A DNA stretch of 57,169 bases from Candidatus Goldiibacteriota bacterium. Its GTDB lineage: Bacteria; Oederibacteriota; PGYV01. The stretch's first letter is position 1, and each line of letters opens with the position of its first letter. A model generated the notes under the pieces. The model was given only the letters and a program-made list of their open reading frames with translations. It ran no database searches and had not been told where the DNA came from. The stretch lies in contig JAFGWA010000113.1 in the NCBI GenBank assembly GCA_016937715.1, positions 1 through 57,169 on the forward strand. The letters run 5' to 3'. A program made the position numbers and the translations under genes. Of this stretch, positions 1 to 57,169 are shown piece after piece.

Positions 1-17
1 CCATAATCCATCCTCCT
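1..17 (-). other. possible start of a divergent minus-strand gene (ribosome binding site plus ATG)
   Basis: Read on the minus strand, these bases give AGGAGG (complement of 12-17) followed after 7 bases by an ATG at 4-2, with another ATG at 11-9 too close to the Shine-Dalgarno. This would be the first codon of a gene running off the left edge. Only one codon is inside the window, so nothing can be said about the product. Confidence 0.3.
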
Positions 18-27
18 TATTATACTC

Positions 28-45
28 AGTACACTTAAGTGTACT
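28..45. repeat. perfect 18-bp palindrome at the left edge
   Basis: AGTACACTTAAGTGTACT equals its own reverse complement. It lies just upstream of the possible divergent start at the edge and exactly where the downstream beta-barrel reading frame loses its natural beginning. An outer pair of arms (bases 1-8 CCATAATC against 49-56 GATTATGG) widens the symmetry. It could be an operator, the tip of a mobile element, or a chimeric join made during assembly. Confidence 0.6.
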
Positions 46-663
46 TCAGATTATGGCCGTTTACACAAATTTTATGACAGACTCAAAGATTATCTTTATG
101 GTTCCTATGAGACAAAATCGGCTGTAAAGAAAAAGGCAGAAACAGATGAAACTGTTGGAGAGCCGGAAAGTTTTAAAACCGTACACCTTTATCCTTTTAC
201 ATTTGATTTCTTCGGAGGATTATCAGGTTCATATTATGGCGGTTCCGTTGTTCCTGATAGTATATATTTTAACTTTGGGGCATATGTATTGTATCATTTT
301 AATGATATTGTCGCTTTTAAGACCGGCATATTATTGGCGCCTTCGGGATATGAATCATTTTATGTAAGTTATCTTAATATCCCGGTTGCGATTGTATTTA
401 AGTCATACGCGCTGTCAACATTGTCTCTGGGAATGTATTTTGGACCCAAATTAGTGGGAACATACGATGGTTATTCCGGCTACGCGGATTCTGACATATA
501 TGGCACAGATATAGGTATACATGGCGGATGCAATATATATAATATTCGTGGTGACTTTGGGACATATTATGGGTTTACGGTACATTACAGCCTGCTTCCT
601 TTTCATCCTGAACTTGAAACACATAACGGCACTATCATGTTGAATTTGGGATTAACGTTATAA
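46..663 (+). pseudogene. outer-membrane beta-barrel protein, 5' end missing
   Basis: An open frame of about 205 codons without a credible start: no ATG/GTG with a ribosome binding site precedes it in frame, and an in-frame stop lies at 4-6. The translated part has a charged segment (about residues 5-45), then alternating hydrophobic/polar strands rich in Gly, Tyr and Phe ending in a Leu-rich last strand (NLGLTL), as in PorT/OmpW-like small outer-membrane barrels. The first TTG inside the frame (289) would discard several strands. Either the gene is truncated by rearrangement or the window begins at an assembly join inside it. The exact family is unknown; the barrel assignment rests on composition and strand pattern only. 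Confidence 0.45.
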
Positions 664-705
664 GAGTTTTATATGAAAATTTATTCCGCCCCGGCAGCAG
701 AAAAC

Positions 706-734
706 TTGATAATTGATAAAACCCCTGCTATACT
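706..734 (+). promoter_or_regulatory. sigma-70-type promoter
   Basis: TTGATA (706-711), 17-bp spacer, TATACT (729-734). It places the transcript start about 25 bases before the ATG at 765, fitting the small gene that follows. Confidence 0.55.
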
Positions 735-764
735 TTTTATGTTGTTAAATTAAGGGGGAATGGA

Positions 765-989
765 ATGGCAAAAGAAATATCTAAAAAACAGCTTCTTAAA
801 TCTCCGCGCAGAAAAGAAACCATTGAATCTGCCAAGCAGTCGCTTCTTCAGCTTATGGAGCCGGATAACAGGGCCCTATTCAACACGCTGACAGGCAGGC
901 AGCAGGAAGAACTTATCCTGGAAATGGCTTTTGAACACCATGTGATAGAGATTAAAGAGCAGGCTTTCCGCGCAACAAGGGCTAACTGA
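765..989 (+). CDS. small charged protein of unknown function (74 aa)
   Basis: The ATG at 765 follows an AAGGGGG ribosome binding site at suitable distance and has its own promoter. An ATG at 760 is too near the binding site and out of frame. The product is soluble, with no signal or membrane segment. The first 20 residues are Lys/Arg-rich; the rest looks like two or three amphipathic helices (for example LLQLMEPDNRALFNTLTGRQ). I recognise no family. It stands alone between the barrel fragment and the PUR-domain gene, without operon context. Confidence 0.6.
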   Translation: MAKEISKKQLLKSPRRKETIESAKQSLLQLMEPDNRALFNTLTGRQQEELILEMAFEHHVIEIKEQAFRATRAN

Positions 990-1061
990 TTTTTTCCTGT
1001 ATGCCGCTAAGTCTTTTTTCGGTAAAAAATTTAAACGATCAAATTAAAAAATAAAATAATG

Positions 1062-1089
1062 TTGAAAAAAACTTTTAATATGCTACAAT
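1062..1089 (+). promoter_or_regulatory. sigma-70-type promoter
   Basis: TTGAAA (1062-1067), 16-bp spacer, TACAAT (1084-1089), in an AT-rich stretch that otherwise holds nothing visible between 990 and 1174. It would drive the PUR-domain gene and the small gene overlapping it. Confidence 0.5.
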
Positions 1090-1174
1090 AACTTCATCAA
1101 ACATGGGAAAAATCTCATAAACATCACGTGACACAATAATTTTGGGGCCCGTGATAATCAAAAGGAGACATTTA

Positions 1175-1801
1175 ATGTCCGCAGTTTACAGAAAGAAACC
1201 CGCCGGTCAGGCAGGAAGCAAAGATGCAGGCAACAGCAGGTACGTTGGGGGAAATTCAGGCTATACTACAAGGTTAACGTCGCATGAAAGGCCTGCAATG
1301 GGCAATTCAAGAGACGGCGCTAAAAGATATGGTTCTGCAGGTACGGGGTCAACGGGTTCATATTCCAGAAACACATCCGGTTTTTCACGCGACGGCAATA
1401 CGGCCGGTTTTTCCCGTGACGGCAATACCGCGGGTTTTTCCCGCGATGGCGGGAAGAAAAAATTCTTTAATGACAGAAAAAAAGATTTTGGAGCGCAGGG
1501 CAGGCCCCCGTATAAACCTTTTAACCAGCAGAAAAAACATAACGGCCCACCCAGGGATTTTGTTGAAATAGGAAAATTTGACGCGGCTAAAAGGACATAC
1601 TCTTTTGGAATGCAGAAAACTGAAACAGGCGACAGCGCTCTTGTTATATTACAGACGCGCAACGATAACGGCAGGTTAAGGCAGGATACGGTTCTGGTGT
1701 TTGAAGACCACGTTGAAGGTTTCATAGAAGCTATTAATAAGGCCATGGTGGTTTTCAGGGAAAAGAAAGGTGATGGCGTGAAAGAGGAAAAAGGTGAGTG
1801 A
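1175..1801 (+). CDS. Gly/Arg-rich protein with C-terminal PUR-type nucleic-acid-binding domain
   Basis: 208 aa from the ATG at 1175, chosen because AAAGGAGA precedes it; a TTG at 1142 has none. Residues 1-130 are a low-complexity Arg/Gly/Ser/Asn/Lys linker containing a 27-bp tandem repeat encoding FSRDGNTAG (residues 70-78, 79-87, then a partial third copy). Residues about 132-198 (FDAAKRTYSFGMQKTETG, then a beta stretch and a helix FEDHVEGFIEAINKAM) match the pattern of PUR-alpha/DUF3276 domains, which bind single-stranded DNA or RNA in Bacteroidetes and spirochaetes (for example Borrelia BpuR). An RGG-like tail plus a PUR domain suggests an RNA-binding protein. The domain call is by pattern memory, not by search. 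Confidence 0.65.
   Translation: MSAVYRKKPAGQAGSKDAGNSRYVGGNSGYTTRLTSHERPAMGNSRDGAKRYGSAGTGSTGSYSRNTSGFSRDGNTAGFSRDGNTAGFSRDGGKKKFFNDRKKDFGAQGRPPYKPFNQQKKHNGPPRDFVEIGKFDAAKRTYSFGMQKTETGDSALVILQTRNDNGRLRQDTVLVFEDHVEGFIEAINKAMVVFREKKGDGVKEEKGE
1382..1448 (+). repeat. 27-bp tandem repeat inside the PUR-domain gene
   Basis: Two full copies and one partial copy of a 27-bp unit encoding FSRDGNTAG. Copies differ only at synonymous sites or a few bases. The in-frame unit length means copy number could vary without breaking the gene. It is not a CRISPR: there are no spacers. Confidence 0.8.
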
Positions 1802-2090
1802 TAAAGAAAGCGGCTGCGGCGGATGCAATAAAGATGAATCCGGAGCCTACCTTGCAAATGGCACTTTTATGGAAAGCTGCCCGGAAACCGCGATAACCAG
1901 GGAATTTGAATTAACCGACGGCATAAAAAACGGAAGTTACAGGGAATTATCCGGCGAAGAAGACAGGGTTTCTGTAACCGGGTCTTATAAAAACGGACTT
2001 ATGCACGGCGAATGGTCTTTTTACGGGGCTGACGGCAGGCTTTCTAAAGTTCAAATATTCAACGAAGGAAGGCTTATAGAAGAAAGATGA
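1794..2090 (+). CDS. small MORN/YwqK-type repeat protein with Cys-rich N-terminus
   Basis: 98 aa. The GTG at 1794 overlaps the end of the previous gene by 8 bases and uses GAGG/AAGG inside that gene as ribosome binding site, so the two are translationally coupled. The N-terminus holds CGGC and a third Cys. The C-terminal half (NGSYRELSGEEDRVSVTGSY, then KNGLMHGEWSFYGADGRL) is a degenerate pair of MORN_2-type strands, as in YwqK-like proteins. The role is unknown; the coupling to an RNA-binding-type protein is the only functional hint. A related but larger repeat protein lies at 56029. Confidence 0.6.
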   Translation: MSDKESGCGGCNKDESGAYLANGTFMESCPETAITREFELTDGIKNGSYRELSGEEDRVSVTGSYKNGLMHGEWSFYGADGRLSKVQIFNEGRLIEER

Positions 2091-2102
2091 TACCTGTATA
2101 AA

Positions 2103-2130
2103 AACCGTTAAAAAATACCGGTTTTTTTTA
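2103..2130 (+). terminator. weak intrinsic terminator
   Basis: AAAACCG pairs with CGGTTTT across an 11-base A-rich loop, followed by further Ts. The stem is short, so termination would be partial. Confidence 0.35.
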
Positions 2131-2145
2131 AGGGGAAAATAAAAG

Positions 2146-2679
2146 ATGCCCGCCCATAAACAGAAAAAGAAAGGCAATATAAAAATACTCCCGTTAATAA
2201 TAATTGTTTTTATTTTTTTATGTGCTGTTTTTTATTTATTGTACTTTGTTAAAGGCAATAGTATCAGCAATGACAGGGCTGTCATTTACTCCTTTCCGAT
2301 AGAAAAACAGGCAATAACACCAATCGGGGAAAAAATATCATCAGATAAAAGGTCTTATGAATATTATGAATACGGGGATAAAAGAAGTAAAAGGGGGGTA
2401 TATGTCCTTAAAGTCATTAATAAGGATGGCAGCGAAGATTACCGTTACACCTTAAAACTTCCCGTTGAAATAGCTGATTATGATTTTGGCCCCGGGGTAA
2501 AAGCTTACGTGACGCTTGAAGATGATCCGGCGCAGAAGGATACGGTAATTTTCAGGGTATGGATGGATTCTGAAGAGTACAGGAAAAGTGTTGAAAACAG
2601 TTTAAGCGGGCTTTTCAGGCTTATAAAAAAACACAGGCCGGAAAGTATGGTAAGGGGAGAAATAAAGGTGAGGGAATGA
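2146..2679 (+). CDS. membrane-anchored protein of unknown function, paralogue A
   Basis: 177 aa. Lys-rich N-terminus (MPAHKQKKKG) followed by one strongly hydrophobic segment (residues about 14-36) and an extracytoplasmic domain with alternating charged beta strands. It overlaps the next gene by 4 bases (ATGA) and shares with that product a core of the form YxYxLP/MP...FxxxxxxVxxLExDxxxKxxxI, so the pair appears to come from gene duplication. No known domain recognised. Expected location: inner membrane, facing the periplasm. Confidence 0.6.
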   Translation: MPAHKQKKKGNIKILPLIIIVFIFLCAVFYLLYFVKGNSISNDRAVIYSFPIEKQAITPIGEKISSDKRSYEYYEYGDKRSKRGVYVLKVINKDGSEDYRYTLKLPVEIADYDFGPGVKAYVTLEDDPAQKDTVIFRVWMDSEEYRKSVENSLSGLFRLIKKHRPESMVRGEIKVRE

Positions 2680-3227
2680 AGAGGGGGGCGCGCGTGGTAT
2701 CTGTTAAAATAAAAAAAGATAATTTTCTGCGTAATATGGCGGCGGGTTTTGCGGTATTTGTAATTTTGGATTTTGCGGTAATAATGTCAACCATGAAAGA
2801 GACGGCCAAGCCGGTGATACCGGAAACAATACAAACCGAAGCTTTAACACAGGATATAAAATCAGAAAAAATGCCTGTGTTCAGTGAAGAACTTAAATTT
2901 GAACTTTATTATGACAGCGTCATAGGCCCTGCAACCGGAATGCACAGTTTAAAGGTGTGCTGTCCTGCCGGCCTTGTAAAAGAATATTACACATATAAAA
3001 TGCCGTGGGAGCTTATCCTGTATAAATTCAGCGCGACAATACCCACGGTGGTGTTGTTTGAAAAAGACGAAGAAAAAAAAGAGGGTAAAATAAAAATTTT
3101 AATACTTGATCCAAAGGTACAGGGCACCGACATAAAACAAAGTGATATCCTTAAGTTTATCAAAAAAACCGGAGATTACCTGCCCGGCTATTCCTGGCAG
3201 GCGGATGTGTTTACAGAGGCGTTTTGA
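2676..3227 (+). CDS. membrane-anchored protein of unknown function, paralogue B
   Basis: 183 aa, ATG within the stop of paralogue A. A transmembrane segment at residues about 21-38 (MAAGFAVFVILDFAVIM) precedes an extracytoplasmic domain. The stretch EYYTYKMPWELILYKF with following VVLFEKDEEKKEGKIKILI lines up with YRYTLKLPVEIADYDF and VTLEDDPAQKDTVIFRV of paralogue A. A downstream ATG (about residue 38) would drop the membrane segment and is less likely. Function unknown. Confidence 0.6.
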   Translation: MKRGARVVSVKIKKDNFLRNMAAGFAVFVILDFAVIMSTMKETAKPVIPETIQTEALTQDIKSEKMPVFSEELKFELYYDSVIGPATGMHSLKVCCPAGLVKEYYTYKMPWELILYKFSATIPTVVLFEKDEEKKEGKIKILILDPKVQGTDIKQSDILKFIKKTGDYLPGYSWQADVFTEAF

Positions 3228-3273
3228 ATATAGTATAATTACATCGGTGTGAAAATTGATATGGGGGTGGCGT

Positions 3274-3492
3274 ATGGCTGATTGTGAGTGTCTTGAAAAA
3301 TGTCCGTTTTTTAATGACAAGATGGTAAATCTGCCGGCAACAGCGGAGATTTACAAGAAAAAGTTCTGCAGGGGAGATTTTGAAGGCTGCGCAAGATATA
3401 TTATTTTTAAAAAACTTGGAAAAGAAAAAGTACCCGCTGACCTGCTTCCAAATCAGGCAGACAGGGCACAGGTAATAATAGCGCAGGGATAG
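3274..3492 (+). CDS. small Cys-rich protein (CxxxxCPFF...CxxxxxxC)
   Basis: 72 aa from the ATG at 3274 (GGGGGTGG upstream); an in-frame ATG 18 bases earlier is less well placed. Cysteines occur as CECLEKCPFF near the start and CRGDFEGCARY near residue 30, suggesting a bound metal or Fe-S cluster. The pattern, followed by a Val-Pro-Ala-Asp-Leu-x-Pro-Asn-Gln stretch, is one I associate with small uncharacterised proteins in anaerobes, but I cannot name a family. Soluble, no signal peptide. Confidence 0.55.
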   Translation: MADCECLEKCPFFNDKMVNLPATAEIYKKKFCRGDFEGCARYIIFKKLGKEKVPADLLPNQADRAQVIIAQG

Positions 3493-3516
3493 GCAATAAA
3501 AAAATATGGCGGGGAT

Positions 3517-3891
3517 ATGGATATATTTGAAGCCGCAAAAAAAGGGGTTATTAACGAGTTAAAAGAGTGCGCTAAAAATAGCATTGATATAAATTCCCGC
3601 GACCGTGACAGGATTTCCCCCATAGTATGGGCGGCGTATCATAACCATACAGGCGCGGTTAAATATCTTATTTCGGCCAAAGCTGATGTTAATTCCCGCG
3701 GCCTTGACGGCATTACCGCGCTTATGCGCGCTGTTGAAAATAAAAACACTGAAATGGTAAAACTGCTTATTGCCGCGCGTGCTGATCTTAACGTTACGGA
3801 TAAATATAAAGGAACAGCCCTGACAAGGGCTGTTAACGAGATAAAAGATGTATTAATAACAGCCCTTTTAAAAAAATCCGGCGCAAAATAA
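3517..3891 (+). CDS. ankyrin-repeat protein
   Basis: 124 aa with about three ankyrin repeats covering most of the chain: residues 1-32, 33-65 (SPIVWAAYHNHTGAVKYLIS, KADVNSR) and 66-100 (TALMRAVENKNTEMVKLLIA, RADLNVT), plus a capping helix. The family scaffolds protein-protein contacts; the partner is unknown. No signal peptide, so cytosolic. It follows the Cys-rich gene by 24 bases with GGCGGGG before the ATG, so the two may be co-transcribed. Confidence 0.8.
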   Translation: MDIFEAAKKGVINELKECAKNSIDINSRDRDRISPIVWAAYHNHTGAVKYLISAKADVNSRGLDGITALMRAVENKNTEMVKLLIAARADLNVTDKYKGTALTRAVNEIKDVLITALLKKSGAK

Positions 3892-4008
3892 ATAATTTAA
3901 AAAAAACGGTATTTCGGATTATATAATAATTGCTATAATTCGAATTGTAATTCTGTTTGTTGCAGGAAAGGTTATATACAGTAGTATAAAAAATTAAGGG
4001 GCAATACT

Positions 4009-4668
4009 ATGTGCGGTGAAACAAAAGAAGGATGCGCATGTGAAGATGAGAGGGAAGAATTTAAAGAAATGATAGGTTATACACTTTCCGGATATGGAAT
4101 CGGGCTGGCGCTTGGCGCGGTTCTGGATTATCTGGGTATGCCTTTAAATGCTGTCGGCAACTGGCTGGTGAGGACATTTTCCGGCGAGGGGGAAAGCATC
4201 TTTGAAGGGATATTCGCGATAAAGAAAAAAATTCAGGGCAAAGCAATGTCGCTGGCGCAGGCATACGGCTGGGGAAAATTTTTTGGAATGGCGCTTCCCT
4301 GGATAATAGATTTTACAAGCAGGTTAATGGGTGTTGATATGCTTGGCGTGCAGGCTTTTTATATACCGTATTTTTACGCGCTGTCCGACCAGATGGGCGC
4401 AAGCGTTTCCGGATTTATGTATTTTTCCAAAAAAGAAGGCAATGTATCTAAAGGTTTCAAAGCGTATATAAAAAATCCGGTCATGCTTGCGGGCTTGTTT
4501 ATACTTGCAATAGTGCCTGCGGGGCTTTTGGGCGCAAGGCTGCTTGGGTTTAAACCGGATACGCAGACATATTCAGCAATAGAGACCATAGCGGCAAATC
4601 TTTGCTGGATACCGCCGCTTATAGGAATTCTTCAGATAAAAAAGGAGCAGCCTGATGCCAAAAGTTGA
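4009..4668 (+). CDS. multi-pass membrane protein of unknown function
   Basis: 219 aa. Cys-rich short N-terminus ([14 protein letters not shown]), then four to five predicted membrane segments (about residues 24-44, 83-103, 113-128, 160-182, 192-210). It ends 14 bases inside the following MFS gene, so the two are translationally coupled and probably act together. The N-terminal Cys cluster could bind metal. No family recognised. An AAGGGG ribosome binding site supports the ATG. Confidence 0.6.
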
Positions 4669-5893
4669 AATGACAGATGATTTAAAAAGGGCTTTTCAGC
4701 TTGTAATATTTTTTGGTTTTGTAAGCCTTTTGGGCGATATTATTTATGAAGGAGCCAGAAGCGTAAACGGGCCGTATTTAAAAACCCTGTCCGCTAACGC
4801 GGCAATGGTGGGTTTAATCGCGGGTATAGGAGAGTTTGTAGGTTACGCTTTAAGGCTGGCATCAGGATATTTCGCGGATAAAACAAAAGGGTATTGGGTA
4901 TTTACTTTTCTGGGTTACGGGCTTTTAATTACCGTACCCATGCTTGCTTTAACCGGTGTATGGCAGATGGCGGCGGTGTTTATGGTATTGGAAAGGCTGG
5001 GTAAGGCTGTGCGCGCGCCGGCAAAGGATACAATTTTATCAAGCGCGGCAAAAAGAATCGGCACCGGAAAAGGGTTTGCAATTCAGGAAGTGCTTGATCA
5101 GTTTGGCGCGCTTTTGGGGCCTTTGATATTTGCGGGATACTTTGCCGCAACAGGCGGCGGTGTTAAAACCGCAATTGATTACAGGCACGCGTACGGAATT
5201 TTTATAATTCCTTTTATACTGCTTATGATATTTGTATGGATAGCATATACAAAAGTGCCTGACCCGTCAAAGCTGGAGCCGCCAAAAAAAGACGGCGACC
5301 CGGAAACAATCACAAAACTTTTCTGGATATATAATATTTTTTCTTTCGTTACTGCTTTTGGTTTTATAAGTTATGCAATCATGGGTTTTCATTTTAAAGC
5401 AGCCGGGGTTATATCAGACGTTATGATACCTTTATTTTATGCCGCAGCCATGCTTTCAGACGGCGCGGCGGCTTATGTTATGGGGCACTGGTATGATTAT
5501 TTGAAAGAAAAATTAAACCACCACGGCGGCGGCCTTGTTACTTTGGCGTCAATGCCTGTATTAACAGCTTTAATTCCTTTTCTGGCTTTTACAAATAAGC
5601 CGTGGCTTGCTTTTGCATCCGCGATATTATGGGGGGTTGTAATGGGAGCGCATGAAACAATAATGAAAGCGGGAATAGCGGATATTACCCCCATGAAAAA
5701 ACGCGGTACCGGGTACGGTATTTTTAACTTTAATTACGGTATAGCGCTTTTTGCAGGCAGCTGGCTTGCGGGAATCCTTTATGAAATTTCACTTCCTGTT
5801 TTATGCTGGGGAATAGCCGGCGTGCAGGTACTGGCGCTTGGCGTGTTTTTCTATATGGAAAAAGAGATTAAAGTAAATACGTCCAAAATATAA
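4655..5893 (+). CDS. MFS-type transporter
   Basis: 412 aa with about 12 hydrophobic segments and the MFS loop pattern between helices 2 and 3 ([13 protein letters not shown], residues about 68-80). Helix 4/5 region has [16 protein letters not shown], typical of MFS drug/metabolite carriers. Substrate not predictable. It overlaps the preceding membrane gene by 14 bases; GGAGCAG upstream serves as ribosome binding site. The following gene is a metal regulator with its own promoter, so a link to metal export is possible but not shown. Confidence 0.8.
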
Positions 5894-5900
5894 AAGCATA

Positions 5901-5948
5901 TTGACAATCGCCTGATATTTTGTATAATGCTATTGAGATTCAATATCA
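5901..5948 (+). promoter_or_regulatory. promoter with Fur-like 7-1-7 operator
   Basis: TTGACA (5901-5906), 16-bp spacer, TATAAT (5923-5928). Just after the -10 lies TGAGATT-C-AATATCA (5934-5948), arms matching at 6 of 7 positions, the geometry of Fur/PerR/Zur boxes. Nearly the same operator is found before feoA (6406-6420), so the downstream Fur-family protein probably represses itself and feoAB. Confidence 0.65.
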
Positions 5949-5950
5949 AA

Positions 5951-6388
5951 ATGGAGAAGGGCATGGATAAGGAAAAAACATTCAGCAGTTTTTTGGAAAA
6001 GAAGTCCCTTAAAAAAACCCGGGGCAGGGATATTATTGTAAAAGCCGCCGCTTCTATTAAGGGCCATTTTGACGCGGAACAGCTGCTTGATTCGGTAAAA
6101 AAAATTGACATTAAAACCTCAAGGGCTTCGGTTTACCGCACTATCCCCCTTCTGGTAAAAGCTGAAATAGTTGAAGAAAGCATCCAGAAAGACGGGCGCA
6201 GGATATATGAATTTTCACAGGGCAACGGCCATCATGACCATATGATCTGCACAAAATGCGGGGCAATACTGGAATTTCACGATAATGTTATTGAAAAACA
6301 CCAGGAACTGATAGCAAAAAAATATAATTTTGAAATGACAGGGCACAGGATGGAAATAAGAGGCGTTTGCAGCAGGTGCAGAAAGTAA
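5951..6388 (+). CDS. Fur-family metal-dependent repressor
   Basis: 145 aa from the ATG at 5951; an alternative ATG at 5963 would give 141 aa, and a TTG at 5927 lies in the -10 box and can be excluded. N-terminal winged helix (TSRASVYRTIPLLVKAEI holds the recognition helix), then the metal-sensing domain with HHDHMICTKCG and a C-terminal CSRC: His/Asp ligands plus the two CxxC pairs of the structural zinc site. Location upstream of feoAB and the shared operator point to iron sensing; Zn or Mn sensing is the alternative. Autoregulation is likely from the operator at its start. Confidence 0.85.
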   Translation: MEKGMDKEKTFSSFLEKKSLKKTRGRDIIVKAAASIKGHFDAEQLLDSVKKIDIKTSRASVYRTIPLLVKAEIVEESIQKDGRRIYEFSQGNGHHDHMICTKCGAILEFHDNVIEKHQELIAKKYNFEMTGHRMEIRGVCSRCRK

Positions 6389-6405
6389 TTTTTTTAAACG
6401 CTAAA

Positions 6406-6420
6406 TGAGACTGTATCTCA
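6406..6420 (+). promoter_or_regulatory. Fur-like operator before feoAB
   Basis: TGAGACT-G-TATCTCA, a 7-1-7 inverted repeat with 6 of 7 arm positions matching, placed 13 bases before the feoA start codon. It shares TGAGA..T..AT.TCAAA with the operator in front of the Fur-family gene at 5951. Confidence 0.6.
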
Positions 6421-6433
6421 AAAGGAGCCGGAT

Positions 6434-6712
6434 ATGAAAATGTCGGAATTAAAAGCGGGCGATAAAGCTGTTGTAACTTCGGTTGACGCGCATGGCGAAG
6501 TGGCGCAGAGGCTGCTGGATATGGGGCTTGTAACAGGGACAAAATTCAAAGTGGTAAGAAAGGCGCCTTTGGGAGACCCCATTGAAATTAAGCTGCGCGG
6601 CTTCATGATGGCTTTAAGGGTTAAAGAGGCGTCATTTATATCTGTTGAAAAAACAGGGCAGGTTGGCGACGGCATACCAATGTCCGGCAGAAGAGGGAAC
6701 CGCAATGGGTAA
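6434..6712 (+). CDS. feoA: FeoA, ferrous iron transport accessory protein
   Basis: 92 aa, a single SH3-like FeoA domain: LKAGDKAVVTSVDAHGEVAQ, RLLDMGLVTGTKFKVVRKAP, GDPIEIKLRGFMMALR, the usual order. Slightly longer than the usual 75 aa because of a C-terminal tail (SGRRGNRNG) that overlaps the feoB start by 8 bases. AAAGGAG precedes the ATG. Cytosolic partner of FeoB in Fe2+ uptake under anaerobic conditions. Confidence 0.93.
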   Translation: MKMSELKAGDKAVVTSVDAHGEVAQRLLDMGLVTGTKFKVVRKAPLGDPIEIKLRGFMMALRVKEASFISVEKTGQVGDGIPMSGRRGNRNG

Positions 6713-8849
6713 AAATAAAATAATAAAAGCCGCCTTTGCGGGAAATCCTAATTCCGGAAAGACATCGCTGTTTAACGCGATTGCAGGCACAAATTTAAAA
6801 GTGGGAAACTGGTCCGGTGTTACCGTTGAAAAATATGAAGCGGAAGTTGAATATGAAGGGTATACGATAAATTTTGTAGACCTGCCCGGGACATATTCGC
6901 TTACGGCGTATTCCCCGGAAGAGACGGTGGCAAGGGATTACATAGAATCAAAGGAAGCCGACGTTATTGTTAATGTGGCTGACGGCACCAACCTTGAACG
7001 CAGTTTGTATCTTTCTGTCCAGCTTCTGGAATTGCAGCCCAAAACAATAATGGCTTTAAATATGTATGATGAAGTGGAAGAGAAGGGTATTAAAATAGAG
7101 TTTAAAATGCTGCAGCAGCTTTTGGGATGCCACGTGGTGCCGGTTTCCGCCGCCAAAAAAACAGGGCTTGAATCGCTTCTTAGCCACATAGTAAGGCTTT
7201 ATGAAGGGAAAATTACTCCCCCTGAAGCTAAAATCACTTATAGTGATGAAATTGAAGACGCAGTTGAAAAACTGCAGGCAATGGTTGAAGCCGACCCTGC
7301 AATGTCATCAAAGTTAAAACCAAGGCTTGCCGCGATAAAACTTCTGGAACACGACGCGTTTACTTATAATATGGCAAGGCACAGCCCCGCCTGGATACGG
7401 CTTGAAACAGAGCTTCCGCAGATATTAAAAAATCTTGAAGCCGCGGTTAAAATGAATATTCAAAAAAAGATAGCAGAAGACAGGCATGCTTTTGTGCGCG
7501 GCGCTTTTAAAGAAACTGTTATGGAAAAAGAACAGGATAAAAAGACTGCCACTGACATTATAGATTCGGTTTTAATAAACAGGGTGCTTGGTCTTCCGGT
7601 ATTTTTTGTGATAATGTGGCTTATTTTTCAGATGACGTTCAAGCTTGGCGAAGCTCCGATGGGATGGATAGAAAATTTTTTTAACTGGCTTGGAAATAAA
7701 GCCGGCAATAATATAAGCAATAACCTGATGCGTTCAATTGTTGTGGACGGAATCGTGGCCGGTGTGGGCGGCGTGCTTGTATTTCTTCCCAATATACTTC
7801 TTCTGTTTTTTGGGCTGTCTTTTCTTGAAGCCACGGGTTATATGGCGCGCGCGGCTTTTGTGGTGGATAAGGCTTTTCATAAAATAGGGCTTCACGGCAA
7901 GTCGTTTATTCCCATGGTCACGGGTTTTGGATGTTCTGTGCCGGCGTTTATGGCGTGCCGAACGTTAAAGAACCGCGGTGACCGGCTTGCCACAATGATG
8001 GTAATTCCGTTCATGAGCTGCGGGGCAAAACTTCCCGTGTACGTGCTTTTAATAGGGGCGTTTTTCCCGGAAAATACTGCCGGCAATATTCTGTTTGGCG
8101 TTTACCTGTTTGGCATACTGGTGGCAGTGGCGTCTGCAAAACTTTTTAAATCAACTGTTTTTAAAGGGCAAAGCGAGCCGTTTGTAATGGAACTTCCCGT
8201 TTACAGGCTGCCGTCGCTTCAGTCCGTCCTTATGCAGATGTGGATGAAGGCGTGGATGTACATGAAAAAAGCCGGTACAACAATCCTTGCCGCTTCTTTA
8301 ATAATATGGTTTGCCTCAAATTTTCCGGTAAACCATAAGCTGGCTGATGAGTACGCGCAGAAAACAGCGGCTGTTGAAAATATGAAAACCATTCCGGAAA
8401 GCGAAAAACAGAGTATAATAAAAAACTTAAGAAATGAACTGGCCGGCAAAGAACTTGAATACTCTTTTGCCGGAAAATTCGGCAGAGCGGTGGAACCGCT
8501 GATAAGGCCGCTTGGTTTTGACTGGCGCATAGGCGTGGCTTTAACCGCCGGTATTGCCGCCAAAGAAATCGTGGTGTCCACGATGGGGACAATTTATTCG
8601 CTTGGAGATATAGGCGAAGAGACCTCGCCTTTAAAGGAAATGCTGCATTCAGACCCTTCGTATAACACGGCTGTAGCGCTTGCGCTTATAGTTTTTGTGC
8701 TTTTGTACGTACCATGCCTTGCGGCAACCGCGGTTTTTCATAAAGAGGTCGGTAAGATGAAAATAACTTTATTTTATATAGCATATTCCATGTCTGTGGC
8801 GTGGGTGCTTTCTTTTATAGTTTACCGTATCGCGCTGTTGTTTTTATAA
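6705..8849 (+). CDS. feoB: FeoB, ferrous iron transporter with GTPase domain
   Basis: 714 aa from the ATG at 6705, inside the end of feoA; an upstream in-frame codon at 6645 would put the start deep in feoA. N-terminal G-protein domain: G1 GNPNSGKT (13-20), G2 SGVTVE, G3 DLPGTYSL, G4 NMYD, G5 VSAAKKTG; then the helical GDI domain and the membrane core with two Gate regions containing GFGCSVPAFMACRTL and PFMSCGAKLPVY. Full length for the family. Inner-membrane Fe2+ importer, co-expressed with feoA, probably repressed by the Fur-like operator. Confidence 0.96.
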   Translation: MGKNKIIKAAFAGNPNSGKTSLFNAIAGTNLKVGNWSGVTVEKYEAEVEYEGYTINFVDLPGTYSLTAYSPEETVARDYIESKEADVIVNVADGTNLERSLYLSVQLLELQPKTIMALNMYDEVEEKGIKIEFKMLQQLLGCHVVPVSAAKKTGLESLLSHIVRLYEGKITPPEAKITYSDEIEDAVEKLQAMVEADPAMSSKLKPRLAAIKLLEHDAFTYNMARHSPAWIRLETELPQILKNLEAAVKMNIQKKIAEDRHAFVRGAFKETVMEKEQDKKTATDIIDSVLINRVLGLPVFFVIMWLIFQMTFKLGEAPMGWIENFFNWLGNKAGNNISNNLMRSIVVDGIVAGVGGVLVFLPNILLLFFGLSFLEATGYMARAAFVVDKAFHKIGLHGKSFIPMVTGFGCSVPAFMACRTLKNRGDRLATMMVIPFMSCGAKLPVYVLLIGAFFPENTAGNILFGVYLFGILVAVASAKLFKSTVFKGQSEPFVMELPVYRLPSLQSVLMQMWMKAWMYMKKAGTTILAASLIIWFASNFPVNHKLADEYAQKTAAVENMKTIPESEKQSIIKNLRNELAGKELEYSFAGKFGRAVEPLIRPLGFDWRIGVALTAGIAAKEIVVSTMGTIYSLGDIGEETSPLKEMLHSDPSYNTAVALALIVFVLLYVPCLAATAVFHKEVGKMKITLFYIAYSMSVAWVLSFIVYRIALLFL

Positions 8850-8861
8850 AAGGGAGAAAAG

Positions 8862-9650
8862 ATGGAAATAAATATATTATACGCGCTTTTGCTGTCTTTG
8901 TTCGCCGGTATGTCAACCGCTATAGGCGCGGCAATCGCGTTTATTTCCGGCAGCAGGGGGGGAAAGTTTCTTTCGTTCGGGCTTGGTCTGTCTGCGGGAG
9001 TTATGGTTTACGTATCATTTATGGAAATACTTCCTCATTCAGCGGAAACCGCCGGGCCATGGATATCTTTGGCGGCATTTTTTGGAGGAATGGGGTTTAC
9101 CGCGCTGATTGACAAAATGATACCGGAAGCGCAGAACCCGCATGAAGTAAGGTCTGACGCAAGCGTAAAAGAACTGAAGATTAGCGGCAAACATTCAAAA
9201 CACAAACTTATGCGCACCGGGCTTTTTACCGCCGCGGCAATTACAATTCATAATTTTCCGGAAGGGTTCGCCACTTTTGCGGCGGCCGCAAGCGATATCA
9301 AACTTGGAATAACAATTGCGATAGCCGTGGCTATACATAATATTCCGGAGGGTATTTCGGTGTCTGTACCGATTTACGCGGCAACCGATGACAAAAAAAA
9401 GGCTTTTTTATACTCTTCGTTATCTGGGCTTGCAGAGCCGGTAGGCGCGCTTTTAGGCTGGCTGATACTGGCGCCTTTTCTTACACCGCAGCTTCTGGGT
9501 ATTGTAATGGGGGCTGTCGCCGGAATCATGATATATATTTCGTTTGATGAACTGCTGCCCACAGCGCGTGAATACGGGGAAGGTCACACGGAAATCGCGG
9601 GTATAGCCGCGGGTATGGCGGTAATGGCGGTAAGTTTGAATCTGTTGTAA
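8862..9650 (+). CDS. zupT: ZIP-family divalent metal transporter (ZupT type)
   Basis: 262 aa, eight membrane segments. Signature metal-site helices are present: [10 protein letters not shown] (about 127-136) and [12 protein letters not shown] (about 156-167), with FMEILPHS and FDELLP in the outer helices, as in ZupT. Broad-range uptake of Zn2+, Fe2+, Mn2+ or Co2+ in the inner membrane. It starts 12 bases after feoB behind AAAGGGAG, so it is probably part of the feoAB operon and under the same iron control. Confidence 0.9.
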
Positions 9651-9688
9651 AATTTTGATAATTGTTTTTAATCTTGTTTTTAAAAAAC

Positions 9689-9716
9689 TTGACAAAAAAG
9701 TATAAAGCGGTATTCT
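9689..9716 (+). promoter_or_regulatory. possible promoter for the metal-linked outer-membrane/ABC operon
   Basis: TTGACA (9689-9694), 16-bp spacer, TATTCT (9711-9716). If used, transcription starts near the ATG at 9723, leaving almost no leader. Confidence 0.4.
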
Positions 9717-9722
9717 ATGTAC

Positions 9723-9988
9723 ATGAAAAAAAATATATTACTTTTTTACTTTTTTTTATTATTTTGTTTGTTTCTGTGGCCGGTGCTTTTCATCATCATA
9801 ACAATCATCATGAAGAAAGAAACTGTAATATATGTAATTTCATAGGTAAGTATTTAGCAACTGTTCCTGTAACTCTTTCTTTGGTACTGTTTTTTATTTG
9901 TATTATAGTAAAGTTTTTAACAAATGTATTTTCATTTAAAGAATATTATAAGTTTTTTGTTGCAAGGGCGCCTCCGGCAAACTGCTGA
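9723..9988 (+). pseudogene. small His/Cys-containing membrane protein, apparently frameshifted at an A8 run
   Basis: The ATG at 9723 is followed by eight As (9726-9733). In the ATG frame the chain stops after about 40 codons; in the neighbouring frame it continues to 9988 as a plausible protein: hydrophobic signal segment, HHHNNHHEERNCNICNF (a likely metal site), a second membrane segment and ARAPPANC. One extra A would join ATG and frame. So either the gene is read through by slippage on the A run, a base was lost, or it starts at an in-frame TTG (9662, 9674 or 9689). Its 3' end pairs with the ribosome binding site of the next gene, arguing that the long frame is translated. Metal-related by its His cluster and neighbours; family unknown. 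Confidence 0.5.
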
Positions 9989-10025
9989 ATTTTCAAAAGC
10001 GGTTTTATAAAAAACACGGAGGCGC
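9968..10025 (+). promoter_or_regulatory. stem that hides the ribosome binding site of the next gene (translational coupling)
   Basis: GCGCCTCCG (9968-9976), in the last codons of the small membrane protein, pairs perfectly with CGGAGGCGC (10017-10025), which contains the GGAGG of the gene at 10029. A ribosome reaching the stop at 9986-9988 would open the stem. Confidence 0.6.
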
Positions 10026-10028
10026 GAA

Positions 10029-11090
10029 ATGCGTAAATTAATGTTTATTGTTTTATTTATATCTATTTTTTCGTTTTTAAATGCTGCTGAACAAAGTGCG
10101 GCGACAGCCCTTCCTGACATCAGTTTTATAGGCCAGGCGGGATTAAATGCTATGGCTGATTCGGACGGCAATAAAGAAGCATCTGTTTCTTTTGATGGTT
10201 TTGAAATATGCGCGACAGGTTATATGCATCCCGATGTCCGCGCGGATTTTGTTGTTGGCGCGCATAATCATGATGGTTCAATTAATTTTGAAGTGGAGGA
10301 AGCCTACGCCACATTTGCCAACCTTCCCTTTTCTACAGGTTTAAAGGCCGGAAGGAAACTGGTTGATTTTGGAAGGATAAATCACATACACTCGCACGAG
10401 TGGCTTTTTTTAGGCGCCCCTCTTGCGTATGGCAGTTTTCTTGGGGAACACAGCCTTGCCGGTGACGGCGCTTCCATAGACATGCTTTTGCCGCTGCCTT
10501 TTTTTATTAATGTACAGGCCGGCATATACAGGGTATCGTCCGCACACAGCCATGAAGAAGCTGAAGAATCCGAAGAACATCATCATGCTTTTTCACCTGC
10601 GGGAGAGATATATAACGCAAGGGTATGGTCTTCTTTTGCGCCTGCCGAGTCTGCTGAAATAGAGCTGGGACTTAGCGGGTTAAAAGGCACAGGAGCTCAT
10701 TACCTTGAGCATATGGACAGAATACAAATGACGGGAGCGGATTTTACTTTCAAGTTTTGGCCGTCAGCTTATTCGCGTCTGATGGTGCTTGCAGAAGCGG
10801 TTTATTTAAAACGCGAAGTACCGCCCGGTACTTTTGAAAGCTGGGGCGCTTACGCGTATCTTGGTTACAGGATAGACAAACAATGGGAAGCGGCATTAAA
10901 GTATGACTGGTCGGAAACGCCGGGCCCCGAAAAAACAAAAAAATCCGTGTTTTCTGTGATAGCGTCTAATTACATGACTGAATCGCTTAAATTAAGGGCG
11001 GAATATTCCTATTCCCCTGAAGCACAGGAACATACCGGAATGCTTAAAGTAATCTTTGGAATCGGGCCGCATACGCACCCGCTTCAATAA
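10029..11090 (+). CDS. metal-linked outer-membrane beta-barrel protein
   Basis: 353 aa. Signal peptide (MRKLMFIVLFISIFSFLNAA), then alternating strands throughout and a His-rich loop SAHSHEEAEESEEHHHAFS at about residues 175-195. Barrels of this kind are often found in zinc ABC-transporter operons, where they are thought to admit metal through the outer membrane; the gene is 11 bases before the ZnuA-type gene. It is not a TonB-dependent receptor (no plug). Translation seems coupled to the upstream small gene through the stem covering its ribosome binding site. The zinc assignment is from context. Confidence 0.7.
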   Translation: MRKLMFIVLFISIFSFLNAAEQSAATALPDISFIGQAGLNAMADSDGNKEASVSFDGFEICATGYMHPDVRADFVVGAHNHDGSINFEVEEAYATFANLPFSTGLKAGRKLVDFGRINHIHSHEWLFLGAPLAYGSFLGEHSLAGDGASIDMLLPLPFFINVQAGIYRVSSAHSHEEAEESEEHHHAFSPAGEIYNARVWSSFAPAESAEIELGLSGLKGTGAHYLEHMDRIQMTGADFTFKFWPSAYSRLMVLAEAVYLKREVPPGTFESWGAYAYLGYRIDKQWEAALKYDWSETPGPEKTKKSVFSVIASNYMTESLKLRAEYSYSPEAQEHTGMLKVIFGIGPHTHPLQ

Positions 11091-11101
11091 AGGGGTGAAA
11101 A

Positions 11102-12001
11102 ATGAAAAAAATACTGCTTATGCTGGCTGCGGCTGTTTTTCCATTTATGCTTTTTGGCGGGACGTTAAAGGTGGTATGTACTACGCCTGAAATTGCGGAT
11201 ATAGTAAAAAATATCGGCGGGGATAAGGTGGAAGTATACTGGCTTATGGACGGCAGACAGGACCCGCATTCCGTGGAACCAAGGCCTTCAATGGTAATGA
11301 AAGCAAAAAATGCTGATGCCGTAGCCGTTATTGGAATGGACCTTGATATGTGGATGGACGGGGTTATAAGGGCTTCCAAAAATAATAAAATTCAGAAAGG
11401 CGCTGACGGCTATATTGACCTTTCGGCAGAAATTAATAAACTGGAAGTGCCGAAAGGCAAGATTGACGGGTCAATGGGCGATGTGCACATCTATGGCAAT
11501 CCCCACTATCACCTTGATCCAGCGAACGGGATTTTAATGGCAGGGACTGTATTAAAAAAACTTTCAGCCATAAGCCCTGCGGACACGGATGCGTTTAAGT
11601 TAAATTATACGGTATATGCCGACAAGCTTAAGGAAAAAATAGAAGAATGGAAAAAAAGAATGTCGGTTTTTCAGGGCATATCCGTGCTTCCAACGCATAA
11701 CTGCTGGCTGTATTTTACAGAAGCTTTTGGAATGAAAAGCGCGGGATATTTGGAAAATAAACCCGGAATTGCACCTTCTCCCAAAGAAATGGCGGTTCTT
11801 TCGGAAAAAATGAAGAAAGAAGGGACGAAAATAATTTTCGCGGAGCCTTTTTATCCTTCTGCCGCAATGGAGCGGCTGTCGCAGATGACCGGCGCGAAAA
11901 TTGTAAGAATACCAAGTTCGGCGCTGGGTGTTAAGGAAGCTGACACCTATATTAACCTTTTTGAATACAATGTAACGGAACTTGAAAAAGCGTTAAAATA
12001 G
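11102..12001 (+). CDS. metal ABC transporter substrate-binding protein (ZnuA/TroA family)
   Basis: 299 aa. Signal peptide (about 1-19) and the two-lobed cluster A-I fold: TLKVVCTTPEIADIV, metal-ligand motif DPHSVEPRPSMVMKAKNAD, second ligand NPHYHLDP (about 137-144), third LPTHNCW, and FAEPFYP. It lacks the long His-rich loop of many zinc-specific members. Periplasmic capture of Zn2+, Mn2+ or Fe2+ for the permease at 12057. Which metal cannot be decided from the sequence; the neighbours suggest Zn or Ni/Co. Confidence 0.88.
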   Translation: MKKILLMLAAAVFPFMLFGGTLKVVCTTPEIADIVKNIGGDKVEVYWLMDGRQDPHSVEPRPSMVMKAKNADAVAVIGMDLDMWMDGVIRASKNNKIQKGADGYIDLSAEINKLEVPKGKIDGSMGDVHIYGNPHYHLDPANGILMAGTVLKKLSAISPADTDAFKLNYTVYADKLKEKIEEWKKRMSVFQGISVLPTHNCWLYFTEAFGMKSAGYLENKPGIAPSPKEMAVLSEKMKKEGTKIIFAEPFYPSAAMERLSQMTGAKIVRIPSSALGVKEADTYINLFEYNVTELEKALK

Positions 12002-12007
12002 AAAAAC

Positions 12008-12040
12008 AACTCCTGCCCCGCGTTACGCGGGGCAGGAGTT
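12008..12040. repeat. perfect 15-bp hairpin between substrate-binding and permease genes
   Basis: AACTCCTGCCCCGCG, loop TTA, CGCGGGGCAGGAGTT. It is very stable but has no T tract on the + side (TTTAAAAATG follows), so it is not a classic terminator for the operon. It may trim or stabilise the mRNA to set a high ratio of binding protein to permease, or be a REP-like repeat. Confidence 0.8.
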
Positions 12041-12056
12041 TAAAAATGGAGATACT

Positions 12057-12872
12057 ATGCTGGAACTTATAATATGGCCGTTTATTGCGTGCGTAGTGCT
12101 TGCCGGGATACACGCATATCTTGGCATGCATGTAATAGAAAGGGGTGTTATTTTTGTTGACCTTGCCCTTGCGCAGACTGCGGCTCTTGGCGCATTATTG
12201 GGTTTTTTATTAGGGATAGAATTGCATACGACAGGGTCTTATTTTGTCTCTTTGACAGCAACACTAGTTGCGGCAATTTTTTTGTCGTGGTCGCGTAGTT
12301 CCGGGAAACAGGTGCAGCAGGAGGCTATAGTTGGGATATTGTACGTATTTGCCGCGGCTGTTTCCGTGCTTATTCTTTCAAAAGCTCCATCCGAAGCGGA
12401 ACACATAAAATACATGCTTGTAGGAAATATACTATTTGTGAAACCACAGGAGGTTATTAAAATGGCGGTACTGTATTCCGCCATAGGCATATTTCATTAT
12501 ATTTTTAGAAAGAATTTTTTTGCCGTGACAGAAGGCAATACAGATGGCGGAAAAAAAATAAATGTGCCGTTCTGGGATTTTGTGTTTTATGCTACTTTTG
12601 GCGCCGTAGTCACTTCTTCAGTTGAAATGGCAGGAGTTCTTCTTGTTTTTTCTTTCCTTATTGTGCCTGCGGTTTGTGCTATGATGTTTTTTGAAAATAT
12701 ACGCGCAAGGCTGTTTTTTTCATGGATACTTGGAATAACAGGAAGTTTATTTGGAATGGCTGTTTCTGTATTTTATGACCTTCCGACAGGCGCGTCAGTT
12801 GTTGCGGTATTCGGGATTTTGTTTACGGTTTCTATGGTTGTAAGGTTAACCGTTAAAAAAAGAAAGGGATAA
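12057..12872 (+). CDS. metal ABC transporter permease (ZnuB/ABC-3 family)
   Basis: 271 aa with seven to eight membrane segments and the ABC-3 pattern: GVIFVDLALAQTAALGALLG (about 30-49), an EAIVGILYVFAAAVSVLI coupling helix region, SFLIVPAVCAMMF and DLPTGASVVAVFG near the end. Partner of the binding protein at 11102. No ATP-binding subunit lies beside it, which is unusual for ZnuABC-type systems; the ATPase must be encoded elsewhere or be shared. The lone ABC ATPase at 52933 is far away. Confidence 0.9.
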   Translation: MLELIIWPFIACVVLAGIHAYLGMHVIERGVIFVDLALAQTAALGALLGFLLGIELHTTGSYFVSLTATLVAAIFLSWSRSSGKQVQQEAIVGILYVFAAAVSVLILSKAPSEAEHIKYMLVGNILFVKPQEVIKMAVLYSAIGIFHYIFRKNFFAVTEGNTDGGKKINVPFWDFVFYATFGAVVTSSVEMAGVLLVFSFLIVPAVCAMMFFENIRARLFFSWILGITGSLFGMAVSVFYDLPTGASVVAVFGILFTVSMVVRLTVKKRKG

Positions 12873-12873
12873 T

Positions 12874-13413
12874 ATGAAGAAAATGATTTTTTTATTTATT
12901 ATGATATTGTTCACAGGTTTAAGTCTGGATGCGCATCCGCACTATTTTATAACGCCTAATGTGTTTGTTTACACGGACTTAAAAGGGTTAAAAGAGATAG
13001 AAGTGGAATGGGTGTTTGACAGGATGACATCTGTTTCTTTGTTTGAATATATTGATTCTGATGGTGACGGCGAAATAAGCGAAGCGGAGATTGATAAGAT
13101 AAGAAAAAAAGATTTTAAATCGCTTTCCGCTTATAATTATTATACTTTTATAATCGTTGACGGCGGAAAACCTTTGAAAATTGACCCTTATTATTTTTCT
13201 ATAGAAACAGGCGAAGATCAGGAAATAAGCTACATTTTTAAAGCTAAAGTTAATATGGAAATTAAGAGAAAGTTTAAATTATACTTTGAGGACAGTGAGA
13301 TTTATATTGCTTTTGACCTGTTTGAAGAAAATATAGTTCTTAAAGGTAATGAAGAAATGAAGTTAAAGTTTTTGGAGGGCGATTATGGAAACGCCGTTGA
13401 AGCGTATTATTAA
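12874..13413 (+). CDS. DUF1007-family periplasmic protein with EF-hand-like loop
   Basis: 179 aa. Signal peptide (MKKMIFLFIMILFTGLSLDA) followed at once by HPHYFITPNVFVYTD, the typical DUF1007 start, and an EF-hand-like loop DSDGDGEISEAEIDKIR (about residues 60-76). DUF1007 proteins are found beside or fused to NicO-type Ni/Co transporters, as here, where the next gene overlaps by 29 bases. The likely role is periplasmic metal handling for the exporter; His2-4 of the mature chain could bind metal. Confidence 0.8.
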   Translation: MKKMIFLFIMILFTGLSLDAHPHYFITPNVFVYTDLKGLKEIEVEWVFDRMTSVSLFEYIDSDGDGEISEAEIDKIRKKDFKSLSAYNYYTFIIVDGGKPLKIDPYYFSIETGEDQEISYIFKAKVNMEIKRKFKLYFEDSEIYIAFDLFEENIVLKGNEEMKLKFLEGDYGNAVEAYY

Positions 13414-14284
13414 TATGCCGGCTTATAAAAAGGCGGTAATTTTTATTTTATTTTTTTTTACTGTGTCTTTTCTTGCGGCCGGAGATAATCCGTTTGACAG
13501 GCCTGTAAAAAGGACAGCCGGTGAAAAAAGCTTTGTTTCAGGCAAATTTTTAAAGAAAACAATTATCTGGCAGGCCAGGCTGAACAGGGAAATAGCGGCA
13601 AAGATAGATAATTATAAAAAAACCGGAAAATCCGGCGTGCTTGCCGTTTTAATGGCTGCCCTTTTTTTATACGGGGCGGTGCACGCGCTTGGGCCGGGCC
13701 ACGGCAAAACAGTTATTTCATCATGGATGGCGTCTTCAAGAAAAAAATATTCAACCGTTGTGTTTGTATCGGTTTTTTCCGCCGTTGTCCACGCGCTGTC
13801 GGCTGTTCTTATGGTGGTTTTATTTTTTATTATACTTAAAGGCGTGCTGAAAGATTCAGAGAGCGCGGTTAAAGACGCGCTTCAATTCGCGTCAGGGGCC
13901 CTTATATTTATTATAGGTATAATAATGGCGTTTAAAGTCTTTCGTTCTGAAAAAGGGGCGGAAAATAAAAAAAATACCGGGCATCCGCTTGCCCTTGCGC
14001 TTGCCGTGGGGCTTGTTCCGTGCCCGTCCACTTCAATTATATTGATTTTTTCATTCAGTTTCGGGCTTTATTTGCAGGGGCTTCTGTTTACAATGTGTTT
14101 CGCTGCGGGTATGGCCTTGACACAGTTTTTAATAGCAACCGGAGTATGGCATATAAGGGAAAAAGCCGAATCCGCGCCGGGTAAAATAAAAACAGTTTTA
14201 ACTTCAAAAATATTTCCCGCAGGCGCCGCGGTCATTTTATGCCTGTCCGGCGGCATGATTATGCTTCCTTATATTTACCGATAA
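13385..14284 (+). CDS. nickel/cobalt efflux transporter, NicO/RcnA family
   Basis: 299 aa from the ATG at 13385 (GGAGGG upstream, inside the DUF1007 gene). Membrane segments at about 12-31 and six more after residue 80. The family motif GAVHALGPGHGKTVISSW (residues about 97-114) and the second FSAVVHALSAVLMV give the conserved His residues; LAVGLVPCPSTSIILIF is the third. Such carriers export Ni2+/Co2+. Together with DUF1007 it forms the usual two-gene unit, here appended to a metal uptake operon. Confidence 0.88.
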   Translation: METPLKRIINMPAYKKAVIFILFFFTVSFLAAGDNPFDRPVKRTAGEKSFVSGKFLKKTIIWQARLNREIAAKIDNYKKTGKSGVLAVLMAALFLYGAVHALGPGHGKTVISSWMASSRKKYSTVVFVSVFSAVVHALSAVLMVVLFFIILKGVLKDSESAVKDALQFASGALIFIIGIIMAFKVFRSEKGAENKKNTGHPLALALAVGLVPCPSTSIILIFSFSFGLYLQGLLFTMCFAAGMALTQFLIATGVWHIREKAESAPGKIKTVLTSKIFPAGAAVILCLSGGMIMLPYIYR

Positions 14285-14311
14285 ATAAAAAATCGGCTTC
14301 CGGAGGAACTT

Positions 14312-15274
14312 TTGAAATACAGGAAAATAAACAGTACCGGGATTGAAGTGTCAGAGGTGTCATTAGGGTGCTGGACAATAGGCGGTAAAAGCTGGGATAA
14401 CGGCCGGTCTACAGGGTATGCGGATGTAAATAAAAAGGATGCCATAGAAGCGCTGTTGTTTGCCCGCGAACTTGGCGTAAACCATTTTGATACCGCTGAT
14501 TCTTACGGTTTTGGAAATTCAGAAAGGCTGTTGGGCGGGGCGTTTGAAAACATAAATGATGTTTATATTTCAACTAAAATTGGAAATAACGGCGGTACGT
14601 CTGAACATCCTTATAAATCCATGCACATAAGGCATCAGTGCGAGCAGTCGCTTGAAAACCTTAAGAGGGAGTTTGTAGACATATATTATTTTCATCACCC
14701 ATATTTTGGTAATAATGATATGTATCTTGATGAAGCCGTTGAAACTATGTGTAAGCTGAAAAAAGAAGGCAAGATAAGATATATCGGGTTGTCCGCGTAC
14801 AGTGACGGAGATTTTGAAAGGCTTTGCCCTGTTATAAAACCCGATATCATTCAGGCTGAAGGAAATATGGCGCAGGCAAGGTTTATAAAAAAAGGCGGAA
14901 CCGCGGAACGTGTGGGCTTAAAGGCCGCGGTGACTTCGCCTCTTATAATGGGTATTTTGACAGGCAGATACGCCGCCGAAAAGCCTCCGTATTTTTTAAA
15001 CGGCGATCACAGGAAAGAAGATCCGCGTTTTTCCAAAGAATTTCTTGTGCTTACAGAAAAACGGCTTGAAAAAATAAAACAGCGTTTTGGCGGTTCAAAT
15101 GAAGAACTTACACGTACGGCAATTTCGTATGTTCTGTCTTTTGACAGTGTGTGCTGTGTAATGCCGGGATTCAGAAATAAAAAACAGATACTTACGAATG
15201 TATCGGCTTCGGATATGAAACTGACGGCGGAAGACATTGAATATATAGAAAAAGTATTTTCGGAGGAAATATGA
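14312..15274 (+). CDS. aldo/keto reductase
   Basis: 320 aa. TTG start at 14312 behind GGAGG with good spacing; no better ATG exists at the conserved N-terminus (YRKINSTGIEVSEVSLGCWTIGG). Catalytic tetrad visible: D60 and Y65 in DTADSYG, K89 in STKIG, His in YYFHHPY. NADPH-dependent reduction of an aldehyde or ketone; substrate unknown. It overlaps the next gene by 4 bases (ATGA), so the pair forms an operon of two oxidoreductases. Confidence 0.9.
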   Translation: MKYRKINSTGIEVSEVSLGCWTIGGKSWDNGRSTGYADVNKKDAIEALLFARELGVNHFDTADSYGFGNSERLLGGAFENINDVYISTKIGNNGGTSEHPYKSMHIRHQCEQSLENLKREFVDIYYFHHPYFGNNDMYLDEAVETMCKLKKEGKIRYIGLSAYSDGDFERLCPVIKPDIIQAEGNMAQARFIKKGGTAERVGLKAAVTSPLIMGILTGRYAAEKPPYFLNGDHRKEDPRFSKEFLVLTEKRLEKIKQRFGGSNEELTRTAISYVLSFDSVCCVMPGFRNKKQILTNVSASDMKLTAEDIEYIEKVFSEEI

Positions 15275-16074
15275 AAACAGCCGTAATTACCGGGGCTTCT
15301 TCGGGGATAGGAAAGGCGGCTGTTTTTAAATTCGCAAAAAACGGCTGGAAAGTTTTTGCGTGCATGCGCGAAGTGAAAAATAATATTTTTGAAGGGATTA
15401 AAAATATTGAGTGTGTTGAAATGGATGTTTCTGACGCTGTATCTGTGAAAAACGCTTATGAAGAAATATGCAAAATTTCTGATACGGTGGACGCGGTGGT
15501 AAACAACGCGGGATACGGATTAAACGGGCCGTTTGAAGCCGCGTCCGCGGAGCAGGTACAAAGGCAGTACGATGTCAATGTATTTGGGCTTATGAATGTC
15601 ACGCGTATTTTCCTTCCTTTGTTCAGAAAACAAAAATTCGGTATCTTTATTAATGTATCATCAGTGGCGGGCAGGACTGCTTTTCCTTTTTCGTCGCTTT
15701 ACATTTCTTCAAAGTGGGCTGTTGAAGGTTTTTCGGAGTCTTTATATCTGGAGTTAAAACCTTTTGGCATAAAGGTTAAGCTTGTGGAACCCGGTACGGT
15801 AAAAACTGATTTTTTTACAAGGTCAATGGTGTTTGCGAAAGAAGCCGGTTTTGAAGCGTATGAAGAGATGTATGAAAAACGGAATAAAACAGCAAAGGGA
15901 AATATGGGGGCGGCTTTACCGGAAGAGATAGCAGGTGTAATTTACAGGGCCGCCTGCGATAAAAGCGGCAGGCTGCGTTACCCTGCGGGAAAAATGGCTT
16001 TTGTTGTGCTGCTGCTTAGAAAAATGCTGCCTGATAATATTTTTTTAAAACTTGTAGGGGCGGTAAAAAAATAG
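15271..16074 (+). CDS. short-chain dehydrogenase/reductase (SDR)
   Basis: 267 aa, classical SDR: TGASSGIG (7-14) for NAD(P) binding, NNAGYG at about 88-93, catalytic Y144 and K148 (YISSK) with the upstream Ser in INVSSVAGR. Substrate unknown; coupled to the aldo/keto reductase. Its last 28 codons are present again, in diverged and partly broken form, at 20972-21055, which frames the B12 block between them. Confidence 0.92.
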   Translation: MKTAVITGASSGIGKAAVFKFAKNGWKVFACMREVKNNIFEGIKNIECVEMDVSDAVSVKNAYEEICKISDTVDAVVNNAGYGLNGPFEAASAEQVQRQYDVNVFGLMNVTRIFLPLFRKQKFGIFINVSSVAGRTAFPFSSLYISSKWAVEGFSESLYLELKPFGIKVKLVEPGTVKTDFFTRSMVFAKEAGFEAYEEMYEKRNKTAKGNMGAALPEEIAGVIYRAACDKSGRLRYPAGKMAFVVLLLRKMLPDNIFLKLVGAVKK

Positions 16075-16079
16075 TTTTG

Positions 16080-16108
16080 TTGACAAGTTTTTAATTTTGT
16101 TGTAGTTT
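16080..16108 (+). promoter_or_regulatory. possible promoter before the cobalamin riboswitch
   Basis: TTGACA (16080-16085), 17-bp spacer, then TAGTTT (16103-16108), a poor -10. Transcription from here would start just before the riboswitch. Confidence 0.35.
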
Positions 16109-16142
16109 ATGAAACAAGTTTTTTATATGTAAATAGTAAAGC

Positions 16143-16260
16143 ACGATCTGATAAAGGAAATGCCGGTGAGATTCCGGCGGCTGTTTCGCAACGGTAATGC
16201 CAAAAAGGCTAGCCCGGTCTATTATCAGATACGGCAAGTACCTTCGAAAAAAGGGAAGCA
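16143..16260 (+). ncRNA. cobalamin riboswitch controlling btuB
   Basis: P1 is formed by ATCTGATAA (16146-16154) and TTATCAGAT (16222-16230), a perfect 9-bp stem. Between them lies the cobalamin core: GGAAATGCCGGTGAGATTCC, then GGCGGCTGTTTCGCAACGG and the B12-box-like AGCCCGGT with ACGGCAAG after P1. An intrinsic terminator follows at 16309-16337. With B12 bound, the leader should stop transcription before the receptor gene. Confidence 0.9.
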
Positions 16261-16308
16261 GACTGTATTGATTTAGCCGTTTGCGCAGCGGCAAATTCAT
16301 CTACCTGT

Positions 16309-16337
16309 AAACCCGGCATCGAAGGCCGGGTTTTTTT
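16309..16337 (+). terminator. riboswitch-controlled intrinsic terminator
   Basis: AAACCCGGC, 7-base loop, GCCGGGTTT and a run of Ts, lying 30 bases before the btuB start. It is the expression platform of the cobalamin riboswitch. Confidence 0.85.
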
Positions 16338-16367
16338 ATGCCCGGAAATATTAAAAAGGAGGGCAGT

Positions 16368-18239
16368 ATGAATTTGAAAAGGTTTATTTTAGTGGCGGTG
16401 TGCGTGTTGTTTTTGTTTCATGGGGTTTTTGCCGAAGAAGCACAGCAAAGCGCCGGGAAAAAGGAAACGGTTGAAGTTCAGGCTGATTCACGGGGTAATA
16501 CAGGGGTTATTATGACTGTAATTGTAACAGCCAGGAAAACAGAAAGCAGCCTTGAAGATACCGCTCGAAGCGTAAAGGTTATTACAAAGGAAGAAATTGA
16601 AAAAACCGGCTGCCTTTCATTGGCAGAAATAATTAAAAATACTGCCGGCGCTGTGGTTAGTTCAAACGGATATATAAGCGGCGTTTCTGCTGTATCGCTA
16701 AGGGGTAAATCATCAACTCAGACTTTGGTGCTTTTAAATGGAGTGCCTTTAAAAGATATTATGACCGGCGGTTATGACATAAGCGGAATTGACCTGTCTT
16801 CTATTAAACGGATAGAGGTTATTAAAGGTGGAATTTCCTCGGTTTACGGGCCGGATGCTATGGGCGGTGTAATTAACCTGCTGACGGGGGATGATGAAAA
16901 CAGCCTGATAAAAGCATCTTCAAGATATGGAAGTTTTGGATATCAAAAAAATCAGATATCATCATCACATATAATAGGTGATTTTGATTATTTTGCCTCC
17001 GGCACGGAAGAAAAAGGGGACGGATACAGGGAACATTCCGCGTTTACAAAAAGAATGCTTAATACGAATATAAATTACAGTGTGAACGTATTTAAATTCG
17101 GATTTTTTGGAAATTATCTGAATTACGGGCAGGAAGTTCCGGGAAGTCTTTCCTGGCTGTCGCCTTTGGCTAAACAATGGAGTGAAGATTATATTTTAGG
17201 GTTGTCCGGAAGCGCGGCTGTCAGTGAATTCTTGGTAAAGGCTGATGGTTTCTATAAGTCTTCTGACCTGAAATATCAGAATCCGGACCCTTTTTATCCT
17301 ATAAATTCCAGGCACATAGCAAAGGAGTGGCAGGGCTCTTTTACGGCGGCGTATGATAATAATGACAATATTTCCGGTTTGGCGGGTGCCGAATTTAATA
17401 ACAAAAATATGGACAGCACGGATGTAGGTAAAAAAACCATTCAAAACACCGCTTTTTTTACAAATGCCGTATATTTGCCGGTTTCTGTAATTATTTTAAA
17501 TGGCGGGGTAAGGCATGATATGAGCACCGCTTATAACGATATGACAAGCGCAAGCGCCGGCATAAAGTATTTGATGGACAGCAAAGTGGAAATACACGCT
17601 GCCGTTGATAACTCTTTCAGCGCGCCGACCATAGGTCAGTTGTACTGGCCTTTTGACGGAATGATGGTTGGAAACGTTAATTTAAAGGCGGAAAAGTCAA
17701 CAGGATATGAAGTCGGCATAAAACAACAGGCGGAAAATTTCAAACATTCGTATGTATGGTTTTCAAAGGATGTCAGGGATATGATACAGTACGTAAGCGA
17801 TTCTGTTACCTGGACAGGTACTTATGAAAATTTAAGCGGGGTAAAAATAACCGGCCTTGAAGCGGAAGCGGAGTATAATCCTTTTGATTTTTTGAAAATT
17901 ACAGCGGCTTATACATACACAAATGCCGTTGATTCGGCTTCGGGGCAAAAAATCAGTTTAATACCCGAAGGCAGAATAAGCGGTGATATTACAATACAGC
18001 CGGACAAAAACATGTCTGTTGTTTTAAAAGGCGAATATACTGACGCGTGTAAAGATAATTCAGGGGCAATAATCAGAGAATACTATCTTGTGGGGTTAAA
18101 CGTAAGCGGCAGATTAAATAAGAATGTAAGAATTTTTGCCGCGGCGCATAATTTACTTGATAACAAAGAATACGTCATAGCAAAAGGATACCCAATGCCC
18201 GGAAGGTCCGTAAGCGCCGGCGCGGAAATTAAGTTTTAA
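16368..18239 (+). CDS. btuB: TonB-dependent outer-membrane receptor, probable cobalamin transporter BtuB
   Basis: 623 aa from the ATG at 16368 (AAAAGGAGGG upstream); an ATG at 16338 overlaps the terminator T run and is not the start. Signal peptide to about residue 22, a TonB-box-like TVIVTARK at about 44-51, plug domain (VKVITKEEIEKTGCLSLAEI, LRGKSSTQTLVLLNGVP, RIEVIKGGISSVYGPDAMGG), then a 22-strand barrel ending in SAGAEIKF with a terminal Phe. The cobalamin riboswitch in front makes B12 the likely cargo. No BtuCDF or TonB genes are in the window. Confidence 0.88.
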   Translation: MNLKRFILVAVCVLFLFHGVFAEEAQQSAGKKETVEVQADSRGNTGVIMTVIVTARKTESSLEDTARSVKVITKEEIEKTGCLSLAEIIKNTAGAVVSSNGYISGVSAVSLRGKSSTQTLVLLNGVPLKDIMTGGYDISGIDLSSIKRIEVIKGGISSVYGPDAMGGVINLLTGDDENSLIKASSRYGSFGYQKNQISSSHIIGDFDYFASGTEEKGDGYREHSAFTKRMLNTNINYSVNVFKFGFFGNYLNYGQEVPGSLSWLSPLAKQWSEDYILGLSGSAAVSEFLVKADGFYKSSDLKYQNPDPFYPINSRHIAKEWQGSFTAAYDNNDNISGLAGAEFNNKNMDSTDVGKKTIQNTAFFTNAVYLPVSVIILNGGVRHDMSTAYNDMTSASAGIKYLMDSKVEIHAAVDNSFSAPTIGQLYWPFDGMMVGNVNLKAEKSTGYEVGIKQQAENFKHSYVWFSKDVRDMIQYVSDSVTWTGTYENLSGVKITGLEAEAEYNPFDFLKITAAYTYTNAVDSASGQKISLIPEGRISGDITIQPDKNMSVVLKGEYTDACKDNSGAIIREYYLVGLNVSGRLNKNVRIFAAAHNLLDNKEYVIAKGYPMPGRSVSAGAEIKF

Positions 18240-18257
18240 GGGTTTGATTTTGTTGTT

Positions 18258-18503
18258 TTGAAAAAACAAATAAATGTTGAGGTGAGAACCGTGGAAGAAA
18301 AGGAAATAAAGGAAAGAATAGAAGTGCTTACAGAACGCCTGAATAAAGTGGAAGGGACTCCCTGCGAGGTTTATAGCAGGGTTGTGGGGTTTTTCAGGCC
18401 TGTGAAACAATGGAACGAAGGCAAGGCGGAAGAATACAAAGAAAGGCTTATGTTTACGGTGGAAGGGAAAGAAGAAGAATTAAAATGCGTTAAAAACGGA
18501 TAA
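18258..18503 (+). CDS. small protein resembling the C-terminal tail of anaerobic ribonucleotide reductase NrdD
   Basis: 81 aa if it starts at TTG 18258; a GTG at 18291 behind GAGGTGAG gives 70 aa and looks better. Residues GTPCEVYSRVVGFFRPVKQ and WNEGKAEEYKER match the end of NrdD (CxxCG...YSRVVGYxxPVxxWNxGKxxEFxxR), including the Gly of the RVxGY glycyl-radical motif, but only one Cys of the usual zinc pairs is left and there is no catalytic domain. It may be a free-standing glycyl-radical-type subunit or a captured domain with a new role. It lies between the two B12-controlled genes. Not verified by search. Confidence 0.6.
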   Translation: MKKQINVEVRTVEEKEIKERIEVLTERLNKVEGTPCEVYSRVVGFFRPVKQWNEGKAEEYKERLMFTVEGKEEELKCVKNG

Positions 18504-18516
18504 GATGCTGATTTAA

Positions 18517-18588
18517 GGCGGGGAAGGCCGTGTGAATCGGCCGCAGTCGCGCTACGGTGTGGGATAATTCCCAAGTCCGAATGCCGCC
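18517..18588 (+). ncRNA. short cobalamin riboswitch before metE
   Basis: P1: GGCGG (18517-18521) with CCGCC (18584-18588). Core: GGGAAGGCCGTGTGAATCGG, then CCGCAGTCGCGCTACGGT and the B12-box AAGTCCGAATGCCGCC. Only about 70 nt, with no long peripheral arm, like the compact class II cobalamin riboswitches. There is no clear terminator before the ATG at 18633, so control is probably on translation. B12 control of metE, the B12-independent methionine synthase, is the classic arrangement. Confidence 0.82.
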
Positions 18589-18632
18589 GCAATAAAAAAT
18601 TTTTTGTCGCGAAAACAAAAAAGGAGAAAAAA

Positions 18633-20903
18633 ATGAACAAAGGCCTGAGGACATTTGTGACCGGATTTCCAAGAATCGGGAAAAACAGGGAATTAAAAAA
18701 AGTTCTTGAAAGTTTTTGGGACGGGAAACTGGGATTTGACAGCGTTACAGAAACCGCTGACAACCTTAAAAAAACAAACTGGGAAACGCAGAAGCGGGCC
18801 GGTATGGGTATTTTTTCCTGCGGCGATTTCAGTTATTACGACCAGATGCTTGATATGGCAGTTATGCTGGGCGCCGTACCGGAGAGATTTCAGGGTATTT
18901 CTGACCCGGCAGAAAGATATTTTGCAATGGCAAGAGGTTCTGCAGAATCCTCCGCTATGGAGATGACAAAGTGGTTTAATACAAATTATCATTATATTGT
19001 TCCGGAACTGAAAAAAGGTTGCAGGTATAAGCCGGATTTTGGCAGTTTATTTAAAGAGTACAGACAGGCTGAAAAACTGGGATACAGGACAAAGCTTAAT
19101 GTGATAGGACCTGTAACTTTTCTTATGCTGTCCAAACGCGTCGATTCTGAAGGAAGTATGCTTGAACTGCTTCCGGAAATAATTCCCGCATACAGGGAGT
19201 TTGTGAACGCCGCCGGATTTTTGGGAAAAGAAATTTATGTCCAGTTTGATGAACCGTGGTTTGTAAAGGACTGCGGGAAAGAAGAATTAAAAATATTAAA
19301 AAAAGTATATGGCGAATTATGCGGGGTTTCTAAAAATTTAAAAATAATAGTGATGACATATTTTGATTCTGCCGTTAATGCGGCGGAAGCTTTAAAAGAT
19401 GTAAATATATGGGGTGTTGGACTGGATTTTGTATATGGGCCGGAAAATGTTAAAGCGGCTAAGTTTCTAAAAGGGAAAAAACTTATAGCCGGAGTTGTTG
19501 ACGGCAGGAATATCTGGAAAAATAATTATGAAAAAACGCTGAATATTCTTGGTGAGATATCTAAAACAGTTTACAAAGAGGATATTATTATTGCTCCAAG
19601 CTGTTCGCTGCTTCACGTGCCATATTCGTTAAAAAACGAAAAAATAATTGACTCGGAAATTAAAGGCTGGTTTAGTTTTGCCGGGGAGAAGCTGGCGGAA
19701 ATAAAGGATATTGCGGATATTTTTACCGAAGGAAAGGAAAAACATGCCGAAAAAATAGAACAAAACAGGGCGGTTTTCGCAAGAAGGGAAAGTTCCGCAA
19801 AGGTCAATGACCCTGATGTTAAAAAAATTATAAAATGCGGTTATTCAAAGAAGCGCAGTGAAAGTTTTAAAGACAGAAAGAAAAAACAGGAAAAAGTTTT
19901 TTGTTTACCGCTTCTGCCCGTTACAACTATCGGCAGTTTTCCTCAGACGGAGGTGCTGCGCCGGTTAAGAAGAGGCTATAAAACAGGAGCTGTAAAAAAA
20001 GAAGATTATGATAAGGGCATATATGAGTATATAGATAATTGTATCGCTTTTCAGGAAAAAACAGGGTTTGACGTTTTGGTACACGGCGAACCCGAAAGAA
20101 ATGATATGGTGGAATATTTTGGAGAGCGGATGAAAGGGTTTATTTTTACGGAAAATGGATGGGTGCAAAGCTACGGGACAAGGTGCGTTAAACCCCCTGT
20201 TATCTACGGTGATGTTAAAAGGGCCGGGGATATGACCGGTAAAATTATTTTGTACGCGCAGAAAAAAACAAAAAAAAATATGAAAGGAATGCTGACGGGG
20301 CCTGTTACAATTCTTAATTGGTCTTTTGTACGCGACGATATACAGAAGAAAGATGTTTGTGTTCAGATTGCTCTGGCTGTCAGAGATGAAATCAGGGACC
20401 TTCAATTTGAAGGGATAAAGATAATACAGGTTGATGAAGCCGCTTTTCGTGAAGGGTATCCTTTAAAAAAATCAAAAGCGTTTATTTATGAAATATGGGC
20501 TGTGGAATGTTTCCGCGTGGCGGTAAGCGGCGCAAGGCCTGAAACTCAGATACATACGCATATGTGTTACAGCGATTTCAGGGATATTATGCCCGCGATT
20601 AAAGCTATGGATGCTGATGTAATAACAATTGAAACATCAAAAAGCGGAAATAAACTTCTTGAAACATTCAAGAAGCAGGGATACGAAAATGAAATCGGGC
20701 CGGGAGTTTATGATGTGCATTCGCCGCGTGTGCCTTCTGTGGAAGAATTTGAAAACAAAATAAAATTGCTTTTAAATGTTTTTCCCGCGGAAAGGTTATG
20801 GATTAATCCGGACTGCGGCCTTAAAACCCGGAAGTGGGAAGAAACTGAAAAAAGCCTGCAAAATATGGTTGAAGCTGTTGCCAATGTCAGAAAAAGTTTA
20901 TAG
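18633..20903 (+). CDS. metE: cobalamin-independent methionine synthase MetE
   Basis: 756 aa, full length. N-terminal folate-type half (GFPRIGKNRELKKVLESFW at residues about 8-26) and catalytic C-terminal half (TTIGSFPQT, HGEPERNDMVEYFGE). Zinc ligands are all present: HTHMCYSDF (His and Cys), ITIETSKS (Glu), NPDCGLKTR (Cys). Transfers the methyl group of 5-methyl-tetrahydropteroyl-polyglutamate to homocysteine in the cytosol. AAGGAG precedes the ATG. Regulated by the compact cobalamin riboswitch, so it should be made only when B12 is scarce. Confidence 0.96.
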   Translation: MNKGLRTFVTGFPRIGKNRELKKVLESFWDGKLGFDSVTETADNLKKTNWETQKRAGMGIFSCGDFSYYDQMLDMAVMLGAVPERFQGISDPAERYFAMARGSAESSAMEMTKWFNTNYHYIVPELKKGCRYKPDFGSLFKEYRQAEKLGYRTKLNVIGPVTFLMLSKRVDSEGSMLELLPEIIPAYREFVNAAGFLGKEIYVQFDEPWFVKDCGKEELKILKKVYGELCGVSKNLKIIVMTYFDSAVNAAEALKDVNIWGVGLDFVYGPENVKAAKFLKGKKLIAGVVDGRNIWKNNYEKTLNILGEISKTVYKEDIIIAPSCSLLHVPYSLKNEKIIDSEIKGWFSFAGEKLAEIKDIADIFTEGKEKHAEKIEQNRAVFARRESSAKVNDPDVKKIIKCGYSKKRSESFKDRKKKQEKVFCLPLLPVTTIGSFPQTEVLRRLRRGYKTGAVKKEDYDKGIYEYIDNCIAFQEKTGFDVLVHGEPERNDMVEYFGERMKGFIFTENGWVQSYGTRCVKPPVIYGDVKRAGDMTGKIILYAQKKTKKNMKGMLTGPVTILNWSFVRDDIQKKDVCVQIALAVRDEIRDLQFEGIKIIQVDEAAFREGYPLKKSKAFIYEIWAVECFRVAVSGARPETQIHTHMCYSDFRDIMPAIKAMDADVITIETSKSGNKLLETFKKQGYENEIGPGVYDVHSPRVPSVEEFENKIKLLLNVFPAERLWINPDCGLKTRKWEETEKSLQNMVEAVANVRKSL

Positions 20904-20971
20904 AAAAACTTATTACGGTTCAGTTTTTTAGCTTTTAAAAAGTTCATAATTGCGGGCAGGGTTAATCTGCG

Positions 20972-21055
20972 GGTAAACTGGTGTTTTTTATATTGCTAAG
21001 AAAAATACTGCCTGATTATATATTTTTGAAACTTGTAGGGGCGGTAAAAAAATAA
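20972..21055 (+). pseudogene. decayed 3' end of an SDR gene, duplicate of the end of the gene at 15271
   Basis: Translating 20972-21055 gives GKLVFFILLRKILPDYIF then LKLVGAVKK and a stop, against GKMAFVVLLLRKMLPDNIF then LKLVGAVKK at the end of the SDR at 15271-16074. The DNA match continues with less similarity to about 20945, but stops and shifts break the frame. No SDR body precedes it. This is the largest content of the 300-base gap 20904-21203, together with a promoter. Confidence 0.85.
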
Positions 21056-21127
21056 ATTTAAGGATTTTATGATTTAAAATACTGCAACAATTAAAAAAAC
21101 GGCCTTTCAGTAAAACAATTAAACAGA

Positions 21128-21162
21128 TTGACAAAATTGATATATTTGTGTATATTTATATA
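21128..21162 (+). promoter_or_regulatory. promoter with 16-bp element shared with the promoter at 24321
   Basis: TTGACA (21128-21133), 17-bp spacer, TATATT (21151-21156). TGTGTATATTTATATA (21147-21162) overlaps the -10. The same 16 bases occur on the opposite strand over the -10 of the next redox operon (24342-24357). The site also forms an inverted repeat with the following TATATACAAATATA. Likely operator of an unidentified redox or thiol regulator. Confidence 0.6.
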
Positions 21163-21203
21163 TACAAATATACGTATAAAAGAATAATAGAAGGAGGCGG
21201 AAG

Positions 21204-21425
21204 GTGGAAAAGAAGGTTGAAATAAGCGAAGAACTTTGTACGGGATGCGGTGCGTGCGTGTCAATGTGTCCGGCGCAGATTATTGAATTAAACAGCAGTT
21301 CAAATAAAGCGGTGGTGACGGATCATGAGTCGTGCGACCTGCTTGGAGGCTGTATGTATGTCTGCCGCACAGGGGCTATAAAAGTTAACAGAAAATTAAA
21401 GTTTGGAAGTTTATTCGGCTTCTGA
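21204..21425 (+). CDS. ferredoxin-like 4Fe-4S protein
   Basis: 73 aa, GTG start behind AAGGAGGCGG. The first cluster motif is complete: CTGCGACVSMCP (C12, C15, C18, C22). The second is degenerate: CDLLGGCMYVCRTG has three Cys with wider spacing, so it may hold one 4Fe-4S plus an incomplete or 3Fe cluster. Probable electron carrier for the thioredoxin-type system that follows 27 bases later. Confidence 0.85.
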   Translation: MEKKVEISEELCTGCGACVSMCPAQIIELNSSSNKAVVTDHESCDLLGGCMYVCRTGAIKVNRKLKFGSLFGF

Positions 21426-21451
21426 TAAAAAAATCCTTAAAGGAGGATGTT

Positions 21452-21775
21452 ATGGAAATCAACGTGGATTCAAAGAGTTTTAAGAAAGAGGTAATAGAGT
21501 CAAAAGAACCGGTGCTTGTGGACTTCTGGGCGGAATGGTGTATGCCGTGTAAAATGGTGGCGCCCGCGCTTTCACAGATAGCAAAGGAATATAACGGAAA
21601 ATTAACGGTTGCCAAAGTAAACGTGGATGATTCCCCGGAGCTTGCCGGAATGTATGGAGTATCAGGTATACCCACAATGGCTATTTTTAAAGACGGAAAA
21701 GTAGTGGATCGTATAGTGGGCGCGCTGCCTAAACAGCATATAATTCAGGCAATAAAACCGCATCTTGCGGCTTAA
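21452..21775 (+). CDS. trxA: thioredoxin
   Basis: 107 aa, complete thioredoxin fold: VLVDFWAEWCMPCKMVAP with the active-site pair C30-MP-C33, cis-Pro in VSGIPTMAIF, Gly in IVGALPK. The active site CMPC differs from the usual CGPC, seen in other anaerobe thioredoxins and expected to shift the redox potential. AAGGAGG upstream. Second gene of the operon controlled by the 16-bp element. Confidence 0.93.
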   Translation: MEINVDSKSFKKEVIESKEPVLVDFWAEWCMPCKMVAPALSQIAKEYNGKLTVAKVNVDDSPELAGMYGVSGIPTMAIFKDGKVVDRIVGALPKQHIIQAIKPHLAA

Positions 21776-21787
21776 AGGAGAATTATA

Positions 21788-21955
21788 ATGGATACTGTAT
21801 TGAAGTTTATAAGGGGGGGCGCGGGCGGCGCCCTTGTGGCTGCCGGTTTTTTCTCAGCCGCTCCCAAATCATATGTTCTTTGGTTATTGGGAACGGTCCT
21901 GCTTTTGTCGGTAACCGGCCTTTGCGCGGCAGGCAGCGCCTGTGAAAGGAAGTAA
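21788..21955 (+). CDS. small membrane protein, DUF2892-like
   Basis: 55 aa: MDTVLKFIRGGAGGALVAAG, FFSAAPKSYVLWLLGT, VLLLSVTGLCAAGSACERK. AAAGGAG precedes the ATG by 7 bases, and the gene follows thioredoxin by 12 bases. Two membrane helices with two Cys at the C-terminal side, resembling the DUF2892 (YgaP membrane domain) protein that follows, which has the same layout with GFCGLY and NTC. Probably an inner-membrane partner of rhodanese/thioredoxin-type sulfur carriers. Confidence 0.7.
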   Translation: MDTVLKFIRGGAGGALVAAGFFSAAPKSYVLWLLGTVLLLSVTGLCAAGSACERK

Positions 21956-22003
21956 AAACGTGTATAATTGATATATGGGAAATTAAATCATGGGAGGTGT
22001 TTT

Positions 22004-22210
22004 ATGTTAAAGCCTAATGAAGGAAAGACAGACAGGATTGTAAGGGTTGTATTGGGGGCAGGGTTAATAGCAGGGGGATTCTTTACAACAGGCACGCTTG
22101 CAATTGTTTTATGGGCAGTTGGCGCAATATCACTTATAACAGGCGCTGTAGGTTTCTGCGGGTTATACGCGTTATTGGGAATTAATACATGCCCTGTAAA
22201 TAAAAAATAA
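22004..22210 (+). CDS. DUF2892-family inner-membrane protein
   Basis: 68 aa from the ATG at 22004 (GGGAGGTG upstream). KTDRIVRVVLGAGLIAGG and two helices ending GFCGLYALLGINTCPVNKK is the DUF2892 signature, the membrane part of YgaP-type rhodaneses. Here it stands alone, next to thioredoxin and DsrE-like genes, suggesting a role in sulfur or thiol transfer at the membrane. Function of the family is not established. Confidence 0.85.
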   Translation: MLKPNEGKTDRIVRVVLGAGLIAGGFFTTGTLAIVLWAVGAISLITGAVGFCGLYALLGINTCPVNKK

Positions 22211-22212
22211 GA

Positions 22213-22527
22213 ATGGAACTGTCAAGAGAAACGCTTAAAAAAGCACAGGTTATTGTTATTAACGGCGCTGAACCGCAATTGGAATCTTTTTTGGCTGATT
22301 ATTACACTTTAAAAAGCCTGAAAGATGAATTTGATTCCGGTTCAGCGTTGTTTTATTCAGAAGAACTGACAGAAAGTGAAGTTAAAGGCAATCCGTGCGC
22401 AATGCTTTGGAGTAAAAAAAATATTTCTAAGGAAGTAAAAGAAGCGGCTGGAAATAAAATAATTATAGAAGGCAGGGATATTAAAGAGGATTATATAATG
22501 TTTTTTCTTTCGCAGTGCGGCGTATAA
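22213..22527 (+). CDS. small soluble protein of unknown function in the thiol operon
   Basis: 104 aa, starting 3 bases after the DUF2892 gene; the ribosome binding site is weak (AATAAGA). Mixed alpha/beta composition with Rossmann-like opening KAQVIVINGAEPQLESFLAD and two Cys, one at NPCAML and one near the end (SQCGV). Similar in size to the DsrE-like product that follows, and could be a distant relative, but I cannot show it. Confidence 0.5.
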   Translation: MELSRETLKKAQVIVINGAEPQLESFLADYYTLKSLKDEFDSGSALFYSEELTESEVKGNPCAMLWSKKNISKEVKEAAGNKIIIEGRDIKEDYIMFFLSQCGV

Positions 22528-22553
22528 AAAATCTGTAATATAAGGATAATGTA

Positions 22554-22874
22554 ATGAAAATAGGGATTGTAATCGCTTCAAATGACGCGGAGACTTGCTG
22601 GAACGCAATCAGGTATGGTAATTTCTGCCTTGGAAAAAAGGAAGAGGTAAAGATTTTTTTTATGGGCAAAGGCGTGGAGTATCAGAAAATAAGCACGGAT
22701 AAATTTAATACGACAGAGCAGGCGGAAAAATTTCTGGCATCCGGCGGCAAAATATTTGCCTGTGGAACCTGTATACAGTCCCGGGAGCAGGAAAGTTCGG
22801 ATGTCTGCCCTTTATCCACCATGCAGGATATGTATGATATCGTAAAAGAAAGCGACACGGTTGTCAGTTTTTAA
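22554..22874 (+). CDS. DsrE/DsrF-like sulfur-relay family protein, copy 1
   Basis: 106 aa: MKIGIVIASNDAETCWNAIR, FFMGKGVEYQ, ACGTCIQSREQESSDVCPL, MQDMYDIVKESDTVVSF. The fold (Rossmann-like opening, FxMGxGV loop, ACGTC, final VVSF) is that of DsrE-like proteins, which carry persulfide sulfur on Cys. C-x-x-C in ACGTC is the candidate site. A near-identical copy with a frameshift lies at 41232 in a rhodanese operon. Confidence 0.85.
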   Translation: MKIGIVIASNDAETCWNAIRYGNFCLGKKEEVKIFFMGKGVEYQKISTDKFNTTEQAEKFLASGGKIFACGTCIQSREQESSDVCPLSTMQDMYDIVKESDTVVSF

Positions 22875-22880
22875 TGAATT

Positions 22881-23309
22881 ATGAAAAATAAACAAGCGAT
22901 TGAAAAATGTAAAAAAGTATGCGGGGAAAAGGGGTTTAAAGCCACGCCTCAGCGTATTGCTGTATATTCCGAAATAGCATGCAGATATGACCATCCGCCT
23001 GTTGAAAGTATATATTCTTCGGTAAGAAAGAAGCATTCTAGAATATCGTTTGATACTGTTTTTAGAACAATTAATTTATTAGTTGAAATAGGGCTTATAA
23101 AACCGGTCGCGTCGCAGGATGGCGTTAAAAGATTTGACGCAAATAACGGGCAGCATCACCATTTTTACTGTACTAAATGCGGTAAAATTTATGATTTTTT
23201 AAGCGCTTATTATGATGAAATTAAGATACCCGACAAGCTGCCTGATGCTTCTAAAATAACAGGAAAAAAAGTGATGCTGGAAGGTATATGCGAAAAGTGT
23301 AATAAATAG
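22881..23309 (+). CDS. perR: Fur-family regulator, PerR-like
   Basis: 142 aa. Winged helix with FKATPQRIAVYSEIA and the recognition helix SFDTVFRTINLLVEIGL; metal domain with NGQHHHFYCTKCGKIYDF and CEKCNK, giving the structural zinc Cys4. Adjacent to a peroxiredoxin and separated from it by a perfect PerR-type palindrome (23324-23344), hence the PerR assignment: Fe/Mn-dependent repressor that lets go when its His ligands are oxidised by peroxide. It has no box of its own and begins 7 bases after the DsrE-like gene. Confidence 0.85.
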   Translation: MKNKQAIEKCKKVCGEKGFKATPQRIAVYSEIACRYDHPPVESIYSSVRKKHSRISFDTVFRTINLLVEIGLIKPVASQDGVKRFDANNGQHHHFYCTKCGKIYDFLSAYYDEIKIPDKLPDASKITGKKVMLEGICEKCNK

Positions 23310-23323
23310 TTTTTTTAAAAACT

Positions 23324-23344
23324 AAGTAGTAATTATTACTACTT
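23324..23344. promoter_or_regulatory. perfect 10-1-10 PerR-type operator
   Basis: AAGTAGTAAT, centre T, ATTACTACTT: a 21-bp perfect inverted repeat containing the 7-1-7 unit TAGTAAT-T-ATTACTA. It matches the PerR box geometry (TTATAATNATTATAA) and differs clearly from the TGAAAAT boxes of the Fur-type sites elsewhere in the window. It sits 62 bases before the peroxiredoxin start. Confidence 0.8.
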
Positions 23345-23405
23345 AAAAAAGGAGGTGTTTTTAAGGTTTGGTGTTAAAAAAATAAAAAAACAGGAGGAAA
23401 TAGAA

Positions 23406-24095
23406 ATGGAAAATAATGAAACGAAGCAGTACAGCATTCCAAAGATCGGAGAAAAGGCGTCTTCTTTTACGGCGGATACAACGCAGGGTCAGATTAAATT
23501 CCCGGATGATTACAGCGGAAAATGGGTTATTCTTTTCAGCCATCCTGCGGATTTTACGCCTGTATGCACCACGGAATTTATGGCTTTTGCTTCAATGGAA
23601 AAGGAATTTGAAGCTTTAAACTGTAAGCTTATAGGGCTGTCTATAGACAGCAGGCACAGCCATATTGCCTGGCTTAGAACTATAAAAGAAAAGATTGAAT
23701 ATAAAGGAATGAAAAATGTTGAAGTAAAATTCCCGGTGATAGCCGATTTAACAATGGAAGTTGCAAATAAATTTGGAATGGTGCAGCCGGGCGAATCAAA
23801 TGTAAGCGCTGTAAGGGCGGTTTTCTTTATGGATCCGGAGGCAAAAGTAAGGGCGTTAATGTATTATCCGCTTTCAATGGGAAGAAATTTTGCCGAAATA
23901 AAAAGGATGGTTATTGCCCTTCAGACAGCTGATAAGTATAAAGTTGCAACTCCTGCTGACTGGCAGCCGGGTGAAGATGTTATAGTGCCTGCTCCGGGAA
24001 GCTGCGGCGCCGCTAAAGAAAGGGTGGATAACGCAGAAAAAGAAGGGATTAAGTGCCTTGACTGGTTTTTGTGTTTAAAACCGCTTAAACTTTGA
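23406..24095 (+). CDS. peroxiredoxin (Prx6/AhpC type)
   Basis: 229 aa from the ATG at 23406 behind GGAGGAA. PADFTPVCTTEF carries the peroxidatic Cys (C54), with the conserved Arg in AVRAVFFMDPEAKVRALMYY. Length and the C-terminal arm (ADWQPGEDVIVPAPGS) fit the archaeal-type Prx6 family; further Cys near the C-terminus (GSCGAAKERV, IKCLDWFLCL) could act as resolving residues. Reduces H2O2 and alkyl peroxides in the cytosol, probably recharged by the thioredoxin or glutaredoxin genes nearby. Controlled by the PerR-type palindrome. Confidence 0.93.
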   Translation: MENNETKQYSIPKIGEKASSFTADTTQGQIKFPDDYSGKWVILFSHPADFTPVCTTEFMAFASMEKEFEALNCKLIGLSIDSRHSHIAWLRTIKEKIEYKGMKNVEVKFPVIADLTMEVANKFGMVQPGESNVSAVRAVFFMDPEAKVRALMYYPLSMGRNFAEIKRMVIALQTADKYKVATPADWQPGEDVIVPAPGSCGAAKERVDNAEKEGIKCLDWFLCLKPLKL

Positions 24096-24230
24096 TTTGA
24101 AAATTTCATTTTTGCATATTTAAAAGGTATGCTCAAATGGGAAAGTTTTTGTTGCGCAGCATATTGTGCTTAAAATACTGGGAAAAATTGCTTAAGGATA
24201 TGTCCGCGCCGGTCAGGTAATATACTGTAA

Positions 24231-24277
24231 AAACCCGGACAGGAAGGCCTGGTGCTTTCTTGTCCGGGTTTTTTTAT
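24231..24277 (+). terminator. intrinsic terminator
   Basis: AAACCCGGACAGGAA pairs with TTCTTGTCCGGGTTT (one G-U) across an 11-base loop, followed by a T run. It ends the peroxiredoxin transcript. The rest of the 374-base gap 24096-24469 holds only a promoter near 24321. Confidence 0.9.
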
Positions 24278-24320
24278 ATTCAAAATTAAGTATTTCTGAA
24301 AGTGTAATTAATATTTCTTC

Positions 24321-24357
24321 TTGACAATTAGAGTTTTATTTTATATAAATATACACA
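24321..24357 (+). promoter_or_regulatory. promoter with the shared 16-bp element (inverted)
   Basis: TTGACA (24321-24326), 17-bp spacer, TATAAA (24344-24349). TATATAAATATACACA (24342-24357) is the exact reverse complement of the element at 21147-21162. A 6-bp inverted repeat TATACA/TGTATA (24350-24367) overlaps it. Drives the Trx-Grx, GroES, DUF302 operon. Confidence 0.6.
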
Positions 24358-24469
24358 TAAATGTATAAAGATATAATATGAAAGTTGTTTAGGATGTTTT
24401 AAATAAAGCGCGCTGTAAAACGGCTGTTTCTGCAAACGGCATATTGATATAAGAAAAGAGAGGTCTTTT

Positions 24470-25042
24470 ATGATTATAAATGTGCAAAGCGTTGGACAGC
24501 TTAGAGAAGAAATAGAAAAAGAAAGTGTTATAGGTTTTTTTGGCGGTTTTTCTGAAAAATCCAAAAAGGCTGAAGAGGTTTTTAAAAAAACATCTTTGGA
24601 ACGCGCGGATAGGAATTTTTATTATGTCGATGCCGCTTTGGCAAAAGATGTAAATAAATATTTTGGAATAACCGCAGTGCCTTCCGTAATAAAGGTAAAA
24701 GGCGGGCGTGTTGAACGCGGTGTATATGGTGAGGCAAAGATTGAAGAATACTTGTCTCTTGTTGATGAAGCCGGCAGTAACGCGGCGGTTGAAAATAAAA
24801 GAAAAAAAGAAACGGCAGTTATCGTATATTCCACGCCGTCATGTTCATGGTGTGTCAAAGTAAAAAGTTATCTTAAAGAAAAAGGTATAAGGTTCACGGA
24901 TGTGGATGTATCTAAAGATGAAAAGGCGGTACGGGAGCTTGTTAATAAAACAGGGCAGACCGGTGTGCCTCAGCTGAAAATAGGCGGAGTTTATGTTGTG
25001 GGATTTGATAAAGATAAAATAAACAGCCTTTTGGGCTTATAA
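24470..25042 (+). CDS. thioredoxin-like/glutaredoxin fusion protein
   Basis: 190 aa. Residues 1-100 have a thioredoxin-like fold without the CxxC pair (VIGFFGGFSEKSKKAEEVFK, then ITAVPSVIKVKGG with cis-Pro). Residues about 118-190 are a glutaredoxin: YSTPSCSWCVKVKSYL with C125-SW-C128, TGVPQLKIGG and VGFDKDKI. Similar in layout to PDO-type glutaredoxins, but with the first active site lost. Probably reduces disulfides or transfers thiol equivalents to the peroxidase system. Confidence 0.88.
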   Translation: MIINVQSVGQLREEIEKESVIGFFGGFSEKSKKAEEVFKKTSLERADRNFYYVDAALAKDVNKYFGITAVPSVIKVKGGRVERGVYGEAKIEEYLSLVDEAGSNAAVENKRKKETAVIVYSTPSCSWCVKVKSYLKEKGIRFTDVDVSKDEKAVRELVNKTGQTGVPQLKIGGVYVVGFDKDKINSLLGL

Positions 25043-25056
25043 AAAAGGAGGGCTAT

Positions 25057-25341
25057 ATGAAATTACAGCCGTTAAATTCCAGGGTTTTAGTCAGAAAAAA
25101 TGAAACAGGAGAAAAGAAAATAGGCGGGCTTTATATACCGGACGCGGGAAATGCGGGTATAAGCGACGGTATTGTTGTTGAAGTGCCGCAGGACGGAATA
25201 AAACACATTTATCCCGGAGACAGGGTAATGTTTAAAACGGGAAGCGGAGATGAAATACTTGTAAATGAAGAGAAATTTCTGCTGTTAGAAGAGGATGAGC
25301 TGATTGCTAAAGCTGTTGAAATGGATGATATACCGGCATAA
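25057..25341 (+). CDS. GroES-like co-chaperonin paralogue
   Basis: 94 aa, the GroES fold: LQPLNSRVLVRKNETGEKKI, GLYIPDAGN in the mobile loop region, IYPGDRVMFKTGSGDEI, EEKFLLLEEDELIA. The mobile loop lacks the usual hydrophobic GIVL tripeptide (it has KIGGLYIP), so binding to GroEL is uncertain. There is no GroEL gene nearby. Standing between a glutaredoxin and DUF302, it is probably a stress-linked paralogue and not the main GroES. Confidence 0.85.
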   Translation: MKLQPLNSRVLVRKNETGEKKIGGLYIPDAGNAGISDGIVVEVPQDGIKHIYPGDRVMFKTGSGDEILVNEEKFLLLEEDELIAKAVEMDDIPA

Positions 25342-25370
25342 AGTCAAGTTTTTAAAAAAGGAGAATTAAA

Positions 25371-25874
25371 ATGAAAAAAACGGCAGTTTTAGTTATTTTT
25401 GTTTTTGGGCTTGTCATAGGCCTGTTGGCAGCGGCCCTTATGTTGAATTTATCAGCTGAAGGTATAATGTTAAAAGAAATAATCAGCCCGTATGATTTTG
25501 AAAAGACGGTTAAAGTATTGTCTGACAGGATAAATAACGCGGAAAACTGGCATGTAACAGGGGTTATTGACCAGTCGGCTGAAGTGGAGGGGCACGGCGG
25601 TAAAAATATAGGAAAACTTAAAATAATCCAGTATTGCAGCGGCAAATACGCTTATGAAATGCTGTCGGCTGATGAAAGAAAAAAAATGTCGGTTATGATG
25701 CCTAAAAGTTTCGCGGTATATGAAAAAAGCGGCGGCCGTGTGTATATAGCTCTTATGAACGGGGCTTTCATGGGCAAGATGTTTAAGGGTCCGGCATTTC
25801 AAATCATAGAAGATGTTTCGCTTGAAGTTGAAAGGATTATGAGCTTTACGAATTTTAAATATAGTTTGTTTTAA
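25371..25874 (+). CDS. DUF302-like membrane-anchored protein
   Basis: 167 aa. N-terminal membrane anchor (TAVLVIFVFGLVIGLLAAAL), then a soluble domain outside the membrane: SPYDFEKTVKVLSDRINN, WHVTGVIDQS, LKIIQYCSGKYAYEML, MMPKSFAVYEKSGGRVYIAL, which follows the DUF302 pattern. One Cys (QYC). DUF302 proteins commonly accompany redox and sulfur genes; the function is unknown. AAAGGAG before the ATG; next gene 14 bases on. Confidence 0.7.
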   Translation: MKKTAVLVIFVFGLVIGLLAAALMLNLSAEGIMLKEIISPYDFEKTVKVLSDRINNAENWHVTGVIDQSAEVEGHGGKNIGKLKIIQYCSGKYAYEMLSADERKKMSVMMPKSFAVYEKSGGRVYIALMNGAFMGKMFKGPAFQIIEDVSLEVERIMSFTNFKYSLF

Positions 25875-25887
25875 AAGGCGGCTTAAA

Positions 25888-26853
25888 ATGGAAAAACCTG
25901 TTTTAGTCTCGAAATTGCAATACTTTCCGGTGACTGTTTTTTCCATAATTATGGGAATTTCAGGGCTTGCTATAGCGTTTTACAGGGCTTATCATCTGGG
26001 GTGGTTTCCTTTCTGGCCGTATTTTCTTGTTGTGCTTTTTGACGGCATTCTTTTTATACTGTTTTTATTTGTTTATGGTTTAAAAATGATTAAGTATCCT
26101 GAAGAAGTAAAAGCGGAATATGGGCATAAAATAAAAATAAATTTCTTTTCAGCCGTTTCAATTTCGTTTTTGCTGGTGTCTGTGGCTTTTTATGGTTATC
26201 TTCCGATGGTGTCCATGGTTTTATGGTATGCGGGGGTTGCGATGCATGTGCTGCTTACTTTTCACACCGTGGCTTTCTGGATAAGGGGTACTTTTGAAGT
26301 GCATAACGTCAATCCTTCCTGGTTTATTCCTATTGTGGGAAATCTTATCATACCTGTTGTGGGTGTTGATCTGGCGCCTGTCTGGGTAAATGTGTATTTT
26401 TTTATTACCGGAATATTTTTCTGGGTAATACTGTTTTCAATTGTTTTATACAGGCTGGTTTTTCACCATCAGCTTGCCGCTAAGTTTGTACCCACTATGT
26501 TTATTCTTATAGCCCCGCCGGCTGTTATTTTTATCTCTTATTTCAGAATGTTCATGAATGTTGACTTTTTTTCCCTTTCCATGCTTATGCTGTCATTTTT
26601 CTTTCTTGGGCTCCTTTTATTCCTTGTAAAAGATTTCTTTAAAATAGATTTTTTCCTGTCGTGGTGGGCGTATACGTTTCCTATAAGCGCGTTTGCTATC
26701 GCGCTTATGATAGCTTTTCAATCGACAAATATGGGTATTTTTAAATACAGCGCGGTTTTGGTGCTTCTGGGTACAATTTTGTTAATCGGTGTTGTTTTGT
26801 TTTATACGGCAAAGAACGTAATTAAAGGCAAAATTTGCGTTGTTGAAGACTAA
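25888..26853 (+). CDS. SLAC1/TehA-family anion channel or carrier
   Basis: 321 aa with nine to ten membrane segments. Recognisable family features: an N-terminal FPVTVFSIIMGISGLA, the central NPSWFIPIVGNLIIPVVG and FVPTMFILIAPPAVIF. TehA/TDT/SLAC1 members move anions such as tellurite, sulfite, malate or chloride; sulfite export would suit the surrounding sulfur-redox genes but is only a guess. Follows DUF302 by 14 bases, same operon. Confidence 0.85.
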   Translation: MEKPVLVSKLQYFPVTVFSIIMGISGLAIAFYRAYHLGWFPFWPYFLVVLFDGILFILFLFVYGLKMIKYPEEVKAEYGHKIKINFFSAVSISFLLVSVAFYGYLPMVSMVLWYAGVAMHVLLTFHTVAFWIRGTFEVHNVNPSWFIPIVGNLIIPVVGVDLAPVWVNVYFFITGIFFWVILFSIVLYRLVFHHQLAAKFVPTMFILIAPPAVIFISYFRMFMNVDFFSLSMLMLSFFFLGLLLFLVKDFFKIDFFLSWWAYTFPISAFAIALMIAFQSTNMGIFKYSAVLVLLGTILLIGVVLFYTAKNVIKGKICVVED

Positions 26854-26870
26854 AAAAAAGAGGTGTGAAA

Positions 26871-27224
26871 ATGTCATTGAACACAAGGTTAAAGCACGTG
26901 GAAACAGGCAGTGAGTTTAAAAAAATAATTGAAGAAAATGAAAATGTAATGGTGTGCTGCGGCAGAATGGGCCCTATGTGCGTGCCTGTTTATTTTGTGA
27001 TGGAAAAACTTGAAAGGGATATAAAAAATGTTGTGTTCAGGGACTTTGATTTTGACAGTCCGGACGCCCGTATTATAAAAGAAATGCCGGAGTGCAGAAA
27101 TTTTATGGGCCTTCCGTTTACGGTATATTATAAGAACGGAAAATTAGCAAAAGCTACATCTGGAATACAAAACGAGAAACAGGTAAAAGATATTCTTGAA
27201 AAACACCTTTTAAAAACTGTTTAA
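26871..27224 (+). CDS. thioredoxin-like protein with CCxxMGPMC site
   Basis: 117 aa from the ATG at 26871 (GAGGTG upstream; a GTG at 26865 lies inside that site). Thioredoxin-like fold with an unusual active region VMVCCGRMGPMCVPVYFVM, about residue 25-45, in place of WCxxC, and a cis-Pro at GLPFTVYYKNGK. Cys spacing C-C-x5-C suggests a thiol carrier or metal-binding variant. Last gene of the operon started at 24321. Confidence 0.7.
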   Translation: MSLNTRLKHVETGSEFKKIIEENENVMVCCGRMGPMCVPVYFVMEKLERDIKNVVFRDFDFDSPDARIIKEMPECRNFMGLPFTVYYKNGKLAKATSGIQNEKQVKDILEKHLLKTV

Positions 27225-27236
27225 AAATAAATTAAT

Positions 27237-27294
27237 TTGACATTTATACAGTATATTGTATAATTCTAAATGAAAATGATTTTCATTTAGAATT
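27237..27294 (+). promoter_or_regulatory. promoter with Fur box inside a perfect 33-bp palindrome
   Basis: TTGACA (27237-27242), 16-bp spacer, TATAAT (27259-27264). The core TGAAAAT-G-ATTTTCA (27271-27285) is a canonical 7-1-7 Fur box, and the symmetry extends perfectly to 27262-27294. Very similar to 32666-32721. Repression by Fur with iron is expected to block the -10 region. Confidence 0.9.
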
Positions 27295-27313
27295 TGTTTA
27301 AAAGGCGGTTTAT

Positions 27314-27724
27314 ATGGGCGCGGTAAGAGTGGTAGCGGCAAGCACCGGAAACAGTAAAGAATCGGAAATATCCGGCAGTTTTAGCGGGTGCCCTTTTTTT
27401 GCAGTAGCGGATATTTCTGAAGGAAAGGTAAAAAGTATGGTTTTTGTGGATATAGGCTCTGTAAAAGACAAAAGGGCTGAAAGCGCGATAGGGCTGGGGG
27501 CGGATATTTTAATAACCGGCGGTATTGCGGCAAAAGACAGAAACAGGTTTAAGGAAAAAAATATTAAAATGGCGGGTTTTAAAGGTACGGTACAGGAAGC
27601 TTTGAATTTATATATTAAAGATTCAGAAAAGTTACTTGGTGAAAAAATTTATGGTGAAATGCATAACCGCGGCAGGTGTTATTCCTGCCGGATAAAAAAT
27701 ACTTTAAATGAGGAGGATAAATGA
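27314..27724 (+). CDS. NifX-family (dinitrogenase cofactor-type) protein
   Basis: 136 aa, single NifX/NifB-C-like domain: AASTGNSKESEISGSFSGCPFFAVADI, IGLGADILITGGIAAKDRNRF, IKMAGFKGTVQEAL. The C-terminal tail carries a RGRCYSCRIKN CxxC pair, not usual in this family, which may bind zinc or an Fe-S cluster. Family members bind Fe-Mo, Mo-Cu or Fe-S clusters. Overlaps the flavoprotein gene by 4 bases. There is no nitrogenase here, so a nitrogen-fixation role is unlikely. Confidence 0.85.
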   Translation: MGAVRVVAASTGNSKESEISGSFSGCPFFAVADISEGKVKSMVFVDIGSVKDKRAESAIGLGADILITGGIAAKDRNRFKEKNIKMAGFKGTVQEALNLYIKDSEKLLGEKIYGEMHNRGRCYSCRIKNTLNEEDK

Positions 27725-29100
27725 AAAAACATTTTGAACTTGTAATAGTAGGGGGCGGCCCCGCGGGCATTACGCTTGCGAAGAAACTGGGCAGAATTTA
27801 TCATACGGCGGTTATAAGGCCGGAGCCGTACAGTATGATTTACTGCGCTATGCCTTACGCGGTTGAAGGGATTATTGAGAAGGAAAAGACTTTTAAGAAT
27901 GACAGCCTTATTACGGAATCCGGGGCGGAATTGATAAGGGATAAAGCCGAGTCAATAAATGACAAAGAAAATTTTGTCACTCTTAAATCGGGAGAAAAAA
28001 TTTCATATGAAAAACTTGTTATTGTAACGGGCGCGGAACCTTTTTTACCTCCTGTTCCGGGCAGTAAGCTTAAAGGTGTCTATGTATTTAAAACGCAAAA
28101 TGACCTTGAAAAGCTGGAAAGCATGAAAAGTACTCTTAAAAAAATCGCCGTTATCGGGGCAGGGGCTATCGGGATAGAAGCCGCGCAGGCGTTTAACGCT
28201 ATAGGGGTGGAAACCACCCTGATTGATATGGGAAAAAGCGTTCTGCCAAATATGATTGATGAAGATATGTCAATGGAAGCTGTTTCTGAACTTACCGCCA
28301 AAGGTATTAAACTGCATCTTGACAGAAAAGTTGTTGAAATTAAGGGAAAAGAGCACTGTGAATCCGTAATTTTGGATAATGGTTTTGAAATTAACCTTAA
28401 AAATGATATTAACTGCAATATTGACGATGAACCCGGGAAAAGCGGTGCTGTGCTTTTTGTCGCCGGAGTAAAACCGTCTGTTGAACTGGCTGACGGCACG
28501 CGGATAAAAAGCGGGCGTGACGGTATTATTGTAAATGAATATATGGAGACAAGCGTAAAAAATATTTATGCCTGCGGTGACTGTGCTTCTTATGTCAGCG
28601 GTATTACGGGAAAACCATCCGGCGGAAAACTTGCGACAAATGCAGTCCCTATGGCTAAAGTGCTTGCGGATAATTTAAAGGGCGTAAAAAGGCCTTATAC
28701 CGGCTTCTTTAACGGCGCGGCGACAAAAGTAGGAAATCACTATGTAGGCAGCACAGGGCTTAGTGAAAAAGACGCTAAACGAGAGGGTTATGATGTTGTA
28801 ACCGCGGTTTCAGAAATAACGACCAAGTTTCCAATAATGCCGGGCGCTGTAAAGCTAAAGACAAAACTTGTGGCGGATAAAAAAAGCGGAAGGCTTATAG
28901 GCGGTCAGATTGTAAGTAAAGAACCGGTAGCCGCAAGGATAGATGTCCTTACAATGGCGCTTCAGAACAAGATGACGGTGAAGGATCTTGTTGAACACAG
29001 TTACTGCGCGCAGCCTTATCAGTCTTTTTATCCGGCGGAAAACGGCATGGTAATGGCATCAGAAAAACTTTTTGAAAACATGGAAAAAGAAAACAATTAA
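27721..29100 (+). CDS. CoA-disulfide reductase/NADH oxidase-like flavoprotein, copy 1
   Basis: 459 aa. FAD-binding GGGPAG (about 10-15), NAD-binding GAGAIGIEAAQAF (about 144-156) and the active-site Cys in MIYCAMPYAVEG, the position used by CoA-disulfide reductase and NADH oxidase of this family. Near the C-terminus a conserved Tyr pair is suggested by SYCAQPYQSFYP. It reduces CoA disulfide, persulfide or O2 with NAD(P)H. It is Fur-box controlled together with a NifX-type and a ferredoxin gene. Confidence 0.9.
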   Translation: MKKHFELVIVGGGPAGITLAKKLGRIYHTAVIRPEPYSMIYCAMPYAVEGIIEKEKTFKNDSLITESGAELIRDKAESINDKENFVTLKSGEKISYEKLVIVTGAEPFLPPVPGSKLKGVYVFKTQNDLEKLESMKSTLKKIAVIGAGAIGIEAAQAFNAIGVETTLIDMGKSVLPNMIDEDMSMEAVSELTAKGIKLHLDRKVVEIKGKEHCESVILDNGFEINLKNDINCNIDDEPGKSGAVLFVAGVKPSVELADGTRIKSGRDGIIVNEYMETSVKNIYACGDCASYVSGITGKPSGGKLATNAVPMAKVLADNLKGVKRPYTGFFNGAATKVGNHYVGSTGLSEKDAKREGYDVVTAVSEITTKFPIMPGAVKLKTKLVADKKSGRLIGGQIVSKEPVAARIDVLTMALQNKMTVKDLVEHSYCAQPYQSFYPAENGMVMASEKLFENMEKENN

Positions 29101-29116
29101 AATAAGGAGGAAGATT

Positions 29117-29296
29117 ATGAAACTGGCTGTTGATTTAAAAATTTGTACCGGATGCGCGAAGTGTGTTTCTTATTGCCCGTTTGAAGCGATTTCAATTGAA
29201 GATGAAAAGGCAGTGATAGATTATCAGAAATGCGGAGTATGCGGGGCGTGTATTGAAGGCTGCAGGCGCAACGCCCTGTCAATTAAAGAAGGCTGA
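29117..29296 (+). CDS. 2[4Fe-4S] ferredoxin
   Basis: 59 aa from the ATG at 29117 behind AAGGAGG. Two complete motifs: CTGCAKCVSYCP and CGVCGACIEGCRRNAL, with Arg in the place of the usual Pro after the last Cys. A small clostridial-type electron carrier, probably partner of the flavoprotein before it. Confidence 0.94.
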   Translation: MKLAVDLKICTGCAKCVSYCPFEAISIEDEKAVIDYQKCGVCGACIEGCRRNALSIKEG

Positions 29297-29297
29297 T

Positions 29298-29714
29298 ATG
29301 GAAAAAATTAAAATTGTTTTTGGCACGGATAACAATAAAAATTTATGGAAAGGCCATTTTGGCGATTCTGAAATTTTTAATCAATGGTATGTGTATGCCG
29401 GAGGTAAAACCGAATTTGTAAAAAGTTTTATAAATACAAGAAAAGATATGGACGAAAAACACGCGAGCGAGGAAAAACTGAATGCTGTTAAAGCGATGCT
29501 TAATGAATGTGACTGCGCTGTTGCCGTTTCTATGAGCCCGAATTTTAAAAAAATGGCGGAAAATACGGCGCTTCAGCCGTTAATCGTTACTGATTGCGCC
29601 GATGTGCCGGAAATGTTTACTGTAATTGTTAAAAACTTTGATAAAATATCTGAAGAAATAACAAAAAGGAAAAAAGGCGGACGTGAAAAAAACATTCCAA
29701 AGTATGAAAAATAA
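29298..29714 (+). CDS. NifX-family-like protein, divergent
   Basis: 138 aa from the ATG at 29298, 2 bases after the ferredoxin stop. The opening IVFGTDNNKNLWKGHFGDSEIFNQWYV follows the NifX pattern (HFGxSExF), then CDCAVAVSMSPNFKKMAENT and LQPLIVTDCADVPEMFTVIV replace the usual Gly-rich loop. Three Cys. Probable metal or Fe-S cluster carrier of the same group as the products at 27314, 33141 and 33545. Confidence 0.7.
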   Translation: MEKIKIVFGTDNNKNLWKGHFGDSEIFNQWYVYAGGKTEFVKSFINTRKDMDEKHASEEKLNAVKAMLNECDCAVAVSMSPNFKKMAENTALQPLIVTDCADVPEMFTVIVKNFDKISEEITKRKKGGREKNIPKYEK

Positions 29715-29758
29715 AACTTTATTTATTAAAAATAATAAATAAAAAAAATTGTCTGAAT

Positions 29759-30589
29759 ATGGAATTCTGGCAGAATCTTCCTTTAAAAATTAATCCCGTC
29801 CTGTTTCAGGCGGGTTCTTTTCAGATAAGGTACTATGGCCTTATGTATGCCGCGGCTTTTCTAACGGTGTATTTTATTCTGGCATACAGGATAAAAAGAG
29901 AAACCGCGCCTGTTTTTAATACCGTGCTGCTTGAAAATTTTTTGTTATTTGAAATAGCGGGAGTAATGGCGGGCGGAAGGCTTGGGTATGTGTTATTTTA
30001 TGACCTTCAGTACTATATATCAAATCCGTTTCTGATTATATCCCCGTTTGCCATGGAAAATAATAAACTGATTTTTACTGGCATTGCGGGCATGTCATAT
30101 CACGGAGGCCTTATAGGCGCGCTTGCCGCTGCAGCTGTTTTTTGCCGGATGAAAAAAATAAATTTTTGGGTTCTGTCCGATTTTGTCATACCTGCCGTGC
30201 CTGCCGCGTATACTTTTGGAAGAATCGGAAATTTTCTTAATAATGAATTGTATGGCAGGGCTGTATCATCTTTTCCCGGAATGTATTTTAACACGACGGA
30301 AGGGTTAAGTTTAAGGCATCCTTCGCAGTTATATGAAGCGGTTTTTGAAGGGATAGTATTATTCTTTATATTGTGGTCAGTTAGAAATAACAAAACAATG
30401 GAAAAATTATTATTGGGTTTATATATTTTTGGATACGGGCTGTTTCGTTTTTTTATCGAGTTTTTCAGGCAGCCTGACGCGCATTTGGGTTTAATAGGGG
30501 GTTTGTTTTCCATGGGGCAGATACTTTGCCTGATAATGATAACGGCAGGTTTTGGGATTATGGTTTATCAGGTTAAATACCGTTCATAA
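29759..30589 (+). CDS. lgt: prolipoprotein diacylglyceryl transferase
   Basis: 276 aa, seven membrane segments. Conserved Lgt signature GRIGNFLNNELYGR (about 158-171), SYHGGLIGAL with the essential His, MAGGRLGYVLFYD, HPSQLYEAV and the late GYGLFRFFIEFFRQPD. Moves diacylglycerol to the lipobox Cys of prolipoproteins in the inner membrane; the lipoprotein at 47105 is a likely client. Ribosome binding site is poor. Not functionally tied to its redox neighbours. Confidence 0.95.
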   Translation: MEFWQNLPLKINPVLFQAGSFQIRYYGLMYAAAFLTVYFILAYRIKRETAPVFNTVLLENFLLFEIAGVMAGGRLGYVLFYDLQYYISNPFLIISPFAMENNKLIFTGIAGMSYHGGLIGALAAAAVFCRMKKINFWVLSDFVIPAVPAAYTFGRIGNFLNNELYGRAVSSFPGMYFNTTEGLSLRHPSQLYEAVFEGIVLFFILWSVRNNKTMEKLLLGLYIFGYGLFRFFIEFFRQPDAHLGLIGGLFSMGQILCLIMITAGFGIMVYQVKYRS

Positions 30590-30650
30590 TTAATTCTTGA
30601 TTTTTCTCTGTGTTTTTTACATTATATTTTATTCTTACAGCTGTGTTTGA

Positions 30651-30698
30651 TTGACACAAAGGGCAAAATTGTGTAAAATTCATTGAAAATCATTTTCA
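30651..30698 (+). promoter_or_regulatory. promoter with perfect Fur box before the fur gene
   Basis: TTGACA (30651-30656), 17-bp spacer, TAAAAT (30674-30679), then TGAAAAT-C-ATTTTCA (30684-30698), a perfect 7-1-7 Fur box over the likely start of transcription. It implies autoregulation of the fur gene at 30710. Confidence 0.9.
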
Positions 30699-30709
30699 AA
30701 AGGACATAT

Positions 30710-31174
30710 ATGAAAAACGGCAATTGTAACGGGCAGGGCAGGCTTCACGGCAGATTTAAAGGCTGCGGTTTTAAAATGACGCTTGCAAGGCAGGCGGTAT
30801 TGGATGTACTTTCGGATTCAAAAGAACATTTAAGCGCTGAAGAAATATTTATTCTTGCAAAAAAGAAGAATCCGGATATCGGGTTAACCACCATATACAG
30901 GACCACTGAAATACTTTCCCAGCAGGGGTTTTTATACAGGTTTGATTTCGGCGACAAAAGGGCAAGGTTTGAGCTTGCTGATTCTTCCAAAGGCCATCAC
31001 CACCACCTTGTATGCACATCATGCAACCGTGTTATAGATTACGATGATTTTATAGATGAAGAGGTAAAGCTGCTTAAAGAAACAGAGGCAAAACTTTCGA
31101 AAAAGTACAATTTTAAAATAGAAAATCATGTAATTCAATTTTATGGAAAATGCGAAAAATGTTCTAAAATTTAA
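30710..31174 (+). CDS. fur: ferric uptake regulator Fur
   Basis: 154 aa from the ATG at 30710 (AAAGGAC); the in-frame TTG at 30683 lies in the Fur box. N-terminal extension with two Cys (NGNCNGQG, FKGCGFKM), winged helix MTLARQAVLDVL with recognition helix GLTTIYRTTEILSQQG, metal domain GHHHHLVCTSC and GKCEKCSKI. The autoregulated Fur box makes this the best candidate for the regulator of the four TGAWAAT sites in this region. Third Fur-family gene of the window. Confidence 0.9.
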   Translation: MKNGNCNGQGRLHGRFKGCGFKMTLARQAVLDVLSDSKEHLSAEEIFILAKKKNPDIGLTTIYRTTEILSQQGFLYRFDFGDKRARFELADSSKGHHHHLVCTSCNRVIDYDDFIDEEVKLLKETEAKLSKKYNFKIENHVIQFYGKCEKCSKI

Positions 31175-31189
31175 TTTTTTGACTTTAAT

Positions 31190-31204
31190 TGATAATCATT
31201 TTCA
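31190..31204 (+). promoter_or_regulatory. Fur box before the second flavoprotein gene
   Basis: TGATAAT-C-ATTTTCA, a 7-1-7 Fur box with 6 of 7 arm positions matching, 75 bases before the start at 31279. A TTGACT at 31179 precedes it, but no good -10 is visible. Confidence 0.8.
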
Positions 31205-31278
31205 ATTAACCGATGAATTGATTTTTAAATGTTCCAATGTAAAACACAGGTTATTAAAAAATATTTAAGGAGAAAAAC

Positions 31279-32640
31279 ATGGAAAAAACAGATGTACTGG
31301 TAATTGGAGGGGGGCCGGCCGCTATTATTGCCGCCATTACGGCAAAAGTGAATAATCCTGATAAAACAGTGACACTTGCAAGAAAATTCGAGAAGGTTAT
31401 GGTGCCGTGCGGTATTCCTTATATTTTTGGAACGCTTAATGATGTTCAGAAGAATGTTATGGGCGACGCTCCCATGCAGGCTGTTGACGTAAAAATAGTA
31501 ATAAACGAAGCTGTTAAAATAGACCTTAAAGGAAAAAAAGTGTCTTTTGCTGACGGGCTGGAAATTGAATATGAAAAACTTGTTATTGCAACGGGTTCCG
31601 CCACATTAAAACCTAATTGGCTTGAAGGCAGGGAAAAAAAGGGTGTTTATTATGTTGAAAAAAATATAGAGTATCTTACAAAACTTTTTGAAGAACTTAA
31701 AAAGGTAAACAGCGTTGTTGTTGTAGGCGGAGGGTTTATCGGGGTTGAAATGGCGGAAGAACTTGTAAAATCCGGAAAACGGGTGACAGTGGTTGAAAAA
31801 ATGCCGCATGTTTTAATGGCTGCTTTTGACGCGGATATTTCAGAACAGGCTGAAAAGGTTTTGATAGAAAGGGGCGTTATTATAAGGTCGGGTGTAGGAA
31901 TTAAGAAAATAACCGGCGGCGATAAAGCTGAAGGCGTTGAACTGGAAGACGGCAGCAAAATACAGGCAGATGCTGTTATTCTGGCTATGGGATACACTCC
32001 TGAAGTTCAGCTTGCGAAAGACGCGGGAATAGACACCAACCAGTTTGGTTTTATAAGAGCGGATGAATATATGAGAACAATATGCTGTGATAATGTTTTT
32101 GCCTGCGGCGACTGTGCTGAAAAAAGGGATTTTATAACAAGAAAAGTAAGCAGGACAATGCTTGCTTCCACCGCGACTACAGAAGCAAGGACTGCCGGAA
32201 TGAACCTGTTTAAACTTTCTGTGGAAAAATCTTTTGGCGGGACGATTTCAATTTTTGATACAAAGTTTGGCATATTTGGTTTTGGCGTGGCGGGTGTCAC
32301 AGAAAATAACGCCAAGGCGGAAAGAATGGATTATGTTACAGGAGAGTTTGCCGGTTTTGACAGGCATCCCGGAACACTTCCGGATACCGGGAAACAGTAT
32401 GTAAAACTTATTGCTTTAAAAGATACCGGAACCGTAATAGGCGGACAGGTCTGCGGCGCTGCAAGCGCGGGCGAGATAACAAATCTGATAGGCCTTGCCA
32501 TTCAGAATAAAATGAATGTATATTCCTTAATAACTTCACAGATAGGCACGCATCCGCTTTTAACTTCGGCCCCTACAAATTATCCGCTTATTAAAGCAGC
32601 TGAAGCAGCCATGAAAAAAATGAAAATCGGTTCAAAATAA
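31279..32640 (+). CDS. CoA-disulfide reductase/NADH oxidase-like flavoprotein, copy 2
   Basis: 453 aa. FAD site GGGPAAII (about 9-16), redox Cys in MVPCGIPYIFG (about 41-51), NAD site GGGFIGVEMAEEL (about 152-164), FAD-binding ACGDCAEK near 275. Distinct from the copy at 27721 (about a third identical by eye) and closer to archaeal-type NADH oxidase/CoA-disulfide reductases. Alone behind a Fur box. Likely reduces persulfide or disulfide of CoA, or O2, using NAD(P)H. Confidence 0.9.
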   Translation: MEKTDVLVIGGGPAAIIAAITAKVNNPDKTVTLARKFEKVMVPCGIPYIFGTLNDVQKNVMGDAPMQAVDVKIVINEAVKIDLKGKKVSFADGLEIEYEKLVIATGSATLKPNWLEGREKKGVYYVEKNIEYLTKLFEELKKVNSVVVVGGGFIGVEMAEELVKSGKRVTVVEKMPHVLMAAFDADISEQAEKVLIERGVIIRSGVGIKKITGGDKAEGVELEDGSKIQADAVILAMGYTPEVQLAKDAGIDTNQFGFIRADEYMRTICCDNVFACGDCAEKRDFITRKVSRTMLASTATTEARTAGMNLFKLSVEKSFGGTISIFDTKFGIFGFGVAGVTENNAKAERMDYVTGEFAGFDRHPGTLPDTGKQYVKLIALKDTGTVIGGQVCGAASAGEITNLIGLAIQNKMNVYSLITSQIGTHPLLTSAPTNYPLIKAAEAAMKKMKIGSK

Positions 32641-32665
32641 GGTAAATTTTAAAAAGTAAAAAATC

Positions 32666-32721
32666 TTGACTTTTTTTGCATATAGGATATAATTCTAAAT
32701 GAAAATGATTTTCATTTAGAA
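32666..32721 (+). promoter_or_regulatory. promoter with Fur box inside a perfect 29-bp palindrome
   Basis: TTGACT (32666-32671), 16-bp spacer, TATAAT (32688-32693), then TGAAAAT-G-ATTTTCA (32700-32714) with symmetry extending to 32693-32721. The stretch from TATAAT to the end of the palindrome is the same as at 27259-27292. It controls the long DUF5320-NifX-MinD operon. Confidence 0.9.
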
Positions 32722-32735
32722 AGGAGGTGAAATAT

Positions 32736-33068
32736 ATGCCAAGAGGAGATGGAACAGGCCCTACAGGCGCGGGTTCAATGACCGGCAGGGCAATGGGTTT
32801 ATGCGCCGGAAATTCGGTGCCCGGGTATGTTAACGGCGGTTTTGGAAGAGGAATGGGATCCGGGCGCGGATTTGGTTTTGGAAGAGGTTCAGGACGCGGT
32901 TTTGGGCGTGGTTTTGGAAGGGGTTTTGGTTTTTTTGGAAACAGCGCGTATGCGCCGGTTTCGGTTAACGAAAAAGAAATGTTAAAAAATGAAACATCGG
33001 TTCTTGAGAATCAGTTAAAAGCTCTTAAACAGAGACTGGATGAACTTGAAAAAACTGATAACAAGTAA
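32736..33068 (+). CDS. DUF5320-family Gly-rich protein
   Basis: 110 aa from the ATG at 32736 (AAAGGAGGTG upstream). Begins MPRGDGTGPTGAGSMTGR, the hallmark of DUF5320, followed by a FGRGxGxGRG-type repeat (residues about 38-68) and a C-terminal coiled-coil (EKEMLKNETSVLENQLKAL). Such proteins accompany NifX and MinD/Mrp ATPases in anaerobes; function unknown. The Gly/Arg stretch may be flexible, and only one Cys is present. Confidence 0.85.
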   Translation: MPRGDGTGPTGAGSMTGRAMGLCAGNSVPGYVNGGFGRGMGSGRGFGFGRGSGRGFGRGFGRGFGFFGNSAYAPVSVNEKEMLKNETSVLENQLKALKQRLDELEKTDNK

Positions 33069-33140
33069 AGCATCCGGTATGGCCAGGCGCCTGGCTGTGC
33101 CGGTAAACGTGATTTGAAAATATTATATGGAGGTAATAAA

Positions 33141-33527
33141 TTGAAATACGCAATTTCTACGGATAACGGAAGTGTATCACAGCATTTTGGAAGATGCCCG
33201 CAGTTTACAATTTTGGATATAAATGAAGGAAAGGTGACAGGAAAAAAAATGGTTTCAAATCCCGGACATGAACCCGGTTTTCTGCCAAAATTTTTAGGCG
33301 GGCAGGGTGTAAATGTAATGGTTGCCGGCGGCATGGGGCCAAGTGCTGTAAGTTTGTTTCAGCCGCAGAATATTGAAGTTATTTTGGGAGTGTCGGGAAG
33401 TATTGATGAGGTAATAGAAGAAATAACAAAAGGAAGCCTTAAAGGCGGCGACAGCACCTGCAATCCGGGCGGCGGAAAAGGTTATGGATTGGATAAAACC
33501 GTATGTGACCACGGAAACGAAAAATAA
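33141..33527 (+). CDS. NifX-family Fe-Mo/Fe-S cluster-binding-type protein
   Basis: 128 aa from TTG at 33141 (TGGAGGTAATAAA before it); the ATG at 33126 would be out of register. KYAISTDNGSVSQHFGRCPQFTILDI, NVMVAGGMGPSAVSLFQPQN and IEVILGVSGSIDEVIEEI are the family blocks. The tail GGDSTCNPGGGKGYG has an extra Cys. Orange-protein type NifX members bind a Mo-Cu or Fe-S cluster; the actual cluster here is unknown. Confidence 0.9.
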   Translation: MKYAISTDNGSVSQHFGRCPQFTILDINEGKVTGKKMVSNPGHEPGFLPKFLGGQGVNVMVAGGMGPSAVSLFQPQNIEVILGVSGSIDEVIEEITKGSLKGGDSTCNPGGGKGYGLDKTVCDHGNEK

Positions 33528-33544
33528 AAGAGGAGATTATAAGT

Positions 33545-33901
33545 ATGAAAATCTGTATCAGTTCAAAGGGAAATAAAATATCGGATGAAATGGATCCAAG
33601 GTTCGGCAGATGCGCCAATCTTATAGTTTATGATACTGATTCAGGTGAATTTGAATCCGCGGAGAATTCAAGTGTGCAGCTTTCAGGCGGGGCGGGTATT
33701 CAGACCGCGCAGTTTATAGTTTCAAAAGGGGTAAAAGCAGTGATTTCCGGAAGTTTCGGGCCGAATGCTTTTAATACTTTAAAAGCCGCGGGAATTGAAA
33801 TGTATACTGCTGCCGGCGGTACGGTTGAAGATGTTATAAAAAATTTTAAAGAAGGAAAGCTGAAAAAGTCTGAAGATGCGGGAGCGTCATTTAAGCATTA
33901 A
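33545..33901 (+). CDS. NifX-family protein
   Basis: 118 aa. MKICISSKGNKISDEMDPRF, GRCANLIVYDTDSGEFE, VKAVISGSFGPNAFNTLK and AGGTVEDVIKNFKEG are typical. Single Cys-rich feature: GRCAN, equivalent to GRCPQ in the previous gene. A neighbouring pair of NifX proteins, one with and one without the Cys tail, suggests a hetero-oligomer or a carrier-acceptor pair. AGAGGAG before the ATG. Confidence 0.9.
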   Translation: MKICISSKGNKISDEMDPRFGRCANLIVYDTDSGEFESAENSSVQLSGGAGIQTAQFIVSKGVKAVISGSFGPNAFNTLKAAGIEMYTAAGGTVEDVIKNFKEGKLKKSEDAGASFKH

Positions 33902-33919
33902 ATAAAAAGGGGGAGTGTT

Positions 33920-34225
33920 ATGCCGGAATTTGGATCGCCTTTTTCAGGGCTTGCGAAAGATAAAAAGTTAACAGATGCCGAACTTGTACGCGCTATAAGG
34001 TTTATGGTGGCGGCAGAATATGAAGCTATTCAGCTTTATATGCAGCTTGCGGAATCAACAGATAACAAACTTGCACAAGAGGTTTTGAAGGATATAGCCG
34101 ATGAAGAACGGGTTCACGCGGGCGAGTTTTTAAGATTGTTAAAAGAACTGGCGCCGGATGAAGACGGTTTTTATAATGAAGGCGCAAAAGAAGTTGAAGA
34201 AGAAATAGAAAAATTTAAAAAATAA
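33920..34225 (+). CDS. rubrerythrin/encapsulated-ferritin-like two-helix protein
   Basis: 101 aa: after MPEFGSPFSGLAKDKKL a helix RAIRFMVAAEYEAIQLYMQL, then AQEVLKDIADEERVHAGEFL. Glu in AAEYEAIQLY and ExxH in DEERVHAGE supply half of a di-iron site, so a dimer or decamer forms the complete ferroxidase centre, as in EncFtn/half-ferritins. Likely oxidises and holds Fe2+. No encapsulin shell gene is in the window. Fits an iron-controlled operon. Confidence 0.85.
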   Translation: MPEFGSPFSGLAKDKKLTDAELVRAIRFMVAAEYEAIQLYMQLAESTDNKLAQEVLKDIADEERVHAGEFLRLLKELAPDEDGFYNEGAKEVEEEIEKFKK

Positions 34226-34241
34226 AAGGAGCGTGGTTTAT

Positions 34242-34466
34242 ATGCCAAGAGGCGACGGAACAGGGCCGCAGGGAAGCGGATGCGGAACAGGACGCAAAAT
34301 GGGAAAACAGGCCGGCAATAAAGCGGGCGGGATGGGAATTGGAACACCAAGAGGAGCCGGAAGCGGCACAGGCGCGGGCAGAGGCGCGGGAGGCGGTATG
34401 GGTTCAGGAAAGGGAAGCGGAAGGGGAGCCGGAAAGGGTGCCGGTAGAAATAGAAGCGGATTATAA
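34242..34466 (+). CDS. second DUF5320-like Gly-rich protein
   Basis: 74 aa from the ATG at 34242 (AAAGGAG upstream; a GTG at 34233 is too close to it). Begins MPRGDGTGPQGSGCGTGRKM and continues as a Gly/Ser/Arg/Lys stretch (GKGSGRGAGKGAGR). Same start as the gene at 32736, but without a coiled coil. One Cys. Strong positive charge suggests contact with nucleic acid or an acidic partner. Function unknown. Confidence 0.75.
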   Translation: MPRGDGTGPQGSGCGTGRKMGKQAGNKAGGMGIGTPRGAGSGTGAGRGAGGGMGSGKGSGRGAGKGAGRNRSGL

Positions 34467-34468
34467 AT

Positions 34469-35107
34469 ATGACCATGGCGGCAAAAGGCGAATTTTCTGA
34501 AGAAGAGCTTGAAAAAAATAAAAAAGTTTATTTGTCAAGGCTTGAGCTTTACAAAAGTTACGGTTATGACAATGAAAAAGAGAGGCTTTTTATAATAAAT
34601 GCCGCTGAACCTTTTGGCGGCAGTGTGCTTGAAGCCGGAACCGGAAAAGGACATCTTGCCCTTGCAATCGCGAAAAAAGGGCATAAGCTTATTACTTATG
34701 ACGTTGATGATACAAATCAGCGTTACGCAAGGATGAATATTGATTCGGCCGGTTTAAGTGAAAAAGTTAAATTTTTAATTGAAAGCAAAGAAAAATTAAG
34801 TTTTAAGGACAACAGTTTTGACACTGTTTTCTGCGTTAACACGCTTCATCATCTGCGGGATTCCGCAATAGTGCTGGATGAATTAATAAGGGTGTTATCG
34901 GATAACGGAAAATTTATCCTCAGTGATTTTACAAAAAAAGCCTTTGATGTTATGGATGTTATACACAGAAATGACGGAAATGAACATGAAGTTGTAGGGT
35001 GGAGTATGGATAAAGCGGCGGAATTTTTGAAAAGTAAGGGCTGTATCATCACGGAAACGGCTGATGAGTATCAAACGGTATATATAATAAGGAAAGGTGT
35101 AAAATGA
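34469..35107 (+). CDS. class I SAM-dependent methyltransferase
   Basis: 212 aa. SAM motif I VLEAGTGKGHLALAIAKKG (about 50-68), acidic loop TYDVDD, motif II FDTVFCVNTLHHL, motif III LIRVLSDNGKFILSDF. Small-molecule type fold; target unknown. Starts 3 bases after the DUF5320-like gene and ends 4 bases into the MinD-type gene, so it is part of the Fur-controlled operon. Confidence 0.88.
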   Translation: MTMAAKGEFSEEELEKNKKVYLSRLELYKSYGYDNEKERLFIINAAEPFGGSVLEAGTGKGHLALAIAKKGHKLITYDVDDTNQRYARMNIDSAGLSEKVKFLIESKEKLSFKDNSFDTVFCVNTLHHLRDSAIVLDELIRVLSDNGKFILSDFTKKAFDVMDVIHRNDGNEHEVVGWSMDKAAEFLKSKGCIITETADEYQTVYIIRKGVK

Positions 35108-35976
35108 TAATAGCGGTGGCAAGCGGAAAGGGCGGCACCGGGAAAACCACGGTTGCCGTAAATTTCGCCCTTTCAATAGATAACGCGCAGCTTCTTGATT
35201 GTGATGTTGAAGAGCCAAATTCGCATTTGTTTTTAAAACCGGAAATAACTGACAGAAAAAAATCTGTTGTTTTGGTTCCCAGGGTAAATCACGATATATG
35301 TACTTACTGCCAAAGGTGCAGGGAAGTATGCGCTTATGGCGCTATAGCTGTTATCCCCCCTTCTGCCGGTAAAGGAAAAGGGCAGGTTTTAATTTTTGAC
35401 AACCTTTGCCACAGCTGCGGCGCCTGCGTTATGCTTTGCCCTGAAAAAGCCATGTTTGAAGAAGAACGGGAAACCGGAATTATAGAAACAGGGAAAGCGG
35501 GAAAGGTTGATTTTACACACGGCAGGCTTAACTTAAAAGAAGCCATGTCTCCGCCCCTTATTAAACAGGTAAAAAAAGGCATTAATAAGGAAAAAATTTC
35601 CATTATTGATTCTCCTCCGGGGACATCGTGCCCTGTTATTGCGTCGGTTAAGGGCGCTGATTTTGTGCTGCTTGTAACCGAACCCACGCCTTTTGGATTA
35701 AATGACCTTAAACTTGCGGTTGAAACCGTTAAAACATTAAATTTACCGGTTGGAATAGTGATTAACAGGTCGTGTGAAAATGACCATCTTATTGAAGATT
35801 ACAGTAAAAGGGAAAAGATACCCGTTATGATGAAAATACCTTTTGACAGGAATATAGCGGTGGCTTATTCAAAAGGGATTAATATCGTTGAGGTTATGCC
35901 TGAATACATGGAAAAGTTTAAAGGGCTTTTAAATTTAATCACCTCCCGTATTGCGGGAAAGGGGGGTGTTCAATGA
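35104..35976 (+). CDS. MinD-superfamily P-loop ATPase with inserted ferredoxin domain, A
   Basis: 290 aa. Deviant Walker A SGKGGTGKTTVAVNFAL (about 6-22), an inserted 2[4Fe-4S] domain at about 64-115 (CTYCQRCREVCAYGAI and CHSCGACVMLCPEKAM), then IIDSPPGTSCPV (Walker B region) and VTEPTPFGLNDL. COG1149-type proteins form pairs and act with NifX-family proteins, for example in the orange-protein complex. ATP-dependent cluster loading or transfer is the likely role. Overlaps the next gene by 4 bases. Confidence 0.93.
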   Translation: MIIAVASGKGGTGKTTVAVNFALSIDNAQLLDCDVEEPNSHLFLKPEITDRKKSVVLVPRVNHDICTYCQRCREVCAYGAIAVIPPSAGKGKGQVLIFDNLCHSCGACVMLCPEKAMFEEERETGIIETGKAGKVDFTHGRLNLKEAMSPPLIKQVKKGINKEKISIIDSPPGTSCPVIASVKGADFVLLVTEPTPFGLNDLKLAVETVKTLNLPVGIVINRSCENDHLIEDYSKREKIPVMMKIPFDRNIAVAYSKGINIVEVMPEYMEKFKGLLNLITSRIAGKGGVQ

Positions 35977-36833
35977 AACAGATTGTTGTTATAAGCGGCA
36001 AGGGCGGAACAGGAAAAACTATTTTTTCTTCTTCTTTTGCCGTGCTTGCCAAAAACAGCGTGGCCGCGGACTGTGATGTGGATGCGGCGAATATGCACCT
36101 GCTTTTGCATCCGCAGATTGAAGAAAGGCATGAATTTATGGCGGGTCAAAAAGCGGTGCTGGATAAAGAGCAATGCATAAAATGCGGAAAATGCGTCGAA
36201 GCGTGCAGGTTTGAAGCTATAAGTGATGGCTATATAATTGACGCCGCGGCGTGCGAAGGGTGCGGGTTGTGCCAAAGAATATGCCCGGTGAAAGCCATTA
36301 AGATGAAACCAAGCACGGCCGGAGAGTGGTTTGTTTCAAAGACTAAATACGGCCCTTTTATTCACGCCAGACTTGGAATTGCCGAAGATAATTCAGGAAA
36401 GCTTGTAAGCAAAGTAAGGGAAGCGGCAAAGAAAAAAGCTGAAGATATAAATGCTTCTTATATTATAGTGGACGGACCTCCCGGAACAGGATGCCCTGTA
36501 ATGGCGGCAATTACCGGTGTTGACCTTGCTGTTGTAGTAACCGAACCTACAGTATCGGGCGTGCATGATTTAAAAAGAGTCGCGGAAGTGCTTGGCCACT
36601 TTAAGATAAAAGCGGGAATTGTGGTTAATAAAAGCGATATAAATACTGAAAAAACCTCTGAAATAAAAGAATTTGCTTTAAAATCCGGCATGATTTTTTT
36701 TGGGGAGCTGTCTTTTTCCAAAGAGGTAAGCGATGCCGTCATAAACTGCAAACCGCCTGTTGAATACTGCGGTGAAAATATAACAGGTAAAATTAAGGAA
36801 ATATGGAAATCTGTAGAAACGGCTTCAAACTGA
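35973..36833 (+). CDS. MinD-superfamily P-loop ATPase with inserted ferredoxin domain, B
   Basis: 286 aa. Walker A SGKGGTGKTIFSSSFAV, inserted ferredoxin at about 60-110 (CIKCGKCVEACRFEAI and CEGCGLCQRICPVKAI), IIVDGPPGTGCPVMAA and VVTEPTVSGVHDLKRV. Paralogue of the previous gene and presumably its heterodimer partner. Ends the core of the Fur-controlled operon; the radical SAM gene follows 21 bases later. Confidence 0.93.
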   Translation: MKQIVVISGKGGTGKTIFSSSFAVLAKNSVAADCDVDAANMHLLLHPQIEERHEFMAGQKAVLDKEQCIKCGKCVEACRFEAISDGYIIDAAACEGCGLCQRICPVKAIKMKPSTAGEWFVSKTKYGPFIHARLGIAEDNSGKLVSKVREAAKKKAEDINASYIIVDGPPGTGCPVMAAITGVDLAVVVTEPTVSGVHDLKRVAEVLGHFKIKAGIVVNKSDINTEKTSEIKEFALKSGMIFFGELSFSKEVSDAVINCKPPVEYCGENITGKIKEIWKSVETASN

Positions 36834-36854
36834 TCCGCTGAAAGGAGATATAAA

Positions 36855-37625
36855 ATGGATTATAAATATATTTACGGCCCTGTGCCTTCGTGGAGGCTGG
36901 GAAGTTCGCTTGGAATAGACCCTCTTTCACAGAAGGAAAAAATATGTACTTTTGACTGCGCGTACTGCCAGATAGGGAAAACAAAATTTTTTACGGAAAA
37001 AAGGGATGTTTTTGTTGAAACAAAAGATATAATTGAAGAAATAAAAAAACTTCCCAAAGTGCATATTGATTATATTACATTTTCCGGAAGGGGTGAACCC
37101 ACCCTGGCATCCAATCTAGGTGAAATGATAAGGGCTGTAAAGGAAATAAGAAAAGAAAAAACAGCTGTTATTACAAATTCATCGCTTCTTAATCTGTATG
37201 AGGTTCAGTCTGATATTGCGGCCGCTGATTTTGTTGTGGCAAAACTTGACGCGGTTTCGGATGATGTTTATAAAAAGTTAAATAACGCGGTTAAAGGACC
37301 TGATATTAAAACCATTATTCAATCGCTGAAGGCGTTTAGAAAAAAATATAAGGGGCGGCTTGCGCTGCAGATTATGTTTATTAAGGATAATAAAGACAGC
37401 GCTTTGGAAATCGCGAAAATTGCCAAAAAAATAGGCGCTGATGAAATTCAGATTAATACCCCTTTAAGGCCCTGCGCTGTAAAACCTTTAAGCAGGGAAG
37501 AAATTGAAGATATATGCAGGGTGTTTAAAGGTATGAATACCATAAATGTTTATGATTCCCATAAAACGGATGTAAAGCCGGTAAGCGGTTCTGACACAAT
37601 GATTAGAAGAGGGAAGGTATTGTGA
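36855..37625 (+). CDS. radical SAM protein
   Basis: 256 aa. Opens with YIYGPVPSWRLGSSLGIDPL, then the cluster motif CTFDCAYCQIGKT (CxxxCxxC, about 34-41), FSGRGEPTLASN (GEP motif) and a TIM-barrel body. This layout (Gly-Pro-Val-Pro-Ser-x-Arg-Leu-Gly-x-Ser-Leu-Gly) marks a widespread uncharacterised radical SAM family in anaerobes and archaea. Its substrate is unknown. Probably co-transcribed with the MinD pair and coupled to def by a 2-base gap. Confidence 0.88.
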   Translation: MDYKYIYGPVPSWRLGSSLGIDPLSQKEKICTFDCAYCQIGKTKFFTEKRDVFVETKDIIEEIKKLPKVHIDYITFSGRGEPTLASNLGEMIRAVKEIRKEKTAVITNSSLLNLYEVQSDIAAADFVVAKLDAVSDDVYKKLNNAVKGPDIKTIIQSLKAFRKKYKGRLALQIMFIKDNKDSALEIAKIAKKIGADEIQINTPLRPCAVKPLSREEIEDICRVFKGMNTINVYDSHKTDVKPVSGSDTMIRRGKVL

Positions 37626-37626
37626 T

Positions 37627-38106
37627 ATGGCAAAGAAAGGTATTGAAACCGGTTTAATAAAGGTATATCCTGATTCAATTCTTCGCGTCAGAAGCACAGA
37701 AGTTGAAAAAATAGGGCATTTGGAGAAAGTCCTTTTCAGGCAGATGCTGGAAATAATGAAAGCGTTTAAAGGTGTCGGGATTGCAGCTCCTCAGATAGGC
37801 ATATCGCGGAGGCTGATTGTTGTTGATACGGGAGAAGGCCCTGTTTTTATGGCAAATCCAAGGATAATAAACGGAAGCGGCCTGGAAGTAATGGAAGAAG
37901 GGTGTTTAAGCGTTCCGGGCGCGCTTGTGGACGTTTCAAGAAAAAGCAATGTGACGGTCACAGGGATTAATGAAAAAGGAAAATTTAAGGAAATTAAAGC
38001 CGAAGGGTTCTTTGCAAGGGCGCTTCAGCATGAAATAGACCATCTTGAAGGGAAACTTATAATTGATTATATGCCTTTTGATGATAAAATAAAATTTGGG
38101 ATGTAA
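37627..38106 (+). CDS. def: peptide deformylase
   Basis: 159 aa. All three motifs: GVGIAAPQIG (about 47-56), EEGCLSVPG (about 92-100), QHEIDHLEGKL (about 134-144), giving the Cys/His/His metal site and the catalytic Glu. Removes the formyl group from nascent proteins using Fe2+ or Ni2+. Starts 2 bases after the radical SAM gene. Confidence 0.96.
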   Translation: MAKKGIETGLIKVYPDSILRVRSTEVEKIGHLEKVLFRQMLEIMKAFKGVGIAAPQIGISRRLIVVDTGEGPVFMANPRIINGSGLEVMEEGCLSVPGALVDVSRKSNVTVTGINEKGKFKEIKAEGFFARALQHEIDHLEGKLIIDYMPFDDKIKFGM

Positions 38107-38135
38107 TAATAACCGGTTTTTTATGAAAGGTGAAA

Positions 38136-38756
38136 ATGAAAGTATATGATGTTAATGCGGCAGAATATGACAGCTGGTTTGATAAAAACAAAGCGGTTTT
38201 TTTGTCCGAAATTGCAGCTATAAAAAAGTTTATTCCTGAAAAAGGCGAAGGTGTTGAAATAGGCACAGGCACCGGCAGATTTGCCGCGGAATTGGGCATA
38301 AAAACCGGTGTGGATATTTCCGTGCCTATGATGTCTTTTGCTGTTAAAAGGGGCGTTATCGCTTTAAAGGCTGATGCTTCCGCGCTTCCGTTTATGAATG
38401 ATGTATTTGATTACGCGCTTTTAACCACGGTCATCTGTTTTTTAAAAAAACCCGCCGCGGCTTTAAAAGAGGCGTGCAGGGTATTAAAACCCAAAGGTGT
38501 TTTAATTATTGGTTTTGTACATAAAGACGGTTTTTTGGGGCGTTTTTATAAAAAAAAGAAAAGTGTTTATTATAAGCACGCCGTATTTTATACTGCCGGT
38601 GAAATAAAGAAGATGCTAAAAAAGGCTGGTTTTTCAGGGTTTAAAACCATAAAAACACTTTCAAGGATGCCGTCTGAAATAAAAAAGCCCGAACTGAACG
38701 GCTGTAAAGACGGCGGTTTTACCGTAATAGCCGCGGTTAAAAAAGGAGATTTATGA
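38136..38756 (+). CDS. class I SAM-dependent methyltransferase (UbiE/Methyltransf_11 type)
   Basis: 206 aa from the ATG at 38136 (AAAGGTG upstream; a GTG at 38130 lies in that site). YDVNAAEYDSWFDKNKAVF is the usual N-terminus of this family, then GVEIGTGTGRFAAELG (motif I), DASALPFMNDVFDYALLTTVICF and EACRVLKPKGVLIIGF. Target unknown. 4-base overlap with the next gene. Confidence 0.88.
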   Translation: MKVYDVNAAEYDSWFDKNKAVFLSEIAAIKKFIPEKGEGVEIGTGTGRFAAELGIKTGVDISVPMMSFAVKRGVIALKADASALPFMNDVFDYALLTTVICFLKKPAAALKEACRVLKPKGVLIIGFVHKDGFLGRFYKKKKSVYYKHAVFYTAGEIKKMLKKAGFSGFKTIKTLSRMPSEIKKPELNGCKDGGFTVIAAVKKGDL

Positions 38757-39049
38757 AGCACGGAATTGAAGAGATAAAAAACGCGTGCAAAATACTTGGA
38801 CTTTCAATGTTTGAAACAAGAAAGGGTGTTGAAAAAAAGTATAAAGAACTTATAAAGCAGAAACATCCGGATGTTAATAAAAAATCGGAAGCAACCGCCG
38901 AAACGGCTGAAATTAATAAGGCGTATGCTGTTATAAATGATTATTTTGATGATTATGTTTTTTCTTTTGGGAAAACTGAATTTGGCAGATATAACCCTCA
39001 TGACGCTGATATGGAAAGAATGAAACACGACACCACATGGGGTGTTTAA
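38753..39049 (+). CDS. small J-domain protein
   Basis: 98 aa. IKNACKILGLSMFETRKGVEKKYKELIKQKHPDVNK is a J domain with the essential HPD in residues about 38-40, followed by AEINKAYAVINDYFD. No zinc or C-terminal DnaJ domains; the tail (GRYNPHDADMERMKHD) is short. It would stimulate an Hsp70 for a special client. Coupled to the methyltransferase by ATGA. Confidence 0.85.
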   Translation: MKHGIEEIKNACKILGLSMFETRKGVEKKYKELIKQKHPDVNKKSEATAETAEINKAYAVINDYFDDYVFSFGKTEFGRYNPHDADMERMKHDTTWGV

Positions 39050-39117
39050 AGTTTTTGTGCGCGGAAATATTTACGGTAAACTGATTTAAAAATCTGATTA
39101 AAAGGCGGTATAAAAAA

Positions 39118-40092
39118 GTGAAAGCAGGGCTGCTGGGCACAGGTTATTATGTTCCTGAAAAAATTATGAAGAATAAAGATTTTGAAACAATGGTGGAAAC
39201 TTCCGATGAATGGATAAGGACAATGACCGGAATTGAAGAACGCAGGTTTGCCGCGGAAGGTGAAGCAGTATCTGATATGGGGTTAAAAGCCGCTGAAATG
39301 GCAATAAAAAATGCCGGCATAAAAAAAGAAGATATAGGACTTATAATAACCGCGACTATCACTTCGGATTATCCTTGGCCGTCAGCCGCGGCCCTTATAC
39401 AGTCAAAACTGAATATTCCGGGAGTTCCGGCTTTTGATATTTCAGCAGCCTGTTCCGGATTTATGTACGGCCTTTCACTGGCTAAAGATATGGTAAACAG
39501 CGGGACTTACAAGAATGTACTTGTAATAGCCGCGGAAAAATTATCATCAATAACCGATATGACAGACCGCAATACCTGTGTGCTTTTAGGCGACGGCGCG
39601 GGCGCCGCTGTTGTAGGGCTGTCTGAAACATCGGAAATATTAGCAGCAGCCATACACGCTGACGGGTCAAAAGTTTCCATGTTGTACCAGCCTGCCGGCG
39701 GTTCGCTGATGCCGGCGACCGAAGAAAGCGTTAAAAACAGGATGCATTACCTTAAAATGAACGGCAAAGAGGTTTATAAACAGGCGGTTGATAAGATGCC
39801 CGCTGTTTTAACCGAAGTAATGGATAAAGCTCAAAGAAAACCGGAAAATATTGATTTTATTATTTTTCACCAGGCCAATTTAAGAATTATTAATTCCATC
39901 GCGGAAAAATTCGGATGGCCGGCGGAAAAAAATATAGTGAACATTCAGAAATACGGCAACACCTCCGCCGCCACAATACCAATAGCTCTGGCAGAGGCAA
40001 TAGAGCAGGGCAGGATAAAAAAGGGAAGTATAGTGGCAATGTCCGCTTTCGGCGCGGGCTTAACCTGGGGCGCCGCTATAATAAAAGTATAA
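39118..40092 (+). CDS. fabH: 3-oxoacyl-ACP synthase III
   Basis: 324 aa. Catalytic triad by count: C112 (SAACSGFMYGL), H251 (FHQANLRI), N281 (YGNTSAATIP). GTG start at 39118 behind AAAAGGCGG. Starts fatty acid synthesis by joining acetyl-CoA to malonyl-ACP. Full length. It stands apart from any fab cluster here. Confidence 0.96.
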   Translation: MKAGLLGTGYYVPEKIMKNKDFETMVETSDEWIRTMTGIEERRFAAEGEAVSDMGLKAAEMAIKNAGIKKEDIGLIITATITSDYPWPSAAALIQSKLNIPGVPAFDISAACSGFMYGLSLAKDMVNSGTYKNVLVIAAEKLSSITDMTDRNTCVLLGDGAGAAVVGLSETSEILAAAIHADGSKVSMLYQPAGGSLMPATEESVKNRMHYLKMNGKEVYKQAVDKMPAVLTEVMDKAQRKPENIDFIIFHQANLRIINSIAEKFGWPAEKNIVNIQKYGNTSAATIPIALAEAIEQGRIKKGSIVAMSAFGAGLTWGAAIIKV

Positions 40093-40193
40093 CCGTTAAT
40101 ATAAAATTGTTTATTCATACGTTTTTTTAAAAAGTTAATATATGTATTGTGAATTAACGCACAGCATGATGAAAATAACAGGAGATTTTTAGG

Positions 40194-41210
40194 ATGGTAT
40201 TTGTGATGGATGTTCTGAAACACACATTAAGCATAACGGCTTTTGTTTTTGCCATGATGCTGCTGGTGGAATATATAAATGTTTATACAAAAAACAAACT
40301 TACCGCGCTGCTTAATAAAAACAGGTTTATGCAGTACGTTGCAGCCGTTGTCCTGGGGCTTTTACCCGGCTGCCTTGGGTCTTTTGCGGTTGTTACCCTG
40401 TATATACACGGCGGGGCTACCTTAGGCGCGCTTGTCGCAAATATGATGGCTACAAGCGGGGACGAAGCCTTTGTAATGCTTGCGATGATACCAAAAGAAA
40501 CGTTTATAATTACAGGAATGTTATTTGTGTCCGGTATTGTAATCGCTTATATTGTTGATGCGGTTTTTAAAGGCAAACACCGTTTTCATGAAAAAGGCAT
40601 GCCTCTTCATGAAGAAGAGTGTATTTGTTTTGATAAAAACTTAATAAAAGAACAGTGGCAAAAAATAACGCCTGTCAGAGGCATTTTGTTTGTTCTGGTT
40701 TTTATACTTTTATTAATGTTTGTTTACGGCCAGATAGGGCCCAAGGAATGGAATTATATAAGGGCTACTTTTATAGCTGTTTATGTTTTTGTGATATTTG
40801 TAGTGGCAACTGTCCCGGATCATTTTTTGGAAGAACACCTTTGGAAACATGTTGTTATAAAGCATGTACCTGTTGTTTTTTTGTGGACCTTTGGTATATT
40901 GGCGGTAATGGAACTGGTTGAACTGTTAAATATTACCATTCCGTATATGGAACATTCAAAGTGGATTGTGCTTCTGGCAGCTTCGCTTGTGGGAATAATA
41001 CCGGAATCAGGACCCCATCTTATATTTGTAATGCTGTACGCCGAAGGAAGCCTGCCTTTCAGCGTGCTGTTCGCGAATTCTATTGTCCAGGACGGGCACG
41101 GCATGCTGCCTTTGCTTGCGCATTCAAGGAAAGATTTTATAAAAGTAAAAGTTATAAATTTTACCGCCGCTTTATTATTGGGCGGTGTTATGATGGCTGC
41201 AGGCTTTTAA
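40194..41210 (+). CDS. putative 10-TM heavy-metal exporter (ArsP_2-like)
   Basis: 338 aa, about ten membrane segments in two similar halves: VVLGLLPGCLGSFAVVTLYIHG in the first and SLVGIIPESGPHLIFVMLYA in the second. Between them is a cytosolic His/Cys loop FHEKGMPLHEEECICF (about 125-140), a likely metal site. Pattern of the 10-TM putative heavy-metal exporter family (sometimes called putative manganese transporter). An ATG at 40206 is an alternative start; CAGGAG favours 40194. Confidence 0.8.
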   Translation: MVFVMDVLKHTLSITAFVFAMMLLVEYINVYTKNKLTALLNKNRFMQYVAAVVLGLLPGCLGSFAVVTLYIHGGATLGALVANMMATSGDEAFVMLAMIPKETFIITGMLFVSGIVIAYIVDAVFKGKHRFHEKGMPLHEEECICFDKNLIKEQWQKITPVRGILFVLVFILLLMFVYGQIGPKEWNYIRATFIAVYVFVIFVVATVPDHFLEEHLWKHVVIKHVPVVFLWTFGILAVMELVELLNITIPYMEHSKWIVLLAASLVGIIPESGPHLIFVMLYAEGSLPFSVLFANSIVQDGHGMLPLLAHSRKDFIKVKVINFTAALLLGGVMMAAGF

Positions 41211-41231
41211 ACGGATAAAATGGAGGAATTT

Positions 41232-41553
41232 ATGAAAATCGGGATTGTAATCGCTTCAAATGACGCGGAAACATGCTGGAATGCTATACGGTACGGAAAT
41301 TTCTGCCTTGGAAAAAAAAGAAGAGGTAAAAATATTTTTTATGGGCAAAGGCGTGGAGTATCAGAAAATAAGCACGGATAAATTTAACACAATAGAACAG
41401 GCGGAGAAATTTCTGGCATCCGGCGGTAAAATATTTGCCTGTGGAACCTGTATGCAGTCCCGTGAGCAGGAAAGTTCGGATGCGTGTCCTTTGTCCACAA
41501 TGCAGGATATGTATGATATTGTCAAAGAAAGTGATAAGGTAGTAAGCTTCTAA
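41232..41553 (+). pseudogene. DsrE-like protein, copy 2, frameshifted at an A8 run
   Basis: Near-identical to the gene at 22554. The ATG at 41232 reads MKIGIVIASNDAETCWNAIR, then a run of eight As (41312-41319), where copy 1 has six As and a G; one base too many shifts the frame, and the true sequence goes on (EEVKIFFMGKGVEYQKIS...VVSF) to 41553. Everything else, including the ACGTC site and ribosome binding site TGGAGGAA, is intact. A sequencing error, a fresh mutation or RNA polymerase slippage restoring the frame are all possible. Leads the rhodanese operon. Confidence 0.85.
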
Positions 41554-41595
41554 GAAACGGCAGCAGGTAATAAATTATATATTTACGGAGGATTT

Positions 41596-42567
41596 ATGAA
41601 AAAGAAAGGTGAAATTAAAAGGAACACGGGTGCGGAACACAAAAAAGATATTATGTTTATTAACGCGGCAATTATAATTGTTTCAATAATGGGGGCTGCA
41701 GGCGTTTTTTTGGGAATTAAAAACTCTTCACCTGTGCAGGACGTGCCGGCAGTATCGCAGGGGCAGCCGTATGCCGTGGACGGACGTTATAAGCACCTGT
41801 TTAGGGATGTCAATTCCAAAGAAGCGATACTTAAGATTCATATTGACGAGGCAAAAGTGCTTTTTGAAAGCAATATGGCGGTTTTTGTGGATTCAAGAAG
41901 CGTTAATGAATACAACCAGTCGCATATAAAAGGCGCGGTTTCTATACCTGCCGGTACACCTTCGGATAAAATCAGCGAAAAGAAAAGCGAGCTTAATAAT
42001 AAAGTTCTTGTAACTTATTGCAGCGGTACAGGGTGCCGTCTTGCGGATAAAGCCGCGCATGTTTTATTTGATATGGGTTATAAAAAAATTGTAATTTTTT
42101 TCGGTGGCTGGCCGGAATGGACGCAGGCGGGTATGCCGGTTGAGGAATATAAAATACCGGAAAAATATCTGCCCCTTTATCAGGAAGCCCCTTCAGCGGG
42201 AGAGATAAAAAAAATAAACCTTGAACAGGCAAAATTTCTTTATGATAACGCTGCGGCGCATTTTGTGGATGTTGACACGGTTGAAAACTTTTCAAAAATG
42301 AGGATAAAAGGCTCTCATTCAGTGCCGTTGGAAATGTTCGGAGAAATGGTGCCGAAATTTAAAGTATATATGCTTCAGAAACCTGTTGTTGTTTTCAGCC
42401 ATAAAGGTGAAGAGAAAGCGGCGGAAGCGGCAAAACTTCTTTATAAAGACGGAATAAAAAGGGTTTTAATATTTCCTGACGGAATAATGTACTGGGACAG
42501 GGCCGACTACCCGATGGTAAAAGCTTCAAAAACAATTAAACTGCAGGCATTGCAATCAAATAATTAG
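41596..42567 (+). CDS. membrane-anchored tandem rhodanese with one inactive domain
   Basis: 323 aa. N-terminal membrane helix (about 18-36), then rhodanese domain 1 with active C142 in VTYCSGTGCRLADKA and IFFGGWPEWTQAG, and rhodanese domain 2, where the active position is S268 (VVVFSHKGEEKAA), so it cannot carry persulfide. Periplasmic side expected. Sulfur transfer from thiosulfate or a persulfide donor. Paralogous to the product at 44483, in which both Cys are kept. Confidence 0.9.
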   Translation: MKKKGEIKRNTGAEHKKDIMFINAAIIIVSIMGAAGVFLGIKNSSPVQDVPAVSQGQPYAVDGRYKHLFRDVNSKEAILKIHIDEAKVLFESNMAVFVDSRSVNEYNQSHIKGAVSIPAGTPSDKISEKKSELNNKVLVTYCSGTGCRLADKAAHVLFDMGYKKIVIFFGGWPEWTQAGMPVEEYKIPEKYLPLYQEAPSAGEIKKINLEQAKFLYDNAAAHFVDVDTVENFSKMRIKGSHSVPLEMFGEMVPKFKVYMLQKPVVVFSHKGEEKAAEAAKLLYKDGIKRVLIFPDGIMYWDRADYPMVKASKTIKLQALQSNN

Positions 42568-42576
42568 GAGGAACAG

Positions 42577-43359
42577 ATGAGTGTAATTGATGACATTAAG
42601 AACGGCGCAGCAGGGATTAAAAATATCGTGGCGGTGGCAAGCGGAAAAGGCGGTGTGGGTAAATCTACGGTTACCGCAAATCTGGCGATAGCCCTTGCCA
42701 AACAGGGGTATAAGACAGCTGTGGTTGACGCGGATGTTTACGGGCCCACCATGCCTTCATTTTTTGGGATATATACAAGGCCTGTAATGAAAGATAATAA
42801 ATTAATACCTGTTGAAAAAAACGGTGTAAAAATAATGTCAATAGGGTTTATGCTGGATGACTATTCCGCTGTTATATGGCGCGGGCCTATGATTATGGGC
42901 GCTATAAAACAGTTTATAGCTGATACAGAGTGGGGCGATATTGACATAATGTTAATTGACCTGCCCCCCGGCACAGGCGACGCGCCTTTGACAATATGCC
43001 AGGCGCTGCCGCTTAAAGGCGGGCTTATTGTTTCCACTCCGCAGGCTGCTGCCGCAAAGACGGCCGCGCGCGCTGCCGACCTGTTCAGGCAGATGAATGT
43101 TCCGGTTTTAGGCGCTGTGCTTAATATGTCATATTTAATCTGCGAATCGTGCGGCAAAAAGAATACTGTGTTTCCGTCAAGCGGGGCGGCGCTTCTTAAA
43201 AATGAAGCAGGGCTTGATATTATTGCGGAACTTCCTTTTTATGACGGTTTTATGGAAGAAACAGTTCCGGGAGAAATTACACATATTGAAAATGACAAAG
43301 CCGCAGCGCAGGCTTTTGATGAACTTGCAAAAAAAGTAGTTAAGGCATGTGTATTATAA
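42577..43359 (+). CDS. mrp: Mrp/NBP35-family Fe-S cluster carrier ATPase
   Basis: 260 aa. Deviant Walker A SGKGGVGKSTVTANLA (about 23-38), DADVYGPTMPSFFG, LIDLPPGTGDAPLTIC and the cluster-binding pair in ICESCGKKN. Holds a bridging 4Fe-4S cluster in a dimer and delivers it to apo-proteins. Lacks the N-terminal MIP18 domain of longer Mrp proteins. Inside the rhodanese operon, so sulfur and cluster delivery may be linked. AGGAGGA before the ATG. Confidence 0.94.
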   Translation: MSVIDDIKNGAAGIKNIVAVASGKGGVGKSTVTANLAIALAKQGYKTAVVDADVYGPTMPSFFGIYTRPVMKDNKLIPVEKNGVKIMSIGFMLDDYSAVIWRGPMIMGAIKQFIADTEWGDIDIMLIDLPPGTGDAPLTICQALPLKGGLIVSTPQAAAAKTAARAADLFRQMNVPVLGAVLNMSYLICESCGKKNTVFPSSGAALLKNEAGLDIIAELPFYDGFMEETVPGEITHIENDKAAAQAFDELAKKVVKACVL

Positions 43360-43360
43360 A

Positions 43361-44068
43361 ATGAAGATAAAGGTTATAGCCGAAGCTTCCACACCCGCGC
43401 AGCGCGCAAGGGAGGAGTGGGGCCTGTCGTTGTTAATAAATGGGAATACCCTTTTTGATGCTTTTGGGCAAAGCAGAGTGTTCAGCAAAAATATTATAAA
43501 GTATGAAGTTGACAGAAAAAAAATCGGACGGATTATAATTTCTCACTGCCATTGGGACCATATAGCGGGAATGGAACATGTTTTGTTTGCCGGCGGCAAT
43601 CCTATGGTATATCTGCCTGAAAAAGAATGGCGTCTTGAAGAATTGCTTAACAGATATTCGGTGCGTTATACTGTTGCTGGTAAAAAAAGTACGGCAGAAG
43701 ACGGGTTTATTCTTACAGGGGCTCTTAAAGGCAGGCTTGGAAATGACACAATAACAGAACAGGGCGCAATATTTAAAGGAAGAAAAGGGCTTGTGCTTGT
43801 TGCCGGTTGTTCCCATCCGGGTATTGTTAAGATGGTAAAACTTGCGGAAAAGGCCGCTGGAAATAAAATATACGCGGTTGTGGGCGGGCTGCATTTAAAA
43901 GACAGCCTGATTGATGAAATAGCAAAGACAGCCAAAGGGCTTAAAGCGCTTGGGGTAAAACGTGTCATTGCAGGGCATTGCACAGGGGCGGCTGCATGTG
44001 ATATTATAAAAAAAGAGTTTAAAACAGATTTTAAAAAACTTGAAACAGGCGATGAATATATACTATAG
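43361..44068 (+). CDS. metallo-beta-lactamase-fold hydrolase (dihydropterin synthase-like)
   Basis: 235 aa from the ATG at 43361, one base after the Mrp stop; ribosome binding site weak. SHCHWDHIAGM gives the HxHxDH site, further ligands in GCSHPGIVKM and GGLHL and AGHCTG. The order and EEWGLSLLI opening fit the archaeal-type MBL group annotated as 7,8-dihydropterin-6-methyl-beta-D-ribofuranosyl-aminobenzene phosphate synthase-like. Real substrate unknown; persulfide or thioester hydrolysis is possible in this context. Confidence 0.85.
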   Translation: MKIKVIAEASTPAQRAREEWGLSLLINGNTLFDAFGQSRVFSKNIIKYEVDRKKIGRIIISHCHWDHIAGMEHVLFAGGNPMVYLPEKEWRLEELLNRYSVRYTVAGKKSTAEDGFILTGALKGRLGNDTITEQGAIFKGRKGLVLVAGCSHPGIVKMVKLAEKAAGNKIYAVVGGLHLKDSLIDEIAKTAKGLKALGVKRVIAGHCTGAAACDIIKKEFKTDFKKLETGDEYIL

Positions 44069-44083
44069 AAGCGGGGTGCTGAT

Positions 44084-44455
44084 ATGGGAATAAAAGAAAG
44101 GGTTGTAGTGCTTGGAGCAAGCCATAAGCCGGAAAGATATTCTTACAAGGCGATACAGGCTCTTTTAAATAACGGGCATGAGGTAATACCTGTAAATCCG
44201 GCGTTAAAAGAGGTGCTGGGTCTTAAAGTGATTAATAAACTTGAAGAAATATCCGGCAAGGTGGACACAGTCACATTGTATGTGGGGCCTGAAAGGCTTG
44301 CGCAGATGGCGGATGAAATTGTAAATTTAAAACCCAAACGCATAATTGCCAATCCCGGCGCCGAATCAGAAATTATGCGTCTTGCAGCTGATAAAAATAA
44401 AATTGAATATGAAGAAGCGTGCACTCTTGTGCTTCTTTCAACAGGGCAGTTTTAA
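44084..44455 (+). CDS. CoA-binding domain protein
   Basis: 123 aa, a single Rossmann-like CoA_binding_2 domain: VVVLGASHKPERYSYKAIQAL, HEVIPVNPALKEVLG, VDTVTLYVGPERL, ANPGAESEIMRLA, CTLVLLSTGQF. Members bind CoA through a conserved loop. With the two CoA-disulfide-reductase-like flavoproteins elsewhere in the window, a CoA-persulfide chemistry is conceivable. Confidence 0.9.
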   Translation: MGIKERVVVLGASHKPERYSYKAIQALLNNGHEVIPVNPALKEVLGLKVINKLEEISGKVDTVTLYVGPERLAQMADEIVNLKPKRIIANPGAESEIMRLAADKNKIEYEEACTLVLLSTGQF

Positions 44456-44482
44456 ACGGAAAAAAAAGAAAGGGGAAAATAA

Positions 44483-45526
44483 ATGGCAAAAAAAGCGGCA
44501 AAAAAAAGAGTAAAAAAAACAGTAAAGAAACCTTTGGTAAAAAGCGCGGTAAAATCCGGGGATAAAAAAGTTAATTATTTTGAATTTATAAAGGATATGG
44601 TTATAAAAGCTGCTGTTATAAGCGCGGCGGCTTTGTTAATAGCCCTTTTATACACGGGAATAAGGGCGCTTATTCCGGTGAAAAAATCAGACGCGCAGCC
44701 TGCCGCTGTAATAACCACACAGCCGGAAAAGCCTGCCGAAACAAAATCCTTGCCGGGCAAGTTCAGGTACCTTTTGAAAAAATCATCAAGCAAAGAGAAA
44801 ATACCAAAGATACATGTTGAAGAAGCAAAAGCCCTTATGGACAGCGGCAAAGCCGTGTTTGTTGACACAAGGGGCGCTTCAATGTATGACGACGCGCATA
44901 TAAAAGGCGCGATTTTAATTCCCGCCGGTTCGCCGCCTGATAAATATAAAGAGCATGAACAGGCCTTAAAAGATAAAGTGATAGTCACTTACTGCCACGG
45001 CGTGGGGTGCCACCTTGCGGATAAAGTGGCCAACGCGCTTTTTGATATGGGGTACAAAAAGCTTGCGATATTTTTTGGCGGATGGAATGAATGGACGCAG
45101 GCGGGATACCCTGTTGAAAAATATGAACCGCCGGCGGAATTTAAACGCCTTTTTGAAGAGGTTGTGTCAGTAAATGAAATACCAAAAATTACACTTGCAG
45201 AAGCGTATTTTCTTTATGAAAGGCAAAAAGCCAATTTTGTTGACGCGGGAAGAAAAGACCAGTATATAGACAGGCATATTAAAAGCGCGATTACAATTCC
45301 GGCCGACGGTATAGATGAAGTGCTGCCGCGTTATTCGGGTTTTCTTATGCAGAAGCCCACGGTTATTTATTGCCACGGCAAAGGCGGCAACGCCCGTAAT
45401 CTTGCGGCAAAAATTTATGAAGGCGGCAATAAAAAAGTGCTTCTGTTTATGGACGCGCTGCCGCAGTGGGAAAAAGCGGGTTATCCTGTATTTAAAAATC
45501 CCGCGTTGAAAGGGGAAACGAAATGA
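44483..45526 (+). CDS. membrane-anchored tandem rhodanese, both domains active
   Basis: 347 aa. Lys-rich N-terminus (KKAAKKRVKKTVKK), membrane helix at about 38-58, rhodanese 1 with C171 (VTYCHGVGCHLADKV) and FFGGWNEWTQAGYPVEKY, rhodanese 2 with C297 (VIYCHGKGGNARNLAAK) and LPQWEKAGYPVF. Clearly paralogous to 41596. Overlaps the MauE/DoxX gene by 4 bases, forming the end of the sulfur operon. Confidence 0.92.
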   Translation: MAKKAAKKRVKKTVKKPLVKSAVKSGDKKVNYFEFIKDMVIKAAVISAAALLIALLYTGIRALIPVKKSDAQPAAVITTQPEKPAETKSLPGKFRYLLKKSSSKEKIPKIHVEEAKALMDSGKAVFVDTRGASMYDDAHIKGAILIPAGSPPDKYKEHEQALKDKVIVTYCHGVGCHLADKVANALFDMGYKKLAIFFGGWNEWTQAGYPVEKYEPPAEFKRLFEEVVSVNEIPKITLAEAYFLYERQKANFVDAGRKDQYIDRHIKSAITIPADGIDEVLPRYSGFLMQKPTVIYCHGKGGNARNLAAKIYEGGNKKVLLFMDALPQWEKAGYPVFKNPALKGETK

Positions 45527-45987
45527 ATAAGATAAAAGAGATGCTGTCAAATAAATACCTGCTGTATTTTTTGAAACTTGCGCTTGGTTTTGTTTTTATT
45601 GTGGCAAGCGTGGGAAAAATTATTGATCCCGCGGGATTTGCCAAAGACGTGTATTCGTACGTGATTCTTCCGACGACATTTGTTCCGTTTTTCGCCTCTG
45701 TGGCGCCGTGGGTGGAATTTATCGCCGGTATTTTACTTATGCTGGATATAACGCCAAGAAGCAACGCGCTTATAATAAATGGCATGCTGGTTGTTTTCAT
45801 AGCCGCAATTGCCATAGACATTTACAGGGGTGTTGAAATATCCTGCGGTTGTTTTGATTTTCTGTTCCCCGAAGAAGAGATTGGGGTAAATACGATAATC
45901 AGGGATTTTATAATGCTTGGCGCGGGTATTATTGTAATGTTCTTTGACCATAACGAGGTAAAGATGTACGGTATGTTAAAAAAATAA
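45523..45987 (+). CDS. MauE/DoxX-family membrane protein
   Basis: 154 aa, four membrane segments: LGFVFIVASVGKIIDPAGFA, VAPWVEFIAGILLML, IINGMLVVFIAAIAI, IRDFIMLGAGIIVMF. A Cys pair CGCFDF lies at the edge of the third helix, as in MauE-type proteins, which work with thiol-disulfide or sulfur-oxidation systems. ATGA overlap with the rhodanese. Probably passes electrons or thiols between quinone pool and periplasm. Confidence 0.88.
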   Translation: MNKIKEMLSNKYLLYFLKLALGFVFIVASVGKIIDPAGFAKDVYSYVILPTTFVPFFASVAPWVEFIAGILLMLDITPRSNALIINGMLVVFIAAIAIDIYRGVEISCGCFDFLFPEEEIGVNTIIRDFIMLGAGIIVMFFDHNEVKMYGMLKK

Positions 45988-46011
45988 AAGCCGGCAAATT
46001 ATAATATTTTT

Positions 46012-46050
46012 AAACGCCCTGTCTGGGGTCTGACCCCAGACAGGGCGTTT
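46012..46050. terminator. perfect 19-bp hairpin, terminator or REP-like element
   Basis: AAACGCCCTGTCTGGGGTC, one-base loop T, GACCCCAGACAGGGCGTTT, then GCTTTTTAAA. Both arms end in As/Ts, so it can stop transcription both ways and ends the sulfur operon. TGGGGTCTGACCCCA is a motif common in bacterial intergenic repeats. It is the main content of the 337-base gap 45988-46324, with a second repeat and a promoter. Confidence 0.85.
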
Positions 46051-46113
46051 GCTTTTTAAATATATGTATTTTTTTGTATATGTTTTTAGAAGTGTATCAA
46101 TATTTAATGTCTT

Positions 46114-46143
46114 GTAGGCGCACCTTTTAAAGTGCGGCAGTTG
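46114..46143 (+). repeat. dispersed hairpin repeat, family 2
   Basis: GTAGGCGCACCTTTTAAAGT then GCGGCAGTTG. Related to 56776-56803 and 56890-56918: GTAG, a GC-rich arm, a CTTTTA or TCTTTA loop, the pairing arm and GTTG. Confidence 0.6.
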
Positions 46144-46266
46144 AATTGGTTTAAAAAACCCGATGGGTATCGTCATTATTATTGAGTGAGTTTTAACGCT
46201 GCGTACAGAAAAACACAGCTAATCTGTTTTCAATTAACTTCTTTATTATTTGACTTTATTTTTTAC

Positions 46267-46295
46267 TTGACTTTACAAGTCTAAACTTGTATAAA
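46267..46295 (+). promoter_or_regulatory. promoter and operator of the toxin-antitoxin pair
   Basis: TTGACT (46267-46272), 17-bp spacer, TATAAA (46290-46295). ACAAGT-CTAA-ACTTGT (46275-46290) fills the spacer as an inverted repeat, the natural site for binding of the antitoxin. Confidence 0.65.
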
Positions 46296-46324
46296 TATAT
46301 TATAACCAAAACATAGAGGGTTAA

Positions 46325-46684
46325 ATGCAAAAATATAATATCGTTTTTTATTCTAAAGGTGACAGTAATCCGGTCAGGGATTTTATTTCGGAAAGGACCA
46401 AAAAAGAAGTATCAAAAATCCTTTTTTGTATGGAATTGTTAAAAAGCAAAGGGCGCGAATTAACGGAGCCATACAGCAAATATATTGAAAACGGCATCAA
46501 TGAGCTGCGTGTGGTTTTTGCGGGAAATGCTTTCAGGTTATTTTATTATTGGGATGGAAATGGTGCCGTGTTTGTTCATGCGATTCATAAAAAAGACATG
46601 AAATTAAAGAGAAATGATATAGAAATTGCCATAAAAAGAATGAAAGAACTTGAAGGAGATGACAAAAATGAAAAAAGCAAATAA
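46325..46684 (+). CDS. higB: HigB/RelE-superfamily toxin (Gp49-like)
   Basis: 119 aa, Gp49 family: NIVFYSKGDSNPVRDFISER, KSKGRELTEPYSKYIENGINELRVVF, FRLFYYWDGNGAVFVHAIHKK. Basic protein expected to cut mRNA in the ribosome. The next gene overlaps and encodes an XRE-type antitoxin, the HigBA order (toxin first). The gene region is AT-rich compared with neighbours, fitting a mobile module. Confidence 0.92.
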   Translation: MQKYNIVFYSKGDSNPVRDFISERTKKEVSKILFCMELLKSKGRELTEPYSKYIENGINELRVVFAGNAFRLFYYWDGNGAVFVHAIHKKDMKLKRNDIEIAIKRMKELEGDDKNEKSK

Positions 46685-46970
46685 AGCGGTCAAAGACAGA
46701 AAAGCATATAAAAAAATGTTTGATTCTTATATGAAGGATGATGAAATAAGGAAAGATTATGAAAATGAATGGCTTTTAAATGAATTTGCGCGGGAACTGC
46801 AGGCTGAGCGCGAAAAAAAGCATATATCGCAGGCGGATTTGGCAAAAAAAACAGGCATGAAGCAGCAGGAAGTTTCCAGAATTGAACGCGGCGACCAAAA
46901 CGCCAAAGTTGAAACGCTTAGAAAGCTTGCTGATGGTGTAGGAAAAAGGCTTATAGTAAAACTTGGGTGA
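46668..46970 (+). CDS. higA: HigA-type XRE antitoxin
   Basis: 100 aa from the ATG at 46668 (GGAG at 46655-46658); an in-frame ATG at 46659 is too close to it. C-terminal HTH_3: HISQADLAKKTGMKQQEVSRI, ERGDQNAKVETLRKLADGVG. The N-terminal 45 residues bind the toxin. Expected to repress the operon through the inverted repeat at 46275-46290. Confidence 0.92.
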   Translation: MKKANKAVKDRKAYKKMFDSYMKDDEIRKDYENEWLLNEFARELQAEREKKHISQADLAKKTGMKQQEVSRIERGDQNAKVETLRKLADGVGKRLIVKLG

Positions 46971-47104
46971 ATTAATTATTCAAGTATGATTTTGATTATG
47001 GATTAGTTTTAGTAAATAGTCCTTTGAATTAAAAATGAAATTTTTACCGGTTCCGTCTGATATTTGATATAATAACTATATATTAAATAGGGAAGGGGAT
47101 AAGA

Positions 47105-47605
47105 TTGAAAAAACTGCTGATAATTTTTATAATTCCAATATTTTTATGTTTTACAGGCTGTGTTACTCCTCAAATGAATGAACATAGAGAAACGTTCTCC
47201 GAAAAATGCGCCGAAGAACTTCATATAAGCAATATTGGTCTTATTTATACCGATGATAAACATAATGCTGTCAATCCGGCCGACCCGCGAATTTCTCTTC
47301 TTATGTCATTTGATGATTCAACTCAAAAATATTACAACGATTATCTGGAAAATCTTCAAAATTCGCAAATAAGTCTAATTATTGCTGCTGTTTCAAGCGC
47401 TGTCGGTTTTTTTGCTATGGTTCAAATTTTTGCTGCCGGATTATCTAAGGATGGAACTGAAGAACAGGCTAATGCAGGAGCCGTTGCATTATATACGGTT
47501 ATACCGATAGATATAATATCTTGGATATTTTATTTTGTTTCAGATTTTAATGCTAAAGATAATTTATTTAAAGCCGTGGATACGTATAATAGTAATTGTT
47601 TTTAA
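47105..47605 (+). CDS. lipoprotein of unknown function
   Basis: 166 aa from TTG at 47105 behind GGAAGGGGATAAGA. Signal peptide with lipobox LCFTGC (Cys about 19), so it is lipid-anchored through Lgt. The remaining chain has two further hydrophobic segments (about 96-121 and 133-155), unusual for a lipoprotein, so it may also span the inner membrane. AT-rich, different in composition from the flanking genes; stands beside the toxin-antitoxin pair and was perhaps acquired with it. Confidence 0.65.
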   Translation: MKKLLIIFIIPIFLCFTGCVTPQMNEHRETFSEKCAEELHISNIGLIYTDDKHNAVNPADPRISLLMSFDDSTQKYYNDYLENLQNSQISLIIAAVSSAVGFFAMVQIFAAGLSKDGTEEQANAGAVALYTVIPIDIISWIFYFVSDFNAKDNLFKAVDTYNSNCF

Positions 47606-47713
47606 TAAAATTCAAATACCCCTTGAAAGACCCCCCTTTAATATGTTATCTTATCAATACTTTATTAAAACGGTATGATTTTTGCTTGATGGCTATATAA
47701 GGAGCGGTACATT

Positions 47714-47998
47714 ATGGCAATTACCATTAAAGACGTAGAATACATAGCGCACCTTTCCAGGCTGGAAATAACCGAAGAGGAAAAGGTGCAGTTTGCGAAA
47801 GAGCTCTCTGATATCTTAGAGCACGTAAACAGGCTGTCCAAAATCAACACAGATAACGTGGAACCCACGTACTTTGCGGTGGATACTAAAAACGTTTACA
47901 GGGAAGACGTAATTAAGCCTTCTATAAACAGGGAAGATGTTTTTGCGGCGGCGCCTTCAATAGAAAACGGCGGGTTTAAAGTCCCAAAGATAATATAA
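47714..47998 (+). CDS. gatC: Asp/Glu-tRNA amidotransferase subunit C
   Basis: 94 aa. ITIKDVEYIAHLSRLEITEEE is the GatC start, LEHVNRLSKINTDNVEPTYF the conserved helix, then REDVIKPSINREDVFAAAP and a final FKVPKII. Stabilises GatA and joins it to GatB. AAGGAGCGG before the ATG; gatA starts 15 bases later. Confidence 0.96.
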   Translation: MAITIKDVEYIAHLSRLEITEEEKVQFAKELSDILEHVNRLSKINTDNVEPTYFAVDTKNVYREDVIKPSINREDVFAAAPSIENGGFKVPKII

Positions 47999-48013
47999 GG
48001 AAAACGGAGAATT

Positions 48014-49477
48014 ATGGAACTGTATTATGATTCAATAGAAAATCTGCACAAGAGACTGGTAAAGAAGGAAATTAAACCTTCTGACATACTTGATTCTGTT
48101 TTTAAAAGGATTGAATCGGTTGACCCAAAGGTGCACGCATACCTTAAACTTACAAAAGAGCGCGCTTATGAAATGGCGAAAGCAGCCGAAGAACGCATTA
48201 TGAAAAATGATAATGTCACGGAACTTACCGGCATACCGCTTGGAATAAAAGATAATATGGTATTAAAAGGCGTTGAAACTACCTGCGCGGCTAAGATGCT
48301 TGAAGGGTATAAACCGCCTTACACCGCGGCGGTATTAACAAAACTTGAAAAAGCCGGCGCTGTTTTTACCGGCAAATTAAATATGGATGAATACGCTTTT
48401 GGCTCATCCACTGAAAATTCCGCTTTTGGCCCCACAAAGAATCCGTGGGACTTGCAGCGCGTGCCCGGCGGATCCAGCGGCGGCTCTGCAGCATCGGTGG
48501 CCGCGGGATTATGCATCGGCTCGCTTGGTTCTGACACCGGCGGTTCCATTAAACAGCCCGCTTCATTATGCGGAGTAACCGGAATTAAACCCACATACGG
48601 AAGGGTGTCGCGCTACGGCCTTATTGCGTTTGGTTCCTCCCTTGACCAGATTGGCCCTATTACAAGAACAGCGGCAGACAATGCCATTATATTAAAACAC
48701 ATAGCCGGACATGATGAAAATGACGCGACGTCCGCAAATATTGATGTTCCGGATTATTCGGCTTTATTAAAGGACAGCGTAAAAGGAAAAGTATTCGGGC
48801 TGCCGAAAGAATATTTTATAGAAGGGCTTGACCCGGAAGTAAAACAGAAAGTAATGGACGCGGTTGCCGTGTTTGAAAAACTTGGCGCTAAAATAGAACA
48901 GATATCGCTTCCAAACACCGAATACGCCATTGACGTTTATTACGTTGTGGCGCCGGCGGAAGTTTCCAGTAATCTGGCCCGTTTTGACGGCGTGCGTTAC
49001 GGGCTGCGCGATAAAGACGCGGATAACATGATAGACATGTATAAGAAGAGCAGGCAGAAAGGTTTTGGCCGTGAGACAAAAAGAAGGATAATGCTGGGGA
49101 CATACGTTCTTTCCTCCGGTTATTATGACGCTTATTATAAGAAAGCGCAGAAAGTAAGGACGCTTATTAAAAATGATTTTGACAGGGCTTTTGAAAAAGT
49201 GGACGCTATATTAACGCCCACTTCGCCTACCACCGCTTTTAAAATAGGCGAAAAAGCCGCTGACCCTTTAACCATGTACCTGTCCGATATTTTTACAATC
49301 GCGCCGAACCTTGCGGGGCTTCCGGGAATGTCAGTGCCCGCGGGCAATGATTCAAAAGGGCTTCCGGTGGGGCTTCAGATACTGGGTAAATGGTTTAAAG
49401 AACAGGATATTTTTGACATAGCGCATACATTCCAAAAAAACACGGACTGGCACACAAAGATGCCGTCCATAGACTAA
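48014..49477 (+). CDS. gatA: Asp/Glu-tRNA amidotransferase subunit A
   Basis: 487 aa, amidase-signature family. Catalytic triad by count: K79 (LGIKDNM), S154 (GGSSGGSAA), S178 (GSDTGGSIKQPASLCG). Releases ammonia from glutamine for GatB, giving Gln-tRNA or Asn-tRNA from misacylated precursors. This implies that the organism lacks GlnRS or AsnRS. Full length. Confidence 0.97.
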   Translation: MELYYDSIENLHKRLVKKEIKPSDILDSVFKRIESVDPKVHAYLKLTKERAYEMAKAAEERIMKNDNVTELTGIPLGIKDNMVLKGVETTCAAKMLEGYKPPYTAAVLTKLEKAGAVFTGKLNMDEYAFGSSTENSAFGPTKNPWDLQRVPGGSSGGSAASVAAGLCIGSLGSDTGGSIKQPASLCGVTGIKPTYGRVSRYGLIAFGSSLDQIGPITRTAADNAIILKHIAGHDENDATSANIDVPDYSALLKDSVKGKVFGLPKEYFIEGLDPEVKQKVMDAVAVFEKLGAKIEQISLPNTEYAIDVYYVVAPAEVSSNLARFDGVRYGLRDKDADNMIDMYKKSRQKGFGRETKRRIMLGTYVLSSGYYDAYYKKAQKVRTLIKNDFDRAFEKVDAILTPTSPTTAFKIGEKAADPLTMYLSDIFTIAPNLAGLPGMSVPAGNDSKGLPVGLQILGKWFKEQDIFDIAHTFQKNTDWHTKMPSID

Positions 49478-49489
49478 GGAGGAAATATT

Positions 49490-49798
49490 ATGAAATGCAA
49501 CAAATGCGGAAACAACGGCGGGTTTTATGTTAACGTCACAGACTACAAACCCCTTGAAATGTGGGAATTCAGCGAAGGAAGCATGACGCGCTACTGCCAG
49601 AAGGACGCCGGCGACAACGAAATGGATGTTGTATGCGCCAGCTGCGGTTCTGATGATGTTGACTTTGAAGGTTTTGACAAGGAAAACTACACAGACAGGC
49701 CGCTTGTAATACTGTCTGACGATGAATGGGACGGAAAAGTGGCGGAAAACAAAACAGAAGAAACCGCCGAAGAAAATGAAGAAAGCAAAGAGGAGTAG
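49490..49798 (+). CDS. zinc-ribbon-like acidic protein between gatA and gatB
   Basis: 102 aa. CNKCGNNGGFYVNV near the start and VVCASCGSDDVDFEG near residue 46 form a CxxC...CxxC zinc ribbon. The C-terminal 30 residues are almost all Glu/Asp/Lys/Asn (ENKTEETAEENEESKEE), a disordered acid tail. AAGGAGGAA precedes the ATG. Sitting inside the gat operon it could bind tRNA, ribosome or RNA polymerase, but no function is known. Confidence 0.75.
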   Translation: MKCNKCGNNGGFYVNVTDYKPLEMWEFSEGSMTRYCQKDAGDNEMDVVCASCGSDDVDFEGFDKENYTDRPLVILSDDEWDGKVAENKTEETAEENEESKEE

Positions 49799-49807
49799 TA
49801 CTGATAA

Positions 49808-51271
49808 ATGAGCATGGCTGAAAAATATGAAGTCGTAATAGGCCTTGAAGTGCATGTGGAACTTTCCACTGCCACCAAGATCTTCTGCGGCTGCAAAAAT
49901 AAATTCGGCGGAGAGCCGAATACAAACATCTGCCCTGTATGCCTTGGGCTGCCGGGGTCGCTGCCTGTTGTAAACAGGGAAGTGGTGCGCCGCGCCGTTA
50001 AGACAGGGCTTGCGCTTGGCTGTACTATAGCCGCGTATACAAAATTTGACAGAAAAAATTATTACTATCCTGACCTGCCTAAAGCATATCAGATATCTCA
50101 GTTTGACATGCCCATTGCCGAACACGGGCGTATAACCATTGTGGACAAAGAAGGTAAGCGCAAAGAGATAGGTATTACCAGAGCGCATATGGAAGAAGAC
50201 GCGGGGAAACTTCTGCATTTAACAAAAACCGGGCAGATAGCTGACGCGGAAGAGTCACTTGTAGATTATAACAGGGGCGGCGTTCCGCTTATAGAAATAG
50301 TAAGCGAACCGGACATGCGTTCTTCCGAAGAGGCGTACAATTATTTAAACACCTTGAAATCCATTTTAAAATATATTGATGTATCTGACTGCAATATGGA
50401 AGAAGGAAGCCTGCGCTGCGATGCCAACGTGTCAATAAGGCCGTGGGGACAGAAGGAATTCGGCACCAAAGTGGAAATTAAGAATATGAATTCATTTAAC
50501 AATGTCCGCAAGGCGATAGATTATGAAATAGAACGCCAGGTGAAAATGACAGAAGCGGGCGAAGTAATAACGCAGGAAACAAGGTTATGGGACGGCGGAA
50601 AAGCAAAGACTTTTTCCATGCGCAGCAAGGAAGGATCGCACGATTACAGGTACTTCCCGGAACCCGACCTTCCGCCTTTTGTGCTGGAACAGTCATTTAT
50701 GGATGAGGTTAAAAAAGAAATACCGGAACTGCCGGTGCAGAAAATGGACCGCTTTACGGAAAAATACAGCCTGCCGCTTTACGACGCGGGAGTGCTGACG
50801 CAGTCAATAGAAACGGCGGATTTTTTTGAAGAGGCCGCGGCAAAATGCAGCGAACCAAAACTTGTAAGCAACTGGATGATGACCGAACTTCTGGGCAGGA
50901 TGAACGAAGCGGGAATAGAGTCCATCTCCAAAACAAACATAACAACCGGCAGCCTTACAAAGATGATAGCCCTTATACAGAAAGGGACGATAAGCGGAAA
51001 GATAGCAAAGACGGTTTTTGACGTAATGTTTAAAGAAGGCGGAGATCCGGAAAAAATAGTGGCGGAAAAAGGGCTTGTGCAGATATCAGACACAGGCGCC
51101 ATTGAAGCTGCCGTGGATAAAATACTTGCAGCCAACCCGAAAGCCGTGGAAGACATTAAGGGCGGAAAACCGCAGGGAATGGGCTTTCTTGTGGGGCAGA
51201 TAATGAAAGAGACAAAAGGCAAAGCTAACCCGCAGATGGTCAACGAAATCTTAAAAAAGAAACTGGGATAA
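49808..51271 (+). CDS. gatB: Asp/Glu-tRNA amidotransferase subunit B
   Basis: 487 aa. GLEVHVELSTATKIFCGCKN, FCGC zinc/kinase region, NICPVCLGLPGSLPVVN, KNYYYPDLPKAYQISQ, MEEDAGKLLH, the YDRGGVPLIEIVSEPD-type block (DYNRGGVPLIEIV), GTKVEIKNMNS, RSKEGSHDYRYFPEPDLP, and the C-terminal YqeY-like tail. Phosphorylates and amidates Glu/Asp on tRNA with ammonia from GatA. An alternative ATG at 49814 is possible. Confidence 0.97.
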   Translation: MSMAEKYEVVIGLEVHVELSTATKIFCGCKNKFGGEPNTNICPVCLGLPGSLPVVNREVVRRAVKTGLALGCTIAAYTKFDRKNYYYPDLPKAYQISQFDMPIAEHGRITIVDKEGKRKEIGITRAHMEEDAGKLLHLTKTGQIADAEESLVDYNRGGVPLIEIVSEPDMRSSEEAYNYLNTLKSILKYIDVSDCNMEEGSLRCDANVSIRPWGQKEFGTKVEIKNMNSFNNVRKAIDYEIERQVKMTEAGEVITQETRLWDGGKAKTFSMRSKEGSHDYRYFPEPDLPPFVLEQSFMDEVKKEIPELPVQKMDRFTEKYSLPLYDAGVLTQSIETADFFEEAAAKCSEPKLVSNWMMTELLGRMNEAGIESISKTNITTGSLTKMIALIQKGTISGKIAKTVFDVMFKEGGDPEKIVAEKGLVQISDTGAIEAAVDKILAANPKAVEDIKGGKPQGMGFLVGQIMKETKGKANPQMVNEILKKKLG

Positions 51272-51306
51272 AAACAGTTATATAATAATTTCTTGTTTTT
51301 GTATTA

Positions 51307-51333
51307 GTAGGGACAGCGCTCCTGCGCTGTCCG
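51307..51333 (+). repeat. dispersed hairpin repeat, family 1, copy 1
   Basis: GTAGGGACAGCGCTCCTGCG followed by CTGTCCG. Contains the small hairpin GGACAGCGC-TCCT-GCGCTGTCC. The inverted partner lies at 51362-51388 (26 of 27 bases match), so the two can also pair with each other across a 28-base loop. Confidence 0.9.
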
Positions 51334-51361
51334 AGTATTAAAAATTAAAAAGAATAAAGGC

Positions 51362-51388
51362 CGGACAGCGCGGGAGCGCTGTCCCTAC
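51362..51388 (-). repeat. dispersed hairpin repeat, family 1, copy 2 (inverted)
   Basis: Reverse complement of copy 1 with one difference; identical to 56730-56756 in its minus-strand reading. Lies between gatB and the rlmD leader. Confidence 0.9.
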
Positions 51389-51431
51389 GAAAGCAAATAC
51401 AATGAAATATTAAAATAGTTTTAACATAAAT

Positions 51432-51521
51432 GCCTGTCGCAAAAGGCTGAATAAAAAAACGGTTTTCAGAGCTGATATTTTTTAGCGGCAGGCAAAGCAT
51501 TTAGCTTAAGCCTGTTTTTTT
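51432..51521 (+). promoter_or_regulatory. structured leader with alternative antiterminator and terminator stems before the rlmD-like gene
   Basis: GCCTGTCGC (51432-51440) can pair with GCGGCAGGC (51485-51493), nine pairs with one G-U. The last four bases of that arm (AGGC from 51490) also form the terminator stem AGGC-A-AAGC, loop ATTTA, GCTT-AA-GCCT, followed by GTTTTTTT (to 51521). The two folds exclude each other, as in riboswitches and attenuators. I do not recognise the class. Confidence 0.5.
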
Positions 51522-51553
51522 GTTTTTATAGGTATTCAATAAAAAGGTGAAAA

Positions 51554-52936
51554 ATGGAAAAAAAACGTGAGGCAACTCCCCCTGTAAGGCCGGGGCAGAA
51601 AGTGGAACTGGAAATAACAGATTTAGCCTACGGCGGAAACGGCGTGGCAAAGTACGAGAATTTTACGGTATTTGTGCCGCTGGGGCTGCCGGGTTCTAAA
51701 ATTACCGCTTCCATAACCGAAGTGAAAAAGAACTATGCCATGGCAAACATGAATAAAATACTTGTTGAATCCCCGCATTTTGTAAAACCCGTATGCCCGC
51801 TTTTTTCGGTCTGCGGCGGGTGCCAGTGGCTTCATATTGATTATGCCGGCCAGATGAAATACAAAAAGAAATTTATTGAATACGCGCTTAAAACACATTC
51901 CGGCGTTGATAATCCAAATTTAAATGAAGTGATTGGTTATACAGAACCGCTGTATTACCGTGACCGCGCGCAGTATAAGCCGGGGGTTGATAAAGGTGTT
52001 CCTGTGCTGGGTTTCTACAGGGCGAATTCCCACGATGTGGTAAAAGTAAACGAATGCTTTATTGTAAATAAAAAGATAAACGAGATTGCCTCAATCATCT
52101 CCGCTATTCTTGAAAAGGAAAAGAAAAAAGTGACCGTGTATGACGAAAATACAAATACGGGGTACCTGCGTCATGTGGCAATAAGGGTAAATTCCAAAGG
52201 TGAATCGCTTGTAGCTTTTGTGGTAACAGAGAGCATAGCAAGGGATTATATAGATGAAGCCGCGAAAGAACTTAGTGAAAAAGTGGAAGGTATTAAAGGC
52301 ATTGTTTTAAACATGAATAAAAATAAAGGCAACAGGGTTTTTGGCGACAGCGAAAAACTTATTTGGGGAGATAATTTTATTAAGGAACAAATAAACGGAA
52401 TAGAGTTTATGCTGGAAGCGGATACATTCTTTCAGATAAACACGGGTATGCTGTCACACATGTTAAGTTTTGTTGAAAGCCGCGTTAAACAGGGGGCCAA
52501 AGTCCTGGATCTATACGGCGGCACAGGCGCGTTATCCCTGCCGCTATACAAGAAAGCATCCGAAATAACAGTGGTGGAAATAAATCCGCACAGCATTGAA
52601 CTCTTTAAAAAGGTGCTTGCAAATAATAATATAACGAACGCGTTTGCGGTCGCGGGAGACGCGGAAAAAGAAGCATCCGCAATTATTAAAGAGAAAAGGC
52701 CGGATGTCATAATTCTTGACCCGCCAAGAAAGGGAGTTCACGCGGATGTGTTAAAGAGCGTGATTGAAAACAATATACCGGAGATTATCTATATTTCCTG
52801 CAACCCCATGACATTTGCCAGGGATGTAAAAGAATTAAAAGGTCATTATGAACTTGTGGAAACAATACCGGTTGATTTGTTCCCGCAGACGTATCATGTG
52901 GAAACTATGGGGTATTTTAGAAGGATAAAATCTTGA
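51554..52936 (+). CDS. rlmD: 23S rRNA (uracil-C5)-methyltransferase, RlmD/TrmA family
   Basis: 460 aa. TRAM domain at about 10-70 (GQKVELEITDLAYGGNGVAKY), Fe-S Cys set CPLFSVCGGCQWLHIDY (about 80-96), SAM motif VLDLYGGTGALSLPL, DPPRKGVHADV and catalytic Cys in YISCNPMTFARDV. TrmFO-independent U methylation of 23S rRNA (U1939 or U747 class) or tRNA U54; which one is not decided by sequence alone. Overlaps the ABC gene by 4 bases. Confidence 0.92.
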   Translation: MEKKREATPPVRPGQKVELEITDLAYGGNGVAKYENFTVFVPLGLPGSKITASITEVKKNYAMANMNKILVESPHFVKPVCPLFSVCGGCQWLHIDYAGQMKYKKKFIEYALKTHSGVDNPNLNEVIGYTEPLYYRDRAQYKPGVDKGVPVLGFYRANSHDVVKVNECFIVNKKINEIASIISAILEKEKKKVTVYDENTNTGYLRHVAIRVNSKGESLVAFVVTESIARDYIDEAAKELSEKVEGIKGIVLNMNKNKGNRVFGDSEKLIWGDNFIKEQINGIEFMLEADTFFQINTGMLSHMLSFVESRVKQGAKVLDLYGGTGALSLPLYKKASEITVVEINPHSIELFKKVLANNNITNAFAVAGDAEKEASAIIKEKRPDVIILDPPRKGVHADVLKSVIENNIPEIIYISCNPMTFARDVKELKGHYELVETIPVDLFPQTYHVETMGYFRRIKS

Positions 52937-53700
52937 AAGGTAAAATAGTTGAATTCAGGAATTTGACAGTTTTAAGGGACAGAAAAATATTAAACCGTGT
53001 CTCTTTTGACATAGAAGAAGGGTGCCATACGGCGATTATAGGGCCCAACGGTTCCGGTAAATCCACGCTTATTAATCTTATTACCAGAAAATTTTATCCG
53101 CTTGCGGACGAGCCGGATTATAAAATGAGTATCTGGGGCAGGGATGACTGGAATGTTATGGAGTTAAAAAAACTGCTGGGTATTGTTTCAGACACTTTGT
53201 CCCGTGATTTTGAAGAGGATATGCCGGTGAAAGAAGCGGTGTTATCCGGTTTTTTTTCCAGCGTCGGGCTTTTTCACGTCAAAGTGACTCCGAAAATGAA
53301 AGAACTTGCGGATAAAAGTTTAAGGTTTATGGGGATAAAAAAACTGGAAAATGAATCGGTGGAAGCGCTTTCTTCGGGAGAAAAAAGGAAAATGTTGATA
53401 GCAAGGGCGCTTGTACACTCACCCAAAGCGCTGATACTGGACGAGCCTGCAAACGGCCTTGATATTGTTGCCGCGGAAAAATTCAGGCGGACAATGAGAA
53501 AACTATGCAGAAAGACAACGGTCATAATAGCCACAAATGATTTTTTTGATATAATTCCCGAGATTAAAAAAGTTATTATGATTAAAAACGGCAGAATCTT
53601 CAAGCAGGGTTCAAAGAAAGAATTAATGACATTAAAAAATCTGTCGCGGCTTTTCGGCGGAAAAATTCCTTCGTCTTTATTAAACAGGTGGCGCGCATGA
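52933..53700 (+). CDS. ABC transporter ATP-binding protein, orphan
   Basis: 255 aa, TTG start at 52933 overlapping rlmD (AAGGATAAAA before it). Walker A GPNGSGKSTLINLI (about 37-50), signature LSSGEKRKMLIARAL (variant of LSGGQ), Walker B ALILDEPANGLDIV, His-loop replaced by ATNDFFDIIP (Asn in place of His), so hydrolysis may be weak. No permease nearby. Resembles the YlmA/ModF-like ATPases. Not obviously the missing partner of ZnuB, although this cannot be excluded. Confidence 0.85.
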   Translation: MKGKIVEFRNLTVLRDRKILNRVSFDIEEGCHTAIIGPNGSGKSTLINLITRKFYPLADEPDYKMSIWGRDDWNVMELKKLLGIVSDTLSRDFEEDMPVKEAVLSGFFSSVGLFHVKVTPKMKELADKSLRFMGIKKLENESVEALSSGEKRKMLIARALVHSPKALILDEPANGLDIVAAEKFRRTMRKLCRKTTVIIATNDFFDIIPEIKKVIMIKNGRIFKQGSKKELMTLKNLSRLFGGKIPSSLLNRWRA

Positions 53701-54968
53701 AAGTATACATACACACCTTCGGGTGCCAGATGAATGAGTATGACTCTGAAAGAATGGCGGGAGTGCTTGAACTTGCCGGCCATGAAATTGTATACAGCGA
53801 GGGTGAAGCTGACGCTATTATTATAAATACCTGCACGGTGCGCAATCTTGCCGAAGAAAAAGCTTATTCATACGCGGGGCGGTTTGTTACGGATAAAAAG
53901 GTAATCATAACCGGATGCCTTGCGGAGATAAAAAAAGAAGAACTGATAAAAAAATTTCCCACGCTGCACGCGGTGGTAGGGACATATAATTTTGCCAATA
54001 TAGGAAAAGTAATAACAGCCGGAAAAGGCAAAGTGCTCTTTGGCGCCGCTGAAGAGGGTTACGGTAAAGACGTTAAAAGGCCGGGCGGGGTATCGGGATA
54101 TCTTGCCATAATGCAGGGGTGTGACAACTTTTGTTCGTACTGTATCGTCCCATACGCAAGGGGAAGGGAAAGAAGCAGAAGCCTGGACGGCATTATTGCC
54201 GAAATGCATAAAATGGCATCTGACGGATTTGTGGAAGTAATACTTCTTGGACAGAACGTGAATTCATATAAAGACAGCAAGACAGGGGTTAATTTTTCGG
54301 GCCTTCTGAAAGAAGCGGCAAGAGTTGACGGAATTGAACGCATAAGGTTTATGACTTCGCATCCAAAAGATTTAAGCAGGGAACTTGTGGAAACTGTCGG
54401 CGCGCTTGATAAGGTGTGCAATCACATACACCTTGCCGTGCAGTCCGGGTCTGACAGAGTTTTAAAAAATATGAACAGAAAATATACAAGGCAGCAGTTT
54501 CTGGACAAACTTGAAATGATACGGGAAATAATACCGGGTGTGTGCATAACGACAGATGTGATGGTGGGTTTTCCGGGAGAGACACAAAGTGATTTTGAAG
54601 ATACAGTATCACTGCTTGAAAAAGCGCGGTTTGATTCCGCGTACATGTTCAAATATTCCCCAAGGCAGGGGACAGAGGCATTTAAAATGAAGGATGGCAC
54701 GGATAAGGATGAAAAGGCCCGCAGAATCAATTATGTGCTTGAATTACAGAAACATATAAGCGAAAATATAAACAGCGCTGAAATAGGAAAAGAAATCAAA
54801 GCGCTGGGAATAATTGCGGCTGACAGGTACAAAGGCGAAATAGAGGCCACCCTTGAAAGCGGTAAAAAGGTATTCTGCCCGGGAGATAAAAGCCTTATAG
54901 GAAAGATATTTAAAGTTAAAATCACGGGGTTAAAAGGAATGTCCTTTTCAGGAGAAACGGTAAAATGA
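53697..54968 (+). CDS. miaB: tRNA-2-methylthio-N6-dimethylallyladenosine synthase MiaB
   Basis: 423 aa from the ATG at 53697 (ATGA overlap with the ABC gene). N-terminal UPF0004 domain with three Cys (FGCQMNEYDSERM, NTCTVRN, ITGCLAE), radical SAM domain CDNFCSYCIVPYARGRERSR, TRAM domain at the end. Adds the methylthio group to i6A37 of tRNA, using two 4Fe-4S clusters. The conserved ARGRERSR run favours MiaB over MtaB or RimO. Confidence 0.94.
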   Translation: MKVYIHTFGCQMNEYDSERMAGVLELAGHEIVYSEGEADAIIINTCTVRNLAEEKAYSYAGRFVTDKKVIITGCLAEIKKEELIKKFPTLHAVVGTYNFANIGKVITAGKGKVLFGAAEEGYGKDVKRPGGVSGYLAIMQGCDNFCSYCIVPYARGRERSRSLDGIIAEMHKMASDGFVEVILLGQNVNSYKDSKTGVNFSGLLKEAARVDGIERIRFMTSHPKDLSRELVETVGALDKVCNHIHLAVQSGSDRVLKNMNRKYTRQQFLDKLEMIREIIPGVCITTDVMVGFPGETQSDFEDTVSLLEKARFDSAYMFKYSPRQGTEAFKMKDGTDKDEKARRINYVLELQKHISENINSAEIGKEIKALGIIAADRYKGEIEATLESGKKVFCPGDKSLIGKIFKVKITGLKGMSFSGETVK

Positions 54969-55999
54969 AAAAATTTGTTTTAACGGCAGTAATAGCGCTT
55001 GCGGTGTCGTCATGTATGTTCGCGAAACCGTCGGAAGATGATGTTTTTTTAAAAGCAATGACCCTTTATAATTCCAAAGAATATAAGAATGCCTCCGCGG
55101 CATTTGAAACTTTTATTAAGGAATACCCTTCCAGCAGGTATAAACCTTCCGCGCTTATGAAAATCGCGGAAGCCGAAGAAAATGTTGATAAAAAGAAAGA
55201 TATTTATGAAAGAATTATAAAAGAGTATCCCGGCACAGAGTACGAAGCAGAAGCCGTGTATTCGCTTGGCAGAATGTATTACGCCATGGCAGAGGATAAA
55301 AAAGCGGAAGAGTACCTTGGGGCGGTAATGGGCAGGTTTCCCAATACAGTATGGATAGAGCCGGCTTACTATTATATGATTCTTTCCCTTGACGGGCAGG
55401 GCAGGCAGGAAGAGGCAAAAAAACTTTACGCGGATTATAACGGCGGCAAAGGGTATTATATGTACAAAAACAGGATAGAACTGGCTTACGCCAACATTCT
55501 GTTTAAGCAGGCAAAATTCGGCGAAGCTGTGTTTTCTTATCAAAATGTAATTGATAAAACAGAGGACACTGAAAAATATATTTATCTGCCTGATGTTTAT
55601 AAGAAACTTGCGGAAGCTTACAGAAAATCGGGAAATGTGGAAAAAGCAAAAGACGCGGAATCCGCTATGTTAAAAAGGTTTCCTTCTGCTGACCTGCCCG
55701 AAGAATCCGTAAAGGTGGGAGCCGTGACAGCGGTTGATACCGTAACCGGAACAATGCCGGCTGAAGTGAAACCAACGGAAATAATTGAATATTTTACCGT
55801 GCAGGTGGGCGCTTTTTCGCTTGAAAAAAACGCGGAACTTGAAAAAGAAAATCTGGCAAAAAAAGGGGTTAAAGCCGAAATTGTAAAAGACGGAAATTTC
55901 TTTAAGTTAAAAACAGGAAAGTTCCGGACCAGGGCGGAAGCTGAAAGTTTTGCAAAAGGAAAGGGCTTAAAGAATTACCTTGCAAGGAAGGATTTTTAA
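54965..55999 (+). CDS. TPR protein with C-terminal SPOR domain
   Basis: 344 aa. Signal peptide with a possible lipobox VSSCMFA, four to five TPR/BamD-like repeats (FETFIKEYPSSRYKPSALMK, YERIIKEYPGTEYEAEAVY, LGAVMGRFPNTVWIEPAYY) and a SPOR domain at about 275-344 (FTVQVGAFSLEKNAELEKEN...NFFKLKTGKFRTRAEAE). SPOR binds peptidoglycan lacking stem peptides, so the protein likely acts at the division septum or as a cell-envelope scaffold. ATGA overlap with miaB. Confidence 0.88.
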   Translation: MKKFVLTAVIALAVSSCMFAKPSEDDVFLKAMTLYNSKEYKNASAAFETFIKEYPSSRYKPSALMKIAEAEENVDKKKDIYERIIKEYPGTEYEAEAVYSLGRMYYAMAEDKKAEEYLGAVMGRFPNTVWIEPAYYYMILSLDGQGRQEEAKKLYADYNGGKGYYMYKNRIELAYANILFKQAKFGEAVFSYQNVIDKTEDTEKYIYLPDVYKKLAEAYRKSGNVEKAKDAESAMLKRFPSADLPEESVKVGAVTAVDTVTGTMPAEVKPTEIIEYFTVQVGAFSLEKNAELEKENLAKKGVKAEIVKDGNFFKLKTGKFRTRAEAESFAKGKGLKNYLARKDF

Positions 56000-56028
56000 A
56001 TAAAAAATAGTAAAGGGAGGGATAAGCG

Positions 56029-56709
56029 ATGGCTGAACAGAAAAAAACAAGTCTTGAAATGGTGCAGAAAACATCAATCCTGGGGACTGACAAAGAAGGC
56101 AATACCACGTATAAGCTGAGTTTTTATATAGATGATGCCCCTATAAAATCAAAAACCGCGGGGATAGAAGTTTATGCAATTGAAGTTATAAATAAGGAAG
56201 GTACGCTTGTACGCTATGAAATGTACGGTGACATACCCGACGGCAGAGTTGTGGAATACTATGAAACGGGCGAAATAATGATGGAAAAGAACTATTTTAA
56301 CGGGCAGAAGACCGGGCTTTATAAGCTGTATTACCCGTCGGGCAATGTGTGGAAAGAAGGCAAGTTTGCCGGTGATAATATTATAAGGTTAAAGACATTT
56401 GCTGAAAATGGCAAGCTTATATCTGAAAAAGTATATTCCGAAATTGTATCAATAAGGACAGGCGAGACAGAGGTGTTTTACAAACTTGGCCGTGAAATTG
56501 CCCGCTGGGTACACGGTGCTGACGGAATGATAAAGAAATACGGCGAAACGATAGACGGGGTTGTAAAATATTATCACGACAAGCGGCTAAAAGAAGAACA
56601 TATGTACGATGAAGGCATCCTGACCAGCATAAAGAAATACACAAAAGAAGGCAAAGTGCTCTCCGAACAGAAATTCGGCGAAACGGATTATTATAAGAAT
56701 ACAAGGTAG
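56029..56709 (+). CDS. MORN-type repeat protein
   Basis: 226 aa, cytosolic. After a beta-rich N-terminus (about 1-75) come several MORN_2-like repeats: GRVVEYYETGEIMMEKNYFN, GQKTGLYKLYYPSGNVWKEG, ENGKLISEKVYSE, GVVKYYHDKRLKEEHMYDEG, KYTKEGKVLSEQKFGE. The family resembles YwqK-type antitoxins and eukaryotic MORN proteins but its function is unknown. GGGAGGG before the ATG. Last gene before the repeat-rich tail. Confidence 0.85.
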   Translation: MAEQKKTSLEMVQKTSILGTDKEGNTTYKLSFYIDDAPIKSKTAGIEVYAIEVINKEGTLVRYEMYGDIPDGRVVEYYETGEIMMEKNYFNGQKTGLYKLYYPSGNVWKEGKFAGDNIIRLKTFAENGKLISEKVYSEIVSIRTGETEVFYKLGREIARWVHGADGMIKKYGETIDGVVKYYHDKRLKEEHMYDEGILTSIKKYTKEGKVLSEQKFGETDYYKNTR

Positions 56710-56729
56710 TTTAGTTGGTTTAAGAATTT

Positions 56730-56756
56730 GTAGGGACAGCGCTCCCGCGCTGTCCG
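56730..56756 (+). repeat. dispersed hairpin repeat, family 1, copy 3
   Basis: GTAGGGACAGCGCTCCCGCG then CTGTCCG, same as copy 2 at 51362-51388 on the other strand. The 460-base tail from 56710 holds this repeat, two family-2 copies, a cgtccctc-type short tandem stretch (56943-56978) and the inverted-repeat element at the edge. Confidence 0.9.
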
Positions 56757-56775
56757 GGTATTTGTTTATGCAGTG

Positions 56776-56803
56776 GTAGGTGCGTCCTTTTAGGGCGCGG
56801 TTG
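56776..56803 (+). repeat. dispersed hairpin repeat, family 2, copy 2
   Basis: GTAGGTGCGTCCTTTTAGGG then CGCGGTTG. Arms GCGTCC/GGGCGC flank a TTTTA loop with a G-U pair. Confidence 0.65.
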
Positions 56804-56889
56804 GAGTGAGCCTGCGAAGCGGAAATCCCCGGGCTTACGCGAGTTTACGAGTGTAAGTGTTAGGGGACAGTTGATTTGTTTTGGAATTG

Positions 56890-56918
56890 GTAGACGCGGG
56901 TCTTTAGCCCGCGCGTTG
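56890..56918 (+). repeat. dispersed hairpin repeat, family 2, copy 3
   Basis: GTAGACGCGGGTCTTTAGCC then CGCGCGTTG; arms CGCGGG/CCCGCG pair around TCTTTAG. Preceded, like the copy at 46114, by an AATTGG-type flank (there after the repeat). Confidence 0.65.
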
Positions 56919-56980
56919 TTGACTTAATTATTTGTTTTTACTTCCGTCCCTCTGTCCCTCCGTGCATCCGTCCCTCAGTT

Positions 56981-57118
56981 TTACAGGGGTTGGGTATATT
57001 TTTTCAGTACGTGCCGCAAATTGGTGTTCTTGTATCCAAACAATCCTGAAATCGCCGGTGTGTTAACGTCATTGGCAACCGTAAACTCCCGGTACATACG
57101 AATCTGCCGGCGCGGCAT
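56981..57118 (-). CDS. possible small minus-strand protein inside the edge element
   Basis: 45 aa on the minus strand starting at 57118: MPRRQIRMYREFTVANDVNT and so on to LRHVLKKYTQPL. GGAG lies 8 bases before the ATG. It has a basic start and no known domain. It may be the remains of a transposon-encoded protein, as it sits within the inverted-repeat element. Codon use is not informative at this length. Confidence 0.3.
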   Translation of the reverse strand: MPRRQIRMYREFTVANDVNTPAISGLFGYKNTNLRHVLKKYTQPL

Positions 57119-57169
57119 TAAACAGCTCCTGCCGCAAACATAGTATGTTTATGCGGCACGCACTGAAAA
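57001..57169. mobile_element. 169-bp element bounded by 18-bp inverted repeats at the right edge
   Basis: TTTTCAGTACGTGCCGCA (57001-57018) and TGCGGCACGCACTGAAAA (57152-57169) are inverted repeats with one mismatch; the second ends exactly at the window's last base. A further imperfect hairpin (57130-57158, GCCGCAAACATA against TATGTTTATGCGGC) lies inside. Size and ends resemble a MITE or the end of an insertion sequence. No target-site duplication can be checked because the right flank is missing. Confidence 0.5.

Follow-up and report, generated by a model that had tools for sequence, protein, structure and literature searches.

What is the function of a set of NifX, MinD-type ATPase and DUF5320 genes that lies behind several Fur boxes? 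In diazotrophs NifX handles FeMo-co precursors (PMC5524996); the ORP complexes and many NifX proteins unrelated to nitrogenase so far have no agreed function. The question is raised by a cassette in the window, the whole stretch of 57,169 nucleotides from a Candidatus Goldiibacteriota bacterium that was analysed here.

At about even confidence, we read the cassette as a variant of the ORP-type NifX/MinD system that is repressed by iron, autoregulated through Fur and IssA-like in some features, and that serves FeS buffering and Fe-S delivery at low Fe(II). Its regulation and gene linkage are well supported by the sequence. Gene content was checked by Pfam/NCBIfam profile search, and the Fur-box statistics are based on genome pattern searches.

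Results

Gene content of the cassette

The features of the cassette and its borders are collected in Table 1. The initial annotation described a NifX-flavoprotein-ferredoxin-NifX operon, of which NifXa, FlavA and the ferredoxin stand, but the second NifX (NifXb) has no Pfam match. The hhalign match of NifXb to the NifX profile is weak, with a probability of 5%, its homologue in genome G005 adjoins FlavA and the ferredoxin, and its AlphaFold model is poor (mean pLDDT 51); NifXb is possibly a divergent NifX. Both fur and the second CoA-disulfide-reductase-like flavoprotein were confirmed by Pfam/NCBIfam. In the main operon the annotated NifX pair, half-ferritin, methyltransferase, MinD pair and radical SAM gene were recovered, but the second DUF5320 scores 19.2 against a Pfam cut-off of 27 bits; it has the start MPRGDGTGPQG in common with DUF5320a. 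By composition and structure model, DUF5320 is Arg/Gly-rich and disordered, with a coiled coil. The best matches of the half-ferritin are encapsulated ferritins (EncFtn), and no encapsulin shell gene was recognised by eye within the window. The radical SAM gene is separated by 1 bp from that for peptide deformylase, through which the operon probably extends.

The cassette sits in a segment that is flanked by duplicated dsrE genes, spaced 18,678 bp apart, and is mostly missing from one species of the same genus. Genes for a peroxiredoxin, a thioredoxin-like and a glutaredoxin-like protein occur in the same segment, and rhodaneses are encoded near the cassette.

Table 1. Features of the cassette, its promoters and its borders (positions in the window)
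Feature	Position	Strand	Evidence
dsrE, left copy bounding segment	22554..22874	+	89% identical to 41232-41553; DsrE Pfam
Sigma-70-like promoter 1, TTGACA-16-TATAAT	27237..27264	+	12/12 match, top of 6-kb region
Fur box 1 within 29-bp palindrome; core 27271-27285	27264..27292	.	Fur-box pattern match
NifXa	27314..27724	+	PF02579 E 7.6e-10
FlavA, CoA-disulfide-reductase-like flavoprotein	27721..29100	+	Pyr_redox_2 E 2.5e-52; TIGR03385 E 6.7e-73, under its cut-off
2x[4Fe-4S] ferredoxin	29117..29296	+	Fer4 E 3.3e-12
NifXb, possible divergent NifX	29298..29714	+	hhalign E 0.008; 46% homologue in G005
fur promoter, TTGACA-17-TAAAAT	30651..30679	+	11/12 match
Fur box 2	30684..30698	.	Fur-box pattern match
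fur, NifX-linked clade, Asp110 ligand	30710..31174	+	PF01475 E 9.1e-31; tree; ligand residues
Fur box 3, TGATAATCATTTTCA, 5' of FlavB	31190..31204	.	Fur-box pattern match
FlavB, second CoADR/CoA-persulfide-reductase-like flavoprotein	31279..32640	+	PDB 3cgb E 1e-49, 8a56 E 8.5e-33
Main-operon promoter, TTGACT-16-TATAAT	32666..32693	+	11/12 match
Fur box 4, 29-bp palindrome same as box 1's; core 32700-32714	32693..32721	.	Pattern match
DUF5320a, Arg/Gly/Phe-rich, pI 10.0, disordered + one C-terminal helix	32736..33068	+	PF17253 E 1e-25; composition; model
NifXc	33141..33527	+	PF02579 E 8.8e-23; TM1816/PH0822-like
NifXd, ORP (Orp8)-like	33545..33901	+	PF02579 E 2.2e-25; MTH1175 1.4e-23; D. gigas ORP 2wfb E 1.5e-15
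Encapsulated-ferritin-like half-ferritin	33920..34225	+	EncC 7s8t E 1.3e-13; P. furiosus 5n5e E 9e-13
DUF5320b, 42% Gly, pI 12	34242..34466	+	Under Pfam cut-off; composition
Class I methyltransferase	34469..35107	+	PF08241 E 1.2e-19
MinD1, P-loop ATPase, 2x[4Fe-4S] insert (Orp3/Orp4 architecture)	35104..35976	+	Domain search
MinD2, paired ATPase with 2x[4Fe-4S]	35973..36833	+	Domain search; pair in 76/80 loci
Radical SAM protein	36855..37625	+	PF04055 E 8.2e-17; near cassette in 11/80 loci
Peptide deformylase	37627..38106	+	PF01327 E 1.5e-43; near cassette in L030, L035, L064
dsrE, right copy, frameshifted	41232..41553	+	Duplicate of 22554..22874
Mrp/NBP35 ATPase, single domain, NifX domain absent	42577..43359	+	PF10609 290.7 bits

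Putative Fur boxes over the cassette promoters

The four canonical 7-1-7 Fur boxes named initially (27271, 30684, 31190 and 32700) are all present, each equal to TGAWAATNATTWTCA with 0 mismatches, against an expectation of 0 such sites per shuffled window. Perfect TGAAAATNATTTTCA sites occur only 3 times across the 2.59 Mb genome, all inside the cassette locus, and the remaining one-mismatch sites examined lie within coding sequences or at their edges. Genome-wide restriction of perfect sites to the cassette was found in G000 (3/3), G012 (1/1) and G045 (1/1). These putative boxes lie over the fur promoter and both NifX operon promoters, and before FlavB; at the feoB gene of the window no canonical Fur box was found. 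A sigma-70-like promoter scan placed three of the boxes 4-6 bases downstream of a -10 element, and the same three promoters were the best of the 6-kb region scanned. A box just 3' of the -10 is, as judged from sequence, the geometry of repression, under which expression would be expected at low Fe(II). The box described for delta-proteobacterial Fur regulons, WTGAAAATNATTTTCAW, is identical to that of the cassette (Rodionov 2004, PMC545781), and fur is autoregulated there, as predicted here. The Fur targets named in the part of that source considered comprise feoAB, porins, flavodoxin and others and, unlike the cassette, include no NifX or ORP genes.

A Fur clade linked to NifX

The cassette Fur combines a Fur domain with a Fur-type operator at its own gene. 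NifX-linked Furs form one clade in the tree, with moderate support (91/88), whose 13 genes come from the organism's own phylum, Omnitrophota, WOR-3, Thermodesulfobacteriota and Bacillota; they are the 7/7 strong matches in 45 same-phylum genomes plus the 6 closest among 50 cassette genomes. The proposal that relatives keep these families together behind Fur boxes fared mostly well: every one of the 13 adjoins NifX, with a box of at most 2 mismatches upstream and/or downstream of fur, but the outcome is mixed in that the bare NifX-MinD-MinD core also occurs widely in the absence of Fur.

At the position of PerR Asp104, the Glu ligand specific to Fur is absent from all 13 members, which carry Asp, whereas the other Fur-type rows of the alignment carry Glu. 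Asp at this position is tied to the H2O2 sensitivity of PerR, and PerR3 is described with both this Asp and a Glu at the Asp85 position (PMC4866751), a pairing that the NifX-linked Furs share, the Glu being read in the clade from the alignment by eye. The clade differs in its Fur-type operator and in its linkage to NifX rather than to peroxide genes; PerR itself senses H2O2 via histidine oxidation. Iron control had been called strict, and boxes do stand at all four sites, but strictness is uncertain because of the PerR-type Asp ligand.

In the open-access literature searched, no ORP or NifX system under Fur control turned up apart from diazotrophs, and relative to the known ORP set the new element of the cassette is its regulator, the dedicated Fur clade. 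That distant bacteria also pair this Fur with such a gene suggests transferable iron-sulfide management under scarce free iron.

The ORP core and the comparison with IssA

Two NifX proteins and two MinD ATPases, each with 2x[4Fe-4S], make up the core, which is the ORP (Orp3/Orp4/Orp8) set. The likeness to ORP clusters drawn by the initial annotation thus holds, both in the match of NifXd to D. gigas ORP and in the Orp3/Orp4 architecture of the MinD pair. The D. vulgaris complex (Orp3, Orp4, Orp5, Orp8, Orp9/MrpORP; PMC6345978) likewise has tandem 2x[4Fe-4S] MinD-type ATPases and an ORP-like NifX. Its Mrp ATPase has a counterpart 5.7 kb from the cassette, outside the operon, which is no MrpORP-type fusion, as it carries PF10609 and lacks PF02579. 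In D. vulgaris ORP is under sigma-54 (PMC6345978), whereas the cassette has sigma-70-like promoters, Fur boxes and an adjacent Fur, and adds the DUF5320 pair, flavoproteins, encapsulated-ferritin-like protein, methyltransferase and radical SAM protein. Among 80 related loci the MinD pair is found in 76 and NifX in 73. Two genomes (G001, G010) have fur and NifX only, so the ATPases are dispensable to the regulated unit. The ORP-type core is widespread in anaerobes, and related cassettes lie mostly in genomes without nitrogenase.

IssA, the thioferrate storage protein of Pyrococcus furiosus (PMC5524996), has a NifX-type domain (IPR003731) in common with NifXa, NifXc and NifXd (PF02579), together with a disordered Gly/cationic/aromatic tail. 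By composition, none of the NifX proteins of the window has a cationic Gly/aromatic-rich C-terminal tail; its place in the cassette is taken by the separate DUF5320, and in relatives by fused tails. NifX and DUF5320 share one ORF in L071 (E 1.4e-10), L081 (3.8e-9) and L089 (2e-7), and these fusions suggest that DUF5320 is an IssA-like cationic tail split off as a separate protein. The Gly/Arg/aromatic make-up of DUF5320 resembles the IssA tail (PMC5524996); such Gly/Arg likeness can be convergent. Unlike IssA, the cassette would have its tail in trans, plus MinD ATPases and Fur. The core can do without the tail: in one locus (L056) fur and the core occur but DUF5320 is absent, and among the 80 loci 30 carry NifX while lacking both DUF5320 and any recognised Arg/Gly tail. 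For DUF5320 the open-access literature yielded only two mentions in passing and no biochemistry. IssA is sulfur-responsive and forms thioferrate nanoparticles (PMC5524996) and Orp8 binds a Mo-Cu sulfide cluster.

Discussion

We infer the chemistry of the cassette as follows. A drop in free Fe(II), for example where iron is present as dissolved FeS, would release apo-Fur and switch the cassette on. Anionic iron-sulfide clusters or polymers would then be held by NifX and the cationic Arg/Gly-rich DUF5320 tail in trans, with reduced sulfur supplied by the CoA-disulfide/persulfide-reductase-like flavoproteins, the nearby rhodaneses and DsrE. MinD1 and MinD2 would load or release clusters through ATP and their own [4Fe-4S] clusters, and Mrp would carry clusters to apoproteins. 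Oxidation may also lift repression, because the Fur has a PerR-type Asp ligand.

The strongest competitor, which we nevertheless consider rather unlikely, is an ORP complex under another regulator that retains ORP's own role (polar localisation; proposed cell-division/redox function) and owes its iron control to Fe-S richness. Its core composition is that of ORP, and the regulator looks interchangeable: D. vulgaris uses sigma-54 (PMC6345978), and in L033 a DUF134 regulator adjoins an ORP-like core. Yet the minimal units of G001 and G010 retain fur and NifX and drop the MinD pair, which indicates NifX as the regulated function. The promoter geometry, moreover, predicts induction at low iron, a condition in which cells usually repress rather than induce iron-rich proteins. 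This geometry also bears on the initial suggestion of an iron/Fe-S storage or repair machine, which is plausible via IssA, but as plain storage of surplus iron unlikely, since expression is predicted at low Fe(II). Storage of surplus iron with Fe-Fur as activator would fit the IssA homology and the encapsulated-ferritin-like gene; with the boxes at the repressor position and fur itself under the same box, we hold it very improbable.

A peroxide or oxidative-damage response, in which Fe-S repair, sulfur reduction and ferritin are governed by a PerR-like sensor acting on a Fur-type operator, gains from the Asp ligand of all 13 Furs, its tie to H2O2 sensitivity in PerR (PMC4866751) and the redox genes that share the segment. 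Against it, a separate PerR-like gene (22881-23309) already adjoins the peroxiredoxin, and the boxes are of Fur type, identical to the delta-proteobacterial box (PMC545781); we judge it improbable. The cassette had further been described as lacking nitrogenase. This is incorrect for the genome, whose contig C28 carries nifH-I1-I2-D-K-E-N-B-like genes; the cassette sits outside that cluster. These genes and the handling of FeMo-co precursors by diazotroph NifX (PMC5524996) could make the cassette an accessory to FeMo-cofactor assembly whose NifX proteins serve the C28 cluster. Its promoters, however, carry Fur boxes, not nitrogen control, and NifDKEN-type proteins occur in only 12 of the 58 genomes searched and in 1 of 10 other Fur-linked genomes searched, G044, whose two proteins (231 and 154 bits) score below those of the source genome (about 350-450 bits). 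A nitrogenase link as a general role is rejected by this genome search, and we give the accessory role scarcely any weight.

A bolder form of the iron-sulfide reading, which we regard as unlikely though worth stating, is a mobile two-part bacterial particle system, in which NifX and the detached DUF5320 would build thioferrate-like particles, with the MinD ATPases running the system, and a Fur-family sensor of its own would read free Fe(II) and, via the PerR-type ligand, oxidation. The NifX-linked Fur clade, present in several phyla, gives the NifX family, which lacked one, a physiological signal in the form of free iron and perhaps of oxidants, and makes an ORP/NifX role testable by iron-shift transcriptomics. 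NifX-DUF5320 fusions are a functional lead for DUF5320 and connect ORP with IssA-type iron-sulfide handling. In M. voltae on FeS2, IssA homologues rise alongside the iron-starvation markers FeoB/DtxR (PMC8516115). In one related locus (L064) the cassette is immediately preceded by feoAB and a gene for a DtxR-type regulator.

Gene content and Fur boxes of the cassette

Pfam and NCBIfam searches bore out the initial annotation of the gene map (27237-37625), with two labels weakened. The first block reads NifXa-FlavA-Fdx-(NifXb), lgt, fur and FlavB follow, and the main block runs DUF5320a-NifXc-NifXd-half-ferritin-DUF5320b-methyltransferase-MinD1-MinD2-radical SAM. NifXb, the second NifX, has a weak profile match to NifX but no Pfam match, and DUF5320b, the second DUF5320, scores under the family cut-off. 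The nearest matches of the half-ferritin are encapsulated ferritins (EncC and P. furiosus EncFtn). Peptide deformylase, which typically uses Fe(II), adjoins the cassette here (see table) and lies near it in loci L030, L035 and L064.

All four Fur boxes proposed earlier are exact matches to TGAWAATNATTWTCA, and shuffled windows yielded none; chance does not explain them. A pattern search of the 2.59 Mb draft genome found three perfect TGAAAATNATTTTCA sites, all at the cassette, and the remaining near-perfect sites examined fell within or at the edge of genes. The cassette box is the same as the Fur box of delta-proteobacteria, WTGAAAATNATTTTCAW (PMC545781), and a 29-bp palindrome is identical between boxes 1 and 4. 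At each of the region's three best promoters a Fur box follows the -10 by 4-6 bases, a placement in which a bound repressor would keep transcription from starting. The feoB of the window showed no canonical box, so the cassette Fur looks dedicated rather than global; in two other genomes (G012 and G045) the sole perfect box is likewise located at the cassette.

Positions of the cassette-associated and neighbouring features
Feature	Position	Context
Metal transport block	4655-14284	feoB, ZIP, ZnuA-like, ZnuB-like, DUF1007, RcnA-like genes
Fur-family gene	5927-6388	beside feoB/ZIP/znuAB
AdoCbl-II riboswitch	18505-18592	40 bits
MetE-like gene	18633	right downstream of riboswitch
dsrE	22554-22874
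Fur-family gene	22881-23309	beside peroxiredoxin
Fur-family gene	30710-31174	beside NifX cassette
Peptide deformylase	37627-38106	1 bp after Fur-controlled operon (radical SAM gene)
dsrE, second copy	41232-41553	frameshifted
Sulfur/Fe-S neighbourhood	41596-45987	two double-rhodanese proteins, Mrp, MBL-fold, CoA-binding, DoxX-like genes
S-adenosylmethionine decarboxylase	L030:1167-1631	G005 cassette, between DUF5320b and methyltransferase
Pyruvoyl-dependent arginine-decarboxylase-like ORF	L059:11660-12268	after MinD2; by eye, from ORF start
DUF134 regulator	L033:5388-5855	opens cassette

NifX is the constant partner of the Fur

A MinD1 profile scanned over 84,980 species gave 80 loci spread over many anaerobic phyla, and the MinD/NifX core is constant across them (MinD2 in 76, NifX in 73, DUF5320 in 32). 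A fur gene directly precedes the cassette in 6/80 loci (two Omnitrophota, WOR-3, Thermodesulfobacteriota, Bacillota and one unclassified). All 13 NifX-linked fur genes have a box of at most two mismatches up- or downstream (shuffling p <=0.025). With the window's Fur as query against 50 of these genomes, the best six matches were exactly the six cassette-adjacent genes. Among 45 genomes of its own phylum, the Fur profile gave seven strong hits in six genomes, all adjoining NifX or DUF5320-NifX (counting G005 copy a, whose contig ends inside DUF5320), and five weak hits, none of which do. The arrangement is reduced to box-fur-NifX in G001, of the same genus, and to box-fur-box-NifX in G010; NifX is therefore the constant partner of this Fur. 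The 13 genes cluster in a tree (support 91/88). Other ORP-like cassettes of the phylum open with a DUF134 regulator in place of Fur.

The motif HHHHLVC..C...IDY (V or I) is aligned in 13/13 NifX-linked Furs, and their Asp site is Glu in the set's other Fur-type proteins. The residue at this position (Asp104 of PerR, Glu in Fur) reportedly determines whether H2O2 can reach the iron (PMC4866751). Because the PerR-type Asp replaces Glu, the cassette Fur may sense oxidation besides iron. The genome's three Fur-family genes all lie on the window contig.

Nitrogenase, ORP and IssA

Absence of nitrogenase, as first described, holds for the window but not for the genome, in which contig C28 carries nifH, two nifI, nifD, K, E, N and B (nifH, nifI and nifB identified by visual inspection of sequence and gene order). 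A nitrogenase accessory role was nonetheless rejected: 46 of the 58 genomes searched lack NifDKEN-type proteins, and just one of ten other Fur-linked genomes searched has any, lower-scoring.

The MinD pair, ORP-like NifX and nearby Mrp correspond to components of the ORP complex of D. vulgaris, whose MrpORP hands Fe-S clusters on to Orp3/Orp4 (PMC6345978). DUF5320a (25% Gly, rich in Arg/Phe, pI 10.0; predicted as disorder plus one helix) resembles in composition the tail that IssA bears on a NifX-type domain; that tail has been proposed to wrap itself around anionic thioferrate (PMC5524996). NifX and DUF5320 share one ORF in L071, L081 and L089. The NifXd of L064 carries a fused Arg/Gly stretch that ends in a zinc-ribbon-like element; L060 and L072 encode this part as a gene of its own. 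From the NifX-DUF5320 fusions and the IssA-like make-up, we infer that DUF5320 is an IssA-like tail supplied in trans. FlavA and FlavB are nearest to CoA-disulfide and CoA-persulfide reductases and, judged by eye, both retain a C-x-x-P-Y motif in the active-site position.

M. voltae on FeS2 shows a joint rise of IssA homologues, FeoB and DtxR, which the authors of that study interpret as FeS uptake by cells that do not sense free Fe(II) (PMC8516115). An iron-repressed NifX cassette would agree with this picture better than a store for excess iron.

Segment boundaries and neighbouring genes

The two dsrE copies (89%, 18,678 bp apart) are direct repeats that flank an 18.7-kb segment. G001 has a single copy and, between dsrE and mrp, fur and NifX alone; because its flanks, aligning at 81-84%, enclose nothing else, the segment would have been either gained in G000, the window's genome, or largely lost in G001. 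MinD1, strong Fur and dsrE matches were sought in G002 and none were found. The sulfur/Fe-S neighbourhood is conserved, mostly present in G001 too. The S-adenosylmethionine decarboxylase of L030 and the arginine-decarboxylase-like ORF of L059 hint at a polyamine link of the cassettes.
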